Source: Zingiber officinale (taxonomy: Eukaryota > Streptophyta > Magnoliopsida > Zingiberales > Zingiberaceae). From it: 64,000 nt of DNA. The DNA is taken from assembly GCF_018446385.1 (NCBI RefSeq), contig NC_056002.1, positions 8,628,894 to 8,692,893 on the forward strand, read 5' to 3'. A program made the translations under genes and the position numbers. Numbering within the stretch: the stretch's first letter is position 1; each line of letters starts with the position of its first letter. The notes beneath the pieces are model-generated. The model was not told where the DNA came from, searched no databases, and saw only the letters and a list, made by a program, of their open reading frames with translations. Shown one piece after another: positions 1 through 64,000 of the stretch.

Positions 1-1294
1 GATTTAAATGCATATTTAAAGATTTTTGTAAAGAATCTCTTAATCCATGTGCTAAACGTATTTCTAGAACTACACTTATTCGTACAATTAAAAAATTAGT
101 AAAACAAGGAAAAAAAGAATTTAATTGATGAATTTAGTAAACTAGATAATAAAGTTTCTTTATGTTCTGATATTTGGAGTGATTATTGGCAAACACATTT
201 GTATATGGGTGTGACTTGCCATTGGATCGATAACTCTTGGAACCTCCAAAAAAGATTGTTAGCTTATAGAGTTTTTGATGAATCACATAATACTCATAAC
301 ATCGCATAATTATTATGTTTAATTTTAGAAGAATATGATTTAACTAATAAATATTTTCAATATCATTAGATAATGCTAGTTCCAATACCGCTTGTATAGA
401 TGATCTAAAATTTATTTGTCAACCTATTATTGGCGGTTTATTTTTTCATATTCTCTGTATATGTCATATTTTAAATTTATGTGTTCAAGATGGATTAAAA
501 ATTTTATAAAGTTATATTAAACCAATTAGAATTACAATTTCTTATTTATGGTCTCATCAATCTATAATGAAACAATATGGTAGGTTTTGTAAAACTAATA
601 GAATGAGACCTAAAAAATTTCCATGTGATGTACAAACGTGTTGGAATTCAACATACCAATTATTACAAGATTCATTTGAATATAAAGAATTATTATGTTC
701 ATTTTTTGCACAAAATACTAATACTAATATATATATTTATTTTCACAACAATGGAATATTTGTAGTAGTATTTGTAAAATTTTAAAAGTATTTAATGATG
801 CAACCGAACAACTTTTCATATTTATTATCCCACTGCTCAATTAGTTTTAGAAAATTTTTCTAATATAGTATTAGTTTTAAATGAACATATTAATAATGAA
901 TCTTTATCTCCTTGCATCTTAGCTATGAAAATTAAATGGGAAAAATATTTTTATTTTATTCCTGAAATTTATTTAATTGCATTTGCTTTAAATCCTAGAT
1001 TTAAATTAGAAGTTTTAACAGAAATATTAACTTTATATTATGACGCTTTAATTCCAATTAAAGATTCTTCTTATTCTGATACAGTTAATATTATATATAA
1101 TGTTAGAATTTATTTATATGATATTTATAGTCAATATTATGCAAAATATGGAACAAAAATTAATATTTCTGAAATACAACAAACTAATTTAAAATTTATA
1201 AAAGCACAACTTTTATTAAAAGAACGAACAAAACATCCATAAGAATCCTTAAGTTCCACATAGGAACTTGTGAATCATTTTACGACTTCTTTTG
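1..1294 (+). pseudogene. hAT transposase remnant, N-terminal and core part
   Basis: A degenerate plant hAT (RICESLEEPER/ZBED-like) transposase. Readable pieces include LCSDIWSDYWQTHLYMGVTCHW near 160-230, which matches the conserved 'TSDMWTS...YMAVTAHFID' block of this family, and the piece at 925-1242 (start MKIKWEKYFYFIPE), which matches the 'KKYWG...AVVLDPRFKL' region preceding the dimerisation domain. The frame changes repeatedly and there are many in-frame stops, so no product is expected. Codons are very AT-rich. The left end lies outside the window. The gene continues at 5911 after the LTR element inserted at 1300-5905. hAT proteins cut and paste their own DNA in the nucleus; here only the fossil is seen. 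Confidence 0.8.
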
Positions 1295-1299
1295 ATTTT

Positions 1300-2207
1300 T
1301 GTTCCTGTCTGGAAGCTGAGAAAACGAACCTGCCGGTGTGACGTGTCTGGAAGGTTGACCGCATCCCCATGACCCGGTTGATGATCTGTCCGCTGCGTTG
1401 ACCAAGTCGTCTGAAGTCCTCCTCCGGTCAATTGTACCTGTATCCAGCGACCGGGTTCCCCCGGTCTCTGGTACCTCGGTGCTCGAGGCGAATCCCACAG
1501 ATGCATAAATATCCGGATAATAATAGAATATTGAAATAAATGCAAAGAAGGTACGAGAACGTACCCTGGCCCAGGGGGGCGCCCTCGGATGGATGAGTGA
1601 GCTGGTCGTGAAACTGACCGAGTCGTCGTGACCCGGAAGGGTGGATGCCTCTGAACCGACCGAAGAGGAGCTGGGTCCGGAGGTGACAACGCGGAGCCGA
1701 ATGTGGCATGAATCTGAAAGGTGACACACAATCGGAATACAACGGCGACACGACCGGCGTACGACATCGGCTCGCAGGCCGGAATGTGACAACGGCGCGT
1801 AGGCCGGAACACTAGGCAAAGTCGGCACCAGGACTGCCGGTAAGTGCCGGAGGAGGGCTGCTCTACGTGTAGAGGCTGCCTACGAGGGAGGCGCTGTGCG
1901 CGCGGAGGCTGCCGGCGAGGGAGCTGCTGTGCGCGCTGAGGCTGCCGGCGAAGGAGGAGAGGAGGAGAAGAAGGGAGCGCCGGCGGCTTCGTCGGCGCCG
2001 GCGGAGAGCTGGAGAAGGAGAGAGAGTCTCCTTGATGGCTGGCGGCGGCAAAAATCACGAACAGAACCCTCTTCCCCTCTCCCTGGCGGCGCCCCTCTTC
2101 CAAAACGCGAGGCCTCTTCTCCCCTAAAGAAACCTAAACATCCAATTACCCAAATGCCCTTTTTTCCTCCCCTTAATTCCTCCCATGCCACATTCATATC
2201 CGGAACA
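1300..2207 (-). repeat. 3' LTR of the 1300-5905 element
   Basis: 908-bp LTR with the same TGTTCC...GGAACA ends. It carries about three copies of the 33-bp unit (around 1870-1950) against about five in the other LTR. Confidence 0.9.
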
Positions 2208-2929
2208 CAAGCCTCCCCTTCAAGTCTAGTCGAAGGAGGCGTGAGTCCGACTGACTGGACAGGTCTATCGCCCAGGGCTGAACCGCTCATGATATCAAAA
2301 TCAAATCGCTGAACCCAAAGTATACTGTCTCCAGCGACCAGTCGCTATAATAATGGTGTCGCATGAGATAGTACTCGTGCCGAGCGGATCAAATCTGTAA
2401 CCGGACCAATGCCTAGTACGCAGCCACGAAGATACCGACCGGACGATCGAAGTGATGCCGATCGGGTGGATAGACGCTGAGCGGAAGATGCTGAGCGAAC
2501 GACAACACGCTGAGTGCTCGATATGTAAACTGACAGCCGACCGAGCGACACGTGGGACGCTGAGTAGACCGGCACGAGGCCGGGCGTACGACCTAGATCA
2601 AGCGGTGTGGCCGAACGGATGATCGAAAAGATGTCGATCGAGTGAGTAGACGGCGAGCGGACAACGCCGAACGGGCGACAGAGAAAATGACGATCAGCCG
2701 ATCATGAAATGCTGGCCTGACGTGCTGAATGAGCAGCATCGAGAATGGTCAACGAGCGAACATAAAATGCTGGTCCGGCAGTCGAGTAGCGAGGAGTTGG
2801 CAATGCTGAACGAGTGATCGGAATGATGCCGATCGGATGGATAGATGCCGGACGAATGCTGTCGTGCGAACGATCGTAGTGCTGCCGATCGGATGTATAG
2901 ATGCCGGATGGATGATGCCATGCGTGGTG

Positions 2930-3225
2930 ACGTCGATCGGTCAGATAGATGCCGGGCGGACGATGCCGCGCGTGCGACTGCGATGACGTCGATCAGTCAG
3001 ATAGATGCCGGGCGGACGATGCCGCGCGTGCGACCGCGGTGAAGTCGATCGGTCAAATAGATGCCGGGCGGACGATGCCGCGCGTGCGACCGCGGTGACG
3101 TCGATCAGTCAGATAGATGCCGGGCGGACGATGCCGCGCGTGCGACCGCGGTGACGTCGATCAGTCAGATAGATGCCGGGCGGACGATGCCGCGCGTGCG
3201 ACCGCGGTGACGTCGATCAGTCAGA
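2930..3225. repeat. 56-bp tandem repeat array
   Basis: About five copies of a 56-bp unit containing GATAGATGCCGGGCGGACGA and CGCGCGTGCGACCGCGGTGA. It lies inside the LTR element interior. More diverged, related GATCGG/GATGCC motifs extend left to about 2390. Confidence 0.85.
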
Positions 3226-3384
3226 TGCCAAGCGGACGACTGCTCGACCCCGAACGGGGGAGATAGATGATCATGAATCTGGTCCGTGACCAGTGAAGGC
3301 CGCTCAACCCCGAACGGGGGATATAGACATATGATGTGCTGGTCCGCTGAACTGGTCCGAAACCGGTGATGATCGCTTGAATAT

Positions 3385-3815
3385 AATCCTCCCGGCCGAT
3401 CGGCTCGGGGGTCTTCGCCATCGAGCCCCTGGCTCGTATATAATCCTCCCGGCCGAACGGCTCGGGGGCCTTCGTCTTCGAGCTTGTGGCTCGGATATAA
3501 ACCTCCCGGCCGAACGGCTCGGGGGCCTTCGTCTTCGAGCCTGTGGCTCGGATATAAACCTCCCGGCCGAACGGCTCGGGGGCCTTCGTCTTCGAGCCTG
3601 TGGCTCGGATATAAACCTCCCGGCCGAACGGCTCGGGGGCCTTCGTCTTCGAGCCCCTGGCTCGGATATAAACCTCCCGGCCGAACGGCTCGGGGGCCTT
3701 CGTCTTCGAGCCTGTGGCTCGGATATAAACCTCCCGGCCGAACGGCTCGGGGGCCTTCGTCTTCGAGCCTGTGGCTCGGATATAAACCTCCCGTCCGAAC
3801 GGCTCGGGGGCCTTC
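3385..3815. repeat. 57-bp tandem repeat array (first block)
   Basis: Seven to eight copies of a 57-bp unit (CCTCCCGGCCGAACGGCTCG, then GGGGCCTTCGTCTTCGAGCC). Because 57 is divisible by three, the array yields open frames with a 19-residue period, which are not genes. Confidence 0.9.
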
Positions 3816-3884
3816 AGTGATAACTCGACCCCGAACAGGGGAGAGAATATATGATATGCTGGTCCGTGCAGAGGTCTTCAGCCC

Positions 3885-4070
3885 GGGAGGTTTATAGTCG
3901 CCGGCCCGACTGCGTCCCGACTCTTGGTCGGTCGCCCGGGAGGTTTATAGTCGCCGGCCCGACTGCGTCCCGACTCTTGGTCGGTCGCCCGGGAGGTTTA
4001 TAGTCGCCGGCCCGACTGCGTCCCGACTCTTGGTCGGTCGCCCGGGAGGTTTATAGTCGCCGGCCCGACT
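3885..4070. repeat. 53-bp tandem repeat array
   Basis: About 3.5 copies of a 53-bp unit beginning CCCGGGAGGTTTATAGTCGC. Its first 15 bases are the reverse complement of a piece of the neighbouring 57-bp unit, so the two arrays are partly inverted relative to each other. Confidence 0.85.
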
Positions 4071-4239
4071 CTCGATTTTTAACGACGGTGCTCGTCGGTC
4101 TCCTAGTGAGACTACACACCCGGCCGAACGGCTCGGGCCTTCGTCGTCGAGCGCTTGGCTCGGAAAACCATATACCCGGCCGACCGGCTCGGGCCTTCAC
4201 ATCGAGCGCTTGGCTCGTATATAATCCTCCCCGAAGTAG

Positions 4240-4437
4240 TCTCGGCTAAAATGTACCTGGCCGAGCGGCTCAGGCCTTCGCTCCCTGAGGTAGAGTACTC
4301 AGCTATAATGTACCTGGCCGAGCGGCTCAGGCCTTCGCTCCCTGAGGTAGTACTCAGCTATAATGTACCTGGCCGAGCGGCTCAGGCCTTCGCTCCCTGA
4401 GGAAGTACTCAGCTAAAATGTACCTGGCCGAGCGGCC
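4240..4437. repeat. 55-bp tandem repeat array
   Basis: About four copies of a 55-58-bp unit (AATGTACCTGGCCGAGCGGC, then CTTCGCTCCCTGAGG). It is distantly related to the 57-bp unit through the shared GGCCGA-CGGCTC-GGCCTTCG core. Confidence 0.8.
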
Positions 4438-4439
4438 CA

Positions 4440-4792
4440 GGCCTTCGGGTTCGAGCCCCTGGCTCGGATATAAACCTCCCGGCTAATCGGCTCGGGGGCC
4501 TTCGGCTTCGAGCCTGTAGCTTGGATATAAACCTCCCGGCCGAACGGCTCGGGGGCCTTCGTTTTCGAGCCCGTGGCTCGGATATAAACCTCCCGGCCGA
4601 ACGGCTCGGGGGCCTTCGTCTTCGAGCCCGTGGCTCGGATATAAACCTCCCGGCCGAACGGCTCGGGGGCCTTCGTCTTCGAGCCCGTGGCTCGGATATA
4701 AACCTCCCGGCCGATCGGCTCGGGGGCCTTCGTCTTCGAGCCTGTGGCTCGGATATAAACCTCCCGGCCGAACGGCTCGGGGGCCTTGGCTC
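4440..4792. repeat. 57-bp tandem repeat array (second block)
   Basis: About six copies of the same 57-bp unit as at 3385-3815, next to the primer-site side of the element. Confidence 0.85.
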
Positions 4793-4910
4793 GAAGAAAT
4801 AATACAGATCATATAACTAACCGAGAACAGATAACAGAAAAACTGACCGTGGTCATGAGGATGGCAGAACTATCCGGCGTCGTTCATCTTCACGTTCCAG
4901 ATCAGGCGCG

Positions 4911-4928
4911 TTCCCACAGACGGCGCCA
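4911..4928 (-). other. Primer binding site of the 1300-5905 element
   Basis: Read on the minus strand, TGGCGCCGTCTGTGGGAA follows the 5' LTR after a 3-base gap. It fixes the element's orientation. Confidence 0.75.
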
Positions 4929-4931
4929 ATT

Positions 4932-5905
4932 TGTTCCTGTCTGGAAGCTGAGAAAACGAACCTGCCGGTGTGACGTGTCTGGAAGGTTGACCGCATCCCC
5001 ATGACCCGGTTGATGATCTGTCCGCTGCGTTGACCAAGTCGTCTGAAGTCCTCCTCCGGTCAACTGTACCTGTATCCAGCGACCGGGTTCCCCCGGTCTC
5101 TGGTACCTCGGTGCTCGAGGCGAATCCCACAGATGCATAAATATCCGGATAATAATAGAATATTGAAATAAATGCAAAGAAGGTACGAGAACGTACCCTG
5201 GCCCAGGGGGGCGCCCTCGGATGGATGAGTGAGCTGGTCGTGAAACTGACCGAGTCGTCGTGACCCGGAAGGGTGGATGCCTCTGAACCGACCGAAGAGG
5301 AGCTGGGTCCGGAGGTGACAACGCGGAGCCGAATGTGGCATGAATCTGAAAGGTGACACACAATCGGAATACAACGGCGACACGACCGGCGTACGACATC
5401 GGCTCGCAGGCCGGAATGTGACAACGGCGCGTAGGCCGGAACACTAGGCAAAGTCGGCACCAGGACTGCCGGTAAGTGCCGGAGGAGGGCTGCTCTGCGT
5501 GTAGAGGCTGCCGGCGAGGGAGCTGCTGTGCGCGCGGAGGCTGCCGGCGAGGGAGCTGCTGTGCGCGCGGAGGCTGCCGGCGAGGGAGCTGCTGTGCGCG
5601 CGGAGGCTGCCGGCGAGGGAGCTGCTGTGCGCGCGGAGGCTGCCGGCGAGGGAGGAGAGGAGGAGAAGAAGGGAGCGCCGGCGGCTTCGTCGGCGCCGGC
5701 GGAGAGCTGGATAAGGAGAGAGAGTCTCCTTGATGGCTGGCAGCGGCAAAAATCACGAACAGAACCCTCTTCCCCTCTCCCTGGCGGCGCCCCTCTTCCA
5801 AAACGCGAGGCCTCCTCTCCCCTAAAGAAACCTAAACATCCAATTACCCAAATGCCCTTTTTTCCTCCCCTTAATTCCTCCCATGCCACATTCATATCCG
5901 GAACA
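4932..5905 (-). repeat. 5' LTR of the 1300-5905 element
   Basis: 974-bp LTR, nearly identical to 1300-2207. It contains about five copies of a 33-bp GC-rich minisatellite (around 5505-5655, core GGCTGCCGGCGAGGGAGCTG). The other LTR has fewer copies, and this explains the 66-bp length difference. Long open frames here are a by-product of GC-rich sequence and the 33-bp period. Confidence 0.9.
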
Positions 5906-5910
5906 ATTTT

Positions 5911-6568
5911 AATGAAGCAGATAGCGAAAATTTTGATATCTTAAAATGGTGGTCATAGAAGGCTCAAAGCTTTCCCGTTCTCTCCGTGATCGCCAAAGAA
6001 ATTTTAGTTTGTCTAGTGTCAACTGTTGTTGTGAAGCAGACGTTCAATGCTGGCGGTAACATATTAGATGAACAATGATTAACTTTGTCTCCCGACTCAT
6101 TGGAAGCCCAAGTATTATTGGACGATTGGACCAGAGCGGAGAAAAGAATCCAAGAAATGCAACTTTCAGATGATGAAGTTGAAGATTTTGATATTGAAGG
6201 AACAAATAGGACAGAAACAGGAAATGGAAGTGAGTGACAATGTAAAAGAATAAAAATATAAAAGAATTACGTGGACTTTGATTCCCTTAAGGGGATACGT
6301 AGACAACTTAAATAAGTGCAAACCCTTTTTTCCAATAAATTTTAATGTATAATTTGTAATTTGTAATTTATAATTTTTAATTTTTAATTTTTTTAACATA
6401 ATAATCTTGAACCGTGACGAATCGTGAATCGAACCGTGAACTAATGGTTCCGAACTGTGAATCGTAACCGTTTTAGACGGTTAAGGTTAAGGGTCGACCA
6501 ACTTGAAACTGTCGAACCGACGATTCTGAACCGTTGAATCGTCGGTTCCGAACCATAGTCAGGTCTAG
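5911..6568 (+). pseudogene. hAT transposase remnant, dimerisation domain and element end
   Basis: This continues the gene cut at 1294. The sequence reads NFDILKWW, then VIAKEILVCLVSTV, then LDDWTRAEKR up to a stop near 6237. This is the C-terminal hAT dimerisation domain (usual form 'DILxWWK...P.LS.IARDIL..P.STVASE..FS'). A few in-frame stops are present. After the coding part come short imperfect repeats GAACCGT / GAATCGT / CGGTTCCGAACC (6405-6560), typical subterminal hAT motifs, and the element appears to end near CAGGTCTAG (about 6568). Confidence 0.8.
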
Positions 6569-7326
6569 CCTTTACCGATCGAGCAGTTCATTCCCGATCA
6601 ATCATTGCAAGAGTGCTCCGCTCGACCCTCTTTAACGAGTCTATTAATTTTCTGACATTGAACTCCTTGACTTTAACCTCCACATAAATTATAATTCCAG
6701 TCCTTTGATTCACACATTAACCTCCTATTATCACAGCATCACTAATATTTATCTTATTTTTAAAACCTGTGTTGGATGGAGATGTAGGAGAGAAGGAGAT
6801 GACGAGACGACGCATGACATGCAGCGCCGGCACAACATAAACGCATGATGCAATACGAAGCGGTACACTTGTTCATTACTGATCTCTTTCATGGTACGTG
6901 TGGGAGCTGGTTCTTTGTAAAGAGAGTAAAATAAGAGAGGCTTTCAGGGTCACTGGCTAGCTTGGTTAGACTAATTCACCCGATGTGGCATAAAGAGAGA
7001 GCATATCAATGTTTGATAAAGAGAGGAATTAACCACCGAAGAAGCATATCGTAGGTGACTTGTTCCATGAGCATTCCAGGGTTTAAAGAGTCCATGCATC
7101 ATCAACCCTGTCGTCCCTTTTCCGTTTCCCTAGATGTCACAAATACCTCCCCTGTCACGCACTCTTCCTTCCCAATCCCCACCGCAATCGCCATGTGAAT
7201 CCCTCGCTAAAGCCTGCTTCTGTTCGCTGGAAAGCCTCGACGACGGTGCAATTTCACCACCAAATTAATCCTCATTTTTAATCTTCCCCACTCATGCATT
7301 ATAAAGGTGCAGGTTAGTGGACTCGA
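6569..7326. other. Intergenic, upstream region of the DUF247 gene
   Basis: There are no gene or clear repeats. Base composition is mixed. A TTATAAA at about 7299-7305 lies too close to the first ATG (7327) to be a confident TATA box for that start. Confidence 0.4.
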
Positions 7327-8758
7327 ATGGGAGGGAGGGACGGGAGCATGGCGAATTGGGTGGTGGAGATCGACAAGGAACTCGGGAACATCGACCGGGC
7401 ACGCGAGATCGATCAATGGAACAAGCGGTCTATCTACAGGGTACCGGCCTGCATCAAGGTGCTGAACCCTAAGGCGTACCAGCCGCAGGTCGTGTCGTTC
7501 GGGCCGTACCACCACGGCGAAGTGGACGTGGCGCCCATGGAGGAGCACAAGCGGCGGGCGCTGCTGCACTTCCTGAAGCGGTCGAAGCGTCCGCTGAAGG
7601 AGTTCGCGGACGCGATGGAGGCGGTGGCGGGGCAGCTGCGGGAGGCGTACGAGGGGGTTGGGGACAAGTGGCGGGACGAGGAGAAGTTCCTGAGTCTGAT
7701 GGTCACCGACGCGTGCTTCATGCTGGAGATCATGCGGGCGGCGACGGCGAGCGGCGGCGGGGGGTCGAGCGACGACGACTACGCGGTGAACGACCCGGTG
7801 TTCAGCAGCCACGGAATGCTGTACCACGTGCCGTACATAAAGCGGGACATGCTGATGCTGGAGAATCAGGTGCCGCTGCTGGCGTTGGACGTGCTGCTCA
7901 CCATCGAGAGTGGCAAGCCGGCGAAGGTACGCAGCAGCGGTAGGAGAAAATTATCACTTTACTCCCAAAATTTATAAGTTTTACTCCTAAAGTTAAAATT
8001 TTAAATATATAATTGATCAGCATGAGCACGTGAACAAGCTGGTGTTGAAGTTCTTGGGACCGCCGAACGCGCGGGCCTTGACGTTGGCCGGGCTGGGCCT
8101 CCACCCCCTCGACGTATTCCGCCGCAGCCTGCTGCATTTGGGAGGGACATCGATGCGGTCGAGCGCCGGCCCCCCCGACGAGGGGTCGAGCGAGGTGATC
8201 CGGTCGGCGGTGGAGCTGTACGAGGCCGGGATCCGTTTCCAGCCGAGCAAGAGCAACAGCCTGCAGGACATCCGGTTCCACCGCGGCGTGCTGAGCCTAC
8301 CGGTGATCGTGGTGGACGACTCCACCGAGTACATGTTCCTGAACCTGATGGCGTTCGAGCGGCTGCACGTGGCGGCGGGCAACGAGGTGACGGCCTACGT
8401 CTTCTTCATGGACAACATCATCGACTCGGCCAAGGACGTGAGCCTGCTACACTCGAAGGGCATCATCCAGAACGCGGTGGGCAGCGACAAGGCCGTGGCG
8501 AAGCTCTTCAACAGCCTGTCCAAGGACGTGGTGCTGGACCCGGAGAGCAGCCTCGACGAGGTGCACCGCCGGGTGAACAAGTACTGCCGGAAGAGCATCA
8601 ACATGTGGCGGGCCAACCTCATCCACACCTACTTCCGTAGCCCCTGGGCGTTCCTCTCCCTCGCTGCCGCCATCTTCCTCCTCGTCCTCACCGTTCTGCA
8701 GACTGTCTACACCATCGTCCCCTACTACCACACCGACGCCGCCCCCTCTCCTCAGTGA
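7327..8758 (+). CDS. DUF247 (UPF0481) family membrane protein
   Basis: Two exons, 7327-7926 and 8021-8758, joined in phase 0 across a 94-bp GT-AG intron; 445 residues. The N-terminal part has the family blocks IYRVPACIKVLNPKAYQPQV and VSFGPYHHG (about residues 38-65), then DACFMLEIMR. The middle has LENQVPLLALDVLL, and exon 2 has IRFHRGVLSLPVIVVDDSTE, NLMAFER and the late YCRKSINMWRANL. A C-terminal hydrophobic segment (WAFLSLAAAIFLLVLTVLQT) is the usual single membrane anchor. Length is normal for the family. DUF247 proteins are plant-specific and abundant; members are linked to self-incompatibility in grasses, but most have no known function. The coding part is very GC-rich, unlike its surroundings. 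A second ATG seven codons downstream (MANWVVEID) is an alternative start. Confidence 0.92.
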
Positions 8759-9555
8759 CTTAAGAGAATTAGATCCTGAGACTTTGGCCTGTGTGTTTGG
8801 TTGTGTTTTTGTTTTTCTGATTCGTTTTGCATTTTTCTTTCTTTTCTTTAATTAATTTGAACGTGTGAGATTTTTTTTTTTTTGGGTGTGAGCGTGCTCG
8901 TATTTGCAAGGAATTCGGGTTCTTCGGGTTGAACAATGAATAAAAAAAACAGAGGTCAGTTAAAAATTAATTTAATCAGAGTATTTCCATTGATCCAGTT
9001 TTAAGAACAATACAATAGTGATTGCTCAAAAGAGACCAGCAGACAAACAAGAAAAATGGATGAGGCCAGAAATGAGAATGATCGCGATTCCCGTATCTAT
9101 GTCAAAGTGTAAACAAACATAAAGCATGTGCCGAAAATAAGCAAGCACAAAGGTTAATCTTAGAAATTCTATTTGGCAAAAAGAAACATGTTAGACAACA
9201 CTATCAGGCTAGCAAAAAAAAAAGGAGACAGATAATTAGATTCCATCCATATCAATTTTTCTGTCAATATATATCTTTAAAATTTATGATAATTCATCTA
9301 CTTTATTAAATTTAAATAATCATTTTCCAATACATACTTTATAATTTACCATATCTTTATTTATTTATTTATTAATATTTCTCCCTCCTTTATAATTTTT
9401 TATTATTATCTATGTTAATGATTTTGCACCAACTATTTCAATATCTATATTCCTCCAACGGCCATATTTTTTAGTATAAAATCATATTAATATCATGAAT
9501 ACCTATTCATATAATCAATCTCATACAACTATAATTTTCTCAAAAGTTTCCAATA
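8759..9555. other. 3' flank of the DUF247 gene and AT-rich intergenic DNA
   Basis: T-rich 3' flank with a homopolymer T run near 8872-8884, followed by AT-rich DNA (9240-9480) without clear repeats or reading frames. The left end of the Harbinger element probably lies here, but its terminal repeat is not visible. Confidence 0.4.
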
Positions 9556-11994
9556 ATGTCTCATTTCATTAGTAATTACGATTGTCTACTTTCTTCTGAT
9601 GATGAGTTGAAAACAATTATAACTGCCTTTTCAATTGAAGATTCATTGGATGATGAAGAAGGTTCACGATCACAGATCATTCTCAGCAAGCAATAACGTG
9701 CGTTTATTAGGAGAAATCCTTTGGAGGATCACATACGTCTCTTCAATGACTACTTTGCTAATGCATCGATATATCCTCCTAATATATTCAGGAGGAGGTT
9801 TCGGATGAATCGTGATCTCTTTCTTCGAATTCTTAACAGTGTGGAGAATCATGAACCATACTTCATTCAAAGAAGAAATGCTGCTAAAATGCTTGGGCTT
9901 TTTCTTTACAAAAGGTGACTGCTGCTTCAAGAATCCTTGCTTATGGAGTTGGAGCTGATCTCATAGATGAGTATATAAGAATTGGAGAAACCACAATAAT
10001 AAAGGGCATGAAACTTTTTGTCAAAGCGGTAATCTCGATCTTTAGAGATGTGTAGTTGCGGTCTCCAAGTAGCAATGGCATTGCTAGATTGCTAGCAATT
10101 GGTGTGAAACGGGGATTTCCAGATATGTTGAGGAGTATTGACTGCATGCACTAGAAATAAAAGAATTGTCCAACTGCATGGAGAGGTATGTATACTGGCC
10201 ATGCACATGAGCCAACAACTATTTTGGAAGCAGTGACGTCTTATGATGTTCGGATATGACATGCATTTTTTGGTTTACCTGGGTCACATAATGATATCAA
10301 TATGCTGGAAAGATCTAATATATTTATAGAACTTACTGAAGGTTGTGCTCCTAAAGTTAACTACTCAATCAATGGCCATGATTATACTATGGGATACTAT
10401 CTTGCAGATGGAATCTATCCTTCATGGTCTACATTTGTCAAAACCATTCTAACACCACAGGTCATAAAAGGCAATTGTTTGCATCAGCTCAAGAATCTGC
10501 GAGGAAGGATGTCGAGTGTGTTTGAGTAATCTGGGTACCCTAGGTTTTGATGTTTAGGCAAAGGTTTAAGTTAGGTTTATTATTGTATTTGATATGCATT
10601 GTGAGTGTGCAGAATACAGGTACAACAAGGAAAGTCCAAGTGTGATCTTGGCAAAGGAGGTTAGTCCAAGTGTGACTTGACAATGGATGAAGTCCCGAAG
10701 GCATGACCTCTTGGTAAAGGAAGACCCGACAACAATGACAAGGCCGATGGAAGATCCCTAAGGTTAGACGTGAAGGATGGGGAGGCATCCGAGGGACGTA
10801 ATGCTGATGTAGGAGGCTAGAAAGCTAGGTCTAAGTTGGTCAAGCGAGGTCGAGTGCTGAGTGAATGTACTCGGGGGTTAAATTATAATATTAAAGTTTT
10901 ACTGTAGCATACTGCAGTAGTACTGTAGCATCACCGTAGTAGCACTGTAGCGTTATTATAGTGTTACTGTAGCAGTCGACTAGTGTTTTCATCAGTCGAC
11001 TGGTGCGGTCGACCGGACAGTCAACTGAGAGCAATTAAAATGCTTCTGTTCATTCGGTTAGTGTAGAGCAGTCGACTGATGGAAGTATTAGTCGACTGGT
11101 ATCGAGCCGTTGGGTTGTAATAGTCGAATCTCCATATAGGGCAATCGACTGATGGTTTTGGCAGTCGACTGGTAGACGGGGTTTTCCAACTCGTGACCTA
11201 TATAACCAAACATTGGAAGCTTGGTTAAGGTTGACAAAATTAATGGTGGTTAACCCTAATTAGAGTCTCCAAGTGCCCAAGTGATCTAGCGTGCTTGTAC
11301 AAGGTTGTGGTGAGGTTTCTCCACCCACAAGGAGATACGCGAGCTAGCCAGAAGTTCTCCGGTGAATCATCCATGGATGAATCGGGATCGTGCACATTAC
11401 AGGTAGCCGTGGAGTAGAAGCTTTATCTCCGAACCACGTTAAATCAACATGTTAGGTTTGCTTTCTATTGTTAGTATTTATTTTTGTATTTCGCTATGTG
11501 TACTAACCATTGTAGGAAGCAACGTTTTGGGTGAAACGCTATTCACTCTCCCCCCTCTAGCGGACGTCAAGGTCCCAACAGAGCGAGCATTTGGAGTTCT
11601 ACAAGCACATTTTGTAATTGTTCATGGATCGACATGATATTTTTGTCAATCTGTACTGAATGATATTATGATGACCTGCATAATATTACACAACATGATC
11701 GTTGAGGATGAAAGAGATTTTTACCTTAGAGCATATGACTTTGATTATGACCATGAAGATGATACAAACCTAAACCAATTTCCCATTATCCCACTTCTTA
11801 ATTTGTGGATTTCCTTCAATGTCATCGTGGCATTAGAAACAAAGAAACTCATTCATAACTACAATTTGACCCTATTGAACATCAACAGATGCTACGAGGT
11901 GAAAAGTGAATCAATATCAACCAAAATATGTGTTTTTATGTTACATTTTATTTACAACGTTATTACATTTGAATTTAAGTTGGTTTTGATGTAA
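9556..11994 (+). pseudogene. PIF/Harbinger transposase (HARBI1/ALP1-like), decayed and interrupted
   Basis: From ATG at 9556 the sequence reads as a plant PIF/Harbinger nuclease. It has NRDLFLRILNSVENHEPYFI, then VTAASRILAYGVGADLIDEY, the first catalytic block RSIDCMH, HAFFGLPGSHNDINMLERS and the second block GYYLADGIYPSWSTFVKTI. After 11580 it resumes RAFGVLQAHFVIVHGS and CIILHNMIVEDER. Several stops replace conserved tryptophans (after DCMH and before HAFFG), as expected from G-to-A decay of methylated DNA, and the frame shifts near 10480. A solo LTR (10519-11580) splits the gene between the equivalents of ...RKDVE and RAFGV. No TIRs were found. The host ALP1-type genes are intact relatives; this copy is dead. 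Confidence 0.85.
10519..11580 (+). mobile_element. Solo LTR (Copia-like) inside the Harbinger gene
   Basis: A 1062-bp block begins TGTTTGAG and ends GGTCCCAACA and is flanked by GAGTG (10514-10518) and GAGCG (11581-11585). The right end (TTCACTCTCCCCCCTCTAGC) is the typical tail of a plant Copia LTR. There is no second LTR or interior, so it is a solo LTR left by recombination. It holds repeated CTGTAGC words (10895-10975) and a series of CAGTCGACTGxTGG motifs (10970-11180). Strand is assigned from the tail. Age: intermediate. Confidence 0.75.
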
Positions 11995-12539
11995 TGTTGT
12001 ATAATGAAGTAGCATATTTACAAACTTGTTGTATGATAAAAATTAGAAATCTATAGAAACTTGTTTCATAAAATTTAGATATCTCTATTTTCATATTTAG
12101 TGAAACATAAATAGTTTACTATTAATTAAGTATGTTAACGTTCAACGCATCTTTGTATATTTTTATGTAGGAAAATAAGGTTATATGGGGATGAGTTCAT
12201 GTTTGTATTGTTTATTTTGAAAAAACTTGTATAACTTTTAGGAGGTGTTGGATTTGTATTACTTTTTGTACTATTTGACTTGTATCATATTTTGGAGTCT
12301 TGAAGAAGAAAGTTCTTGTATAACTTTTTGAGAAGTTTTTGGATTTGTATTACTGTAAAATTGATTTCAAATATTAATAGATGTGTATATATGTTAAATA
12401 GGATGTGATAATGTTAATTATGATGTGTTGAATGTTTATGATGTGTTTAATGGTTATGATGTGGTATTTAATTTTGTTGTGATATGTATTTGAATGAAAA
12501 TTATAGAAGTAAATTAGTTCAGTTAAAATTTTTGGAGTT
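11995..12539. other. AT-rich intergenic DNA
   Basis: Possibly the 3' end of the Harbinger element. It contains several near-copies of TATGATGTG (12415-12465) and no reading frame of note. Confidence 0.35.
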
Positions 12540-13390
12540 AAGGACGAATTTATTTGTCGCCAAATTATTGTAATTATATCGATAATTTTGCGACAAAATT
12601 ATTTTTCATCCCAAAATTAGTCCTAGATTATGGGACAAATCCATATATTCGTCCCAGAATCTGAGACAAATTCAAAAATTCATCCCAGAATCTGGGACAA
12701 ATTCACAGATTTGTCCCAGAATTCGTCTCAGCATCTGGGACAAATCTGTGAATTTCTCCCAGGTTCGTATAATACAATTTTTTTGTTTATTTTCATCGCC
12801 AAATTTGTTGTAAATTTGAGACGAAAACTAATTTGTCTCAGATCATAATTTTTTATATTATTATTTTTGTTATCAAATTCGATGCAAATTATGCAACAAA
12901 AATATTATTCGTCCCAAACCAATGGTTTTCGTTGCAGACAATTTTGCAACAAATATCGTTTTTGTTGCAGAATTTGTAATAAATTCACAGATTCGTCTCA
13001 GATTCTGGAACAAAATTTGCGACGAATTTTTTTTTATCGTAGATCATAAAAAAAAATATTATTTTTGTCTCCAAATTTGTTACAAATTTGGAACAAAAAT
13101 TTATTTTTGTTGTAGAATTTGCAACGAATTTGGTGACAAAATTATAATTTGTTGCCAATTTCATTACCAAATTCATCCCTAATTTTATAGCAATTTGTGA
13201 CAATATTATTTTGTTGCAAACTTGGCAACGAATTTGGTGACAAAAATATTATGCGTCTCCAATTTTATCCCCAAATTCGTTGCCAAGTTGGCAATGAGAA
13301 TTTTGGACGAAAATTTTTTGTCGCAAAATTCATTTAAAAAATTTTTGCAACGAATTTTTTTTTAAAAATTAGTCCCAAAATATTTTTTTT
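12540..13390. repeat. Foldback-like block of degenerate inverted and direct repeats
   Basis: About 850 bp packed with variants of TTCGTCCCA / TGGGACAAAT / TTTGTTGCxAATTTG / GCAACGAATTTGG in both orientations. Motifs and their reverse complements alternate (for example GGGACAAATTC and TTCGTCCCAGA at 12650-12720). Short open frames here follow from the repeats. The layout resembles subterminal repeats of a CACTA or Mutator-like element, but no TIR or target duplication is evident. Confidence 0.6.
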
Positions 13391-13392
13391 AA

Positions 13393-13557
13393 GGGGATAT
13401 TGTCCATTTTAGGCTTGCTTATGGTTTTGTTTTTAAACTTTGCCCAAAAAATCTCTTACCAATAAAAATATATTCATCTCTTTTAAATAGATAAACTTTT
13501 TCATATTTTTCCAATGTAGAACTTTAATTGTATTTCTAACATGATAGATTCAAGAGC
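13393..13557 (-). repeat. Diverged fragment of the short LTR found at 19398-19595
   Basis: GATATTGTCCATTTTAGGCT, TATGGTTTTG, TTTGCCCAAAA and CAATGTAGAACTTT occur in the same order as GATATTGTCCACTTTGGGTC, CATGGTTTTG, TTTACCCAAAA and CAATGTGGGACTAT at 19440-19575. It is an old copy. Confidence 0.6.
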
Positions 13558-15449
13558 ACTAATTGATTACATATGTCTTTATTCCTATCATTCTCATGTC
13601 TCTAGATTCATCAACCATTTTTAGATGAAGATTGTTATAGTAACACAATCAATTGAGAAAATTATTCATCGTCATAAAATATTACTGAATCGATTGCTAC
13701 AGTACCTCAATTGATTTGAAAAAAAATATTACTAAATCGATTACTACAGTACCTCAATCGATTCGAAAAAATCATTCAATAAATGTGAAAGGATAAAATA
13801 AATATTGAATAAAATAGATATTGAATACATGATTTAATAATTTTAAAATTTATCAACATAATTTAGATATTTCGGAACTTAGAATTAGTGATTTAGTAAA
13901 TTGCCGTTCTAACAATCGATACAAACATTAGCAACTCTCAGCTCAGGACATGTTTAGGCGTTGTGGTTTTTAAATAAAACAACAATTTTTTTTCTCGTGC
14001 AGATCTGATTTATAGCTAACAATTGTACTGATAGGAATTAGGAATACACTTTCTGGTCAAAGGGTTATAATCTCTCCCTCTTTCTTTTCACAAAGATGAG
14101 CATTAATTGGCCCGACACCTTCGGGTCCACGAATCAAATCCAAGTCAAAATTTGGATTTCATCGAGTGCCATGAAATAGTTTAACTTTAGAAGATTTTTT
14201 TGATATTTTAACTATCTTTAGACCAAGAAGGGCGCTTAACCGGAGTGGGCAGCCACCTTGCCCAAACTTACACAAAATAATTTGTCATCCAAGATGTGGG
14301 AATGCGTATCGGTTGATTGTTACAGTGAGTTCAGCTTTCGCAAGCAAGTTTCTCCTTGGACCTTGGGACATGTCGTCAGAATGACATCAATCTAAGGACA
14401 ATCTGCAAGTAAGTCTCAAATTGCTTCGGTGGTTTGACGGAATGCTACCTTCGTCGAATTCAGATTGTCATATCGAAACCCCCAGTAGCTAAATGGGCAG
14501 ACATGCGAGTAAAAAAGAGGCATTGCGGGCACATGGAGAAGGACGGTCAACGAGATTCCCCCTCTTGAAAAAAAAAAAAAGAGGGCATTCCTTGACATGC
14601 ATACTTACGGATTGAAAAAACAAAGATTGTGGGGCATTAGTTCTACAGTTGAAGAAGACAGCAGTCTAATTAAACACCAGGATCTTGTGAGTCTGAATTT
14701 TCTGATGGCGGAGGGAGGAGACCTCGAAACAACAGGCACTTCCTTCAATGATCTCAGCACAAGACGCATGATGTGTTTATTGTGTTACAGACAGACGCCC
14801 TTACATTCCTCTAAACAACACATCACATTTTCTGCGATAGAATTTAATACAAGCTAGCGCTTGAATTAGCATTTCTCAGCGAGTAAATGAGTCCAACCAA
14901 GCAGGAGGCCTTCCTAATAAATAATGATGTTTAAGTAGCTGACACCCACAAGAACCACACTGCCAACTCAACTCCATAATTATAGGTTTTAATGCCGCTC
15001 AGCCAACTCCCACCCACCTCTAATGCCTTTGCCAGGCTCCCTCATTGATATGCTGCATCGCACAGCCAACGACACAAGTAACTCTGTGCCAGACAGATTT
15101 TTCCAAAACCCTACCGGACTGGACCAGTCGATTCAACTGGAAAGGTTCGAGTCCAATGCATCAGATTGAAACGGCCACCGCTAGAACGACTATGAAACAA
15201 GGAACAGACTAGGTTTCTTCCTGTCAGATCTCACATCTGTTGCATTCCTCAACATCGACCAGACTGAATTTCATATAATTTCAGGAAACAGAACACAAAC
15301 ACTTTCGATTCCCCTATGCAATTGCAGCGCACAGGCGAACCAATAACACCAATTAAGCAAAACTAGTAGTATAATTATAAAGAACAGTTTACTCCCAGCA
15401 TATAGTGACTAATGAGCAAGCAATCGGAGATTAGAATTTAGGGATTGTT
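13558..15449. other. Intergenic DNA left of the DUF7866 gene
   Basis: AT-rich to about 14100, with two copies of a CGATTxxTACAGTACCTCAAT motif at 13690-13765, then a mixed-composition stretch. Open frames at 14416-14598 and 14597-14857 show no recognisable domain. The segment from about 15230 to 15449 is likely to include the 3' UTR of the minus-strand gene. Confidence 0.35.
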
Positions 15450-15861
15450 TCAGAGGTGGCACCCGAAGCAGTTGCAGGATTTGGGGGTGAATGCGCAGAA
15501 GCCGAAGGGCCGGTTGGGGATGTTGCAGTTGATAGTGTAGCAGCAGGGCGAGGGCAGGCAAAGGCCGTGGGGGCCGCCGCAGCAGGTGCAGAGCGAGCAT
15601 ATCCGGAAGTTGCTGAGCCGCCTCCGTCTGGCCTCGTCGATCAGCGAGGATTTCAGCCCCGGCAAAGCCGACGACGGCCGCATCGACGCTGTCGGCCCGC
15701 CCGCCTTGCGATCAGAGCAAAGCCTGCACAATTAGCGCCAGAAATGGAAATCCAGAGGTGGTGAATGGCGGAGAAGAACTCACCTCCGCTGAACGTGATA
15801 AGAGAGCGGCGAAGAGGAGGATGAAGAGAAGAGAATGCAGGGACGAAGGGGCGGAAGCCAT
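15450..15861 (-). CDS. Small secreted cysteine-rich protein, DUF7866 type
   Basis: Minus strand, exon 1 15861-15784 and exon 2 15704-15450, 110 residues. Exon 1 encodes a signal peptide (MASAPSSLHSLLFILLFAAL). Exon 2 ends in a compact 12-cysteine domain, with ICSLCTCCGG, GLCLPSPCCY, NCNIPNRPFGFC and SCNCFGCHL, which I recognise from a conserved family of small plant secreted proteins of unknown function. The donor GAG|GTGAGT is strong. Only the acceptor CGCAAG|GCGGGC keeps the frame. A better-looking CAG 19 bases earlier (15724-15726) would lead to a stop. The product is predicted to enter the secretory pathway; its function is unknown. The domain is clear, but the exact acceptor is inferred from frame. 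Confidence 0.8.
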
Positions 15862-16026
15862 CTCAGTCTGCTTTATGGATGGCGGTTTGGGGGTTTTCTT
15901 CGGGGAGAAGAAGGAGAGGCGAGAGGAGGGGAGGGAACGGAGACTATCGGGGTGGGGCAATGGCAAGGAGTATTTATTACTCTCACTATCACTACGCACT
16001 GTGGAGTGGAATGGTCATTCCGAACG

Positions 16027-16062
16027 GAGAAGGAGAAGGAGAAGGAGAAGGAGAAGGAGAGA
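16027..16062. repeat. (GGAGAA)n microsatellite
   Basis: About six GGAGAA units, CT-rich on the minus strand, about 165 bp upstream of the DUF7866 start. It is probably in the 5' UTR or promoter. Confidence 0.8.
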
Positions 16063-16089
16063 AATGACGAGAGGCAGCGTGGGGTGAAG

Positions 16090-17707
16090 CGATTAGTTTT
16101 TATTTTGATTTTTCAAGGGTAATTACTAATTAGATAAAAAAAAAAAATAGATATTTTATGTATATCAATATTAATATTAAGATTAGAAGGATAATGATGA
16201 AATATTAAAATAAAAATATTATAGAAAAGATATAAAAAATATTATGAAAATTAAAATTAAAATTAAAATTGTGAACCCATCCGAATTCACAACAATTGTG
16301 AAAAAAAAATATAAAATTTTATATTTTTTATTCTTACCTTAAAAATGATCTCTTTATATAAATTAATTTTTATTTTCTTCAAATTAGGATAGTAAATGGG
16401 TCGACCTTGTTCAACATTTATATTGCTTAGGATTATTTGGTAAGATAGAATAGAGTTGAATATAAAATTAATGAAGCTGATGTGTAAATTCGATTTAAGT
16501 AATGATAGATAGAGAAAAAAAAATTTAAAAAAAAATTGATAGACATATAAATTAATAGTTCATCATTTTTATTTTTATGGGTTTCATCATATGTATCTAT
16601 CCCTAAAATTTTTCTCCATATTATTTTTCATTCGATTTTTTTTTTAACCTGAGTCTAATCTCGAAATTGATTTATTTAGACGCTATTGATTTTTTTTTTA
16701 AATTTAACCATGCTTAATTATTTAAAAAAATATTTTTCATTTGTTTAGTTAGTTAATGAATTTAATTTTATAAGTCTATTTTTAGTGTAAGTTTTATTTA
16801 AAAGTACTCACAGAGATTTATTATTTACTAGTCATCACGCATATACAAATGTAATATAATATATAAATGTCATATCTCAGACTAATAAATTAGACTTGAT
16901 AAGGGTACACCAAATCATACAATAGTACAACAAAATGTGAGATAAATTATGCTAAATTTAAGATATTAACATAATTAATTTTATTAGTCTTAAAATAACT
17001 AGTAAAATTATGCCCAAATCTAACATAATTAATTTAACTTGGGAGTTACTAGTAAAATTTATTATGCATAATTAATTTTATTAGTCTTAACATAATTTAA
17101 GATATTAACAAAATGTGAGATAAATTTATAAAAAAAATTACTAATAAATCTTAAAATTATTTTCAGTATGAAAAAAATGACATTAACATAATTAATTTTA
17201 TTTGAGCTTCATCATAATTAATTTTAGTTATTAAAAGTCCAGATTTTTAATAAAATAGTAAAATAGTGTGAATAACACTACCTATGACATAAATATAATT
17301 TAATGAATTACAATAATCACCGTAATAAAGAAAATCATTAATAAAAACTTGAAAAACCTATGTTAGATAATACATAACTAGATTAAATAAATTATTGTAC
17401 GAATACAACTTCATACCAATATGAAAACAAATAATAAAGAGAGAGAGTATCCAACCTCTAATTCATAAGAAAAAAAAATCAGAATGATAATTTTATTCTA
17501 AAATATTATTGAATTATAAAATTTTTAAAACTCATTTATGCGTCTTAAAATATAATAACTTTTAGAGTCTCTCTCCTCCTAATAAACAAAGAATATCCCA
17601 AAATTACGATGCAGGATGAGATCCTTTGAGCAATTAATTAGGTATTTACGGATCGAATCCTAATTATGGTATAATGGTATAATATATAGGTTCTTGTGAG
17701 GTCTTCT
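16090..17707. other. AT-rich intergenic DNA
   Basis: No genes. From about 16965 to 17225 the words CATAATTAATTTTATTAGTC and AATTTAAGATATTAACA recur four or five times in direct orientation, a degenerate local repeat. Confidence 0.4.
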
Positions 17708-18306
17708 CAATAGGGTTATAAATGAATCAAATGTTTATGAACAAACTTAGTGTTCGACTTGATAAAAGCTTGTTTATGTTCGTTCAATATACACAAAATT
17801 GATTAAACAAACAATCTTGAACAGCTTGTTAAGCTAAACAAACAAGCTTGAACACATATGTGTTCAACTCGTTAACGTTCGTGAACAACGTTCGTGAACA
17901 ATGTTTACAAACCATATTTATTAATAAAACTCTTTTAAATATGCTAAATAAACAATAAAATAAATAAATAAATTTAAATTATCAAACTCAATTACCAATC
18001 AAACAACTAAAAGTTTCAAACAATCAAACATGCTTAAATTGAGAGCTCGATAATATCTAAATGAACCAAGCTCGAACCAAGCTCAAGTCAAGCTTGAATT
18101 GAGAGCTTAATAATATCTAAATGAACCAAGCTCAAGTCAAGCTTCAAACAAGCTCAAGCTCATAAAAAATAAACCAAGCCAAGCTTGAACACTCATTTCA
18201 AAAGCTTGGTTCATTTTAAGCTCGGCTCGGCTCAGCTCGGTTACCTTATCAAACAAGCTTGAACACCCCAAAACTTGACTCGGCTCGGCTTGTTTACAGC
18301 CCTACT
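17708..18306. repeat. Dispersed AAGCTTG-rich repeat, first copy
   Basis: About 600 bp dense in AACAAGCTTGAACA, GTTCGTGAACAA and CCAAGCTCAAGTCAAGCTT and ending GGCTCGGCTTGTTTACAGCC. An internal direct duplication of about 60 bp lies at 18038-18150 (TAATATCTAAATGAACCAAG twice). A diverged copy is at 63128-63500. This is a family common in plant intergenic DNA; its class is not certain. Confidence 0.7.
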
Positions 18307-19397
18307 TCTCAATTTATTTTAGTGATTAATAAAATTTTTTTATGCAATTGAACTGATCACCTCTGAAATTAGTAGAAAGATGTGTTGGGTTCGGAGCGCA
18401 GCGAAAGACATATATTAATCATGGATCTTTTCGTGGTACATATAGTTTTACAAAAAAAATAACATAAAAATATACTTTGAGTCTTCGATAGGTGTAAATT
18501 ATATCACAGACAGATAGACATATAAGAGCCCCACATGTGACTCCTCTAGCGGTATCCACGTGCACTAGATCACGAACTTGACACGATCCGTTAGGTGCTA
18601 GCCTCTTGGATCAACAAAGCCTTGGAAGCACTACGATCTCTTCCGAACGAAGAAGAAGTTAACGAGGAAAACTCAGAGAGAATGAATTCTCCTCTTGCAT
18701 CGTTCCGAGGATGGCTACAATACGAAGAGTTAAGTTCTCAATAAATTCATCATTTATGATCTTCATTAATTAGGAAGATGAAGAGTTATAGGCTTTATAA
18801 ATTCTTCATTTATAACATTCATTATGATAACTCTTTAAATTCTTCATTAATTATCATTATGATGACTCTTCGAATTCTCCATTAATCATTATGATTATGC
18901 CTATTCGAATTCTCTCTTCTTTGTATCAAATAAATCCATATTTAATTTTGATCTCGACTAGCTTCCGATACCATTATTCCATACACAGACTAAGGTAACC
19001 GTCTAGCAATAGTTTTTAGCCACCCAACGCGATAAAATTAATATCAGTCATAAACTATAAATCACTATGAACCGATTACTGTGTGATTCAATCTCTTCAT
19101 CTAAGCATACATCCCAAATAATTCGGTACATTATGCATCATTACCAAATTAATTATTTTACTTGATTTCCAAGATATAATAGACTCCTCTTGGATTTCGA
19201 GTCACTAATATCTCTAACAAGCGGCCAGGATGTTAACTCCTAATCCAAGAGAGTGATGAATCCTCTATTGACTCAACACAATTCTCTCTACGCTTTGTCA
19301 TACACCCAACTACCACTCCATGCATAGAATAAATGAAGCTCTCAAGTCAAAATATCAGTTACACTCGCTCATAAGAGGAATAACCAATGATGCTTAA

Positions 19398-19595
19398 TGT
19401 AGGATCGAAAAGAATTTAGATATCTCCATAATGGTATGATATTGTCCACTTTGGGTCTAAGCCCTCATGGTTTTGCTCTTGGGCTTTACCCAAAAGGTCA
19501 CAAGCCAATGGAGATATCTTTTCTCTTATAAACTCATGATCTTTCCCATGTATTTTCAATGTGGGACTATGTTTTACAATCTTGCACCCCCAACA
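19398..19595 (-). repeat. Short (198-bp) LTR, TRIM-like
   Basis: Begins TGTAGGATCG and ends CACCCCCAACA on the plus strand, with a purine tract (minus-strand TTTGAGGGGGGGAT) beside it. An old relative is at 13393-13557. It resembles widespread small plant LTRs containing CCATAATGGTATGATATTGT. Confidence 0.7.
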
Positions 19596-19868
19596 ATCCC
19601 CCCCTCAAACAAAGGACCACAGGCTTCCCACGTCCGATCCTCGACCCACCAGGTCTTCCTACCCCTCGGTCCACCTGACCTACTAGGACTTCCTTGTCTA
19701 GCCGCAACTAGGACTTCCTGCTTGGTGCCTGGTCCTCTTTATCTGAACATAAAAGCCCCCACGTTCTTTGTTCGAGGTCAATATTGTACCCACATGGCTC
19801 AATCAGACCATAGCTCTTGTGTACAGTTGACGGTTAAACCTTCTGGCAGTCTGGGCTCTGATACCAAT

Positions 19869-20806
19869 TGTTGGTGCAGCAGGGCCGGCAAGAGGGGAGG
19901 GGTGAATTGCCTGAAATAAAAATTACCCTCCTCAAACTTTCAACTCAAAAATAATAGCAACAATAAAAATTAAAATGAAATAACTAAAAAGAAAAGCAGA
20001 CTCAGTATTTTGACTTGGTTACAACCAAGAAGGTTGTTAATCCAAGGCGGTTAGAAAAAGCGCACTAGAACAGTCTCCTTTTCTGAAGGTGGAGAAGTCT
20101 TTTACACACTAGAAGCTTAAACAGTTGCTATGAAGTTGATACAGAATTGATTGAATGATTTCCTAGCTCCAGGGGCCTTTATATAGCTCCTGGAAAACTT
20201 ATCTCGAGACTTGAGGGCGCCTCCAACGAGGTTGAGGGCGCCTCCAGCCGAGTCAACGGATAGAACTTTATTCGAACTCGCAACAGTCATCTAGACTGGG
20301 TCGAAGGCGCCTTCAATGGCCTTGAAGGTGCCCTGGACAATGTTGAGGGTGCCTTCAAGGCAATAAAGGTGCCTCCAAGACTGCAGTCAGCACAGGCGCC
20401 TTCAGCACTTCGTTGAAGGCGGCTCCAGCTAGCTTTTCCAACTCCTTTTGACTTATTCTCTTCTTCCGAGGCTCCGAATGCATGGGTGATTGCGGCCAAC
20501 CGAAATAGGGCTCACCCGAACCCAATTCCTGACCTTCTCCTCGAGTAGTCTTCTGTCTCGGCTTCTCATCCCTCGAACATCGCGCACGTTCTTCTCATCC
20601 ACCGGTGTACTCTTCCGGAGCTCTCTCGTCCTTTGGACGCACCGAGCCCGTCGGCTCCCTTCTCGTGTCGTTCTTCTCCCAAGCCGCGTCTTCCGCTCGA
20701 CTTCCTGCGCTCCTAAGCTCCTGCACATTTAGACACAGGGATTAAATAACAAACAAGACTTAACCTAACTTGGTTGATCACATCAAAATCACCATGGGAT
20801 CCAACA
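19869..20806 (-). repeat. Long LTR, minus-oriented arm
   Basis: Plus-strand start TGTTGGTGCAGCAGGGCCGG, end ATGGGATCCAACA. The primer site (CTCTGATACCAAT) is directly to the left and the purine tract to the right. The inverted copy is 21330-22247. Confidence 0.85.
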
Positions 20807-21329
20807 ATCTCCCCCTTTTTGATGTGCATCAACCCAAGTTCAAGTTAGGGAATAAAACAGACAAGTAATTTAAAGAAATTACTAAACTAACATTTTAAGC
20901 AAAAATGTTGCAATAAAAGAATTTGCAACACTCAGTAAAAAATTTTTTAAAAATATTAACTCCCCTAAAACTTGTACCTATCTCTTCCCCTTTGATCACA
21001 TAAAAAAAATTGGGTAATAATTTTTAAGTAAAAATTTTCTAAGTAAAAAATTTATTCAAGTTTTAAAATAAATCATAAAAAATTTCTTAAGTTTTTGCAA
21101 ACACAAATTAGAAATATTTTAACCAGGAAAATTTTCTAAGTAAAAAAAATTGGGAAATTTTAAAAAAATGGTTAAGGCATTTTCTAATTTCTATTTTCAT
21201 TTTTTATCAGTAAGTTAATTAAACATTTTATTTCAATATTTTGGCTTCCAGGCAGTGGCGAGGCACTAGGCCTTCTTGGTTATTGGAGTAACAACCACTT
21301 TCTTAGACAAAGTCTCAAAAGGGAGAGAT

Positions 21330-22247
21330 TGTTGGACCCTGTGGTGGTTTTAATGTGATCAACCAAGTTAGGTTAGGTTCTGTTTGTTATTTAATCCCTA
21401 TGTCTAGGTGTGCAGGAGCTTAGAAGCGCAGGAAGTTGAGTGGAAGATACAGCTAGCGAGAAGAACGACACGGGAAGGGAACCGACAGGCTCGGTGCGTT
21501 CGAAGGACGAGAGAGCTGCGGAAGAGTACACTGGTGGATGAGAAGAATGTGCGCGACGTTCGAGGGATGAGAAGTTGGGACGGAAGACTCCTCGAGGAGA
21601 AGGCCGGGAATTGGGTTCGGGTGAGCCCTATTTCGGTTGGCCGCAATCACCCATGCATTCGGAGCCTCGGAAGAAGAGAACAAGTCAAAAGGAGCTGGAA
21701 AAGCTAGCTAGAGGCGCTTTCAACGAAGTGCTGAAGGCGCCTGCGCTGACTGCAATCTTGGAGGCGCCTTCATTGCCTTGAAGGCACCCTCAACCTTGTC
21801 CAGGGCGCCTTCAAGGCCATTGAAGGCGCCTTCGACCCAGTCTAGATGACTGTTGCGAGTTTAGATAAAGTTCTATCAGTTGACTCAGCTGGAGGCACCC
21901 TCAAGGCTGGAGATAAGTTTTCCAAGAGCTATATAAAAGGCCCCTGGAGCTAGGAAATCATCCAATCAATTCTGTATCAACTTCCTAGCAACTGTTTGAG
22001 CTTCTACTATGTAAAAGACTTCTCCGCCTTCAGAAAAGGAGACTGTTCTAGTGCGCTTTTTTCAACCACCTTGGATTAACAACCTTCTTGGTTGTAACCA
22101 AGTCAAAACGCTGAGTCTGCTTTTCTTTTCAGTTATTTCGTTTTAATTTGTATTGTTGCTATTATTTTTGAGTTAAAAGTTTGAGAAGGGTAATTTTTAT
22201 TTCAGGCAATTCACCCCTCTCCTCTTGTCGGCCTTGCTGCACCAACA
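21330..22247 (+). repeat. Long LTR, plus-oriented arm
   Basis: Starts TGTTGGACCCTGTGGTGG and ends GGCCTTGCTGCACCAACA. The purine tract AAAAGGGAGAGAT is directly to the left and the primer site ATTGGTATCAGAAC directly to the right. Confidence 0.85.
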
Positions 22248-22657
22248 ATTGGTATCAGAACCCGGACTGCCAGAAGGTTTAACCACTTACTGTGCACAAG
22301 AGCTATGGTCTAATTGAGCCATGTAGGTACAATATTTAATATGTGGTCTCCTCTTGAGCGGGTCGTGTCCAGTGTACCTCTAAACGCAAGGTACCCCCAA
22401 GTATAACTTGGATATCCATCCCTCAGTCTATCTCGACCTAGTCATATTCAGCGTTGATCTAGATATCCATGTCCCCTCTAGATATCTGTTTGATCAAGGA
22501 CTATTTCCAAATTAATATACTCATTAATCTGTGGAGCTTTATCATTAATTATATACGAACAGAAAAATAATAATTAATGATAAATATTTATCTTTATTAA
22601 ATCATTATCCACAAAATACATAAGGAGTGTCTTGGCACATAAGTGCACACACTAACA

Positions 22658-24080
22658 ATCTCCCACTTGCACTATTACCAAACACTATGGACTCTCAATC
22701 CTAGGCTCCTCACATGGGTCTCATGTTTCTGTAGAGGTAAGGCCTTTGTGAGTGAGTCTGCGATATTCTCGCTGGTATCTACTCTGCTAACCAACACATC
22801 ACCTCTTTGAACAATCTCTCTAACGAGGTGATACTTCCTTAGTACATGCTTGGATTGTTGGTGAGACCTTGGCTCCTTTGCCTGTGCTATGATTGCATTA
22901 TTGTCACAATATAGTACAACTGGATCAACAATGCTAGGAACCACTTCAAGCTCTGCCATGAAGTTCTTGATCCACATAGCTTCCTTTGCTACCTATGAAG
23001 CTGCTATGTACTCGGACTCAGCTGTTGAATCTGCAACTGTCTCCTGCTTGGAACTCCTCCAGCAAACAACAACACTATTCAGACAAAACACATATCCTTG
23101 CTACAATTTTAGATCATCCTGATCTATCTGAAAACTTGCGTCAGTATATCCTCTGACGACTAATTCCTCGTCTCTTCCAAAAACTAAGAACATGTTCTTT
23201 ATTCTTCTAAGATACTTGAGGATAGTCTTTACCGCTGTCCAATGATCCTTTCCAGGATCTGACTGATATCTACTCGTCATGCTTAATGCATACGAGACAT
23301 CTGGTCGAATGCATATCATAGCATACATTATGGACCCTATAGTCAAAGCATAAGGTATCTTGTCCATTCTACTTCTTTCCTCTTGTGTTCTTGGACGCAT
23401 AGCCTTGGAAAGATGCACACCATGTGACACTAGTAAATATCCTCTCTTGGAGTCCTGTGTACCAAATCTATTCAATATTATATCAATGTATAAACCTTGA
23501 CTTAACCCTAGTAACCTGTTTTGTCTATCTCAGTATATCCTAATACCTAAGACATAGGTTGCATCCCCAAGATCTTTCATTGAGAAACACTCTCCCAACC
23601 AAGTCTTGGTAGATTCTAGGCTAGGGATGTCATTGTCTATAAGAAGTATATCATCAACATACAACACTAGGAACATAATCTTGCTCCCACTAACCTTCTT
23701 GTAAACGCAAGGTTCTTCTGGATTTTTGACAAAAGAAAAATCTTTAATGGCTTTGTCAAATTGTAGATTCCAACTCCGAGATGTTTGCTTTAGTCTATAA
23801 ATGGACTTCTTGAGTCTACATAACTTATTACCGTTCTCAGATTTTATAAAACTGGAGGTTGTACCATATATACCTCCTCCTGTAACCTTCCATTTAAGAA
23901 AGCAGTTTTAACATCCATTTGCCAAATCTCGTAATCCTTGTAAGTTGTTATAGCTAGTAAAATTATAATGGACTTAAGCATTGCAACGGGCGAAAATGTT
24001 TCATCATAGTCAATTCCATGACGTTGATTGAAACCCTTTGCCACAAGCCTAGTTTTATAGGTACTGATGTTCCCATCCAT
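22658..24080 (-). mobile_element. Outer Copia: reverse transcriptase and RNase H region
   Basis: Recognisable Copia blocks include the RT start (NQRHGIDYDETFSPV, WQMDVKTAFLNG), the connecting region (PYALTIGSIMYAMICIRPDV) and RNase H near the 3' end (YCDNNAIIAQAKEP, KHVLRKYHLVRE). This is a fossil reading region and no functional product is expected. Confidence 0.85.
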
Positions 24081-24365
24081 GTTAATCTTTTTCTTGAAGA
24101 TTCATTTGCACCCTATGGGTTTTACCCTAATTGGCACATCAACTAACTCCCAAACTTGGATGGTGTACATGGAATCCATTTCAGATTTCATAGCTTCCAA
24201 CCATTTCTCATAATCATTTGAAGCAATTGCTTCTTCTTAAGCCGATGGTTCATCATCTTCGATGAGTAACACTTCCTCATCTTGGGTTACTAGCCAACCA
24301 TATCTATTTGACTCTCGGTGTATTCTTGTAGACTTACGTTGATCTCGCGTTTCTTGAGCAGTTTC

Positions 24366-25262
24366 TTAAGTCGATGGTTCATCATCTTCGATGAGTAACA
24401 CTTCCTCATCTTGGGTTACTAGCCAACCATATCTATTTGATTCTCGGTGTATTCTTGTAGACTTACATTGATCTCGCGTTTCTTGAGCAGTTTCAGATGA
24501 AGGAGACACTTGTACTTCTGGCATTGTCTCATTATCCAATTGTTCATCTTCCAACATGTTTGTAGAGTCTATAATTTCTTCAAGACTTACTTTACTCCCA
24601 CTACTTTCTTTAAAAATAAATTCTTTTTCCAAGAAAGTAGCATATCGAGCAACAATAACTTTGTGCTCACTTGGCAGATAAAAATAATATCCCATTGTAG
24701 CTTTGGGATAATCTACAAACGTACATTTTATGGATCTTGCTGTAAGATTATTAGAATTTTTATTCTTCACATAAGCATCACAACCCCATATCTTAAGATA
24801 AGACAAATTTGGTTTCTTTCCAAACCATAATTCATAAGGAATCTTATCTACAGTCTTGGTTGGAACTCGGTTAAATGTGTGTGCTACTGTTTCTAAGGCA
24901 TAGCCCCAAAATTACATTGGAAGGCTTGCATGACTCATCATTGATCTAACCATATCCATGAGTGTACGATTTCTCCTTTCTGAAACACCATTCCACTCCG
25001 GCATTCTAGGAGGTGTAAGTTGGAAAATTATCCCACACTCTTTTAGGTAATTAATGAACTCTTGGCTTAGATACTCGCCACCTCGATCACTCCGAAGGGC
25101 CTTAATGTTCTTGCCACGTTGATTTTCTACCTCATTCTTGAACTCCTTAAACTTGTCTAGAGTTTTAAACTTATGTCTCATTAAGTAGACATATCCATAT
25201 CTACTTAAATTGTCAGTAAAAGTCACGAAGTAGATATATGCTCCTCTAGCCTGAACTTGCAA
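24366..25262 (-). mobile_element. Outer Copia: integrase region
   Basis: The integrase core is recognisable by FVTFTDNLSRYGYVYLMRHK, LRSDRGGEY and PEWNGVSERRNRTLMDMVRS, then the C-terminal part YLKIWGCDAYVK. The CACTA element at 25283-31172 lies just upstream in reading direction, and the pre-integrase part is beyond it (31205-31576, LTYLWHCRFGHI). Confidence 0.85.
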
Positions 25263-25289
25263 TGTCCCACAAACATCACTATCACTACA

Positions 25290-25560
25290 ACAAAAACTGC
25301 AAACGACAACACCCCTACGACAACGGTTTTAAGAGAAAGCGTTGCATATTTGCTCAAAGACAACGGTTTTTGCCAAAACCGTTGTCTTTGAACTCCCCAT
25401 TAAATATAAAAGACAACGGTTTTGGCAAAACTGTTGTCATTGAGCAATATTTTTTTTTAACGACAACACTTTTTACAACGGTTTTATAAACCGTTGTCTT
25501 TATCCGCGTTTTTAGCGTCTACAACAACAGTTTTGAAAAAATCGTTGTAATTGAATTTGG
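25290..25560. repeat. Left subterminal repeats of the Pack-CACTA
   Basis: Multiple CGACAAC, ACAACGGTTTT and AAACCGTTGTC words in both orientations; putative transposase-binding sites. Confidence 0.8.
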
Positions 25561-25783
25561 TCATTTCCCCCCCCTCGCTGTTTTCCTTTCCCTTGTTGTT
25601 TTCATTTCGGCGCCGTGTTTTTCCTTTGCGATCCCGAACCTAGGGCAATTTTCTTTCCCTCTCCTCATACAATCTCTTCACGCCATCCCGTCGACCACTG
25701 GATCTTCCTCCACAACGGTGTGCTCTCCTCTCTCTCTCATTCTCACCCTCACTCTTGATTTGTCTACCTTTGCCTCCTAAAGG

Positions 25784-26125
25784 TTCGAGATGAGCCATGT
25801 CCTTGGTGGGCTCCTTGCATCTTCCCCTCTTCTGGCACAAGCCTAGACCCGCTGCCTTCGTGCCAATGCAGGTAGCGCCAACTTCGTCATTGACAGGAGC
25901 GACGATGCGGTCTTCATCACCTTCTCCGGGACGCAAGCCGTCGCTTCGTCGTCTGGCCTTGGCAGAGGGTTCTTCGAACTTGCTTCCCTATACAGCGACA
26001 CACACGACATCTTCGCACCGCTGGGAAGAGGCGAGGAGGGTGACGGCGGGAAGCCGCAGCCCATGCTCCTCCAGGCCAGTGCCCTCCGCTTGTTTATGAG
26101 CTTGTACCACACCTCCGAGTTCCAG
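25784..26125 (+). pseudogene. PAD4-like N-terminal exon captured by the CACTA
   Basis: One 342-base stretch reads FEMSHVLGGLLASSPLLAQA, then TRCLRANAGSANFVIDRS, DDAVFITFSGTQAVAS and finally MLLQASALRLFMSLYHTSEFQ before a GT donor. This resembles the start of the lipase-like domain of monocot PAD4 (phytoalexin deficient 4), a partner of EDS1 in plant immunity. There is one in-frame stop after LLAQA, and only exon 1 is present, without the lipase-like core or EP domain, so it is a fragment. The family call is from memory of PAD4 N-termini; a SAG101/EDS1 relative is the alternative. Confidence 0.6.
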
Positions 26126-26706
26126 GTCTGCGCTCGATCTTTTTTTCCTTCGATTAGGGTTTCCTCTGCTTCAGATTCAATCAAATTAGGGTCATTTTTT
26201 TAAAAAAATAATTCACCAAATCGTCTTAATCGTATCATTAATTGAATATAGCGATCATTTTCCACGAGATTTGTTCCTCTAGTTTTTCTTAATGACTTCT
26301 TAGATCAGAGAAGAACATGAAAACATATGTCTGTTTCGCATGTAAGCAAGCTTCTTCTGCAGGGTTTATAGCAGACTGCAAAGGCATCAAGATTTTAGCC
26401 ATGGCATCCTTGTTTATTATTGTTTCTGTTCATGTCTATAGAACTACAGCAGAGTCGGAGATGCATATTTCTACATTATATGCTCCAAGAAGACTGCCCA
26501 TTTTCTAACAAAGAGAGACAACAAGTTTCAGTCAAAATAGGCTAATTTTTCCATGCCTGGAGAAGGCAGCAGAATCTTTGATATCCAAGTAAGTTTGATC
26601 TGCTTTCCATCATAAAATTAGCATGTGACCTCTTCTATACTCCTTTTGTTGTTTAGTCAGTATTAAGATAAGAAGTTCTGATTTTAAATCATTAATTAGT
26701 ATTAGG
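26126..26706. other. Unassigned segment between captured PAD4 and aminotransferase pieces
   Basis: Contains leader-like sequence (GATTAGGGTTTCCTCTGCTT near 26153) and a 63-codon open frame (26317-26508) without recognised domain. It may be intron or 5' leader DNA captured with either gene. Confidence 0.35.
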
Positions 26707-28024
26707 ATGGCGCCGAAGCCGCTGGACTACGAGTTCCTGAATGAGAATGTGAAGAAAGTTGCATATGCTGTTAAAGGGGAGCTTTACCTGCGGGCTTCGG
26801 AGTTGCAGAAGGAGGGGAAGAAGGTTATGATGCTTTCTCATACACAATTTTCGTTGATTGTGCCACAACATGATTTGAGTTAAATAGAATAAATTTTATT
26901 GAAAGAGACTCTTATTTCGATTCTTGAAAGATCTGACTTTGATTGTTTTTTTCCATTCTTGTTATCTGGTTGAAGATATCTTCCTGGGTTATTTAGCACT
27001 GTATATGTTTGCTTTATTGCTTGTATCAAGATATGAAGTGCACATATGCCTTTGATTCTTTTTATTGTTAGCTTGTTGGGATGCCACTTGTGAGATTAAA
27101 ATTTGAGGTTATAATACTGCACTCCCCTTGCAATTTATTCTTAAGAAACAAGATACAAGTTGGACTTACTTTCCATGAGATTGGTTTTTTTTGTTGTTTG
27201 CAGATTATTTTCACAAATGTCGGGAACCCTCATGCTCTCGAATAGAAGCCATTAACATTTCCCCGTCAGGTTTCCATTTTCTCTTTATTCTTTCTTAAAA
27301 ACTACTTGTATCAAAGTGTTGATCATTCTTCTCTATTGCTTAACTTAAGGAACGCAGCGAGAAAAAATCATCTTCACAAGTCAAAAATTCCTTGTACATG
27401 GAGCAATTTCTCCTTCTCTGTGCTCCCTGAGATAAAGAGACATTTTCCATTAGATTTCTCTTTTTAATGGTGTAATTTTTTACCTATACTATTCTCCAGG
27501 TGGTAGCATTATGCCAAGCTCCATTTCTATTGGATGACCCTAATGTCGGGCTTTTATTCCCAGCAGATGTCATTGCAAGAGCTAAACATTATCTTTCATT
27601 GAATTCGGGTGGTTTAGGTATTCACATATTCCTACAATTTTCAACTCGCAGTCTACTTAAACCTTTTCCTTTTTAATGCAGTCTGTTTCTCAAGCTAAAC
27701 TGCTTTGCAACTTGTTTCCTCTTGTTAATGGTGATCTGGAAAAGAAATGTATTCTGTACTTATTTGTGCATTTGTAACCCAAGCAATTTTTATGTTGGCC
27801 TTTTCATAACATTTGTGTCATATTCCAGTTTTTAGTTGTATCTTTATATGTAACAAACTCAAAACATCATCTGCAGGCTTGTTATTTTTTTTCATGTTGA
27901 TGAGTAAATATTGTTTTAGTCATTCTGATAAGAATCTCAACTTTCTTTCGAGCAATCAGGTGCATATAGTGATTCTCGAGGACTTCCTGGAATTAGGAAA
28001 GAATTTGCAGAGTTCATTGAAAAA
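26707..28024 (+). pseudogene. Glutamate:glyoxylate (alanine) aminotransferase fragment captured by the CACTA
   Basis: Four exons with GT-AG introns are 26707-26823 (MAPKPLDYEFLNENVKK to ELQKEGKK), 27204-27269 (IIFTNVGNPHAL, KPLTFPRQ), 27500-27617 (VVALCQAPFLLDDPNVGLLF) and 27960 to about 28024 (AYSDSRGLPGIRKEFAEFIE). This is the N-terminus of the alanine aminotransferase family and is closest in memory to peroxisomal glutamate:glyoxylate aminotransferase of photorespiration. The usual GQK is E-stop-K in exon 2, and the catalytic lysine and PLP-binding parts are absent. Introns are retained, so capture was at the DNA level. The fragment ends abruptly around 28025-28087, where FEN1 sequence begins. 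Confidence 0.85.
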
Positions 28025-28087
28025 TCTATGCATGAGTTGGACTTTTTTATTTCTTCTTCTAACTCTTGACATTTTGTATGGCCGATA

Positions 28088-29398
28088 AGTCATTTGCAAG
28101 GGATGTTCAATCGAACTATAAGATTATTAGAAGCAGGTATCGAGCCAGTGTAAGTTCATTTGCATGTCTAAATATCATTTTGTTTATCATTCAGCCACCA
28201 TATTTTATTATCATCTTTTTTATGCCAGATATGTATTTGACGGTCAACCTCCAGAGCTGAAGAAACAAGAACTTGCCAAAAGGCTAGTCTTTATAGTTTT
28301 GTCATTGTCCCCCTCCTTTTTTTTTGTTGCAAGATAATGATAATCTTTAAGCTTATTTTATTCTTTAGATATTTAAAGAGGAAAGATGCAACTAATGATC
28401 TGAACACAACAATTGAGGTCATTGCTTGTGCATAACAAGTACCTTTATTGGGACTCTTCAGTGTGCTAGAATTTCTTTTGCTGTCTTGGTTACATTTGTT
28501 GTTTGCAGACTGGTGATTTGGAGGGAATTGAAAAGTACAGCAAAAGGACTGTCAAGGTAATCTTTGATATTGCTATTTTATTGGAAATTACCATGAGGAT
28601 CTTATTGATTATGATGCAATCAGCATAAAGTTAGCATGCTGATTATCTGTTTTCTTCATATGTAACATAGAGTTTCTTTAAATATATTTTGAACTTTCAA
28701 ATTACTTTCTTGAAGAATTTGATTCTAGTAGATGACTGTAGAGTTTTTTCACAGGTAACCAAGCAATATAATGAAGATTGTAAACGTCTCTTAAGACTAA
28801 TGGGTGTGCTTACTATTGAGGTAAACTAGTCTACTTTCACTTATTGAATTCTTTATCCTTGCTACAAGAATTTGAACTAACAATGACACAATTTTACTTT
28901 CTCTTGCAAACATTTCCTAAAGTTGCATGCAATTGCTTAATATACAAGTATTGTATCTCTAGTTTTAGAAGCTAAACTCATCTTTCTGATCTAAAGGCAC
29001 CCTGTGAAGCAGAAGCTCAATGCACAGCTTTTTTCAAAAGTGACAAGGTAAAATGATGCAATGTAACACATTCTATTTTATTTTTTTTAACTTTAATATC
29101 CTAAACGTATTTGTTTGTTATCAATCTCTAGGTGTTTGCGGTTGCCTCAGAAAACATGGATACTTTAACTTTTGGGGTACCAAGGTTTCTCCATCATTTA
29201 ATGGATCCTAGTTCCAAAAAAATCTCTGTGATGGAATTTGACGTTTCAAAGGTATATTTATTCTGCTTATTGCTAATTGAATTACTGTATTTATTCTCAT
29301 CCTTATTTTTCAGGTTTTTGAAGAGCTAAGACTCACTATGGATCATTTCATTGATTTGTGTATTCTCTTTGGATGTGATTATTGTGATAACATTAAAG
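28088..29398 (+). pseudogene. FEN1 (flap endonuclease 1) fragment captured by the CACTA
   Basis: Nine exon pieces with introns are 28088-28149 (SHLQGMFNRTIRLLEAGIEP), 28229-28282 (YVFDGQPPELKKQELAKR), 28369-28417, 28509-28556 (KYSKRTVK), 28755-28820 (QYNEDCKRLLRLMG), 28997-29047 (APCEAEAQC), 29132-29251 ([29 protein letters not shown]), and 29314-29398 ([19 protein letters not shown]), with the phase kept at each join I checked. FEN1 cuts 5' flaps during DNA replication and repair. The start, the C-terminus and the H3TH region are missing. The first Asp of the usual SEDMD active-site motif is Asn, and one donor is GC. No stops were seen within the exons, so capture may be fairly recent. Confidence 0.88.
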
Positions 29399-30739
29399 GT
29401 AAACTTTCTTATGAGATATTGTACATTCAACAAGTTTAACATACAAGGCTAGTACTCTACTGCTTACTGTTTACGAAATTTGATAACTAATGTTCATTCA
29501 AATCTCTAGTATGATAATGCTTGTGTGGTTGAATATGATGTCAGTGCTACAACTGTTCCATGTCTATGTTACTTGGACTTGATATAGTTCAACATGAGTA
29601 TGATCGCAATCTCTGACATGACTATTTTTACAAATTGTACATGTGTTCAATAGGATTAGTGATTGTTCACTCTTAGTGTCACTGTTTGAGTGTCATTATC
29701 CAAGTATCTATATCCAACGCAGATTCCATGAAATAAATTATACACATACCTTTGCCCAATACCTCATTCTAACATTTGATGTTACATGACGCTTATTTAG
29801 TTGTTTCTGCATTATGCAAGGACTGACGGTTAAATTATATTTTGTGAATACCAGAGTTCTTTTCCTTTCAAACACAACATTGATATTCCTCTTCCAATGT
29901 GTTACTCATGAATGCAGCTGATTGAGAGAGGATTTATTATTATTATTATTAGAACCATATTTCGATAAGGCTCCTTGAGTCACATGGAGTACATTAGTTG
30001 GAAGATTTTTTCCATTTCTTCTAGCAGTGGCTAATAGTTCTGCAACATGTACAAATAGATACTCAAAGATTATGTTCAAGGGTAGTCATAAGTTTGAGTC
30101 AATGTAAAACTTGATGAAGTTGCAAAAAATCCTCTTTAAACCAGTCATTAGTTGAAAACATAAGAGAAGGAGGAAAATTTGTAATTGTCTATTTTTTCCC
30201 TAACTGGATAAAAGTAGTTTTTTAGTTGCTCTTATTCTTTGGTAGTCATATTTATAGTAATTTTGACTATAACCACCTCAAACATGCAACTTCGAGTATA
30301 AAATGGCTTGTTTCCTTGTATTGCTTATTTTCCAAGAATTTATATTGTCATGTAGACTATAATATGGAATTATGGAATTTTATAAGTTTTGTTGAATTTT
30401 TCTTTTGCAGGTCGGGCAATTCGTGAGGCTTGAGTTTTTTTGATGCAAGAAGTGAGCTTTGTTAGGATGTAGCTTGCCTTGCTAATTTGTAAATTAAAAG
30501 CGCGCCATATGGAGAACAACAAATGGAAAACATGTGATTTAATGTATATGGAGAACAGTAATGAAAAACATGTGTATTTTGATGAGTAACAACTCATTTT
30601 GTATATTTTTGTATATGTGTGGCTACAAGATGAATTATATATGGATGTTTATTTTAGATTTAATGTAGTAAATATTTAGTTTTGTATTGGTGGTTTGCTT
30701 ATAGTAAAATAAGATTGATTGTTTGGTATTAATGAACAT
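29399..30739. other. Unassigned right interior of the Pack-CACTA
   Basis: AT-rich, with a (TTA)n tract at 29934-29953 and a GGTCGGGCAATTCGTGAGGC segment after a CAG at 30410 that could be a further exon edge. No domain was recognised. Confidence 0.35.
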
Positions 30740-31160
30740 TAAAGACAACAGTTAAAAATATTGTAAAAACTATGTAAACCACAACGATTTTTTTTTGAAA
30801 AAAGTGATAAAAGACAACGGTTTTATCCGTTGTAAAATATATTAAAACTGTTGTAAAAAAAAAATAAAATGAGTAAATATTATCTACCACAACAGTTTAT
30901 ATTTGTTGTAAAAAGAGTCTACTACAACGGTTTATTTCTGTTGTTGAAATTAGCTACCACAACGGTTTTAAACCGTTGTCGTATCCTTCGTAGCTAAATT
31001 TTGAGCATATATACAACAACGGATAAAAATCGTTGTCAAATGTCTACAAAGACAACGGATTCAAAACCGTTGTCGTAGGCCAATACATTCTACAACACCC
31101 TAAGTTACAACGATTTTTTGACCCTACGACAACGGATAATATCCGTTGTCGTTTGCAGTT
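30740..31160. repeat. Right subterminal repeats of the Pack-CACTA
   Basis: The same GACAACGG / CCGTTGTC words as at the left end, about a dozen copies, many as close inverted pairs. Confidence 0.8.
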
Positions 31161-31204
31161 TTTGTTGTAGTGTATGTATGAGTTCTAGTGGTTCCTTTGC
31201 CCGT

Positions 31205-32620
31205 TCACCTACCTTGTAAACATGCTTCACATGTATCTATAGGTTCTAATTCAAAAGAGTCAAAATACTCATTAGCGATGTGTTTCTGGGTTATATGACC
31301 AAATCTACAGTGCCAGAGATATGTTAAGTTTGAGTCATGTAATTTCTGTTTCTTACTTTCAATACAATAGATCAGTTCATCTAAGTTAAGAACATAAAGA
31401 TCATTATTCAATAAACCATTCCCATATAATATATTATTCAAATAAAAGGAACACAACTTGTCCTTGAATTGAAATACAAATCCCTTGGTGTCTAAACTTG
31501 ACACCGAAATGATATTCTTTGAGAAACTAGGAACTAAATAATAGTTTTCTAAATTCAAAACAAGTCCACTAAACAAATTTATTGAATAGGTTCCTACAAC
31601 TAACGCAAAAACTCTCGCTCCATTAGTTACTCATAGGTCCATTTCGCCCTTGGACAACCATTTAAAGTCACTTAGACCCTGCATGTTCGCACAAATGTGA
31701 GAACTACTTCCAGAATCTATGACCCATGATGAAGAAACAGAAAGATTGCACTCTATCATAAAGATACCTGAAGCATCCGCTCTACTGGCATTCTTCTTCA
31801 TGAAAATATAGCAGTTTTTCTTCCAGTGACCTTTCTTGCCACAATGGAAGCACATCGCCTCCTTCTCATCAGATTAGGGTACCTGTATCCCTTTCTTAAG
31901 CTTCTTCTGAACTTGATATTTAGGATTCTTCACTGCATTAGCCTTAGGATTAAACTTCCCCGTGCTTGGGTGCTTGTTGGTCTTTTTGACCATCATTGCA
32001 TGCAGTGAAGGATTTACCTTCATATGCTTTTCAGTAGTTTTCAGCATTACCATCAGATCAGTCAAACTCTTGTCCATGTTGTTCATGTTGAAGTTCAACA
32101 CAAACTGAGAAAATGATGGAGGTAGTGACGACAGGATTAGGTCTACAGCCAAGTCCTGGTCTAACTTGGAACCTAAGCTCTCGAGCCTCTCTATGTACCC
32201 GATCATCTTGAGTACATGAGACCCAACTTGGTTTTCTTCCTCCAACATGGTACGAAATAGTGCTCGAGATATTTCATACCTCTCTACTCTCGCACTCTCT
32301 TGGAAGAGCTCATGCAAGTGTTGATCAATCTCCCTAGCACTCATGTTCTCATGCTGTCTCTGTAACTCGGGAGACATAGAAGACAGCATGATACATTGCA
32401 CATCTAGTGCATCTTCCATATACTGAGAATAATATGACTGATCTTCCTCTGAAGAATTGGGATGTAGGCTCTTTTAGTGGTTCATCTTCGAGCACGTAAA
32501 TTTTTCTCTCATGTCTTAAGATGATTTTTAATTTCCTATACCAATCCAGGTAGTTGGAACCGAGGAGGATATTCTCTTTCTCGAGAATGCTTCACAGTGA
32601 TAAGGTACTTGTGTTTGCCA
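31205..32620 (-). mobile_element. Outer Copia: gag and gag-pre-integrase region
   Basis: Gag helical region (VQCIMLSSMSPELQRQHENM, SLPPSFSQFVLNFNMN), zinc knuckle (MCFHCGKKGHWKKNC), protease-like site (WVIDSGSSSHIC) and the gag-pre-integrase block. It is a fossil of the outer element, lying between the two nested insertions. Confidence 0.85.
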
Positions 32621-32801
32621 TCTAAAATTTAAAGCAGAGTTTTAGTATTTGCGGAATATATTTAATAAAGATCTTTTATAACTCTTATTATTTTATTCAA
32701 GTCCAACATCCCTCATTGTTAGAATCAGGAATTGGTTGGTAACAATTCCTAATAGGACCGAAACCCTGAATCATATAAAATGCACACAGTTGAGTTGTAC
32801 C

Positions 32802-33825
32802 TGTAGGATCATTGGGTCGGCAAGAAAGGGGGTTGAATAGCCCTGAAAAAAAATAAAATCGACCCTTCTCGACTTTTCAAACCAACACTTGAAGAATAAT
32901 AAAATAAACAGAAAATAAAAAATCGAGGCACCGGATTTGACTTGGTTACAACCGGGGAGGTTGTTAATCCAAGGAAGATGATCACACTACTATCTCCTTC
33001 AGGCGGAGAAGCCTCTTTTACAGCAGTATAGGCACAGAAAGAGAGAAGCTAATCTAAACAGTGGAAGCGCACAAGTGTTGTTACAATTTCTGAATTCGTT
33101 TAAAAACTTCTGGACCAAGGTTATATTTATAGTCTTGGTCTGGGCGCCTGGAAGGGTTCCGGGCGCCCTGGGGGGATAAAACTTTATCCCCCAATGTTCA
33201 GATCGAGATTGACTCGATCTGGTCAAACTTCACGGTCCGAGCGCCCGGAAGGGTTCCGGGCACCCCCGGGCTGGTCCGGGCACCCCGGGCTGGTCCGGGC
33301 GCCCCGGACCCCCAAGTCAACAAATGTTGACTTTTCTCCATCGGGACCTTTGCTCCGGTTCGGTCCGCCTCGGTCCGGGTCTTCTACTCTGGATCCGCTT
33401 ACTTGGGTGATTTCTGCCATCCGAAAAAAGGCTCACCTAAACCCAACTTCCGGTCTTCTCGAGTGGACTTCCACTCCGGCTTCTCGTCCCTCGAAATTTC
33501 CACGTGTTTCCTTCTCGTCCGCCGGCGTACTCATCCGCAGTCTTCGTCCCTCGGACGCACCGCGTGCCGTCCTTCTCGCTAGCTGTGTCTCTTGCTCCTC
33601 AAGCAGTCTTCCGCTCCGGCTTTCGTCCCTCGGAACCACCGCATGCTTCTTTCTCGTCCGGGGGTGTACTCTTCCGCAGCACCTCGTCCCTCGGACACAC
33701 CGCGTGCCGTCTTTCTCGCTAGCTGCTTCTACCACTCGACTACCTGTGCTCCTAAGCTCCTGCACACTTAGACACAAGTTTAGAAACACACAGGACCTAA
33801 CTTAACTTGTTGATCACACCAAAAC
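32802..33825 (-). repeat. 3' LTR of the gag-only element, main part
   Basis: Matches 45884 onward; its last bases (AACCTTGGGGTTCCAACA) are at 43648-43665 beyond the nested solo LTR. Confidence 0.85.
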
Positions 33826-34724
33826 TGTTGGTTAGTCCTAGGAAAACGTACCGATTTCACGGTACAAAAATTTTTATACAAGTGTCGAACCTTTCCTTAA
33901 ATAACCTATTGTGTTCTTTAGAAGTTAAATTAGGAATCGCAGACGGAACTTAACATCATTGATTCGAAATTTAACTTATCTGTTCTTAATGGTTTAGATT
34001 TGAATCGCAAGCGGAACTTAACACTATTGATTCAAATCTACCTAAGTTATTAATTCCATTAAATATTAATTTCCAAAATTGGCTTCCAGGACTGCATGGC
34101 GAGGCACATGGCCTTCTTAGATATGGGAGCAACCACCACCGCCTAGGCAAAGCCTTTTAAGGAAAGCTAATATTTAATTTCCTTAAATAACTTTAGGTTA
34201 ACCAAAAAGAACAATTGAATCACAAATTCGAAAAAGAAGAAACACAAACTCGAAAAAAACTTATTCGAAAAACTAGATCTAATTGCCTCTTGTATTTAGA
34301 ATTCTTACAAAGAAAATAACTAGTATGATGCGGAAGAAAACTACTAGTTATACCTTCTCTTTGTAAGCTAACGACCTCAAGATCTTCTGTCGTATTCCTC
34401 GCCTCGCCTTGGGCGTCGTGTGGGCGACGATCCTCCAAGATGAACACTGCCCAAAAGAGCTTCTCCTCCTTGTAATATTCGGCCACCACCACCACAATAG
34501 AAAAGAGAGCAAAGGGAGAAGAGAGGAAGAGAGGGGCCGACCACCAAGAAAGTCTCCAAGCCAAAGAATAAGAGTTGTGTCTCATGAAGCCCCCTCACCC
34601 CTTCTTTTATATTACTTGCCCAAGGCAAATAAGGAAAAACTTTTTACAAAAAATAAAATCAACCAAGAGTTTTTCCTTTTCCCTTTCACTACAAAAATAC
34701 ATGAGTTTAACGACGGGCGTACCG

Positions 34725-35190
34725 ACGGAATCTTAACTCCGTCGGCATATACCGACTGAATATAATTCTGTCGGTAAGTACCGACGGGGTTTAGGTCCGT
34801 CGGTAATCACCGACGGAAATCTTAATTCCGTCGGTGATTACCGACGGAATTCTAAATTCCGTCGGCGAGTAGCATAAAATCGCCGTTAGAATTTTGGGAA
34901 TTTCCGACGGACTTATTATTCCGTCGGTAAAGAGGCGGGTCCGGGTGTAAATAATACCGACGGAATAATATTCCGTCGGTAATTAACGGGTTTAGGGTTA
35001 TATTATACCGACGGATATATGATTCCGTCGGGAAATTTCCCCGTACCCGTTTCCTCTGCGTTCGCTAAACCTTGCCCGCTAACTTAGCAGAAATCACCGA
35101 CGGAAATAATCATTCCGTCGGTGATTACCGACGGAAGTCTATTTCCGTCGGTGATTACCGACGGAAGTATACTTCCGTCGGTAAATCTCG
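34725..35190. repeat. Left subterminal repeat array of the coding CACTA
   Basis: About a dozen paired copies of TTCCGTCGGT / ACCGACGGAA, many as short palindromes such as ATTCCGTCGGTxxxTACCGACGGAAT. Putative TNPA-binding sites. Confidence 0.88.
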
Positions 35191-35870
35191 ATTTAGGGCA
35201 CAGAATTCCCTTTCCTCTTCGCGCGATCTTTCCCTCAGCGGCGGCGGCGATTTTCCAGCGGCTCTTCGAGCGATCTCGGCGGCTCTTCGAGCGATCTCGG
35301 CGGCGCCCTTTCCTCCCGTGCACACCGTTTCGGCGATCTCTCAGGTATGATCTTCTATTCTCCTCTCTCGTTTGTGTTTTCACACGCCGGCAGCCGCGCC
35401 CTGCTCGCTGATCGCTGCCGGCGGCCAGTGGGCTGCTCGCGGGCAGCGGCCTGCTCTCGGCCGCCGGCCTGCTCGCGGCCGCCGGGCTGTTCACGGCTCG
35501 CTGCTCGCGGCCAGCAGCCTACTCGCAATTGTAGCGGTGCTTTGTTACTGTTCGTAGCTGAGCACAATGTAAACCCTAGAAAATTTAAATGTAAGTGACA
35601 TATTTTGATCAATTTCGCTATTGTACTTGCATAAAATGTAGTTTGATCGATGCTTCTCATATATGTATGATTATTTCATTTGATAATGCTATAAGGAACA
35701 ACATGTTTATAATAGTTTCATTTAATTGTTCTAGTGTAGAGGTGATTTATGGTAATATGATATGATGATCGTGAGATGAAATTGTGCACATAATTCTTTA
35801 TTTAAACTTATTTCAAGTGATACAACAAGTTTAATAATGTTTCAATTTATATTCTCTTTAGGTTATACCA
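35191..35870 (+). promoter_or_regulatory. Leader and probable promoter region of the CACTA genes
   Basis: A GC-rich stretch (35215-35540) with CGGCGGC / GGCTCTTCGAGCGATCTCGGC repeats and CTGCTCGCGGCCGC words, then AT-rich DNA ending in a TTTAG acceptor just before the transposase ATG (35871). This is consistent with a 5' UTR intron. Open frames here are low-complexity. Confidence 0.45.
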
Positions 35871-38800
35871 ATGTATATGAACAAAGCTTGGATGTACAAT
35901 CGATTAGACAATGGTTTTATCAGAGATGATTTTATTGCTGAAGTTGAACAGTTTGTGATTTTTGCTAAAAGTCATCCAGAATGTATGAATGGTTCTGAGT
36001 TACGGTGTCCGTGTAATCATAAAAAATGTCAAAATAGAGCATTTCGTGATGAGGATACCGTAAAAATGCACATATGTAGAAATGGATTTGTGCCAAATTA
36101 CTACAATTGGTATTGCCACGGAGAGCCTTATATATATGAACCAATTGGGTCATCTGGTGGTTCATATTCTGGGACTACTGTTACAGCTCCTGAAGCATCA
36201 AATAATATTGATATTTCAATGCAATCAATGGTTCAAGATGCAATGAATGCAGTTGATTATTCGAATATAGATGAAATACCAACCCCTGAATATCAGCAAC
36301 TATATGAAATGTTAAAGGCTAGTGAAAGAGAAGTGTGGGAAGGCATTCCTTTCAGTCATTCACAACTATCAGATAATGAAGGTTATTGAATATGAAAGCG
36401 AACATCATTTCTCGGAAAGATGTTACGATGACATTTGTCAATTGATGTCGAGTTGCTCCCTACCGATAACATAATGACTGATAGCTTCTATGAAACAAAG
36501 AAATTGATCGAGGTTTAGGTTTGCCTGTAGAGAAAATTGATTGTTGTATAAACAACTGCATGATATTTTGGAATGAAGACAGTGATTTGAATGAATGTAA
36601 AATCTGTACTCACCCTCGTTTTAAGCATCGTAATCACATACCAGGGAAGAAGAAGAAAAATATTGCTTGGAAAGTAATGTATTATTTTCCGTTAACTGCT
36701 AGACTTCAACGCTTGTATGCATCTGCTGCTACAGCTAACCACATGGTGTGGCATCATGAGCATGAGCATGAGCATGAGCATGAAGAAGGTATAATGTGTC
36801 ATCCTTGTGATTCTCCTGCATGGAAACATCTTGATAATGTGTTTCCCTCCTTTGCAATGGAACCACGAAATGTGAGATTGAGACTTTCTGCAGATGGATT
36901 TCAACCATTTGGTCAGTCGGGACAACAATATTCATCTTGGCCAGTTATATTAACACCGTACAATTTACCACCATGGATGTGCATGAAAGATGAGTTTATG
37001 TTTCTTACCGTGCTTATTCCTGGTCCAGCCAATCCAAAAGATAAGATAGATATTTTCTTGCAACCTCTAATTGCCGAGCTTAATGAATTATGGAATGTAG
37101 GCTCGGTTACTTATGATATTGCAAGTAAAACTAATTTTACATTGCATGCGGCCTTATTATGGACGATCAGTGATTTTCCAGCATACTCAATGTTGTCGGG
37201 ATGGAGCACGGCTGGTAAATTAGCATGCCCACATTGCATGACAGAGTCCGATGCATTTTCATTACCTTGCAGTGGGAAGATATCTTGGTTTGATAATCAT
37301 CGTAAATTTCTACCACTGGATCACCCTTTTAGGCGAAATAAGAAAAATTTTCTAAAGAATGTTGTAGTCAGAAAACCTCCCCCAGCAGTCCATGCTTCAG
37401 GTGAAGAAATCATTGAACAAATAGATAGTTATGGATTCCTCCCAGTATCTCAGCCTAATTCTGATGAGATAAATAAGTATCTTGTGAGGACGAGCAAGTG
37501 TGGTTGGAAGAAAAGGAGCATATTCTGGGAGTTGCCTTATTGGAAGTATCTACTCATTCGACACAATATAGATGTGATGCATGTCGAGAAAAATTTCTTT
37601 GATAATATCTTCAACACTGTGATGAATGTACCTGGAAGAACTAAGGACACTGCAAAATCACGTGAAGAATTAAAAGAACTAGTCAACAGACCAGAATTGC
37701 ATCAGAATGAAACAACCAATAAGTTTCCAAAAGCTTGTTATACATTGGACAAAGATGGTAAACAAGCTTTATGTAGTTGGTTAAAAGAAATTAAATTTCC
37801 AGATGGATATGCTTCGAATATGGCTCGATGCGTTGACATGAACAAATTAAAGATGTTTGGAATGAAGAGTCATGACTGTCATGTGTTCATGCAAAGACTT
37901 ATTCCAATAGCTTTTCATGATTTACTTCCCAATAATGTTTGGCAAGCACTTACAGAGTTGAGTCTTTTTTTCAGAGATTTGACAGCGAGGTGTATTATGA
38001 CGGTTGATATGATTCAGCTAGAGACTGACATTCCTCTCATACTTTGTAAGTTGGAGCGTATATTTCCACCAAGTTTTTTTGATTCAATGGAACATCTACC
38101 GGTACATTTACCATATGAGGCACGAATAGCTGGTCCTGTGCAGTACAGATGGATGTACCCATTTGAAAGGTTTTTAAGGAAATTAAAAAATAATGTTCGT
38201 AATAAAGCAAGAGTTGAAGGGTCAATATGTAATGCTTATCTGGTGGAGGAAGCATCTTCGTTCTGCTCTTATTATTTTGCTGATAATGTTAAAACCAGAC
38301 ACCGCAAATGTCCTAGAAATTCCGATGATACTCAGAATATAGATCCATCGATGCTTTCTATTTTCAAATTTTCTGGTAAACCAATGGGTGCATCTGTTTC
38401 TAGATGGTTAACTCAACAAGAATACCATGCTGCAAGAACATACATACTCTTAAACTGTGATGAGGTCAAACCCTACATAAAGTAAGTTAACTTCTCTAAT
38501 CAAGCTTTTATTTCGTTGTAGTTAATTGCTTGATATCCTAATTTTCTTATAATTATCTTTTTTCAAAGCTTGTATGAGCAACAATTACATCTTCAAAATC
38601 CATCAATAACTGCAAGTGAGGTTGCTGAAAAGTTAGAGACCGAATTTGCATTATGGTTTCAAATATATGTGAGTTAGAGAAATTTTCATAATTATTTATT
38701 TATAAAAATTTGGTCCTAATTTTTCGTATTACTATTTTGATAGGTGAAAGACCGAAGAATATCTAATGTACAAGATGATAGAATATTGAATCTTGCATCT

Positions 38801-39457
38801 GGACCCCTACGCCAAATAATGGTCTATTCGGGTTACTATGTTAATGGTCTCAAATTCCATGTGAGACAACGAGATTCGCAGAGATTAACTTTTAATTCTG
38901 GTGTCTGCGTTAAAGGATCTATCGACACCAATAACACTGAGTTTGATTACTATGGTAGACTTGAGGAAATTATAGAGGTTGAGTATCCTGCATTACCGAT
39001 AAAAAGGTGTGTGTTGTTCAAATGTTCATGGTATGATCCAACCCCAAGAACAGGTACCAGAATACATCCAAATTATAATTTAGTAGAGGTTAATGCAAAC
39101 AGAAGGTTCAATAAGTTTGAACCTTTCATTTTTGCAATACAAGCGGGTCAGGTGGTTTATCTTGAATATCCTACGAAGAGAAGAAGAACTAGTGAATGGT
39201 TGTCTGTTTGTCGATTGAAGTCTCGTTCAACCATAGAAATGCCGAACACTATTACTGCTCAAAACCATGATGCATTTCAGAATGACGAAGTAGAGAGACA
39301 TTCAGTTGATTCACAAATCCAATCTACATCACAATTACTTGTAGATGGTAATGCCACTGACGAGGATATAGATGATGGAGAGAAATCCAGCAGTGAGGAT
39401 TTTGTTGAACTAACAGAGTCTAGCGACGACGACTTACAAACTGTTAATGTTGAGTAG
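35871..39457 (+). CDS. TNP2-type CACTA transposase (Transposase_assoc, Transposase_21, DUF4218, DUF4216)
   Basis: The first part, 35871-36389, has the transposase-associated domain (WMYNRLDNGFIRDDFIAEVE, ELRCPCNHKKC, HICRNGFVPNYYNWYCHGE). A long frame to 38481 carries the TNP2 core (LTPYNLPPWMCMKDEFMFLT, VLIPGPANPKDKIDIFLQPL, LACPHCMTESDAF, IDVMHVEKNFFDN) and DUF4218 (LPVHLPYEARIAGPVQYRWM). A 100-base exon 38569-38668 and a last exon 38744-39457 (DUF4216, ECPALPIK-like VEYPALPIKRCVLFKCSWYD) follow GT-AG introns. Between 36389 and 36525 the conserved sequence (LLNMK, SEHHFSERCYDDICQLMS, ELLPTDNIMTDSFYETKKLI, RGLGLPVEKID) is spread over different frames, about four one-base shifts in 140 bp. 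The 654-codon frame starting at 36521 begins with TTG and so is not a separate gene. It is probably inactive unless this patch is a sequence error. Confidence 0.88.
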
Positions 39458-39607
39458 AAATGCTTCCAGAGTCTAGCATTGATTAAATTTTAGCATTATT
39501 ATTCATCTAGTAAGTTATGCTTTAATCATGTTTTTTTGCTTATTTATCATGTTATTAAAGATTTATTATGATGTGTGCTAATATGGTTTTTGTAGATATA
39601 AGGTATC

Positions 39608-40938
39608 ATGGCAGATCTTCCAGCACCACTCCGTGGATCCACCGTACTTAGGGTTGTTGGAGAGTCGTAAGTATTTTTTTTATTATTAGTAATTCAAGTT
39701 CTTTATTTATAACATATATCTTATGTCTTAATATTGCTTATATGTAGGTTTACTCCCGACGGCCATCGAGTATCCACCTATATCACACGGAAATTTAAGG
39801 AAAGAGTCTGCATATCTGGGACTACATGGAGACATGTAGATGCTGGAACTAAGGATTTCTATTATCAAGAATTTGTGGTAAGTAAATTGAATATGTACAT
39901 TATATTTATCCTTTAATATTCTAAAATTTTATTTTTAAATTGCAGAAAAAATATACATGGGAGGAGGGATACGAGGTAGAATTTGCAAAAACTTGGAATA
40001 TTTATTGTGCCAAGTTGTACAAAGACCTATTATACTATGTGAGAAAGGATGGCACACGGCCTGCTTATGTATCCGAGGAGATTTGGAGTGCATGGACGAC
40101 CACTTGGTCTGCAGAAAGATGGCAAACAAATGCTCTAAAAGCTCGAGCGAATAGGAATACAGAGTCAGGTGGTCCGAGTACTGGATCTGCTCGACATACA
40201 TCAGGATCTCGTTCCATTGTTGAGCACGCTATGGATCTGGTGATTTTAATTTAAAGTTATATAAATTAAATTGTTATTTATTAATGAACTTGTATAATTT
40301 TAGTCAAATTTGTTTGTGCATGCAGGAGCGTTCTTTAGAAAGACAACCCACTTGCTTGGAGATCTTTCTCAAAACTCACAAGAGAAAGGATGGCACATAT
40401 ATTGATGATCGATCAAAGAACATTGGGGTTTGAATTAATTTATATTTAATCTTTAATAATGATTAATTAGCTTTACTAATTGTGTATAATATATAAATTG
40501 TATATTTTTTCTACACAGGAGGAAATGACAAGCAGGGTTGCTCAGGCATCTCAGCCACCAGTAGAGGGAGGGGAGTCACAGGATCTATCCACCCAGGATA
40601 TAAATGAAATTTATTATGATGTTGTGGGTGGAAGGACAAAGAACTCCTCCCTCTACGGCCTTGGTTCCCAGGCGAAGGTGGTATTTGATCGCTTGAGGAC
40701 TCCTAGGGGTCGTGCGAGTTCCTCTTCTTCTTCTTCTGAGGTGGAGTCATTAAGAAAAGAAAACCAAGACTTGAAGACTCAGATGACTACCATGGATCAG
40801 AAGTGGGAGAAGAAGTGGGCTGCACAGGAGCAGACATTAGCCCAGATGCAAGCAATCATTGCACGATGGGACCCCTCACAGCAGCCCCAGTCAGAGGAGA
40901 CCCCAGACCCATCAGACCCAGACCCCGCTGATGATTAG
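39608..40938 (+). CDS. TNPA-like CACTA protein (Transposase_24 family)
   Basis: Five exons (39608-39666, 39748-39877, 39946-40239, 40326-40427, 40519-40938), all GT-AG and in phase, encode 334 residues from ATG to TGA/TAG-type stop with no break. The middle has the plant transposon protein signature (ISGTTWRHVDAGTKDFYYQE, KKYTWEEGYEVEFAKTWNIY, RPAYVSEEIWSAWTTTWSAE). A late coiled coil (VESLRKENQDLKTQM) precedes an acidic, proline-rich tail. TNPA-type proteins bind the subterminal repeats and assist TNP2 in excision and can relieve methylation. It starts 150 bp after the transposase gene, same strand. It appears intact. Confidence 0.87.
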
Positions 40939-41560
40939 ATTTTGTTGAGGTATGTTTATCTATAACTTGATTTTTTTATATTTTTTAGATATTCATTAAG
41001 TCAAATATATTTATTGTATATTATTAGATACTTATCTTAAAGTGTTTTACATTTTTCAGGAGTTCATACTGATACATTCACCATCACCACTATTATTGGT
41101 TATCCAAAATATAATCCAGGTATTTTTTTTTTACAAGTAAAATTAGTCATATATAACAATGTTTGAGTTATATTACATTTGCATCGAGTTATTCTAATCA
41201 TAATCTATTGTATTTGACTTTTACAGGATTATATTCGGATATATGTATAAGTGATGTATCATGGTATGTATTTTGGATATTTTGTATTTGTCGTTCACTT
41301 GTATAAATTTAGATATTTTTGATTGTGAGAACTTGATACTTAGATTTTATTATAGTTTGGAGATTTTCTATTTGTCGTTCAGTTATGTTTATATTTTTGT
41401 TGTATGTTGTATTTTGGAGATTGTGGATTGATTTATATTGTGATATTGTTAATATATTGTGTGGATTGTGTTTGTGATACCATCGATTGTGATGGTTTGT
41501 ATTTGTATTAAATTTGTATATGGGAAACTAGCAAAACAGGGGCTGGATATCAAAATTTTT
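40939..41560. other. 3' region of the CACTA genes
   Basis: AT-rich, with several TTTTTCAG and TTTACAG acceptor-like sites (41056, 41220), suggesting 3' UTR introns. No coding sequence. Confidence 0.4.
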
Positions 41561-41569
41561 CCAGATTTT

Positions 41570-42110
41570 TACCGACGGAATTATAACTTCCGTCGGTAAC
41601 TTATCGAAAAAAGCACAGGTTTTCTTCGATATAATACCGACGGAATAACTAATTCCGTCGGTAAACACCCGACGGAAACATATTTTCCGTCGGCCAACAC
41701 CGACGGAATAGCCTTTTCCGTCGGCAAACACCGACGGAAACCCTAATTCCGTCGGTATAATTCCGACGGAAAAGGCTATGCCGTCGGTGTTTACCGACGG
41801 AAAAACTGATTCCGTCGGTGTTTACCGACGGAAAATATGTTTCCGTCGGTGTTTACCGACGGAATTAGGGTTTCCGTCGGTAGTCTCCGTTGACCGCCAT
41901 TTGTTTTTTTACCGACGGGTAAGAATCTCAGTCGGTAATATACTGACGGAAATATATATTCAGTCGGTAATTACCGACGGATGTATTTTTCCGTCGGTAA
42001 AGTTATTGCCGACCAAAATTCTTCCGACATCAGAAATTCCGTCGGCATTCCGTCGGTAATCTCATATACCGACGGAATACCGACGGAAAATTCAGTCGGT
42101 AATAATGGTA
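41570..42110. repeat. Right subterminal repeat array of the coding CACTA
   Basis: Same TTCCGTCGGT / ACCGACGGAA palindromic words as at the left end, about fifteen copies, ending just inside the TIR. Confidence 0.88.
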
Positions 42111-44741
42111 ATTTTTGTAGTGTTTTTATTTTTCCTTTTCTTTCCTCTTGATTAAATCAATCACCAATTTTAATTTTGTGATGATTTTAATTAATTTTAA
42201 TATGGCCGGCCACTTGCTTGGGCACCAAGCAAGGTGGCCGGCCACCTCATTAAGGGGAAAAAGGAAATATATTTTTTTATAAAATTTTACAAGAAAACTC
42301 TTATAAAAATTTACAAGCTCTCTTTCCTAAAGTAGGAGTTAAAAAAGGAAAGTTCTAAAAATTAAAACCATGTTTTAAAATTTAAAACTTCTCTTACAAA
42401 ATTTCCTTTTTTAACATGATGATAGAAAATTTTAATTTTAAAACTTTTCTCCCTTTTTTTCTTAAACCATGAGGATGGTTAAAAAAGAAAAACTTTTAAA
42501 ACTTTTAAAACTCTCTATTAAAACATGTAGCCAAATTCAAATAAGGAAAGTTTTTAAAATTAAAATCTCTCTTTTAAAACTTATAGTTTTCTACAAAGAG
42601 AAGATTTTAAAAATTCAAAAACAACCCTCCTTGTTTGAATATTGTGGCCGGCCCCTTCATGCTTGGTCACCAAGCAAAGGGTCGGCCCCTATAAAGAGGA
42701 TGTGGCCGACCCTTGCTTGGTCACCAAGCATTGGACCGGCCCACTTCTTGGACACCAAGAAGAGCCTTACATTTGGATGGACTTGAGGCTATAATGAAGC
42801 TACGACAGGGACCTAGAGGAGAAATTGATTTTGGCCTTCCGATGAGCTTGAGTATCCTGTGCTCGCCCCGAACACACAACTCAAGTTCATCGATAATAAC
42901 TCATTCCACTAGAGAGTTATTATCGCACTACCACACCAATCCCAAATTACATTATGGGTTCCTTCTTATTATGAGTGTGTTAGTCTCCCTGTGTTTAAGA
43001 TTACGAATGTCCACTAATTAAGTAAGTTATTGACAACTCACTTAATTAATATCTAGCTCCAAGAGTAATACCGCTCAACTTCATTGTCATGTCGGACTAA
43101 GTCCACCTGCAGGGTTTAACATGACAATCCTTATGAGCTCCTCTTGGGGACATTCTCAACCTAGATAATTAGGACACAAATTCCTTCTATAATCAACAAC
43201 ACACACTATAAGTAATATCATTTCCCAACTTATCGGGCATATTGCTTGTTATTATATTAGGATTAAGAGCACACACTTCCATAATAACTAAGGTCTAGTT
43301 CTTTTACTAAGTCAGTACAAAAAGAACTTACCTAAATGGTCCTACTCAATACACTTAAAGTGTATCAGTGTAATTTATTAGTTAAGATAAACTAATACTT
43401 AATTACATTACGACTATTCTGATGGTTTGTTCCTTTCCATCTTAGTCGTGAGCAACTGTTTATAATTTATAGAGAACCGACAACATGATTTTCTGAGTGT
43501 GGCACCACACTTCATGTTATCTACTATATAAATTAATTGAACAATTACATTTAACAAATAAATGCAGATATTGACCAATGTGATTCTTTTATTTCAAAAA
43601 TAAATGTTTACAAAAGCTAGGCTTTTAGTATACACTCCAACAAAAATAACCTTGGGGTTCCAACAATCTCCCCCTTTTTGGTGTGAGCAGCCCAAGTTAA
43701 ACTAGGGTAAAAATAGACATTAAAAAACTTAACTAAATTTGCAATTAAGTGAAAAAAAATAAAACAAGTTAAATTTTGGTCTACCTCCCCCTAGGCTTAT
43801 ACTTTTCCTTCTTCCCCTTTGATAACATAAAAAATGGGGTTCTAAGAAAAAATCTAAGGGTAAAAAAAACTTAGAAAATTTTGAGATCCTTAAAAATTTT
43901 GCAATAAATAGTCTCTGAAAAAAAAATTTAAGTAAAATTTTAAGAAAATATTCTAAGTGAAATGATAAAAAAAAAATTCTAACTTAGACAGCTTTGCAAA
44001 AAATTTTCTAAGTTAAAAAATATTTTTGAAAAAAAAAATTAAGTTTTTGCAAAAATTATTTTTGAAAAAAAAAATCCTAACTTAAGATTTTTCTAAGTAA
44101 AATTTCCTAAGTAAAAAATTTCATGTAAGAGTATTTTTCTAAGTATAAACATATTTTGAAAAAAAATGTTTGAAAAACTTTAAAAGCATTAATTAAATCT
44201 AATTTTAATGCTTTGACCGAAAGTTAATTAAACATTTATTTCAATATTTTGGCTTCCAGGTCGTGGCGAGGCACTATGCCTTCTTGGTTATTGGAGCAAC
44301 AACCACTTCCTTAGACAAAACCTCATAGAGAAATTCACTGTTTAATTTTCTCACTGAAAGCATTAATTTCATTTAAAATTTAGACTAAGCAAGATTTAGG
44401 AACCCAATATAGGTTCCAGCTTACTGGATTAACTAAATATTTCTTAGGTACATATTTTCTTGAAATATTACTAATTTATCCCTGGTGATATCTATAATAC
44501 CAATTTAAATTTTTAAATTTTCTAAAATGAGATGAGCATGCATGGTTTTTCAAATTATCTACTTGAATTTTCAAATATTTATTTTCTGATTTCAATTTCT
44601 CATTTTCTAATTTTGATTTGTCTAATTCTTCTAAGGGACAAGATTTAGCCAAAATTATTTTTACGTTTTTAATCTCCTTTTCTAATTTGCAACAGTCTTT
44701 TGTTAATAGTTTAACTTAAAGAGTTTATCAGGAGGAAGTGA

Positions 44742-45764
44742 TCATACCTCACTTACCTTGTCGATCTTGTTGTTCGTTTCTCCCCCTGAACTGCTGCTTT
44801 CTTCTGACGTGGCTCCCCCTTCATCAATGCTCTCGATGCTCATTTCGGAAGAGCTTGACTCGCAGTCGTCGTCTTGATGACTTGCCATTAGAGCAAGTCC
44901 CGAGAATGCCTCGACTTCTGACTCCGACGACGTATCGTCCCACGTCACCTTTAAGGTCTTTCGCTTTTGGATAAGCTTCTTACCCTTCTCCTTGTCCTTG
45001 TTCTTCAGCTTGGGGTAGTTGTCCTTGATGTGCCCTTCTTTATCACAGTGGTAGCAGCGGATCGTCCTTTTCTTTTTCCCCTGTGGATAGTTAGTAAATC
45101 TAGATTTACAAAGTTTCTTGAATCTTCTTACCATCATTACCATTTCCTCGTCATCGAGAAAAGATTCCGACTCAGGTTCGTCTCTCGAAGCTTTAAGGGC
45201 GATGTTGTTCTTGGGCTCCTTCGAACCTACACATCTTGATTTGTGCACTTCAAAAGTCGAGAAAAATTCTTCTAACGAAATCATTTCTAAATCTTTAGAA
45301 ATGTAAAAGGAATCTACTAATGATGCCCATTTGGTATTTCTAGGAAAGGAATTCAAAGCGTACCTTAGCGAATCTCGGTTACTTACCTTTTCTCCAAGAT
45401 TCGAGAGTCTGGTGATGATCTCCTTGATTCTCAAGTGCAGGTGTGCAACCGTCTCATCTTCCCCAAGTCGCAGGCTGGTGAGCTGATTGCGAAGTAGATC
45501 TCTTCTGGTGAGCTTGGCTTCGGACGTCCCTTCGTGCAGCTCGAGGAACTTCTCCCAAAGTTCCTTTGCCGAGTCATAGTTCCCGATCCTGTTGACTTCT
45601 TGAGGCAGAAGAACACTTAGCAGATGGTATTCTGCTTTACCGTTCGCCATGAAGTCGGCCTGCTCCTTTTTCGTCCAATTGTTTTTCTCCTTACCTTCTG
45701 GTGCTGTAAAACCAAATTCCATTGTAAGCATTAATTCAAAATCGGTGGTAAAGAATACCTGCAT
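44742..45764 (-). mobile_element. Gag reading frame of the gag-only element
   Basis: A 340-residue Copia gag-like reading frame that looks whole. It has a UBN2-type helical domain (KAEYHLLSVLLPQEVNRIG, SAKELWEKFLELHEGT, LTRRDLLRNQLTSLRL), a zinc-knuckle region (RCYHCDKEGHI) about residue 240, and an acidic, serine-rich tail. There is no protease, integrase or RT downstream. Such gag proteins form the particle that packages element RNA. Confidence 0.85.
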
Positions 45765-45883
45765 CAGCTTTTTCTAAGTGGCGAAATCCCCTTCGAATTT
45801 CAGTGGATGGATGCTTGGTCTGGTCATCTCGTTGCTTCATTCGGCGATTAGTCCTCCTGAAGCGCCTTGGCTCTGATACCACT

Positions 45884-46944
45884 TGTAGGACCGTTGGGCC
45901 GGCTATAAGGAGAGGTTGAATAGCCCTGAAAAAAAAATAAAATTGACCCTTCTCAACTTTTCAAACCAACACTTGAAGAATAATAAAATAAATAGAAAAT
46001 AAAAAACCGAGGCACCGGATTTGACTTGGTTACAACCGTGGAGGTTGTTAATCCAAGGAAGATGATCACACTACTATCTCCTTCAGGCGGAGAAGCCTCT
46101 TTTACAGCAGTGTAGGCACAGAAAGAGAGAAGCTAATCTAAACAGTGGAAGCGCACAAGTGTTGTTACAATTTCTGATTTCGTACAAAAGCTTCTAGATC
46201 AAGGCTATATTTATAGCCTTGGTCGGGGCACCTGGAAGGGTTTTGGGCGCCCTGGGGGTATAAAACTTTATCCCCCAACGTTTAGATCGAGATTGACTCG
46301 ATCTGGTCAAACTTCAAGGTCCAATCGCCCGGAAGGGTTCCGGGCGCCCTAGGCTGGTCCGGGCACCCCGGACTGTTCCGGGCACCCCGGACTGTTCCGG
46401 GCGCCCCGGACTCCCAAGTCAACAGATGTTGACTTTTCTCCATCGGGACCTTTGCTCCAGTTCGGTCCTCCTCGGTCCAGGTCTTCTACTCCGGATCCGC
46501 TCACTTGGGTGATTTCTATCATCCGGAAAAGGGCTCACCCGAACCCAACTTCTGGTCTTCTCGAGTGGGCCTCCGCTCCGGCTTCTCGTCCCTCGGAATT
46601 GCCACGTGTTTCCTTCTCGTCCGCCGGCGTACTCATCCGCAGTCTTCGTCCCTCGGACGCACCGCGTGTCATCCTTCTCGCTAGCTACGTCTCTTGCTCC
46701 TTGAGTAGTCTTCCGCTCCGGCTTTCGTCCCTCGGAACCACCGCACGCTTCCTTCTCGTCCGCCGGTGTACTCTTCCGCAGCACCTCGTCCCTCGGACGC
46801 ACCGCGTACCGTCCTTCTTGCTAGCTGCGTCTTCCACTCGACTACCTGTGCTCTTAAGCTCCTGCACACTTAGACACAAGGTTAGAAACACACAGGACCT
46901 AACTTAACTTGTTGATCACACCAAAACAACCTCGGGTTCCAACA
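45884..46944 (-). repeat. 5' LTR of the gag-only element
   Basis: 1061 bp. The GC-rich centre (46200-46860) contains repeated GGGCGCCC/CCGGGCACCCCGGACTG words and gives spurious open frames. Confidence 0.88.
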
Positions 46945-47594
46945 GTACCTACATACTACATTTATCAAGTAGGTCTTAACTTGCCAATCACAAATCTATG
47001 TGACTTTCGGTATGGTCTTGCTGAGCCTTATATTCTCAACACTTGCCCCTCAAATTAGTTAACCTTAGCTAAGCTAAACAAGTCAACGAATTTGAGTTAA
47101 GTAAGTCCACTAATAATTATGATAAATTATAGATGTTTTGACACAAGCTCATAGCTGAGTTGTACCGACTTATGTAAAAACTCTAACTATCATCATAGTT
47201 ATTAGTGGAGGGCTTTTAATGGATCTTGACTTTAATATATTTAAAGGATTTTATAATTATTAAAATATCTCACCATAATTAACTTCTTGTGCATTTGCAC
47301 AATCTCATTACGAGATTTATCTCCATTAATCCTCTTAGTGTTTTAAGACAAATAGGTCTAGAAGATTTTAACATGTTAGTCTACTTATGCCATAAGGAAT
47401 TTATATCCAAATTACAACATGTATTTTACAGGTTTTAGACAAAATTCATTTCTATCATGAAATGTTACGGCATATAACTTGCAATCAAGAAATTAAGATT
47501 TCTTTGAAATCTCTTGAAACACTGATTCCTGAAATAAATTTTGAAGAATCGACTTCGTACTATATGATCCAACCACGAACTGCCCTGATATCAT

Positions 47595-49079
47595 TGTTGG
47601 GTTCGGAGCGCAACGGAAGACATATATTAATCATGGATCTTTTCGTGGTACATATAGTTTTACACAAAAATAACATAAAAACATACCTTGAGTCCTTGAT
47701 AGGTGTGAATGATATCACAGACAGATAGACAGATAAGAGCCTCACGTGTGACTCCTCTAGCAGTATCCACGTGCATTAGATCACAAACTTGACACGATCC
47801 GTTAGGTGCTAGCCTCTTGGATCGACAAAGCCTTGGAAGCACTACGGTCTCTTCCGAACGAAGAAGAAGTTGATGAGGGAAACTTGGAGAGAATGAATTC
47901 TCCTCTTGCATCTTTCCGAGGATGACTACTTATAGCCTCCAAGGAATACGAAGAGTTAAGTTATCAATAAATTTATCATTTATGATCTTCATTAATTAGA
48001 AAGATGAAGAATTATACGCTCCATAAATTCTTCATTTATAACCTTCATTATGATAACTCTTCAAATTCTTCATTAAGTATCATTATGATAACTCTTCAAA
48101 TTCTCCATTAATCATCATGATTATGGCTATTCGAATTCTCTCTTCTTTGTATCAAATAAATCCATATTTGATCTTGATCTCGACTAGCTTCTGATACCAT
48201 TGTTCATGTCTACGTGCTATGAGTGCGACCCTTTAGGTTTTATACACGAAGGCAGTGTAAATCTATACACAAACTAAGGTAGCCGTCTAACAACAGTTTT
48301 TAGTCACCCAATGCGATAAAATTAATATCAATCATAAACTGTAAACCACTATGAACCGATTACTGTGTAATTCAATCTCTTCATCTAAGCCTACATCCCA
48401 ATTAATTCGGTACATTATGCATCATTACCAAATTAATTGTTTTACTTGATTTCCAAGATATAATAGACTCCTCTTGAATGATAAATCATTCCTCCCATGG
48501 TCATGGATTTCAAGTCACTAATATCTCTATCAAGCAGTCAGAATGTTAACTCCTAATCCAAGAGAGCGATGAATCCTCTATTGACTCAACGTTATTCTCT
48601 CTACGCTTTGTCATACACCCAACTACCGTATTAATCACAATCCGATTAAAGACTACTTTTAATAACGTCAAAGCACATAACTCTACGCATAGAATAAATG
48701 AAGATCTCAAGTCAAAAGACCAGTTACACTCGTTCATAAGAGGAATAACTAATGATGCTTAATATATTGTCTCCTCTTGAGCGGGTCGTGTCCAATGTAC
48801 CTCTAAACTCAAGGCACCCCCAAGTACAACTTGGATATCCATCCCTCGGTCTATCTCGACCTAGTCATACTCAGTGTTGATCTAGATATTCATGTCCCCT
48901 CTAGATATCTGTCTGATCAAGGACTATTTTCATATTAATATACTCATTAATCTGTGAGATTTTATCATTAATTATATATGTACAGAAAAGTAAATAATTA
49001 ATGATAAATACTTTTCTTTATTAAATAATTATCCATAAAATACATAAGGAGTGTCTTGGCATATAAGTACACACTAACA
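47595..49079 (-). repeat. 5' LTR of the outer Copia element
   Basis: 1485 bp, uninterrupted; the best reference copy for the interrupted left LTR. The plus-strand start is TGTTGGGTTCGGAGCGCAAC and the end is GTACACACTAACA. Confidence 0.9.
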
Positions 49080-49084
49080 AGATG

Positions 49085-50141
49085 GGCACTTGCATTAAAC
49101 AAAATTGTAATGTATATATTAGGAGTAGCAAGTTATATATATTTATAAGAGAAGTTTGTTACAAATAAAAAAAAATTAAAAAATTTATTTAATAAAATAT
49201 TATTTACTAATAGTATATATCTGTTTAATATGTTATTTAAGTTTATTACATCACTAACCATCTAATCAAAAAGTGTGAGATGTACATGTCATATACACAT
49301 TATATTAACACATTTATTTTTTCACATTCATTTTAATATTAATATTCATTATTTGTGAGTCTCGCTGTCCATTCATTTTTATTTTTATTATCATTTCAAT
49401 TGTATTTACATAATTTAAATGATTATTATTTAAAATAAATAATAATATTTTTAAAATATATTATTTATGTAAATTAAAATATATTTATTTAAAATTAAAA
49501 TAAATAATAATATTAATATATTTATTTAATAAAAAAATACCTGGAGGGTACTCAAGTGACCCTCCCTTTTTACCTACCTTGTGTGCAGCGACAATTTTTT
49601 GATTTTTTTTAATCTGCATGCAGCATTGAATGCGCTTAATGTCACGATAGCATTAATGCTACATCACAATGGTTTTAATGTCAACATGCAGTTAGAGCAT
49701 CCATATCAATTACTCTATTTAAAGATTTTACCCTAAATTTTGAATGGATTAACTAAAAATCCTCTGCATCAGTTACCCTATTCATTCCCTAAATTTAGAT
49801 TTAATGAATAGTGATTCTCTAAATTTAGGGAATGAAATCTCTATCTTAAAAATAAAATAATTTTTTTTAATCTCTCTCCTACCACTCAATCTCTCTCTTT
49901 CCACTTATTTCATAAATATAATAATAAAAAATAGAAGAAAGAGAATAAAACCTGAGTGAGATACAAGTGTTTGATTTCTAGGATAACTGAAGCGAGAGTG
50001 GGGATCTTCTATCAATATTTATATCTCCATCCTAATTAGCATCGTAAAAAGCTTTAAGCTAGAGTGATCTGTGCAACGATAAGGCACTCAGATAGTTTTC
50101 TAAATACTATGGTTTGAATCTCGGTGCATTATAAGATGTTA
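49085..50141. other. AT-rich intergenic DNA with a possible MITE fragment
   Basis: Long A/T runs at 49130-49550. From 49686 the sequence GAGCATCCATATCAATTACT and the inverted pair CCCTAAATTTAG / CTAAATTTAGGG (49792-49830) suggest a MITE of the common 'GAGCATC' type, with an uncertain right end. Confidence 0.4.
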
Positions 50142-50365
50142 GGGGGTGTTTGGTTAAATGATGGGAATGACTATGGGTATGTGTTTGATAGTAGAGTGGA
50201 ATGGGAATAGAAATAGAAATGAAACACATCAAGTTATATGGGTTTGGTGATTTCCATAAATCTAGTAATCATTTCCAAAATGTCATTCCCAACCCCACAA
50301 TCCAAACACTATTTTTTACTATCATTCCATTCCCTCATTCCCGAACTCATCAACCAAATACCCCC
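50142..50365. mobile_element. Tourist-like MITE (PIF/Harbinger)
   Basis: 224 bp with inverted ends GGGGGTGTTTGGTT and AACCAAATACCCCC, flanked by TTA on both sides (50139-50141 and 50366-50368). The TTA duplication is the PIF/Harbinger signature. The interior repeats ATTCCCATTCC-type words. Confidence 0.85.
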
Positions 50366-50368
50366 TTA

Positions 50369-52330
50369 ATTGTTAAGAGAGGAGTCACTCGTACGTTCGA
50401 ATATACCCGATGGTTGATCTATGGGCCAGATCGTTTATTTCTATTGGACCGAAAGGTTAGATATTTAAATTATCAAAAAAACAAAGAATAATAGAACAGA
50501 AGTTTCCTTTCATCAAGGGGTGCAAAATGGGAATTATTGCTACATAATCGATAGTATGAGGCCGGATTACTTATGAACTGACATACCTGATGAAGAATGT
50601 ATATGTGAAGTCTGGTCTAATAATGGTGAAGTAAATAAGACCACTGATCTGTGAAAACGATGAAGACGGCTCATCAACTACCTTTTTAAATCTCCATTGG
50701 ATTGGGAGCAACCTGAAGAATGACAGTGGTCATGTAATGTGGGCTTTTCATCTTAAGGCCAGCATGAATATGTTCAGTTCATATAGCAACTAAAGCACCT
50801 CATTCCTAACAATTGGCTATTAGCAGTTGTTGCCAAGTTTCAAATCCACCTTATACAAAATGTAGAGGCTCGAGGGCTTCATTATATATATTACAAATTT
50901 TGTCTATCATGTGTTTCATTTTGAATTGTTGGCGATATTTGAGGAATAGAAATATATGACTGCAGGGAAATGAGCTATTGTTCTTTATTGGAATCCCCAC
51001 CAAAAGAATCGGAGATTGCTATTGTTCTAGCAGAGAACACTGACAGGAGGCGAGGGCATGTGATTCATCGACTTGATCACCTCTCTAGAAAGGAAAGGAG
51101 ACAGCTGAAGAAGGAAAGCTTTCATTCCATTCCAGCGTAAGTCTGGCCACTGGGTCCATGTTGACAACCACAAAACCTTACTTGAAATTGTGGTCCTTAA
51201 CTTCCACTCAAATGCTTGAATTCTCTATTTATCTCTCCTTTTTGTATTTAGCTAGAGCAACATAAGGAAAAGGGCATCTGGTGCTCGAAAGTATGCATGA
51301 ATTTATGCCAAGTAGACTCACCCAAGTTATGGTTGATATTTGAGAAGCTCAACTGAGTGTCAGTGGAATCATAGACAGGTTGTGATGCTACAAGCCTAAC
51401 CTTAATTAGGGTTCACATCCTAATAGCAATGGCAATATTCTCATTTTCTCGTCGATGATTCTGAGCTAACTCAGTTCTTGATAATGAAACATATAAGAAA
51501 ATGGGCATGAGATAGATGACAAATTATAGATTATAGATTATAGATTATAGATATAGAAAAACTAAATTAATAATGGAAAGCTAAGAAGAGAATGGAAGAG
51601 CTAAAATTATTTTGGATGAAAATGGAGGGGTGAAAGTATTTTTTTTTAAAAAAAAAAAAGAAAAGAAAATATGAATCTAAGATGGACTAACTTCTTCTTC
51701 TTCTTTTTTAATCCAGGTATCCAGAAGAAGAATTTTCTTACAATATATGGAGGTGTGAGATTTCGATTCCCTTCATCAAAACCCAATTCCTCCCCTTTGT
51801 CTTCGTCTCTTGCAGCATATATAGAGACATATGAGCAACAATAGTAATGGGCCTTAAAAAGTTTCCCAATCATTTAAATGCCCTCTTTCGTCTTCCCATT
51901 GCAACACAATGCTTGCTGACTTGATCCTGTACGTGCCAACTTGGTTAAGAAGACAATTCCATCCAATGTCAAGGGTTGGCCAAATTGCACCAGCCCAAAT
52001 CAAACTAAACATTACGGTGACATTTGATTCTTTCCTAAAAATCAAAATAGAAATGAGCATCATAATATTATAATATTATGAAATGAAAATAGGTATTAAC
52101 ATGATCATGGATATCACTTAATATTTGATTAGTTGAATATTTTCTATCGGAATGAGCCAAATTTTTTTTTTTATCCTTAGAGGAAAATAAGAAGAAAAAA
52201 AATAGATGTGAAATAAAGTTAATTGTGAAAGAAAAATATGAGAGAGAAAAAGATAGAGCACATGTAATGAGAGAAAATAAGAAGAGAGAAAGTATAATGG
52301 GAGAGAATGAGAAAAGAAAGTGTGATGTGA
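50369..52330. other. Intergenic DNA without recognised genes
   Basis: Mixed composition, a (TTATAGA)n tract at 51520-51553 and GAGAGAAAA-rich low-complexity sequence from 52160. Short open frames show no domain. Confidence 0.35.
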
Positions 52331-52755
52331 GGGCATCTCCAATGAGAGATATTTGGAGAAGATATTTCTCCAAATATCCCCTCTCTCAAATATCTCCCAT
52401 TGTGAGGGATATTTGAGAGGTGAATAGAAATCACCGGACATAAAGTTATGTCTGATGATTTCATTTTAGGTGGCATGCAAGTGGGCCTCACAAGAGGCAA
52501 TGATTACTTTATTTTATTTTTTTTAGTTTTTAGTTTAGGTGGCATACAAGTGATTTATTTTTATTTTAGTTAGTCAGATATTTTATTATATAATTTGAAA
52601 TATTTGAGAGTAAGATATTTGGTAGGTGGGACCCATAAATATTTGGTTGAGAGGATATTTGATTGTGAGATTAGGAATATTTGAGAAGTGAGATATTTGA
52701 TTGATGATGGACCACAAATATTTTGGAGAAATATTTAGTGTTTTTGTAGATGCTC
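52331..52755. mobile_element. MITE-like element with GxGCATCT ends
   Basis: Begins GGGCATCTCCAATGAGAGAT and ends TTTTTGTAGATGCTC. The first bases pair imperfectly with the last. Internal GATATTTGGAGAA / TTCTCCAAATATC words are inverted. The target duplication was not resolved. Confidence 0.55.
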
Positions 52756-53581
52756 TAAGAGATTAAAGAGAAAGAAGGTTTAGAAGAGAGAAAATATGAT
52801 GAGAAAAAAAAAAGTGAAAGTATGATGAGAGAAAATAAGATGAGAGAGTGTGTGATGAGAGGATGCATGATGAGAGAGAATGGAGAGAGAGAAAGTGTGA
52901 TGAGAGAATGAGAAAAAAGAAAGAATGGTGATAGAGAAAATGGAGAGAAAGTGATATGATAGAAAATTTAAATAAATATAATAAAGGTATTTTCGTCCAA
53001 AATAATTTAGATGATATTCAAGTTTTTAAAAATGATGAAATCCAAGGGAGAATGTGAGCTTCATCAATACCCCATATCTAAGTTTTTAAATTTTATTCTA
53101 AAATCTAATTTCGATTCTCATCAACTAAATATAAGATTTGATAATAAATCCAATTCTTAATTTTCATATTCATATTCATATATCAAACACCACCTAAGTA
53201 CTCTGTAAGGAAGTAGCACCATAGTCATCATCCACTTCATGATTTACGACTAGGTTAGCAATTAACCGATCGATATACGTGAACATGCTGATCTATAAGG
53301 GAACTAAACACCTCGACTTCAGTGCATGAGCTCTTTTACATGTACTGATTGTAGATCAAACTTCATTGTTGGTTTTTCATCCCCATCAAAAATCCTGTCT
53401 TTTCCTGTTGTCAAAAACCACATGACTTTGGTGCAGGTCTTATTCTGTGTGATAATTCTCCATAAATGTATTGTTTTTTGTCCACGCCTGAATTTCATGC
53501 CCCCATAACTCAGCAATTCATCTAGAAAACAAAGTAGAAAAGATTTCTCAGATAAATCACTGCAATGGGTAAACCAAAAGG
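52756..53581. other. GA-rich low-complexity and intergenic DNA
   Basis: GATGAGAGA-type repeats to about 52950, then ordinary AT-rich DNA. An open frame at 53319-53621 on the minus strand has no recognised domain and no flanking signals. Confidence 0.35.
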
Positions 53582-53695
53582 CAGTGTTTTTAAAACTGGG
53601 CTGGACAGCAGGCTGTTTCAACTTTCAACCAGTTAAACTGGGAACTGGCAGCCAATCCGGTCCCAGTTTTCTCATAAACCAGCTGTTACGAAAAT
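53582..53695. repeat. Fragment of a GTTTTTAAAAC-type MITE
   Basis: GCAGTGTTTTTAAAACTGGG followed by AACTGGGAACTGGCAG and CCGGTCCCAGTTTTCTC. It resembles common plant MITEs with a 'TTTTTAAAACCGG' end. No clean ends were found. Confidence 0.4.
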
Positions 53696-55424
53696 AATAA
53701 AAAAAAACAAAAACAGTAAAAGATGGTCATTCATATTAATAATTATGGGCAGTTGTGGTTTTATCTCATCCACAATCATTGAAAGTTGAAACAGCAGCAG
53801 AACCGCATTTATCCTGAAAGAAAAGGGTTCACGTACGCCAGTTTGCAAGGTTCCAGCTTGTTTCTTACCTCTAATCAAAGAGTGAAAAATATCGTTGCCC
53901 GTTCATTATTCCCTTTTTATGCCCACATTGGTTATTCATGAAGTATTTCTTGCCTGCTTGATTGACATATGAAAATTGCAATGGAACAAACGGAGGAATA
54001 TGTGAATGGTCGGCTGAATGGTCACCTTTTCATTAACTATTCCGGTTCCTTTTTCAGTTGCCATAGATCGGCAGTACAAAGAGGCTGTTGCTGAAGGTGG
54101 TTGACACTCCAACGCAATCTTATTATCTAGTAGTTTTTTATTAACAGTGAAGAGAGAGAAGCTAAACTTTAGTTCTAGAGCTGATGGAGACAATTAAACC
54201 GACAGGAGTTTGGATGAAAAAAAAAACATTATGAGCTAACACTTAAATGGATTGGTTAAAGTTGTAATAAACTATCAGAAATAAACTATCATCTGGCAAC
54301 CCTTCATCAATAATAGAGCGTATGATTCCAACCAAATAAAGCAAATAGTTAGGACCATAAATAAATTAATATTTGGAAAGCGTTTATCAGTATTTATTTA
54401 GCATGTACCAAACCTCCCAAGTCAAATCAAAAGGAGCATTTTGTGATTAGAGAGAATCTCAAAGTTTCCCCAATTTTTTATAATAAAGTTTAAAATTTTA
54501 CTTTTTTATTAAGTGACACAGCATCTCAAAGTAATTTTTTGTGATTAATATTGGACAAAACACTATTTAAATCAACCCTAAATATCATCCAGACATTATT
54601 CACTGTGAATGCTTTTTAAATATTTTTAATTTCTAAGAATCTTTGGAGACGGAGACAAAGTTCCCCATTGTTTGCTGATATTCACTAGTCGAAAAATAAA
54701 CAGAGAGAAAATATTGTGAGCCCTGGAGCTGGGTGTACAAGTGCACTGGACTAATACGATCTCTGGGCCGTCATACTGCATTATGGTCCACGCATGATTG
54801 AGCATGTCGACGCCATTTGATCCAGGTGGTAAATAACAGTAATAAAAAAAACAAGTTTGAATTCAAATACCATAAATAAATATCCTAAAGAAAGACACGA
54901 ACATCTTAAAAAATAATAATAATAATAATAATTCGAATTTTATTAAAGATAAATATTTTAAAAATATTTTGAGCGTGACTTCGTCGGATTTACTGGATAG
55001 ACAGTTCGGAAACTCGTGATTACTGCGACCTACTTCGCTCACCCACAATGTGTACTGATTCAATACGGAGTAAGATTAGCGAGTCGTCTTTATGGTCCAG
55101 TAAATCCGGCCCATCGTCATCCCACGCCGGACAATTAACCAGGCATGAGGCCCGTCAAATCTCGCCATTCCTCTGCCCTGGCCAGTGAATAAATTTGGCT
55201 GCATGTGCTGCTCCCATCCGGCACGGGATCGAAGGCCGTAAATATCCCGGCACGATTTCTTGTAACAGGGCCTCGTTTCCGTCCCGTCTCATCTCTCACC
55301 CTCTCACTCTCCGTCTTTCGGAGCAACAAGAGGGTTGAAGGTGGACCTAAAGAGGCAGAGTTGGAGGCGGTGTGTACGGAGAACGACCGGGATTTGTCTC
55401 AGGAGGAGGAGGAGGAGGAGGAGG
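53696..55424. other. Intergenic DNA upstream of the 55.4-kb gene
   Basis: AT-rich, with an (AAT)n tract at 54906-54932. The last 250 bp become GC-rich, and a (GGA)n tract (55401-55424) directly precedes the chosen start, probably 5' UTR. Confidence 0.4.
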
Positions 55425-56810
55425 ATGGCCGACAAAGCGGCGGTGGGAGTGGCGGACGACATGGGGGAGAGCATGCAGTGCGTGGACCACCCGTACCGTA
55501 GCAATCCGGGCGGGGTGTGCGCCATCTGCTTGCAGGAAAAGCTGGGAAAACTGGTCTCCTCCTCCAAGTCCACCCCTTTCCTCCCCCTCCAGCCCTCGCC
55601 TTCCTCCTCCACCTCCTCCCGCACCTCCTTGTCCGATGTCGGCGCTGGGTCTGGCGGTGCCCCTGGGCTCGCCTCTGTCTATTCGCGCCACGGCGCGATC
55701 GTGGACGACGGCCGACGGACGAAGTTCCCTTACCTTTCAGCTGACTATAGCAAGAAGAAGAAAGGCAGCGGCGGCGGCGGAGGTAGTTACGCGAACGGCG
55801 CAAGGAAGTTGGTATCGAATGGAACTGGTCACGCTACCGCTTCCGCCGTGATGGCTAACGGCGGTGGGTTGGTTTTCAAACGGAGCAAGTCTGTGGCCAC
55901 GAGGACGTCCGGATCGTCCCTTGCGCAGGTTGGTGTTGGCCGCGGCAATGGAGACGCCGCCATCGCAGATAGTCCTCGGAAGAAGAGCTTCTGGTCTTTC
56001 CTCTACCACTCTTCTGTTTCTTCCACCTCCAACTCTTCTTCCTCTGCTGCCAATGGGAACAGCAACAGGCGCAGATCCACCTCATCCTCTTCGGGGGGAG
56101 GGTGCGAAGGAGAAGTCAACAAGCAGCTGCAACCGCCGTCAAATAAGTTGGAAGCAGCGACCGCCAGGCAATCAGGGGAAAACGGTGGCGTGGAGGATGC
56201 CGAGAGCCCAAGCGGCAGCCAAGCGTCATCCTCATTCGGGAGGAAGGTGTCGAGATCCAGGTCAGTGGGATGCGGCAGCAGGAGTTTCTCGGGCGACTTC
56301 CTTGAGCGCATCTCCACGGGCTTTGGTGACTGCACGCTGCGGAGGGTGGAGTCCCAACGCGAGGCCAAGCCCAAGACCGCCCTCCAACTCGACCACAATA
56401 AGAGCAACGACGACGACCCACAACATATGTTGAAGGAGAGGATCAAATGCGGAGGTTTCTTCCCGGGATTGGGGATGATGTCGGCCTACTGGCTCTCCCC
56501 TGCGCCTCACGACGACGACTATGACACCGGTAGCAGGGTCTCGGCCTCAACCGCCGCGTCGAAAGCAAGCGTCGCGCCTCATGTGCGAACCAGGACCTGG
56601 AGCTTTGCCTTCGCCAGCCCAATGAGAGCCTTCCGGCCTTATTCTTCCTCCTCCAAGTCGCTGTACACCAACGCCGGCACGTCTACTGTGCCGGCGACCA
56701 ACTTCATCTCCTCGATCAATGCCAGCAACAAGATAATCAATGGCCACGGCGGCGGTGGCAACCAAAGCAAGCTTGGGGGTGATACATCCTTCCTCGCCGT
56801 GCAGAGCTAG
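55425..56810 (+). CDS. Plant-specific protein with N-terminal CxxH-x9-CxxC motif
   Basis: A single exon, 461 residues. It starts at the ATG after the GGA run (MADKAAVGVADD). An ATG 90 bases upstream would add an Arg-rich stretch encoded by the repeat and is less likely. Residues 19-43 (CVDHPYRSNPGGVCAICLQE) hold C19, H22, C32 and C35, a possible zinc site. The same spacing occurs at the start of the OCTOPUS/DUF740 proteins. A second conserved block near residues 285-325 (SRSRSVGCGSRSFSGDFLER, FGDCTLRRVESQRE) and a late TRTWSFAFASPMRAFRP are conserved in unnamed plant homologues, as far as I recall. The rest is low-complexity Ser/Gly. No membrane segment or signal peptide. The function is unknown; a membrane-associated regulator related to DUF740 is only a guess. 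The gene is GC-rich. Confidence 0.82.
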   Translation: MADKAAVGVADDMGESMQCVDHPYRSNPGGVCAICLQEKLGKLVSSSKSTPFLPLQPSPSSSTSSRTSLSDVGAGSGGAPGLASVYSRHGAIVDDGRRTKFPYLSADYSKKKKGSGGGGGSYANGARKLVSNGTGHATASAVMANGGGLVFKRSKSVATRTSGSSLAQVGVGRGNGDAAIADSPRKKSFWSFLYHSSVSSTSNSSSSAANGNSNRRRSTSSSSGGGCEGEVNKQLQPPSNKLEAATARQSGENGGVEDAESPSGSQASSSFGRKVSRSRSVGCGSRSFSGDFLERISTGFGDCTLRRVESQREAKPKTALQLDHNKSNDDDPQHMLKERIKCGGFFPGLGMMSAYWLSPAPHDDDYDTGSRVSASTAASKASVAPHVRTRTWSFAFASPMRAFRPYSSSSKSLYTNAGTSTVPATNFISSINASNKIINGHGGGGNQSKLGGDTSFLAVQS

Positions 56811-59468
56811 TTCATCCCTTCCGTTCGATCACCCGATAACGTTTTGCTCGTCTGTTTTACTCTTATTTACAAGAACCAGCTCCAAGTCTCCAGTGCTTTT
56901 TCACGCTCGGCCCATTTTGTTTTCGACATCAGTAGACTGTACTGCATTGTATTAAATCGTGTTTTTATGCAATTGTTTGGTGAAAAACACTGCGCGAGGA
57001 CGTCGTTGATGAACTCATTTGTGTTTAGAAATAGTTCTCCAACAAACCTGAGGACGCCCACAAGTTCACAACGACGATGCAGATATTAGTATTAGTGTTT
57101 TGAAACCATTAGTCTTGTTACTGTTGCATTCAGTGGATCAAGTGGTATCTTCAATTTCCGCCTTCGTCGCTCAGTTTGGCATGCATGTGCGATGCTTGTG
57201 CGTTGCGAAGTGAAGACGGCAATTGGTTTATCATCTTTCTGGCGCTGTCTTTTAGCGCGGTCAATGCACTGCCGCGGGCACATGGCGTCTCCATGCCGCT
57301 TCCGCCGTGGTGCGCAGCGCTGTGGGCTGTGGTCCCTCTGCCGAAGCTATACTGGAACTCGTACGCCTAGCGCCCGTGTAGTTGTGTTTTCCGCAGGGGC
57401 AAAAGATCATACACTTTCAGGGCGCCTACGCCATACCAACGTCCTGTGATCTTAATGATTTTTCAAAGAACATCAAGATGCAGGATTAGTAAGTTATAAT
57501 TGGACTTACTACGATCACCATGTGGGACTAGTGTTCTTAATTCCAGCCGCATGTGCCTGTCCATGTGTCTGTAACTGGCGCAACGTGACCAACTAAGAAG
57601 TGCCGAGGTAAATCAGGCCTAAACAGAACCACCCATGTGTGCTGTTGCATTTGATTTCTTCCGCTGCTTCCACCTACCTGGCACACACTCGTATTGATGT
57701 CAAGATTACACTCCAAACCGTGTCGTGGAACGTGGAAAGCGGAAAGCGTAGGTGACCGGCGTTGGGAGACTATAATATTGAGGGAATTCATGGGAGGGGG
57801 AACAGTGTCTGTCTCCATCACTTCACATGGCGTCTACTGCTCTTTTTAATCAATGAGCTGCAGCATTAGCAAAGGTTGGCATTTGGCAAGGGGACGAAAT
57901 ATTGATCTATATGTTGCCATGGGCAGCGATTTTTATACCTCCGGTGTTCAGAGCATTTACAGCTGCAAGAAACGCATAAATTTCCAACTGCTCAAGGCAC
58001 TTCGTCAAGGATTGCGTACGGCTGAAAACATCGACCATTACATTATCCAAGTTTAGTTCCATATGAAATCAATCCACGTGGTATTAAATTGAGATGCTAC
58101 ATGGTCGTGTGTCCTCATATCAGCGCATCCTACAACATTTCTTTTTGAGTTGCACGATTAATTAGTAGAAGAACGTATTGATCTTGCAAAAATAGTATCG
58201 ATCTAAGATGTTAACTTGTTGCATCTGTCTGCCACAAAGCCTGTCTCCAGCATGCTGCACATTATATGAGGTTTTCATTTAGACATTTTTAATGCTAAAG
58301 TTCTCAACAATATGTTCCTAAGATCTTCAATTAGCAAGCAAATTTCAAAACTGTTTTACTACCAAGAAATGGTGCTTAATTATAATTCAAAGACGAATGT
58401 CAAGCTTTTTCAACAACTTTTAAAAAGATGCGTGTAAAGCTGTTTTGCCCATAGAAAGGAAGCTGCAGAACAAAAGCTATTCCTAGTTCCTACATCAATG
58501 TCTTTTTGTTGCTCAATCATAAACGATGAGATTTTGTCAGTGCCCCATTGTTTTACTACCGATAAATGTTGCATTGGTGCCTGTTCATAATTATTCTATC
58601 TAGACAAATCATAGTACATCACGGTGGTAAAAGACCAAAACCAACACGGAAGAGATAGTCATCACACACTATGCAACACAGGCTTAATAGGCGTGACACA
58701 TCCAAACCATGCATGAAAGCTAAACTGCTACCAGTAAAACTGCATGCAGAATTTTAATTGAAAAAAATATTAACAAAAATATTTTAAGAGAAAAGCTCAT
58801 TCCTTGAGTAGATCAATTGGAATATAAGAGAAACCAGAAAAGTCAAACAGAACAGGGAACCAATGAAGGGACCCGAAAGATTTAACTCTATGCATCCGGG
58901 GGTTAATGAAGTTGGAACAAGTAAAATGGACATTGATTATTGAGGCTTCTACAGTTCACATTCCCAACCTCCTATCACCAAACTAAGAAACATTAAAAAA
59001 AAACATAAAAACATATTAAGTTCCATGGCAATATAAAGCTTATGAAACATAAAGTGTCATGCTAATGATGCAAAAAAAAAAAAAAAAAAAAACATAGTCA
59101 CTTCATTCGACCATAAGAATTTTAAACGGTGTGAGAAAAAGGAGGATGACTTGAAAAGAAAATTTTGCTACGGGAATATTTCCAGGTATATTATGTTAAC
59201 ACATTTGAGTTTTTAAAATTAAAATAATTATGGATGAAATTGTAGAGAAGTACAATGCTGAGCGTACAATCCTATTTGAGAAGCATCTTATTTAGCACTA
59301 ATAATAAAGGAGAAGACCACATCTATGTACCATTTTAAACTTGGTCTTCTGTTTCTTGGATCCTTCAATAATCCAACCAAGTTACCTTCCACCATTAAAT
59401 AAATAAGAAAACAGTTACCAAGCCTCCCCTTAGACCATTGATGTTTGTCTTGGTCACTTCCAGTAGCA
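56811..59468. other. Intergenic DNA between the 55.4-kb gene and the PPR gene
   Basis: The 3' flank of the first gene, then mixed DNA. Open frames at 57176-57449 and 57853-58056 lack recognisable domains. A 20-base poly-A run at about 59073-59092 could be a retroposon tail or simple slippage. Confidence 0.35.
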
Positions 59469-59652
59469 GCATTTGGTTTGGTTATTTTCCATTTTCATTT
59501 TCTGAAAAAAGGAAAAACATTATTTGATTGGTAACTTCCACATTTATTTTCTACAAAAGAATAAATCATTTTATGAGAAAATAAAGAATGTTTAAAAATT
59601 ATTTTCTAAGAAAAGGAAAACACACATTTTTTAGAAAATGAAACCAAATGCT
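59469..59652. mobile_element. MITE-like element with GCATTTGGTTT ends
   Basis: 184 bp with inverted ends GCATTTGGTTT and AAACCAAATGC and an interior rich in ATTTTCTxAGAAAAT inverted pairs. No target duplication was resolved. It lies about 270 bp past the PPR stop codon. Confidence 0.6.
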
Positions 59653-59923
59653 CTCGTAATTACCTTGCGACATACAAAAGAAGTGTGGCAGTAGACTCCT
59701 TGCATCAGTGTTAATCATATTGTTGTTCAATCGATCTACCTTGTTATGTCAACAAGTTTCAACCTGAATAGCCGTTGGATATAAATGAACGAACACATAT
59801 TCACCAAAAACAATAGCAATCTGCCACCTGTAACTCTGTCAACCCCAATGGCCTAGAGAAAAAATCTATTCTAGAGAATCGTCATCATCCTCGATAGGGG
59901 CAGCAACATCCCAAATTCATTAT

Positions 59924-61807
59924 CTATTTGTTCAACAATATTTCCTCAAGCTGCAATGTTGATTGTGTCTGTGTATCTCGGCATAGTCGATCAACCAGTA
60001 AATAGCATACAGACATATCGAGAGTGTAACCTAATTTAAACAAATTATTCAGTACCAACAGTGGATCATCCACTATATGATTCTTACTAAGGCACACCAA
60101 AAGTTTGTTAATTGTCCCTTTCTTTGGTTTGAGGTTATTCTCCAACATATTTACCAACCAAGCCATGGCTTCTTCAACCTTGCCAACCTTGCAGAACCCA
60201 TCAACGACAAAATCATTTGTGCAAACTAAAGGCTCCAAATTCTCTTCTTTCATGCATTTGATCAGCTCCACTGCATCAAGCACATTGCCTTCGTTGCAAA
60301 GAGTCCATATCAACGGTGTGTATGTGGAAACAGAGGGCTTCAGACCCATTGAAAACAGTTTCCTGTATAGTTTCTTGGCTTCTGTCGTATTCCCCTCATT
60401 GCAGAAACCTTGAATCAGTGTGTTATAGGTAATGACATCAGGTTCAATTCCTTTATTTGGCATTTCCTCAGACATGTTAAGTGCTTCTTCCATCCTCCCC
60501 TCCATGCACAATCCGGCAATCATGGTATTACAGCTCATTATGCTTTCACTTAACCCAGCTGAGCCCATCTCATGATACAAATTCTGAGCCCTACTGAGAT
60601 CTCTTGCTTTGCAATACCCATTAATGATGACATTATATGCATAAGCATTTGGCTTGAGTCCCTTCCCTATCATTTCTAACCACAGGTTCCATGCAACAAC
60701 CATCTTACCCGTCTTGCATAAACCATCAATCATTGTTGTGTAGGTAACCAGGTCAGGATCATATCCCCTCAACTTGAGATTATTAAAAATGCGGAAACCA
60801 TCATGCACCTTCCCATTCTCACACAATCCCTGAATAATCGACTGATAAGTAAAGATGTCAGGCATGCAGCCACCTGCTATCATCAGGTGAAGGAGCTCGG
60901 AAACCTTGCCAAAGTTACCATCTTTGCTGAACTCAGCGATCAATTTGGTGATTGAGATCGCATCAGGTATTAGACCTTTCATAGATACCTCCCGTAGGAG
61001 TCTGTAGGCATCATCCAGCTTATTCTCTATGCAGAAAGCCTGGATTAAGTAGCCAGCAGTGGAAGCATCACCTGAAACTCCAGCCTGCATCATCAACTCA
61101 TATAAACGCCACACAAGGTCAGTCCTCTTTGACCGGAGGGAAGAAGACAGGGAAGAGTTCCAAATGGAGAGGGGCACAGAATAATGTGTAAGATGGGTGC
61201 TGACAAGGGCAATTGCCTCCACCATCACATCCCTTGCGCAACGTTCATTGACAATGAGACGGAGAAGGAAGGATTCAAGTGCACGTGTATCAGGTTGGCA
61301 TTTCATCGTGCGAATGGCGAGCAGCGCAGCCTTCCACGCCCTCATGTCGGCAAGGGCATAGAGGAGAGAGGCTGAGGTCTCAGGGTCAGCGGGTGGAGCA
61401 TCAGGGTGGGAGGAGAGCCAAAGAAGGTAACGAAGAGAGAGCATGAGATTTTTAGAGGAAAGTAACCGGAGGACTTGGCAGACGCAGGTGGGGTGGAACA
61501 GCACCGAGGGAGAGAAATGGGAAAGAAGCGAGCTTTCCCACCTTGGACGTGCAATGATTATCTCGCACACCCTTTTCGCCGACTCCGCTACTTGCCGGTA
61601 CCGACTTTCGTTGCTGCGATCGCCGTCATAGTCTACACGCCCTTCTACTCCAGTAGTATAAGGCGCCGTCGGCACAGCCTCCACTGCGAAAGACGCTGGA
61701 ATTCTGGAGGAGATGACGGTGGCGGATGTGGTTCTCGTTAATGTAAACACGGGAGAGACTACGAGATAGATGCGCCTATTGAGATGCACGAAAGCCTTGA
61801 TCGACAT
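59924..61807 (-). CDS. P-class pentatricopeptide repeat (PPR) protein
   Basis: An intronless minus-strand frame, 627 residues, usual for this family. The N-terminus (MSIKAFVHLNRRIYLVVSPV) is basic and hydroxylated, consistent with a mitochondrial targeting sequence. From about residue 200, some ten to eleven 35-residue repeats follow, for example PDIFTYQSIIQGLCENGKVH, PDLVTYTTMIDGLCKTGKMV, PNAYAYNVIINGYCKARDLS and PDVITYNTLIQGFCNEGNTT. There is no E/DYW extension, so it is P-class. Such proteins bind organelle RNA to guide stability, splicing or translation; the target is not predictable by eye. Overall it resembles Arabidopsis At5g18950-type proteins (from memory). Codon use is ordinary. Confidence 0.9.
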   Translation of the reverse strand: MSIKAFVHLNRRIYLVVSPVFTLTRTTSATVISSRIPASFAVEAVPTAPYTTGVEGRVDYDGDRSNESRYRQVAESAKRVCEIIIARPRWESSLLSHFSPSVLFHPTCVCQVLRLLSSKNLMLSLRYLLWLSSHPDAPPADPETSASLLYALADMRAWKAALLAIRTMKCQPDTRALESFLLRLIVNERCARDVMVEAIALVSTHLTHYSVPLSIWNSSLSSSLRSKRTDLVWRLYELMMQAGVSGDASTAGYLIQAFCIENKLDDAYRLLREVSMKGLIPDAISITKLIAEFSKDGNFGKVSELLHLMIAGGCMPDIFTYQSIIQGLCENGKVHDGFRIFNNLKLRGYDPDLVTYTTMIDGLCKTGKMVVAWNLWLEMIGKGLKPNAYAYNVIINGYCKARDLSRAQNLYHEMGSAGLSESIMSCNTMIAGLCMEGRMEEALNMSEEMPNKGIEPDVITYNTLIQGFCNEGNTTEAKKLYRKLFSMGLKPSVSTYTPLIWTLCNEGNVLDAVELIKCMKEENLEPLVCTNDFVVDGFCKVGKVEEAMAWLVNMLENNLKPKKGTINKLLVCLSKNHIVDDPLLVLNNLFKLGYTLDMSVCYLLVDRLCRDTQTQSTLQLEEILLNK

Positions 61808-62115
61808 TTTCGTCGATGCAATTGCAAGGCATCAACCTCCTAGATCTTTGAAAAATTCATAGAAAGGGATCATGACCGGAGCCCTAATAACAATGAAAAC
61901 CCTATAAAAAGAACTGAGAAAAAAAATATATACCACGGCGGGGAAAAGGCAAGCGTAATTTTTTGCTTTCCTTCAGTTTTACCATCTCAGGCCGATGAGT
62001 TGCGTCATCATAACGCAGAGACCACCGGAAGTGAGGAGGCCGGCGAAGGGTGAGAGAACGGAAGGCGCAAGACTGGCGGAAGGCAGAGGAGACGAGCTTT
62101 TGGGAACGCCATGAT
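61808..62115 (-). promoter_or_regulatory. Probable 5' leader of the PPR gene with an upstream ORF
   Basis: Upstream of the PPR start, GC-content rises. A 34-codon frame starting near 62112 (MAFPKARLLCLPPVLRLPFS) ends before the PPR gene. Another, ATG-less frame through the same stretch is also open (AFRQSCAFRSLTLRRPPHFR). This could be a uORF-bearing leader or the first exon of something divergent. Confidence 0.4.
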
Positions 62116-62487
62116 TTAGGCGAAGGTTAGACGGGCCAAACTCGGGCCGGGCTGAGCTGCGGTCATTATTTCCCTCCTTACGAAAGACTGAGCTGATAAT
62201 TTTATTTTATTACTTTACCAAATTTATCCTTGGATCCAGAGTTCAACATATCTATTGATCAACAAAACGGTCTCCATAAAAAAAAAAAAATGGATGATCT
62301 CAAGATTAATTTGTTCGAAAAATTAAATATTTAATATTAATTAAAAAAATTATTTGATCCTCTAAATTAAAAAAAAAAATCAAATTGTGCATTGAACTTT
62401 ATAAACTATTAAGATATACGTTAAATTTTCAAAATATCATATCTATGTCACATGATTATTTGAGCCATCGAATTACTTTTAAATTCT
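62116..62487. other. AT-rich intergenic DNA
   Basis: A-rich tracts at 62280 and 62370; no genes seen. Confidence 0.35.
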
Positions 62488-62641
62488 TAAAGACGGTAAA
62501 TTTCACCCTGTCTATATATGCAGTGCCCCAACCTCTCACAATGAGGGGATGGGATCCACTACTTAAGTGTGAGTTCCATCATCCTAATGTGAAAGGTTGG
62601 GACATTGCCTGTACAGACAGGATCGAATTAACCCTTAAAGA
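62488..62641. mobile_element. Palindromic foldback MITE
   Basis: The two halves are near inverted copies. CTTAAAGACGG, ACCCTGTCTATATATGCAGT and CCCCAACCTCTCACA on the left pair with TGTGAAAGGTTGGGACATTG, CCTGTACAGACAGGAT and AACCCTTAAAG on the right, almost without a loop. No target duplication was resolved. Confidence 0.65.
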
Positions 62642-63127
62642 CTAGGTTTCATAACTATTGTTGCTCTTCCATTTGATTATCTTCAGTTTCCAAAATTGCA
62701 TCCTCGTTAAATTCATTTGTCAAGTCATCCTCATTTTCCAAATAAACTCTCTTAAACACGATGTACTTTTACACAATATCATAAGATTTTTAACCCTCTT
62801 ACTCCGAAGATAAATTTTTAGTGATCAATTTTTTATTTGATGTAATGTCATCATACTTGTTGTTGGGGATCCTCATTCTCCTGTCCAACTATAATTTTAA
62901 AAAGAAAAAGAAAATCTGTTCGACTATGGTTTTATTTACTTTGAGGTTATTTTTAGAGGGGAAATCCCTTATCTAAGATGATTTATATAGCGATAGTTTA
63001 TCATTATATATTTAATGTTTTAGAATTTCTAATATTTTCGAGAACAAGAATAATAATTTTATATTTCTTCAATCTGATAAAAGAATAAAAACACCACAGC
63101 TATATTCGTCCACTCTTGAAATTAGAG
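62642..63127. other. AT-rich intergenic DNA
   Basis: No genes, repeats or RNA genes recognised. Confidence 0.3.
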
Positions 63128-63500
63128 CGGTAATGAACCTGAATACATTCAGTTGTTTATATTCGTTCAAAATTATGAATTATTTATGAATAATTTTCAT
63201 GAATAAAATTTATAAATCATATTTATAAATAAAATTCTCATCAACCTAATAAATAAATAAATAAATTTTTAAAATGAATAAACAAAATTTAATAATCAAT
63301 CAAACAAATTCAAAACTATAAACTTTTTAAACAATTAACAAACTTGAATTAAGAGTTGGATGATATCTAAATAATCAATTTTGAGTTAAATTTGAACTAA
63401 GCTTAAACTCGTAGAAAATAAAACTAAATCAAACTTGAAGAACCATTTCAATAATTTGATTCATTTTAGACTCGACTTGATCAAGGTTGGCTCAAGTCAT
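63128..63500. repeat. Dispersed AAGCTTG-rich repeat, second (diverged) copy
   Basis: Shares the order of blocks with 17708-18306 (TTATGAATAA, AACAATTAACAAACTTGAAT, GATGATATCTAAATAATCAA, AAACTTGAAGAACCATTTCA, CTCGACTTGATCAAGG), with many changes. Confidence 0.55.
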
Positions 63501-64000
63501 AAGTCATTAAGGCGTATGTCTAGGGCCCTATTAGCAGAAGCGGCGAACACCTTCTTGTTTGACTCTCCGCACACTTTCTTGTTTAAAGTTTATGTTTAAT
63601 TGAGAAAGCTTCTTCGTGTTTAAAGTTTCTGTTCTCTATTTGTGACAATGATGTCTCATGCCTATCCAAATGGGTACAATATTGATACTAAAATCACTTT
63701 TACAATTGAGATATGTCTTAGATTCTGATATTGTAGCAGTGTCCATAAATGAATCCAATTTGGGATAAAAATACTTAAAGTTTATTGCACTAAGAACTAT
63801 GATACCTGAAAGAGATGAACTCATGTAATTGTCTTTTTCATTTTTGGATTATGATATCATAGAGATTGAATAAATATAATCAGATGCAAATTATATTTGT
63901 TTCTTGCTGTTTTTTGACCTTTTATAATACACGTTATGGGGAGAGAATGATAAGTTTGTATGTTGTTTAACCTTTTATGATAAGTTTGCATGTTGTTTGA
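63501..64000. other. AT-rich intergenic DNA at the window edge
   Basis: Nothing recognised beyond a short direct repeat near the end (ATGATAAGTTTGxATGTTGTTT at 63948-64000). Confidence 0.3.

Follow-up and report, generated by a model that had tools for sequence, protein, structure and literature searches.

A 5.9-kb segment carrying pieces of three unrelated genes raises the question of whether it is one mobile element, and of whether its gene pieces do anything where they now lie. A sequence-only reading had described the segment as a Pack-CACTA transposon with perfect ends that had captured parts of a PAD4-like gene, an aminotransferase gene and a flap endonuclease 1 (FEN1) gene. We examined this proposal in the 64-kb window, by which we mean the whole stretch of DNA analyzed.

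The ends of the element

According to its ends, its target site duplication (TSD) and its subterminal repeats, the segment from 25283 to 31172 is a single CACTA-type element of 5.9 kb. The features that define it are as follows.

25280..25282, no strand: left copy of the TAT TSD; the Copia integrase frame is intact with one copy
25283..25310, + strand: left terminal inverted repeat (TIR), 28 nt, starting CACTACAACAAAAACTGC, 100% complementary to 31145-31172
25283..25560, + strand: 5' transposon end with nine ACAACGGTTTT-like subterminal repeats in both orientations and a strong RNA fold
25561..25780, + strand: CT-rich stretch without a Pfam match
30740..31172, + strand: 3' transposon end with nine ACAACGGTTTT-like subterminal repeats, inner border approximate
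31145..31172, - strand: right TIR, 100% complementary to the left end
31173..31175, no strand: right copy of the TAT TSD; the Copia integrase frame is intact with one copy

The ends had been read as perfect over 18 bases; the perfect match was confirmed, but its length is 28 nt. When the first 18 nt of the end were searched for with up to 3 mismatches, three matches were obtained in the 64-kb window (0.03 in shuffles), namely, the two element ends and one site with 3 mismatches at 31811. The ACAACGGTTTT-like repeats (up to 1 mismatch) were found 21 times in the window against 1.6 expected, with nine copies at 25320-25548, nine at 30781-31117, none in between and three elsewhere. A 3-bp TSD is typical of the CACTA (En/Spm) superfamily. 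The element has this TSD together with TIRs that start with CACTA and subterminal repeats that are clustered and occur in both orientations. As had been proposed, TAT adjoins the element on both sides, and the joined Copia flanks are in frame with one TAT; a 5-nt duplication is absent at the element, only 3 nt being matched. Three reads in and around the CT-rich stretch (25490-25777 and 25555-25755 on the + strand and 25643-25987 on the - strand) gave no match in Pfam.

The insertion site and its age

The element sits inside a Copia retrotransposon (18383-49079), whose integrase frame it splits. Its flanks are minus-strand Copia sequence, with matches to gag (E 1.2e-15), to the reverse transcriptase model RVT_2 (E 1.2e-22) and to the rve integrase core (E 1.7e-10); the read with the rve match also takes in 46 bases of the CACTA end. 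Short flanks joined with one TAT gave a single open read spanning the insertion point. A frame shift is present slightly upstream in the joined read, so the Copia element was broken apart from the CACTA insertion.

The borders of the Copia element at 18383 and 49079 were set by reading: both copies of its long terminal repeat (LTR) start with TGTTGGG on the + strand, and AGATG adjoins both outer sides. Aligned sites of the LTR pieces show 92-93% identity, with a K2P distance of 0.083 over 321 sites (3 gap columns) or 0.076 over 1018 sites (155 gap columns). At the rice substitution rate of 1.3e-8 per site per year, the divergence corresponds to about 3 million years, an upper limit for the last jump of the CACTA element.

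The three gene pieces

Protein matches and splice sites placed the PAD4-like, aminotransferase and FEN1 pieces all on the + strand, with introns, as in the sequence-only reading.

25781..26125, + strand: PAD4-like exon with a GT donor after it; frame interrupted by TAG at 25844-25846
26126..26706, + strand: not assigned; may be PAD4 intron, sequence preceding the aminotransferase, or both
26707..26823, + strand: aminotransferase exon 1 (ATG start)
27204..27269, + strand: aminotransferase exon 2, with the TAG that interrupts the spliced frame at codon 53
27500..27617, + strand: aminotransferase exon 3
27960..28036, + strand: aminotransferase exon 4, truncated; homology stops inside
28088..28149, + strand: FEN1 exon a; the match starts at Ser62 of the PDB chain
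28229..28282, + strand: FEN1 exon b, GC donor
28369..28417, + strand: FEN1 exon c
28509..28556, + strand: FEN1 exon d
28755..28820, + strand: FEN1 exon e
28997..29047, + strand: FEN1 exon f
29132..29251, + strand: FEN1 exon g; residue 179 is Asn (Asp in the PDB chain)
29314..29398, + strand: FEN1 exon h, last residue equivalent to 239 of the PDB chain
29399..30739, + strand: probable FEN1 intron remnant plus unassigned sequence; possible short exon at 30411

Among the splice sites listed, 11 of 12 donors are GT and one is GC, and all 10 acceptors are AG. Because introns with splice sites separate the exons, the fragments came from genomic DNA and not from spliced mRNA.

The PAD4-like exon matched Lipase-like PAD4 (8zf0_C) with an E value of 7.1e-4. 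This was the only PDB match below E 0.001, and the sole other one up to E 1 was an esterase at 0.88. The match was tested over 25904-26125; the part upstream was putatively assigned by reading and from the known PAD4 sequence. The TAG lies 18 codons past the ATG used, which may not be the native start.

Four aminotransferase exons had been claimed, and the same number was found between 26707 and 28036, matching two PDB chains named Alanine aminotransferase 2 (E 1.4e-18 and 3.2e-16). We take this piece to be of the glutamate-glyoxylate (photorespiratory) type. Its junction with FEN1 is located before about 28088. Neither this piece nor the PAD4-like one gave a match in Pfam. A fourth captured gene in 26126-26706 was considered and rejected, since Pfam and PDB searches on some reads from this stretch gave nothing significant (best PDB E value, 9.8, attributed to chance).

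The FEN1 exons aligned with a flap endonuclease 1 chain in PDB, presumably the human one, over its residues 62-239 without gaps (E 5.6e-59; 93 of 178 residues identical), and XPG_N and XPG_I were recognised in Pfam. The frame is open across the exons (178 codons, 0 stops, 0 gaps). The piece is the middle of the protein, lacking residues 1-61 and those beyond 239. It had been credited with nine exons; we counted eight, the adjoining 28093-28136 and 28137-28149 being one exon. The candidate ninth exon from 30411 was without supported homology, and no supported family was obtained with the reads tested in 29399-30739. Position 179 is Asn and position 157 is Cys, while Asp86, Glu158, Glu160, Asp181 and Asp233 are retained; residues 86, 158, 160, 179, 181 and 233 are, we assume, the catalytic ones. 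A scan of prokaryote contigs with the FEN1 fragment gave 40 pattern matches and no confirmed relative.

Search for a transposase, relatives and remnants

The absence of a transposase, as proposed earlier, agreed with our scan: none of the 20 stop-to-stop reads of at least 65 aa in the element (all such reads; the longest has 118 aa) matched a transposase model at E values up to 0.1; few shorter reads were covered. Matches of element reads to zf-CCHC_2, DUF1655, Gemin6_C and zf-C2H2_7 in Pfam were below the cutoff and were taken as chance. A TNP2-bearing CACTA element at 34687-42122 was considered as the mother element and rejected: its ends diverge from those of our element after CACTACAA, and when the window was compared with itself by BLAST at E values up to 1e-5, no match fell within 25560-30730.

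No other copy with the same ends was found in the 64-kb window. The 28-nt end had no exact match among viral or prokaryote contigs, which would not be expected to contain it, and Rfam gave no match in the window at the gathering score. For an internal remnant of the 28-nt end, the best candidate had 17 identities, compared with 16 to 21 in 30 single-base shuffles; neither remnants of a TIR nor those of subterminal repeats were detected between the gene pieces.

The state of the cargo and its possible roles

The cargo looks, from its sequence, like broken passengers rather than a new gene, because a TAG interrupts both the PAD4-like and the aminotransferase frames, a TGA precedes FEN1 in the fused exon between aminotransferase and FEN1, Asp179 is replaced by Asn, one donor is GC and no fused frame was obtained in seven modelled splice forms.

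The openness of FEN1 over 178 codons is an observation that counts against decay of the cargo. The observed/expected ratio of CpG was 0.47 (depleted) in the cargo and 0.50 in Copia pol, and that of CHG was 0.99 (not depleted) in the cargo versus 0.59 in Copia pol; taken alone, these ratios decide nothing on methylation-type decay. The undepleted CHG next to depleted CpG suggests that the cargo may be young.

We then considered what the cargo could do. It could be a source of small RNAs that act in trans on its three parent genes, since sense fragments of PAD4, the aminotransferase and FEN1 lie inside a repeat-rich element whose 5' end folds strongly as RNA (z -9.02 versus 200 shuffles). However, this fold belongs to a transposon end that carries no recognised gene piece. 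The gene pieces themselves are not in hairpin form, since the inverted repeats longer than 22 nt are all within the transposon ends among the 25 longest of 57 listed. We regard this role as quite unlikely.

Alternatively, the element could be an expressed exon-shuffling unit giving rise to a peptide that is new or interferes, such as a truncated form of FEN1 or of the aminotransferase. The mostly intact splice sites and the open FEN1 frame speak for it. So do two precedents: the CACTA element Tgm-Express1 yields spliced chimeric RNAs (excerpts of PMC1947982), and among the genes captured on wheat chromosome 3B, 26% are transcribed and 13% are expressed with dN/dS under 0.4, as stated in part of PMC4290129. 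Against it stand the modelled transcripts. Seven splice forms, a chosen few of those possible, were modelled, and the first-ATG open reading frame (ORF) and the two longest ORFs were listed for each. The first-ATG ORFs had 18, 18, 18, 18, 42, 52 and 114 aa, the last being obtained when aminotransferase exon 2 was skipped. FEN1-containing ORFs of 99 to 186 aa lay behind 3 to 19 upstream ATGs; for instance, splicing from aminotransferase exon 1 into FEN1 exon b gave one of 184 aa after 3 upstream ATGs. None of the seven forms had a listed ORF fusing two native frames. In addition, FEN1 lacks both of its ends and has the D179N replacement, and the isolated Tgm-Express1 transcripts began at a host-gene promoter (excerpts of PMC1947982), whereas the element here lies inside Copia. 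Such a unit is thus quite unlikely.

The earlier suggestion that a single transcript could join exons of all three genes into a chimera held in part. Chimeric RNA is possible in principle, given that all but one of the 12 donors and all 10 acceptors are canonical, and given the Tgm-Express1 precedent. A chimeric protein is unlikely according to the modelled forms, considering the stops in the PAD4 piece, in the aminotransferase piece and between the latter and FEN1, and the lack of fused frames in all seven. It seems very unlikely that the element is transcribed and affects its three parent genes by way of spliced RNA or of small RNAs; if it did, one mobile locus would link immunity, photorespiration and DNA replication. 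Finally, there is practically no chance that the inverted repeats fail to bound one insertion and that the fragments are an ordinary pseudogene cluster: nothing was found in favor of this, and the 28-nt TIRs, the TAT on both sides, the empty site with its restored frame and the subterminal repeats confined to the ends confirm that the TIR pair belongs to one insertion.

Probable passive cargo in a Pack-CACTA transposon

The locus is thus very probably a non-autonomous Pack-CACTA transposon whose fragments are passive cargo and whose last jump, into Copia, took place within about 3 million years. Its CACTA ends, the lack of a detected transposase and the three protein homologies bear out the earlier description of a Pack-CACTA element with pieces of three unrelated genes. 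Members of the CACTA superfamily are mobilised by a TNP2/TNPA-type transposase. Movement of our element would depend on the transposase and helper protein of an autonomous CACTA relative, acting on the terminal and subterminal repeats. The fragments would have been acquired during earlier transposition and repair events and then carried passively, and the latest jump, at the rice rate no more than about 3 million years ago, would be the one into the Copia retrotransposon. Any RNA transcribed across the element would most likely be spliced and have no coding frame shared by the pieces. At most, it might give rise to small RNAs that silence the element itself and perhaps touch the parent genes. 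The shared orientation of the three fragments has a chance of 1 in 4 and is therefore not evidence of selection.

Some observations run against the passive-cargo explanation. The TSD has 3 nt here versus 5 nt in the CACTA elements described in part of PMC8903248, FEN1 is open over 178 codons, ORFs of 114 aa and 184 aa were modelled, and CHG is undepleted.

In the model for Pack-TYPE capture set out in part of PMC8903248, neighboring insertions fuse. Because no inner TIR or subterminal remnant was detected, either the inner ends were deleted or another route was taken, e.g., template switching in repair. For the same reason, the element could help to test capture models, as the model of fused neighbors would need inner-end deletion. 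It is a clean and datable case of multigene capture by CACTA, in which both ends, the TSD, the disrupted Copia element and the introns of the captured pieces are all readable.

Comparison with known systems

No CACTA element with FEN1 or PAD4 pieces was found in the open-access literature, nor was the element's 18-nt end found there as text. The element may be unpublished. Multigene capture by Pack-CACTA is already known, and the understanding of the CACTA class is unchanged by this element. Captured gene fragments were also described for class II elements of grapevine, CACTA included (excerpts of PMC2528002).

For wheat chromosome 3B, the available part of PMC4290129 gives 140 CACTA capture events. 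The captured genes have a mean of 3.05 exons; 46% have a functional-looking structure, the remainder being classed as pseudogenes, and 12% possibly arose via exon shuffling. CACTA-mediated capture is common to both cases, but that work is a chromosome survey whereas ours concerns one element.

The Pack-CACTA and other Pack-TYPE elements of Arabidopsis, rice and maize share with our element the CACTA TIRs, a TSD and coding DNA from at least one locus (excerpts of PMC8903248). According to the same excerpts, maize Pack-TYPE elements are often multilocus, with Pack-CACTA containing the most distinct loci, while in rice a significant number of multilocus elements was found for Pack-Mariners only. 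These elements differ from ours in their cargo genes and in their duplication, annotated CACTA elements having 5 nt duplicated in place of 3.

Among the closest counterparts is Tgm-Express1 of the soybean wp locus, a 5.7-kb CACTA element with fragments of five host genes (excerpts of PMC1947982 and PMC2613891). Together with the multilocus maize elements, it argues against the earlier remark that three genes in 5.9 kb are unusual. Its exons are spliced in various ways, and at least 12 distinct transcripts were found; those isolated start at the promoter of the gene containing it (excerpts of PMC1947982). Both elements are CACTA transposons of nearly equal size (5.7 versus 5.9 kb) that carry exon and intron pieces of unrelated genes. 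As far as these excerpts describe it, Tgm-Express1 has five fragments, lies in an F3H1 intron and is transcribed and spliced, whereas our element has three recognised fragments, lies in Copia and is known from its sequence.

Sequence context of the Pack-CACTA element

The Copia element at 18383-49079, a retrotransposon with AGATG at either side, apparently served as the host of several nested insertions, which are as follows.

25283-31172, Pack-CACTA (nonautonomous CACTA element)
32799-33825 and 45881-46927, LTR-like pair enclosing a second CACTA element (34687-42122)
19780-20819 and 21317-22336, inverted 1-kb pair inside the Copia left LTR

The second CACTA element carries a transposase. The first 12 nt are common to both of its ends, TTT flanks it on each side, and it contains subterminal repeats of the ACCGACGGAAT type together with the domains Transpos_assoc, Transposase_21 (tnp2), DUF4218, and DUF4216.

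The RNA fold of the Pack-CACTA 5' end (25283-25560) had a predicted energy of -88.6 kcal/mol and a z score of -9.02 compared with shuffled sequences. This modeled fold may have the shape of a small-RNA precursor.

Other features of the window

GC-rich tandem arrays with units of 53 to 57 nt were found at 2926-4787, between two copies (1298-2207 and 4930-5905; 92% identical) of a 0.9-kb sequence. The following coding features were also observed.

7318-8755, plus strand, DUF247 gene
59927-61831, minus strand, PPR protein, open over 635 aa

Since the halves of the DUF247 gene (7318-7974 and 7997-8755) lie in different plus-strand frames, a frameshift or an intron is possible.
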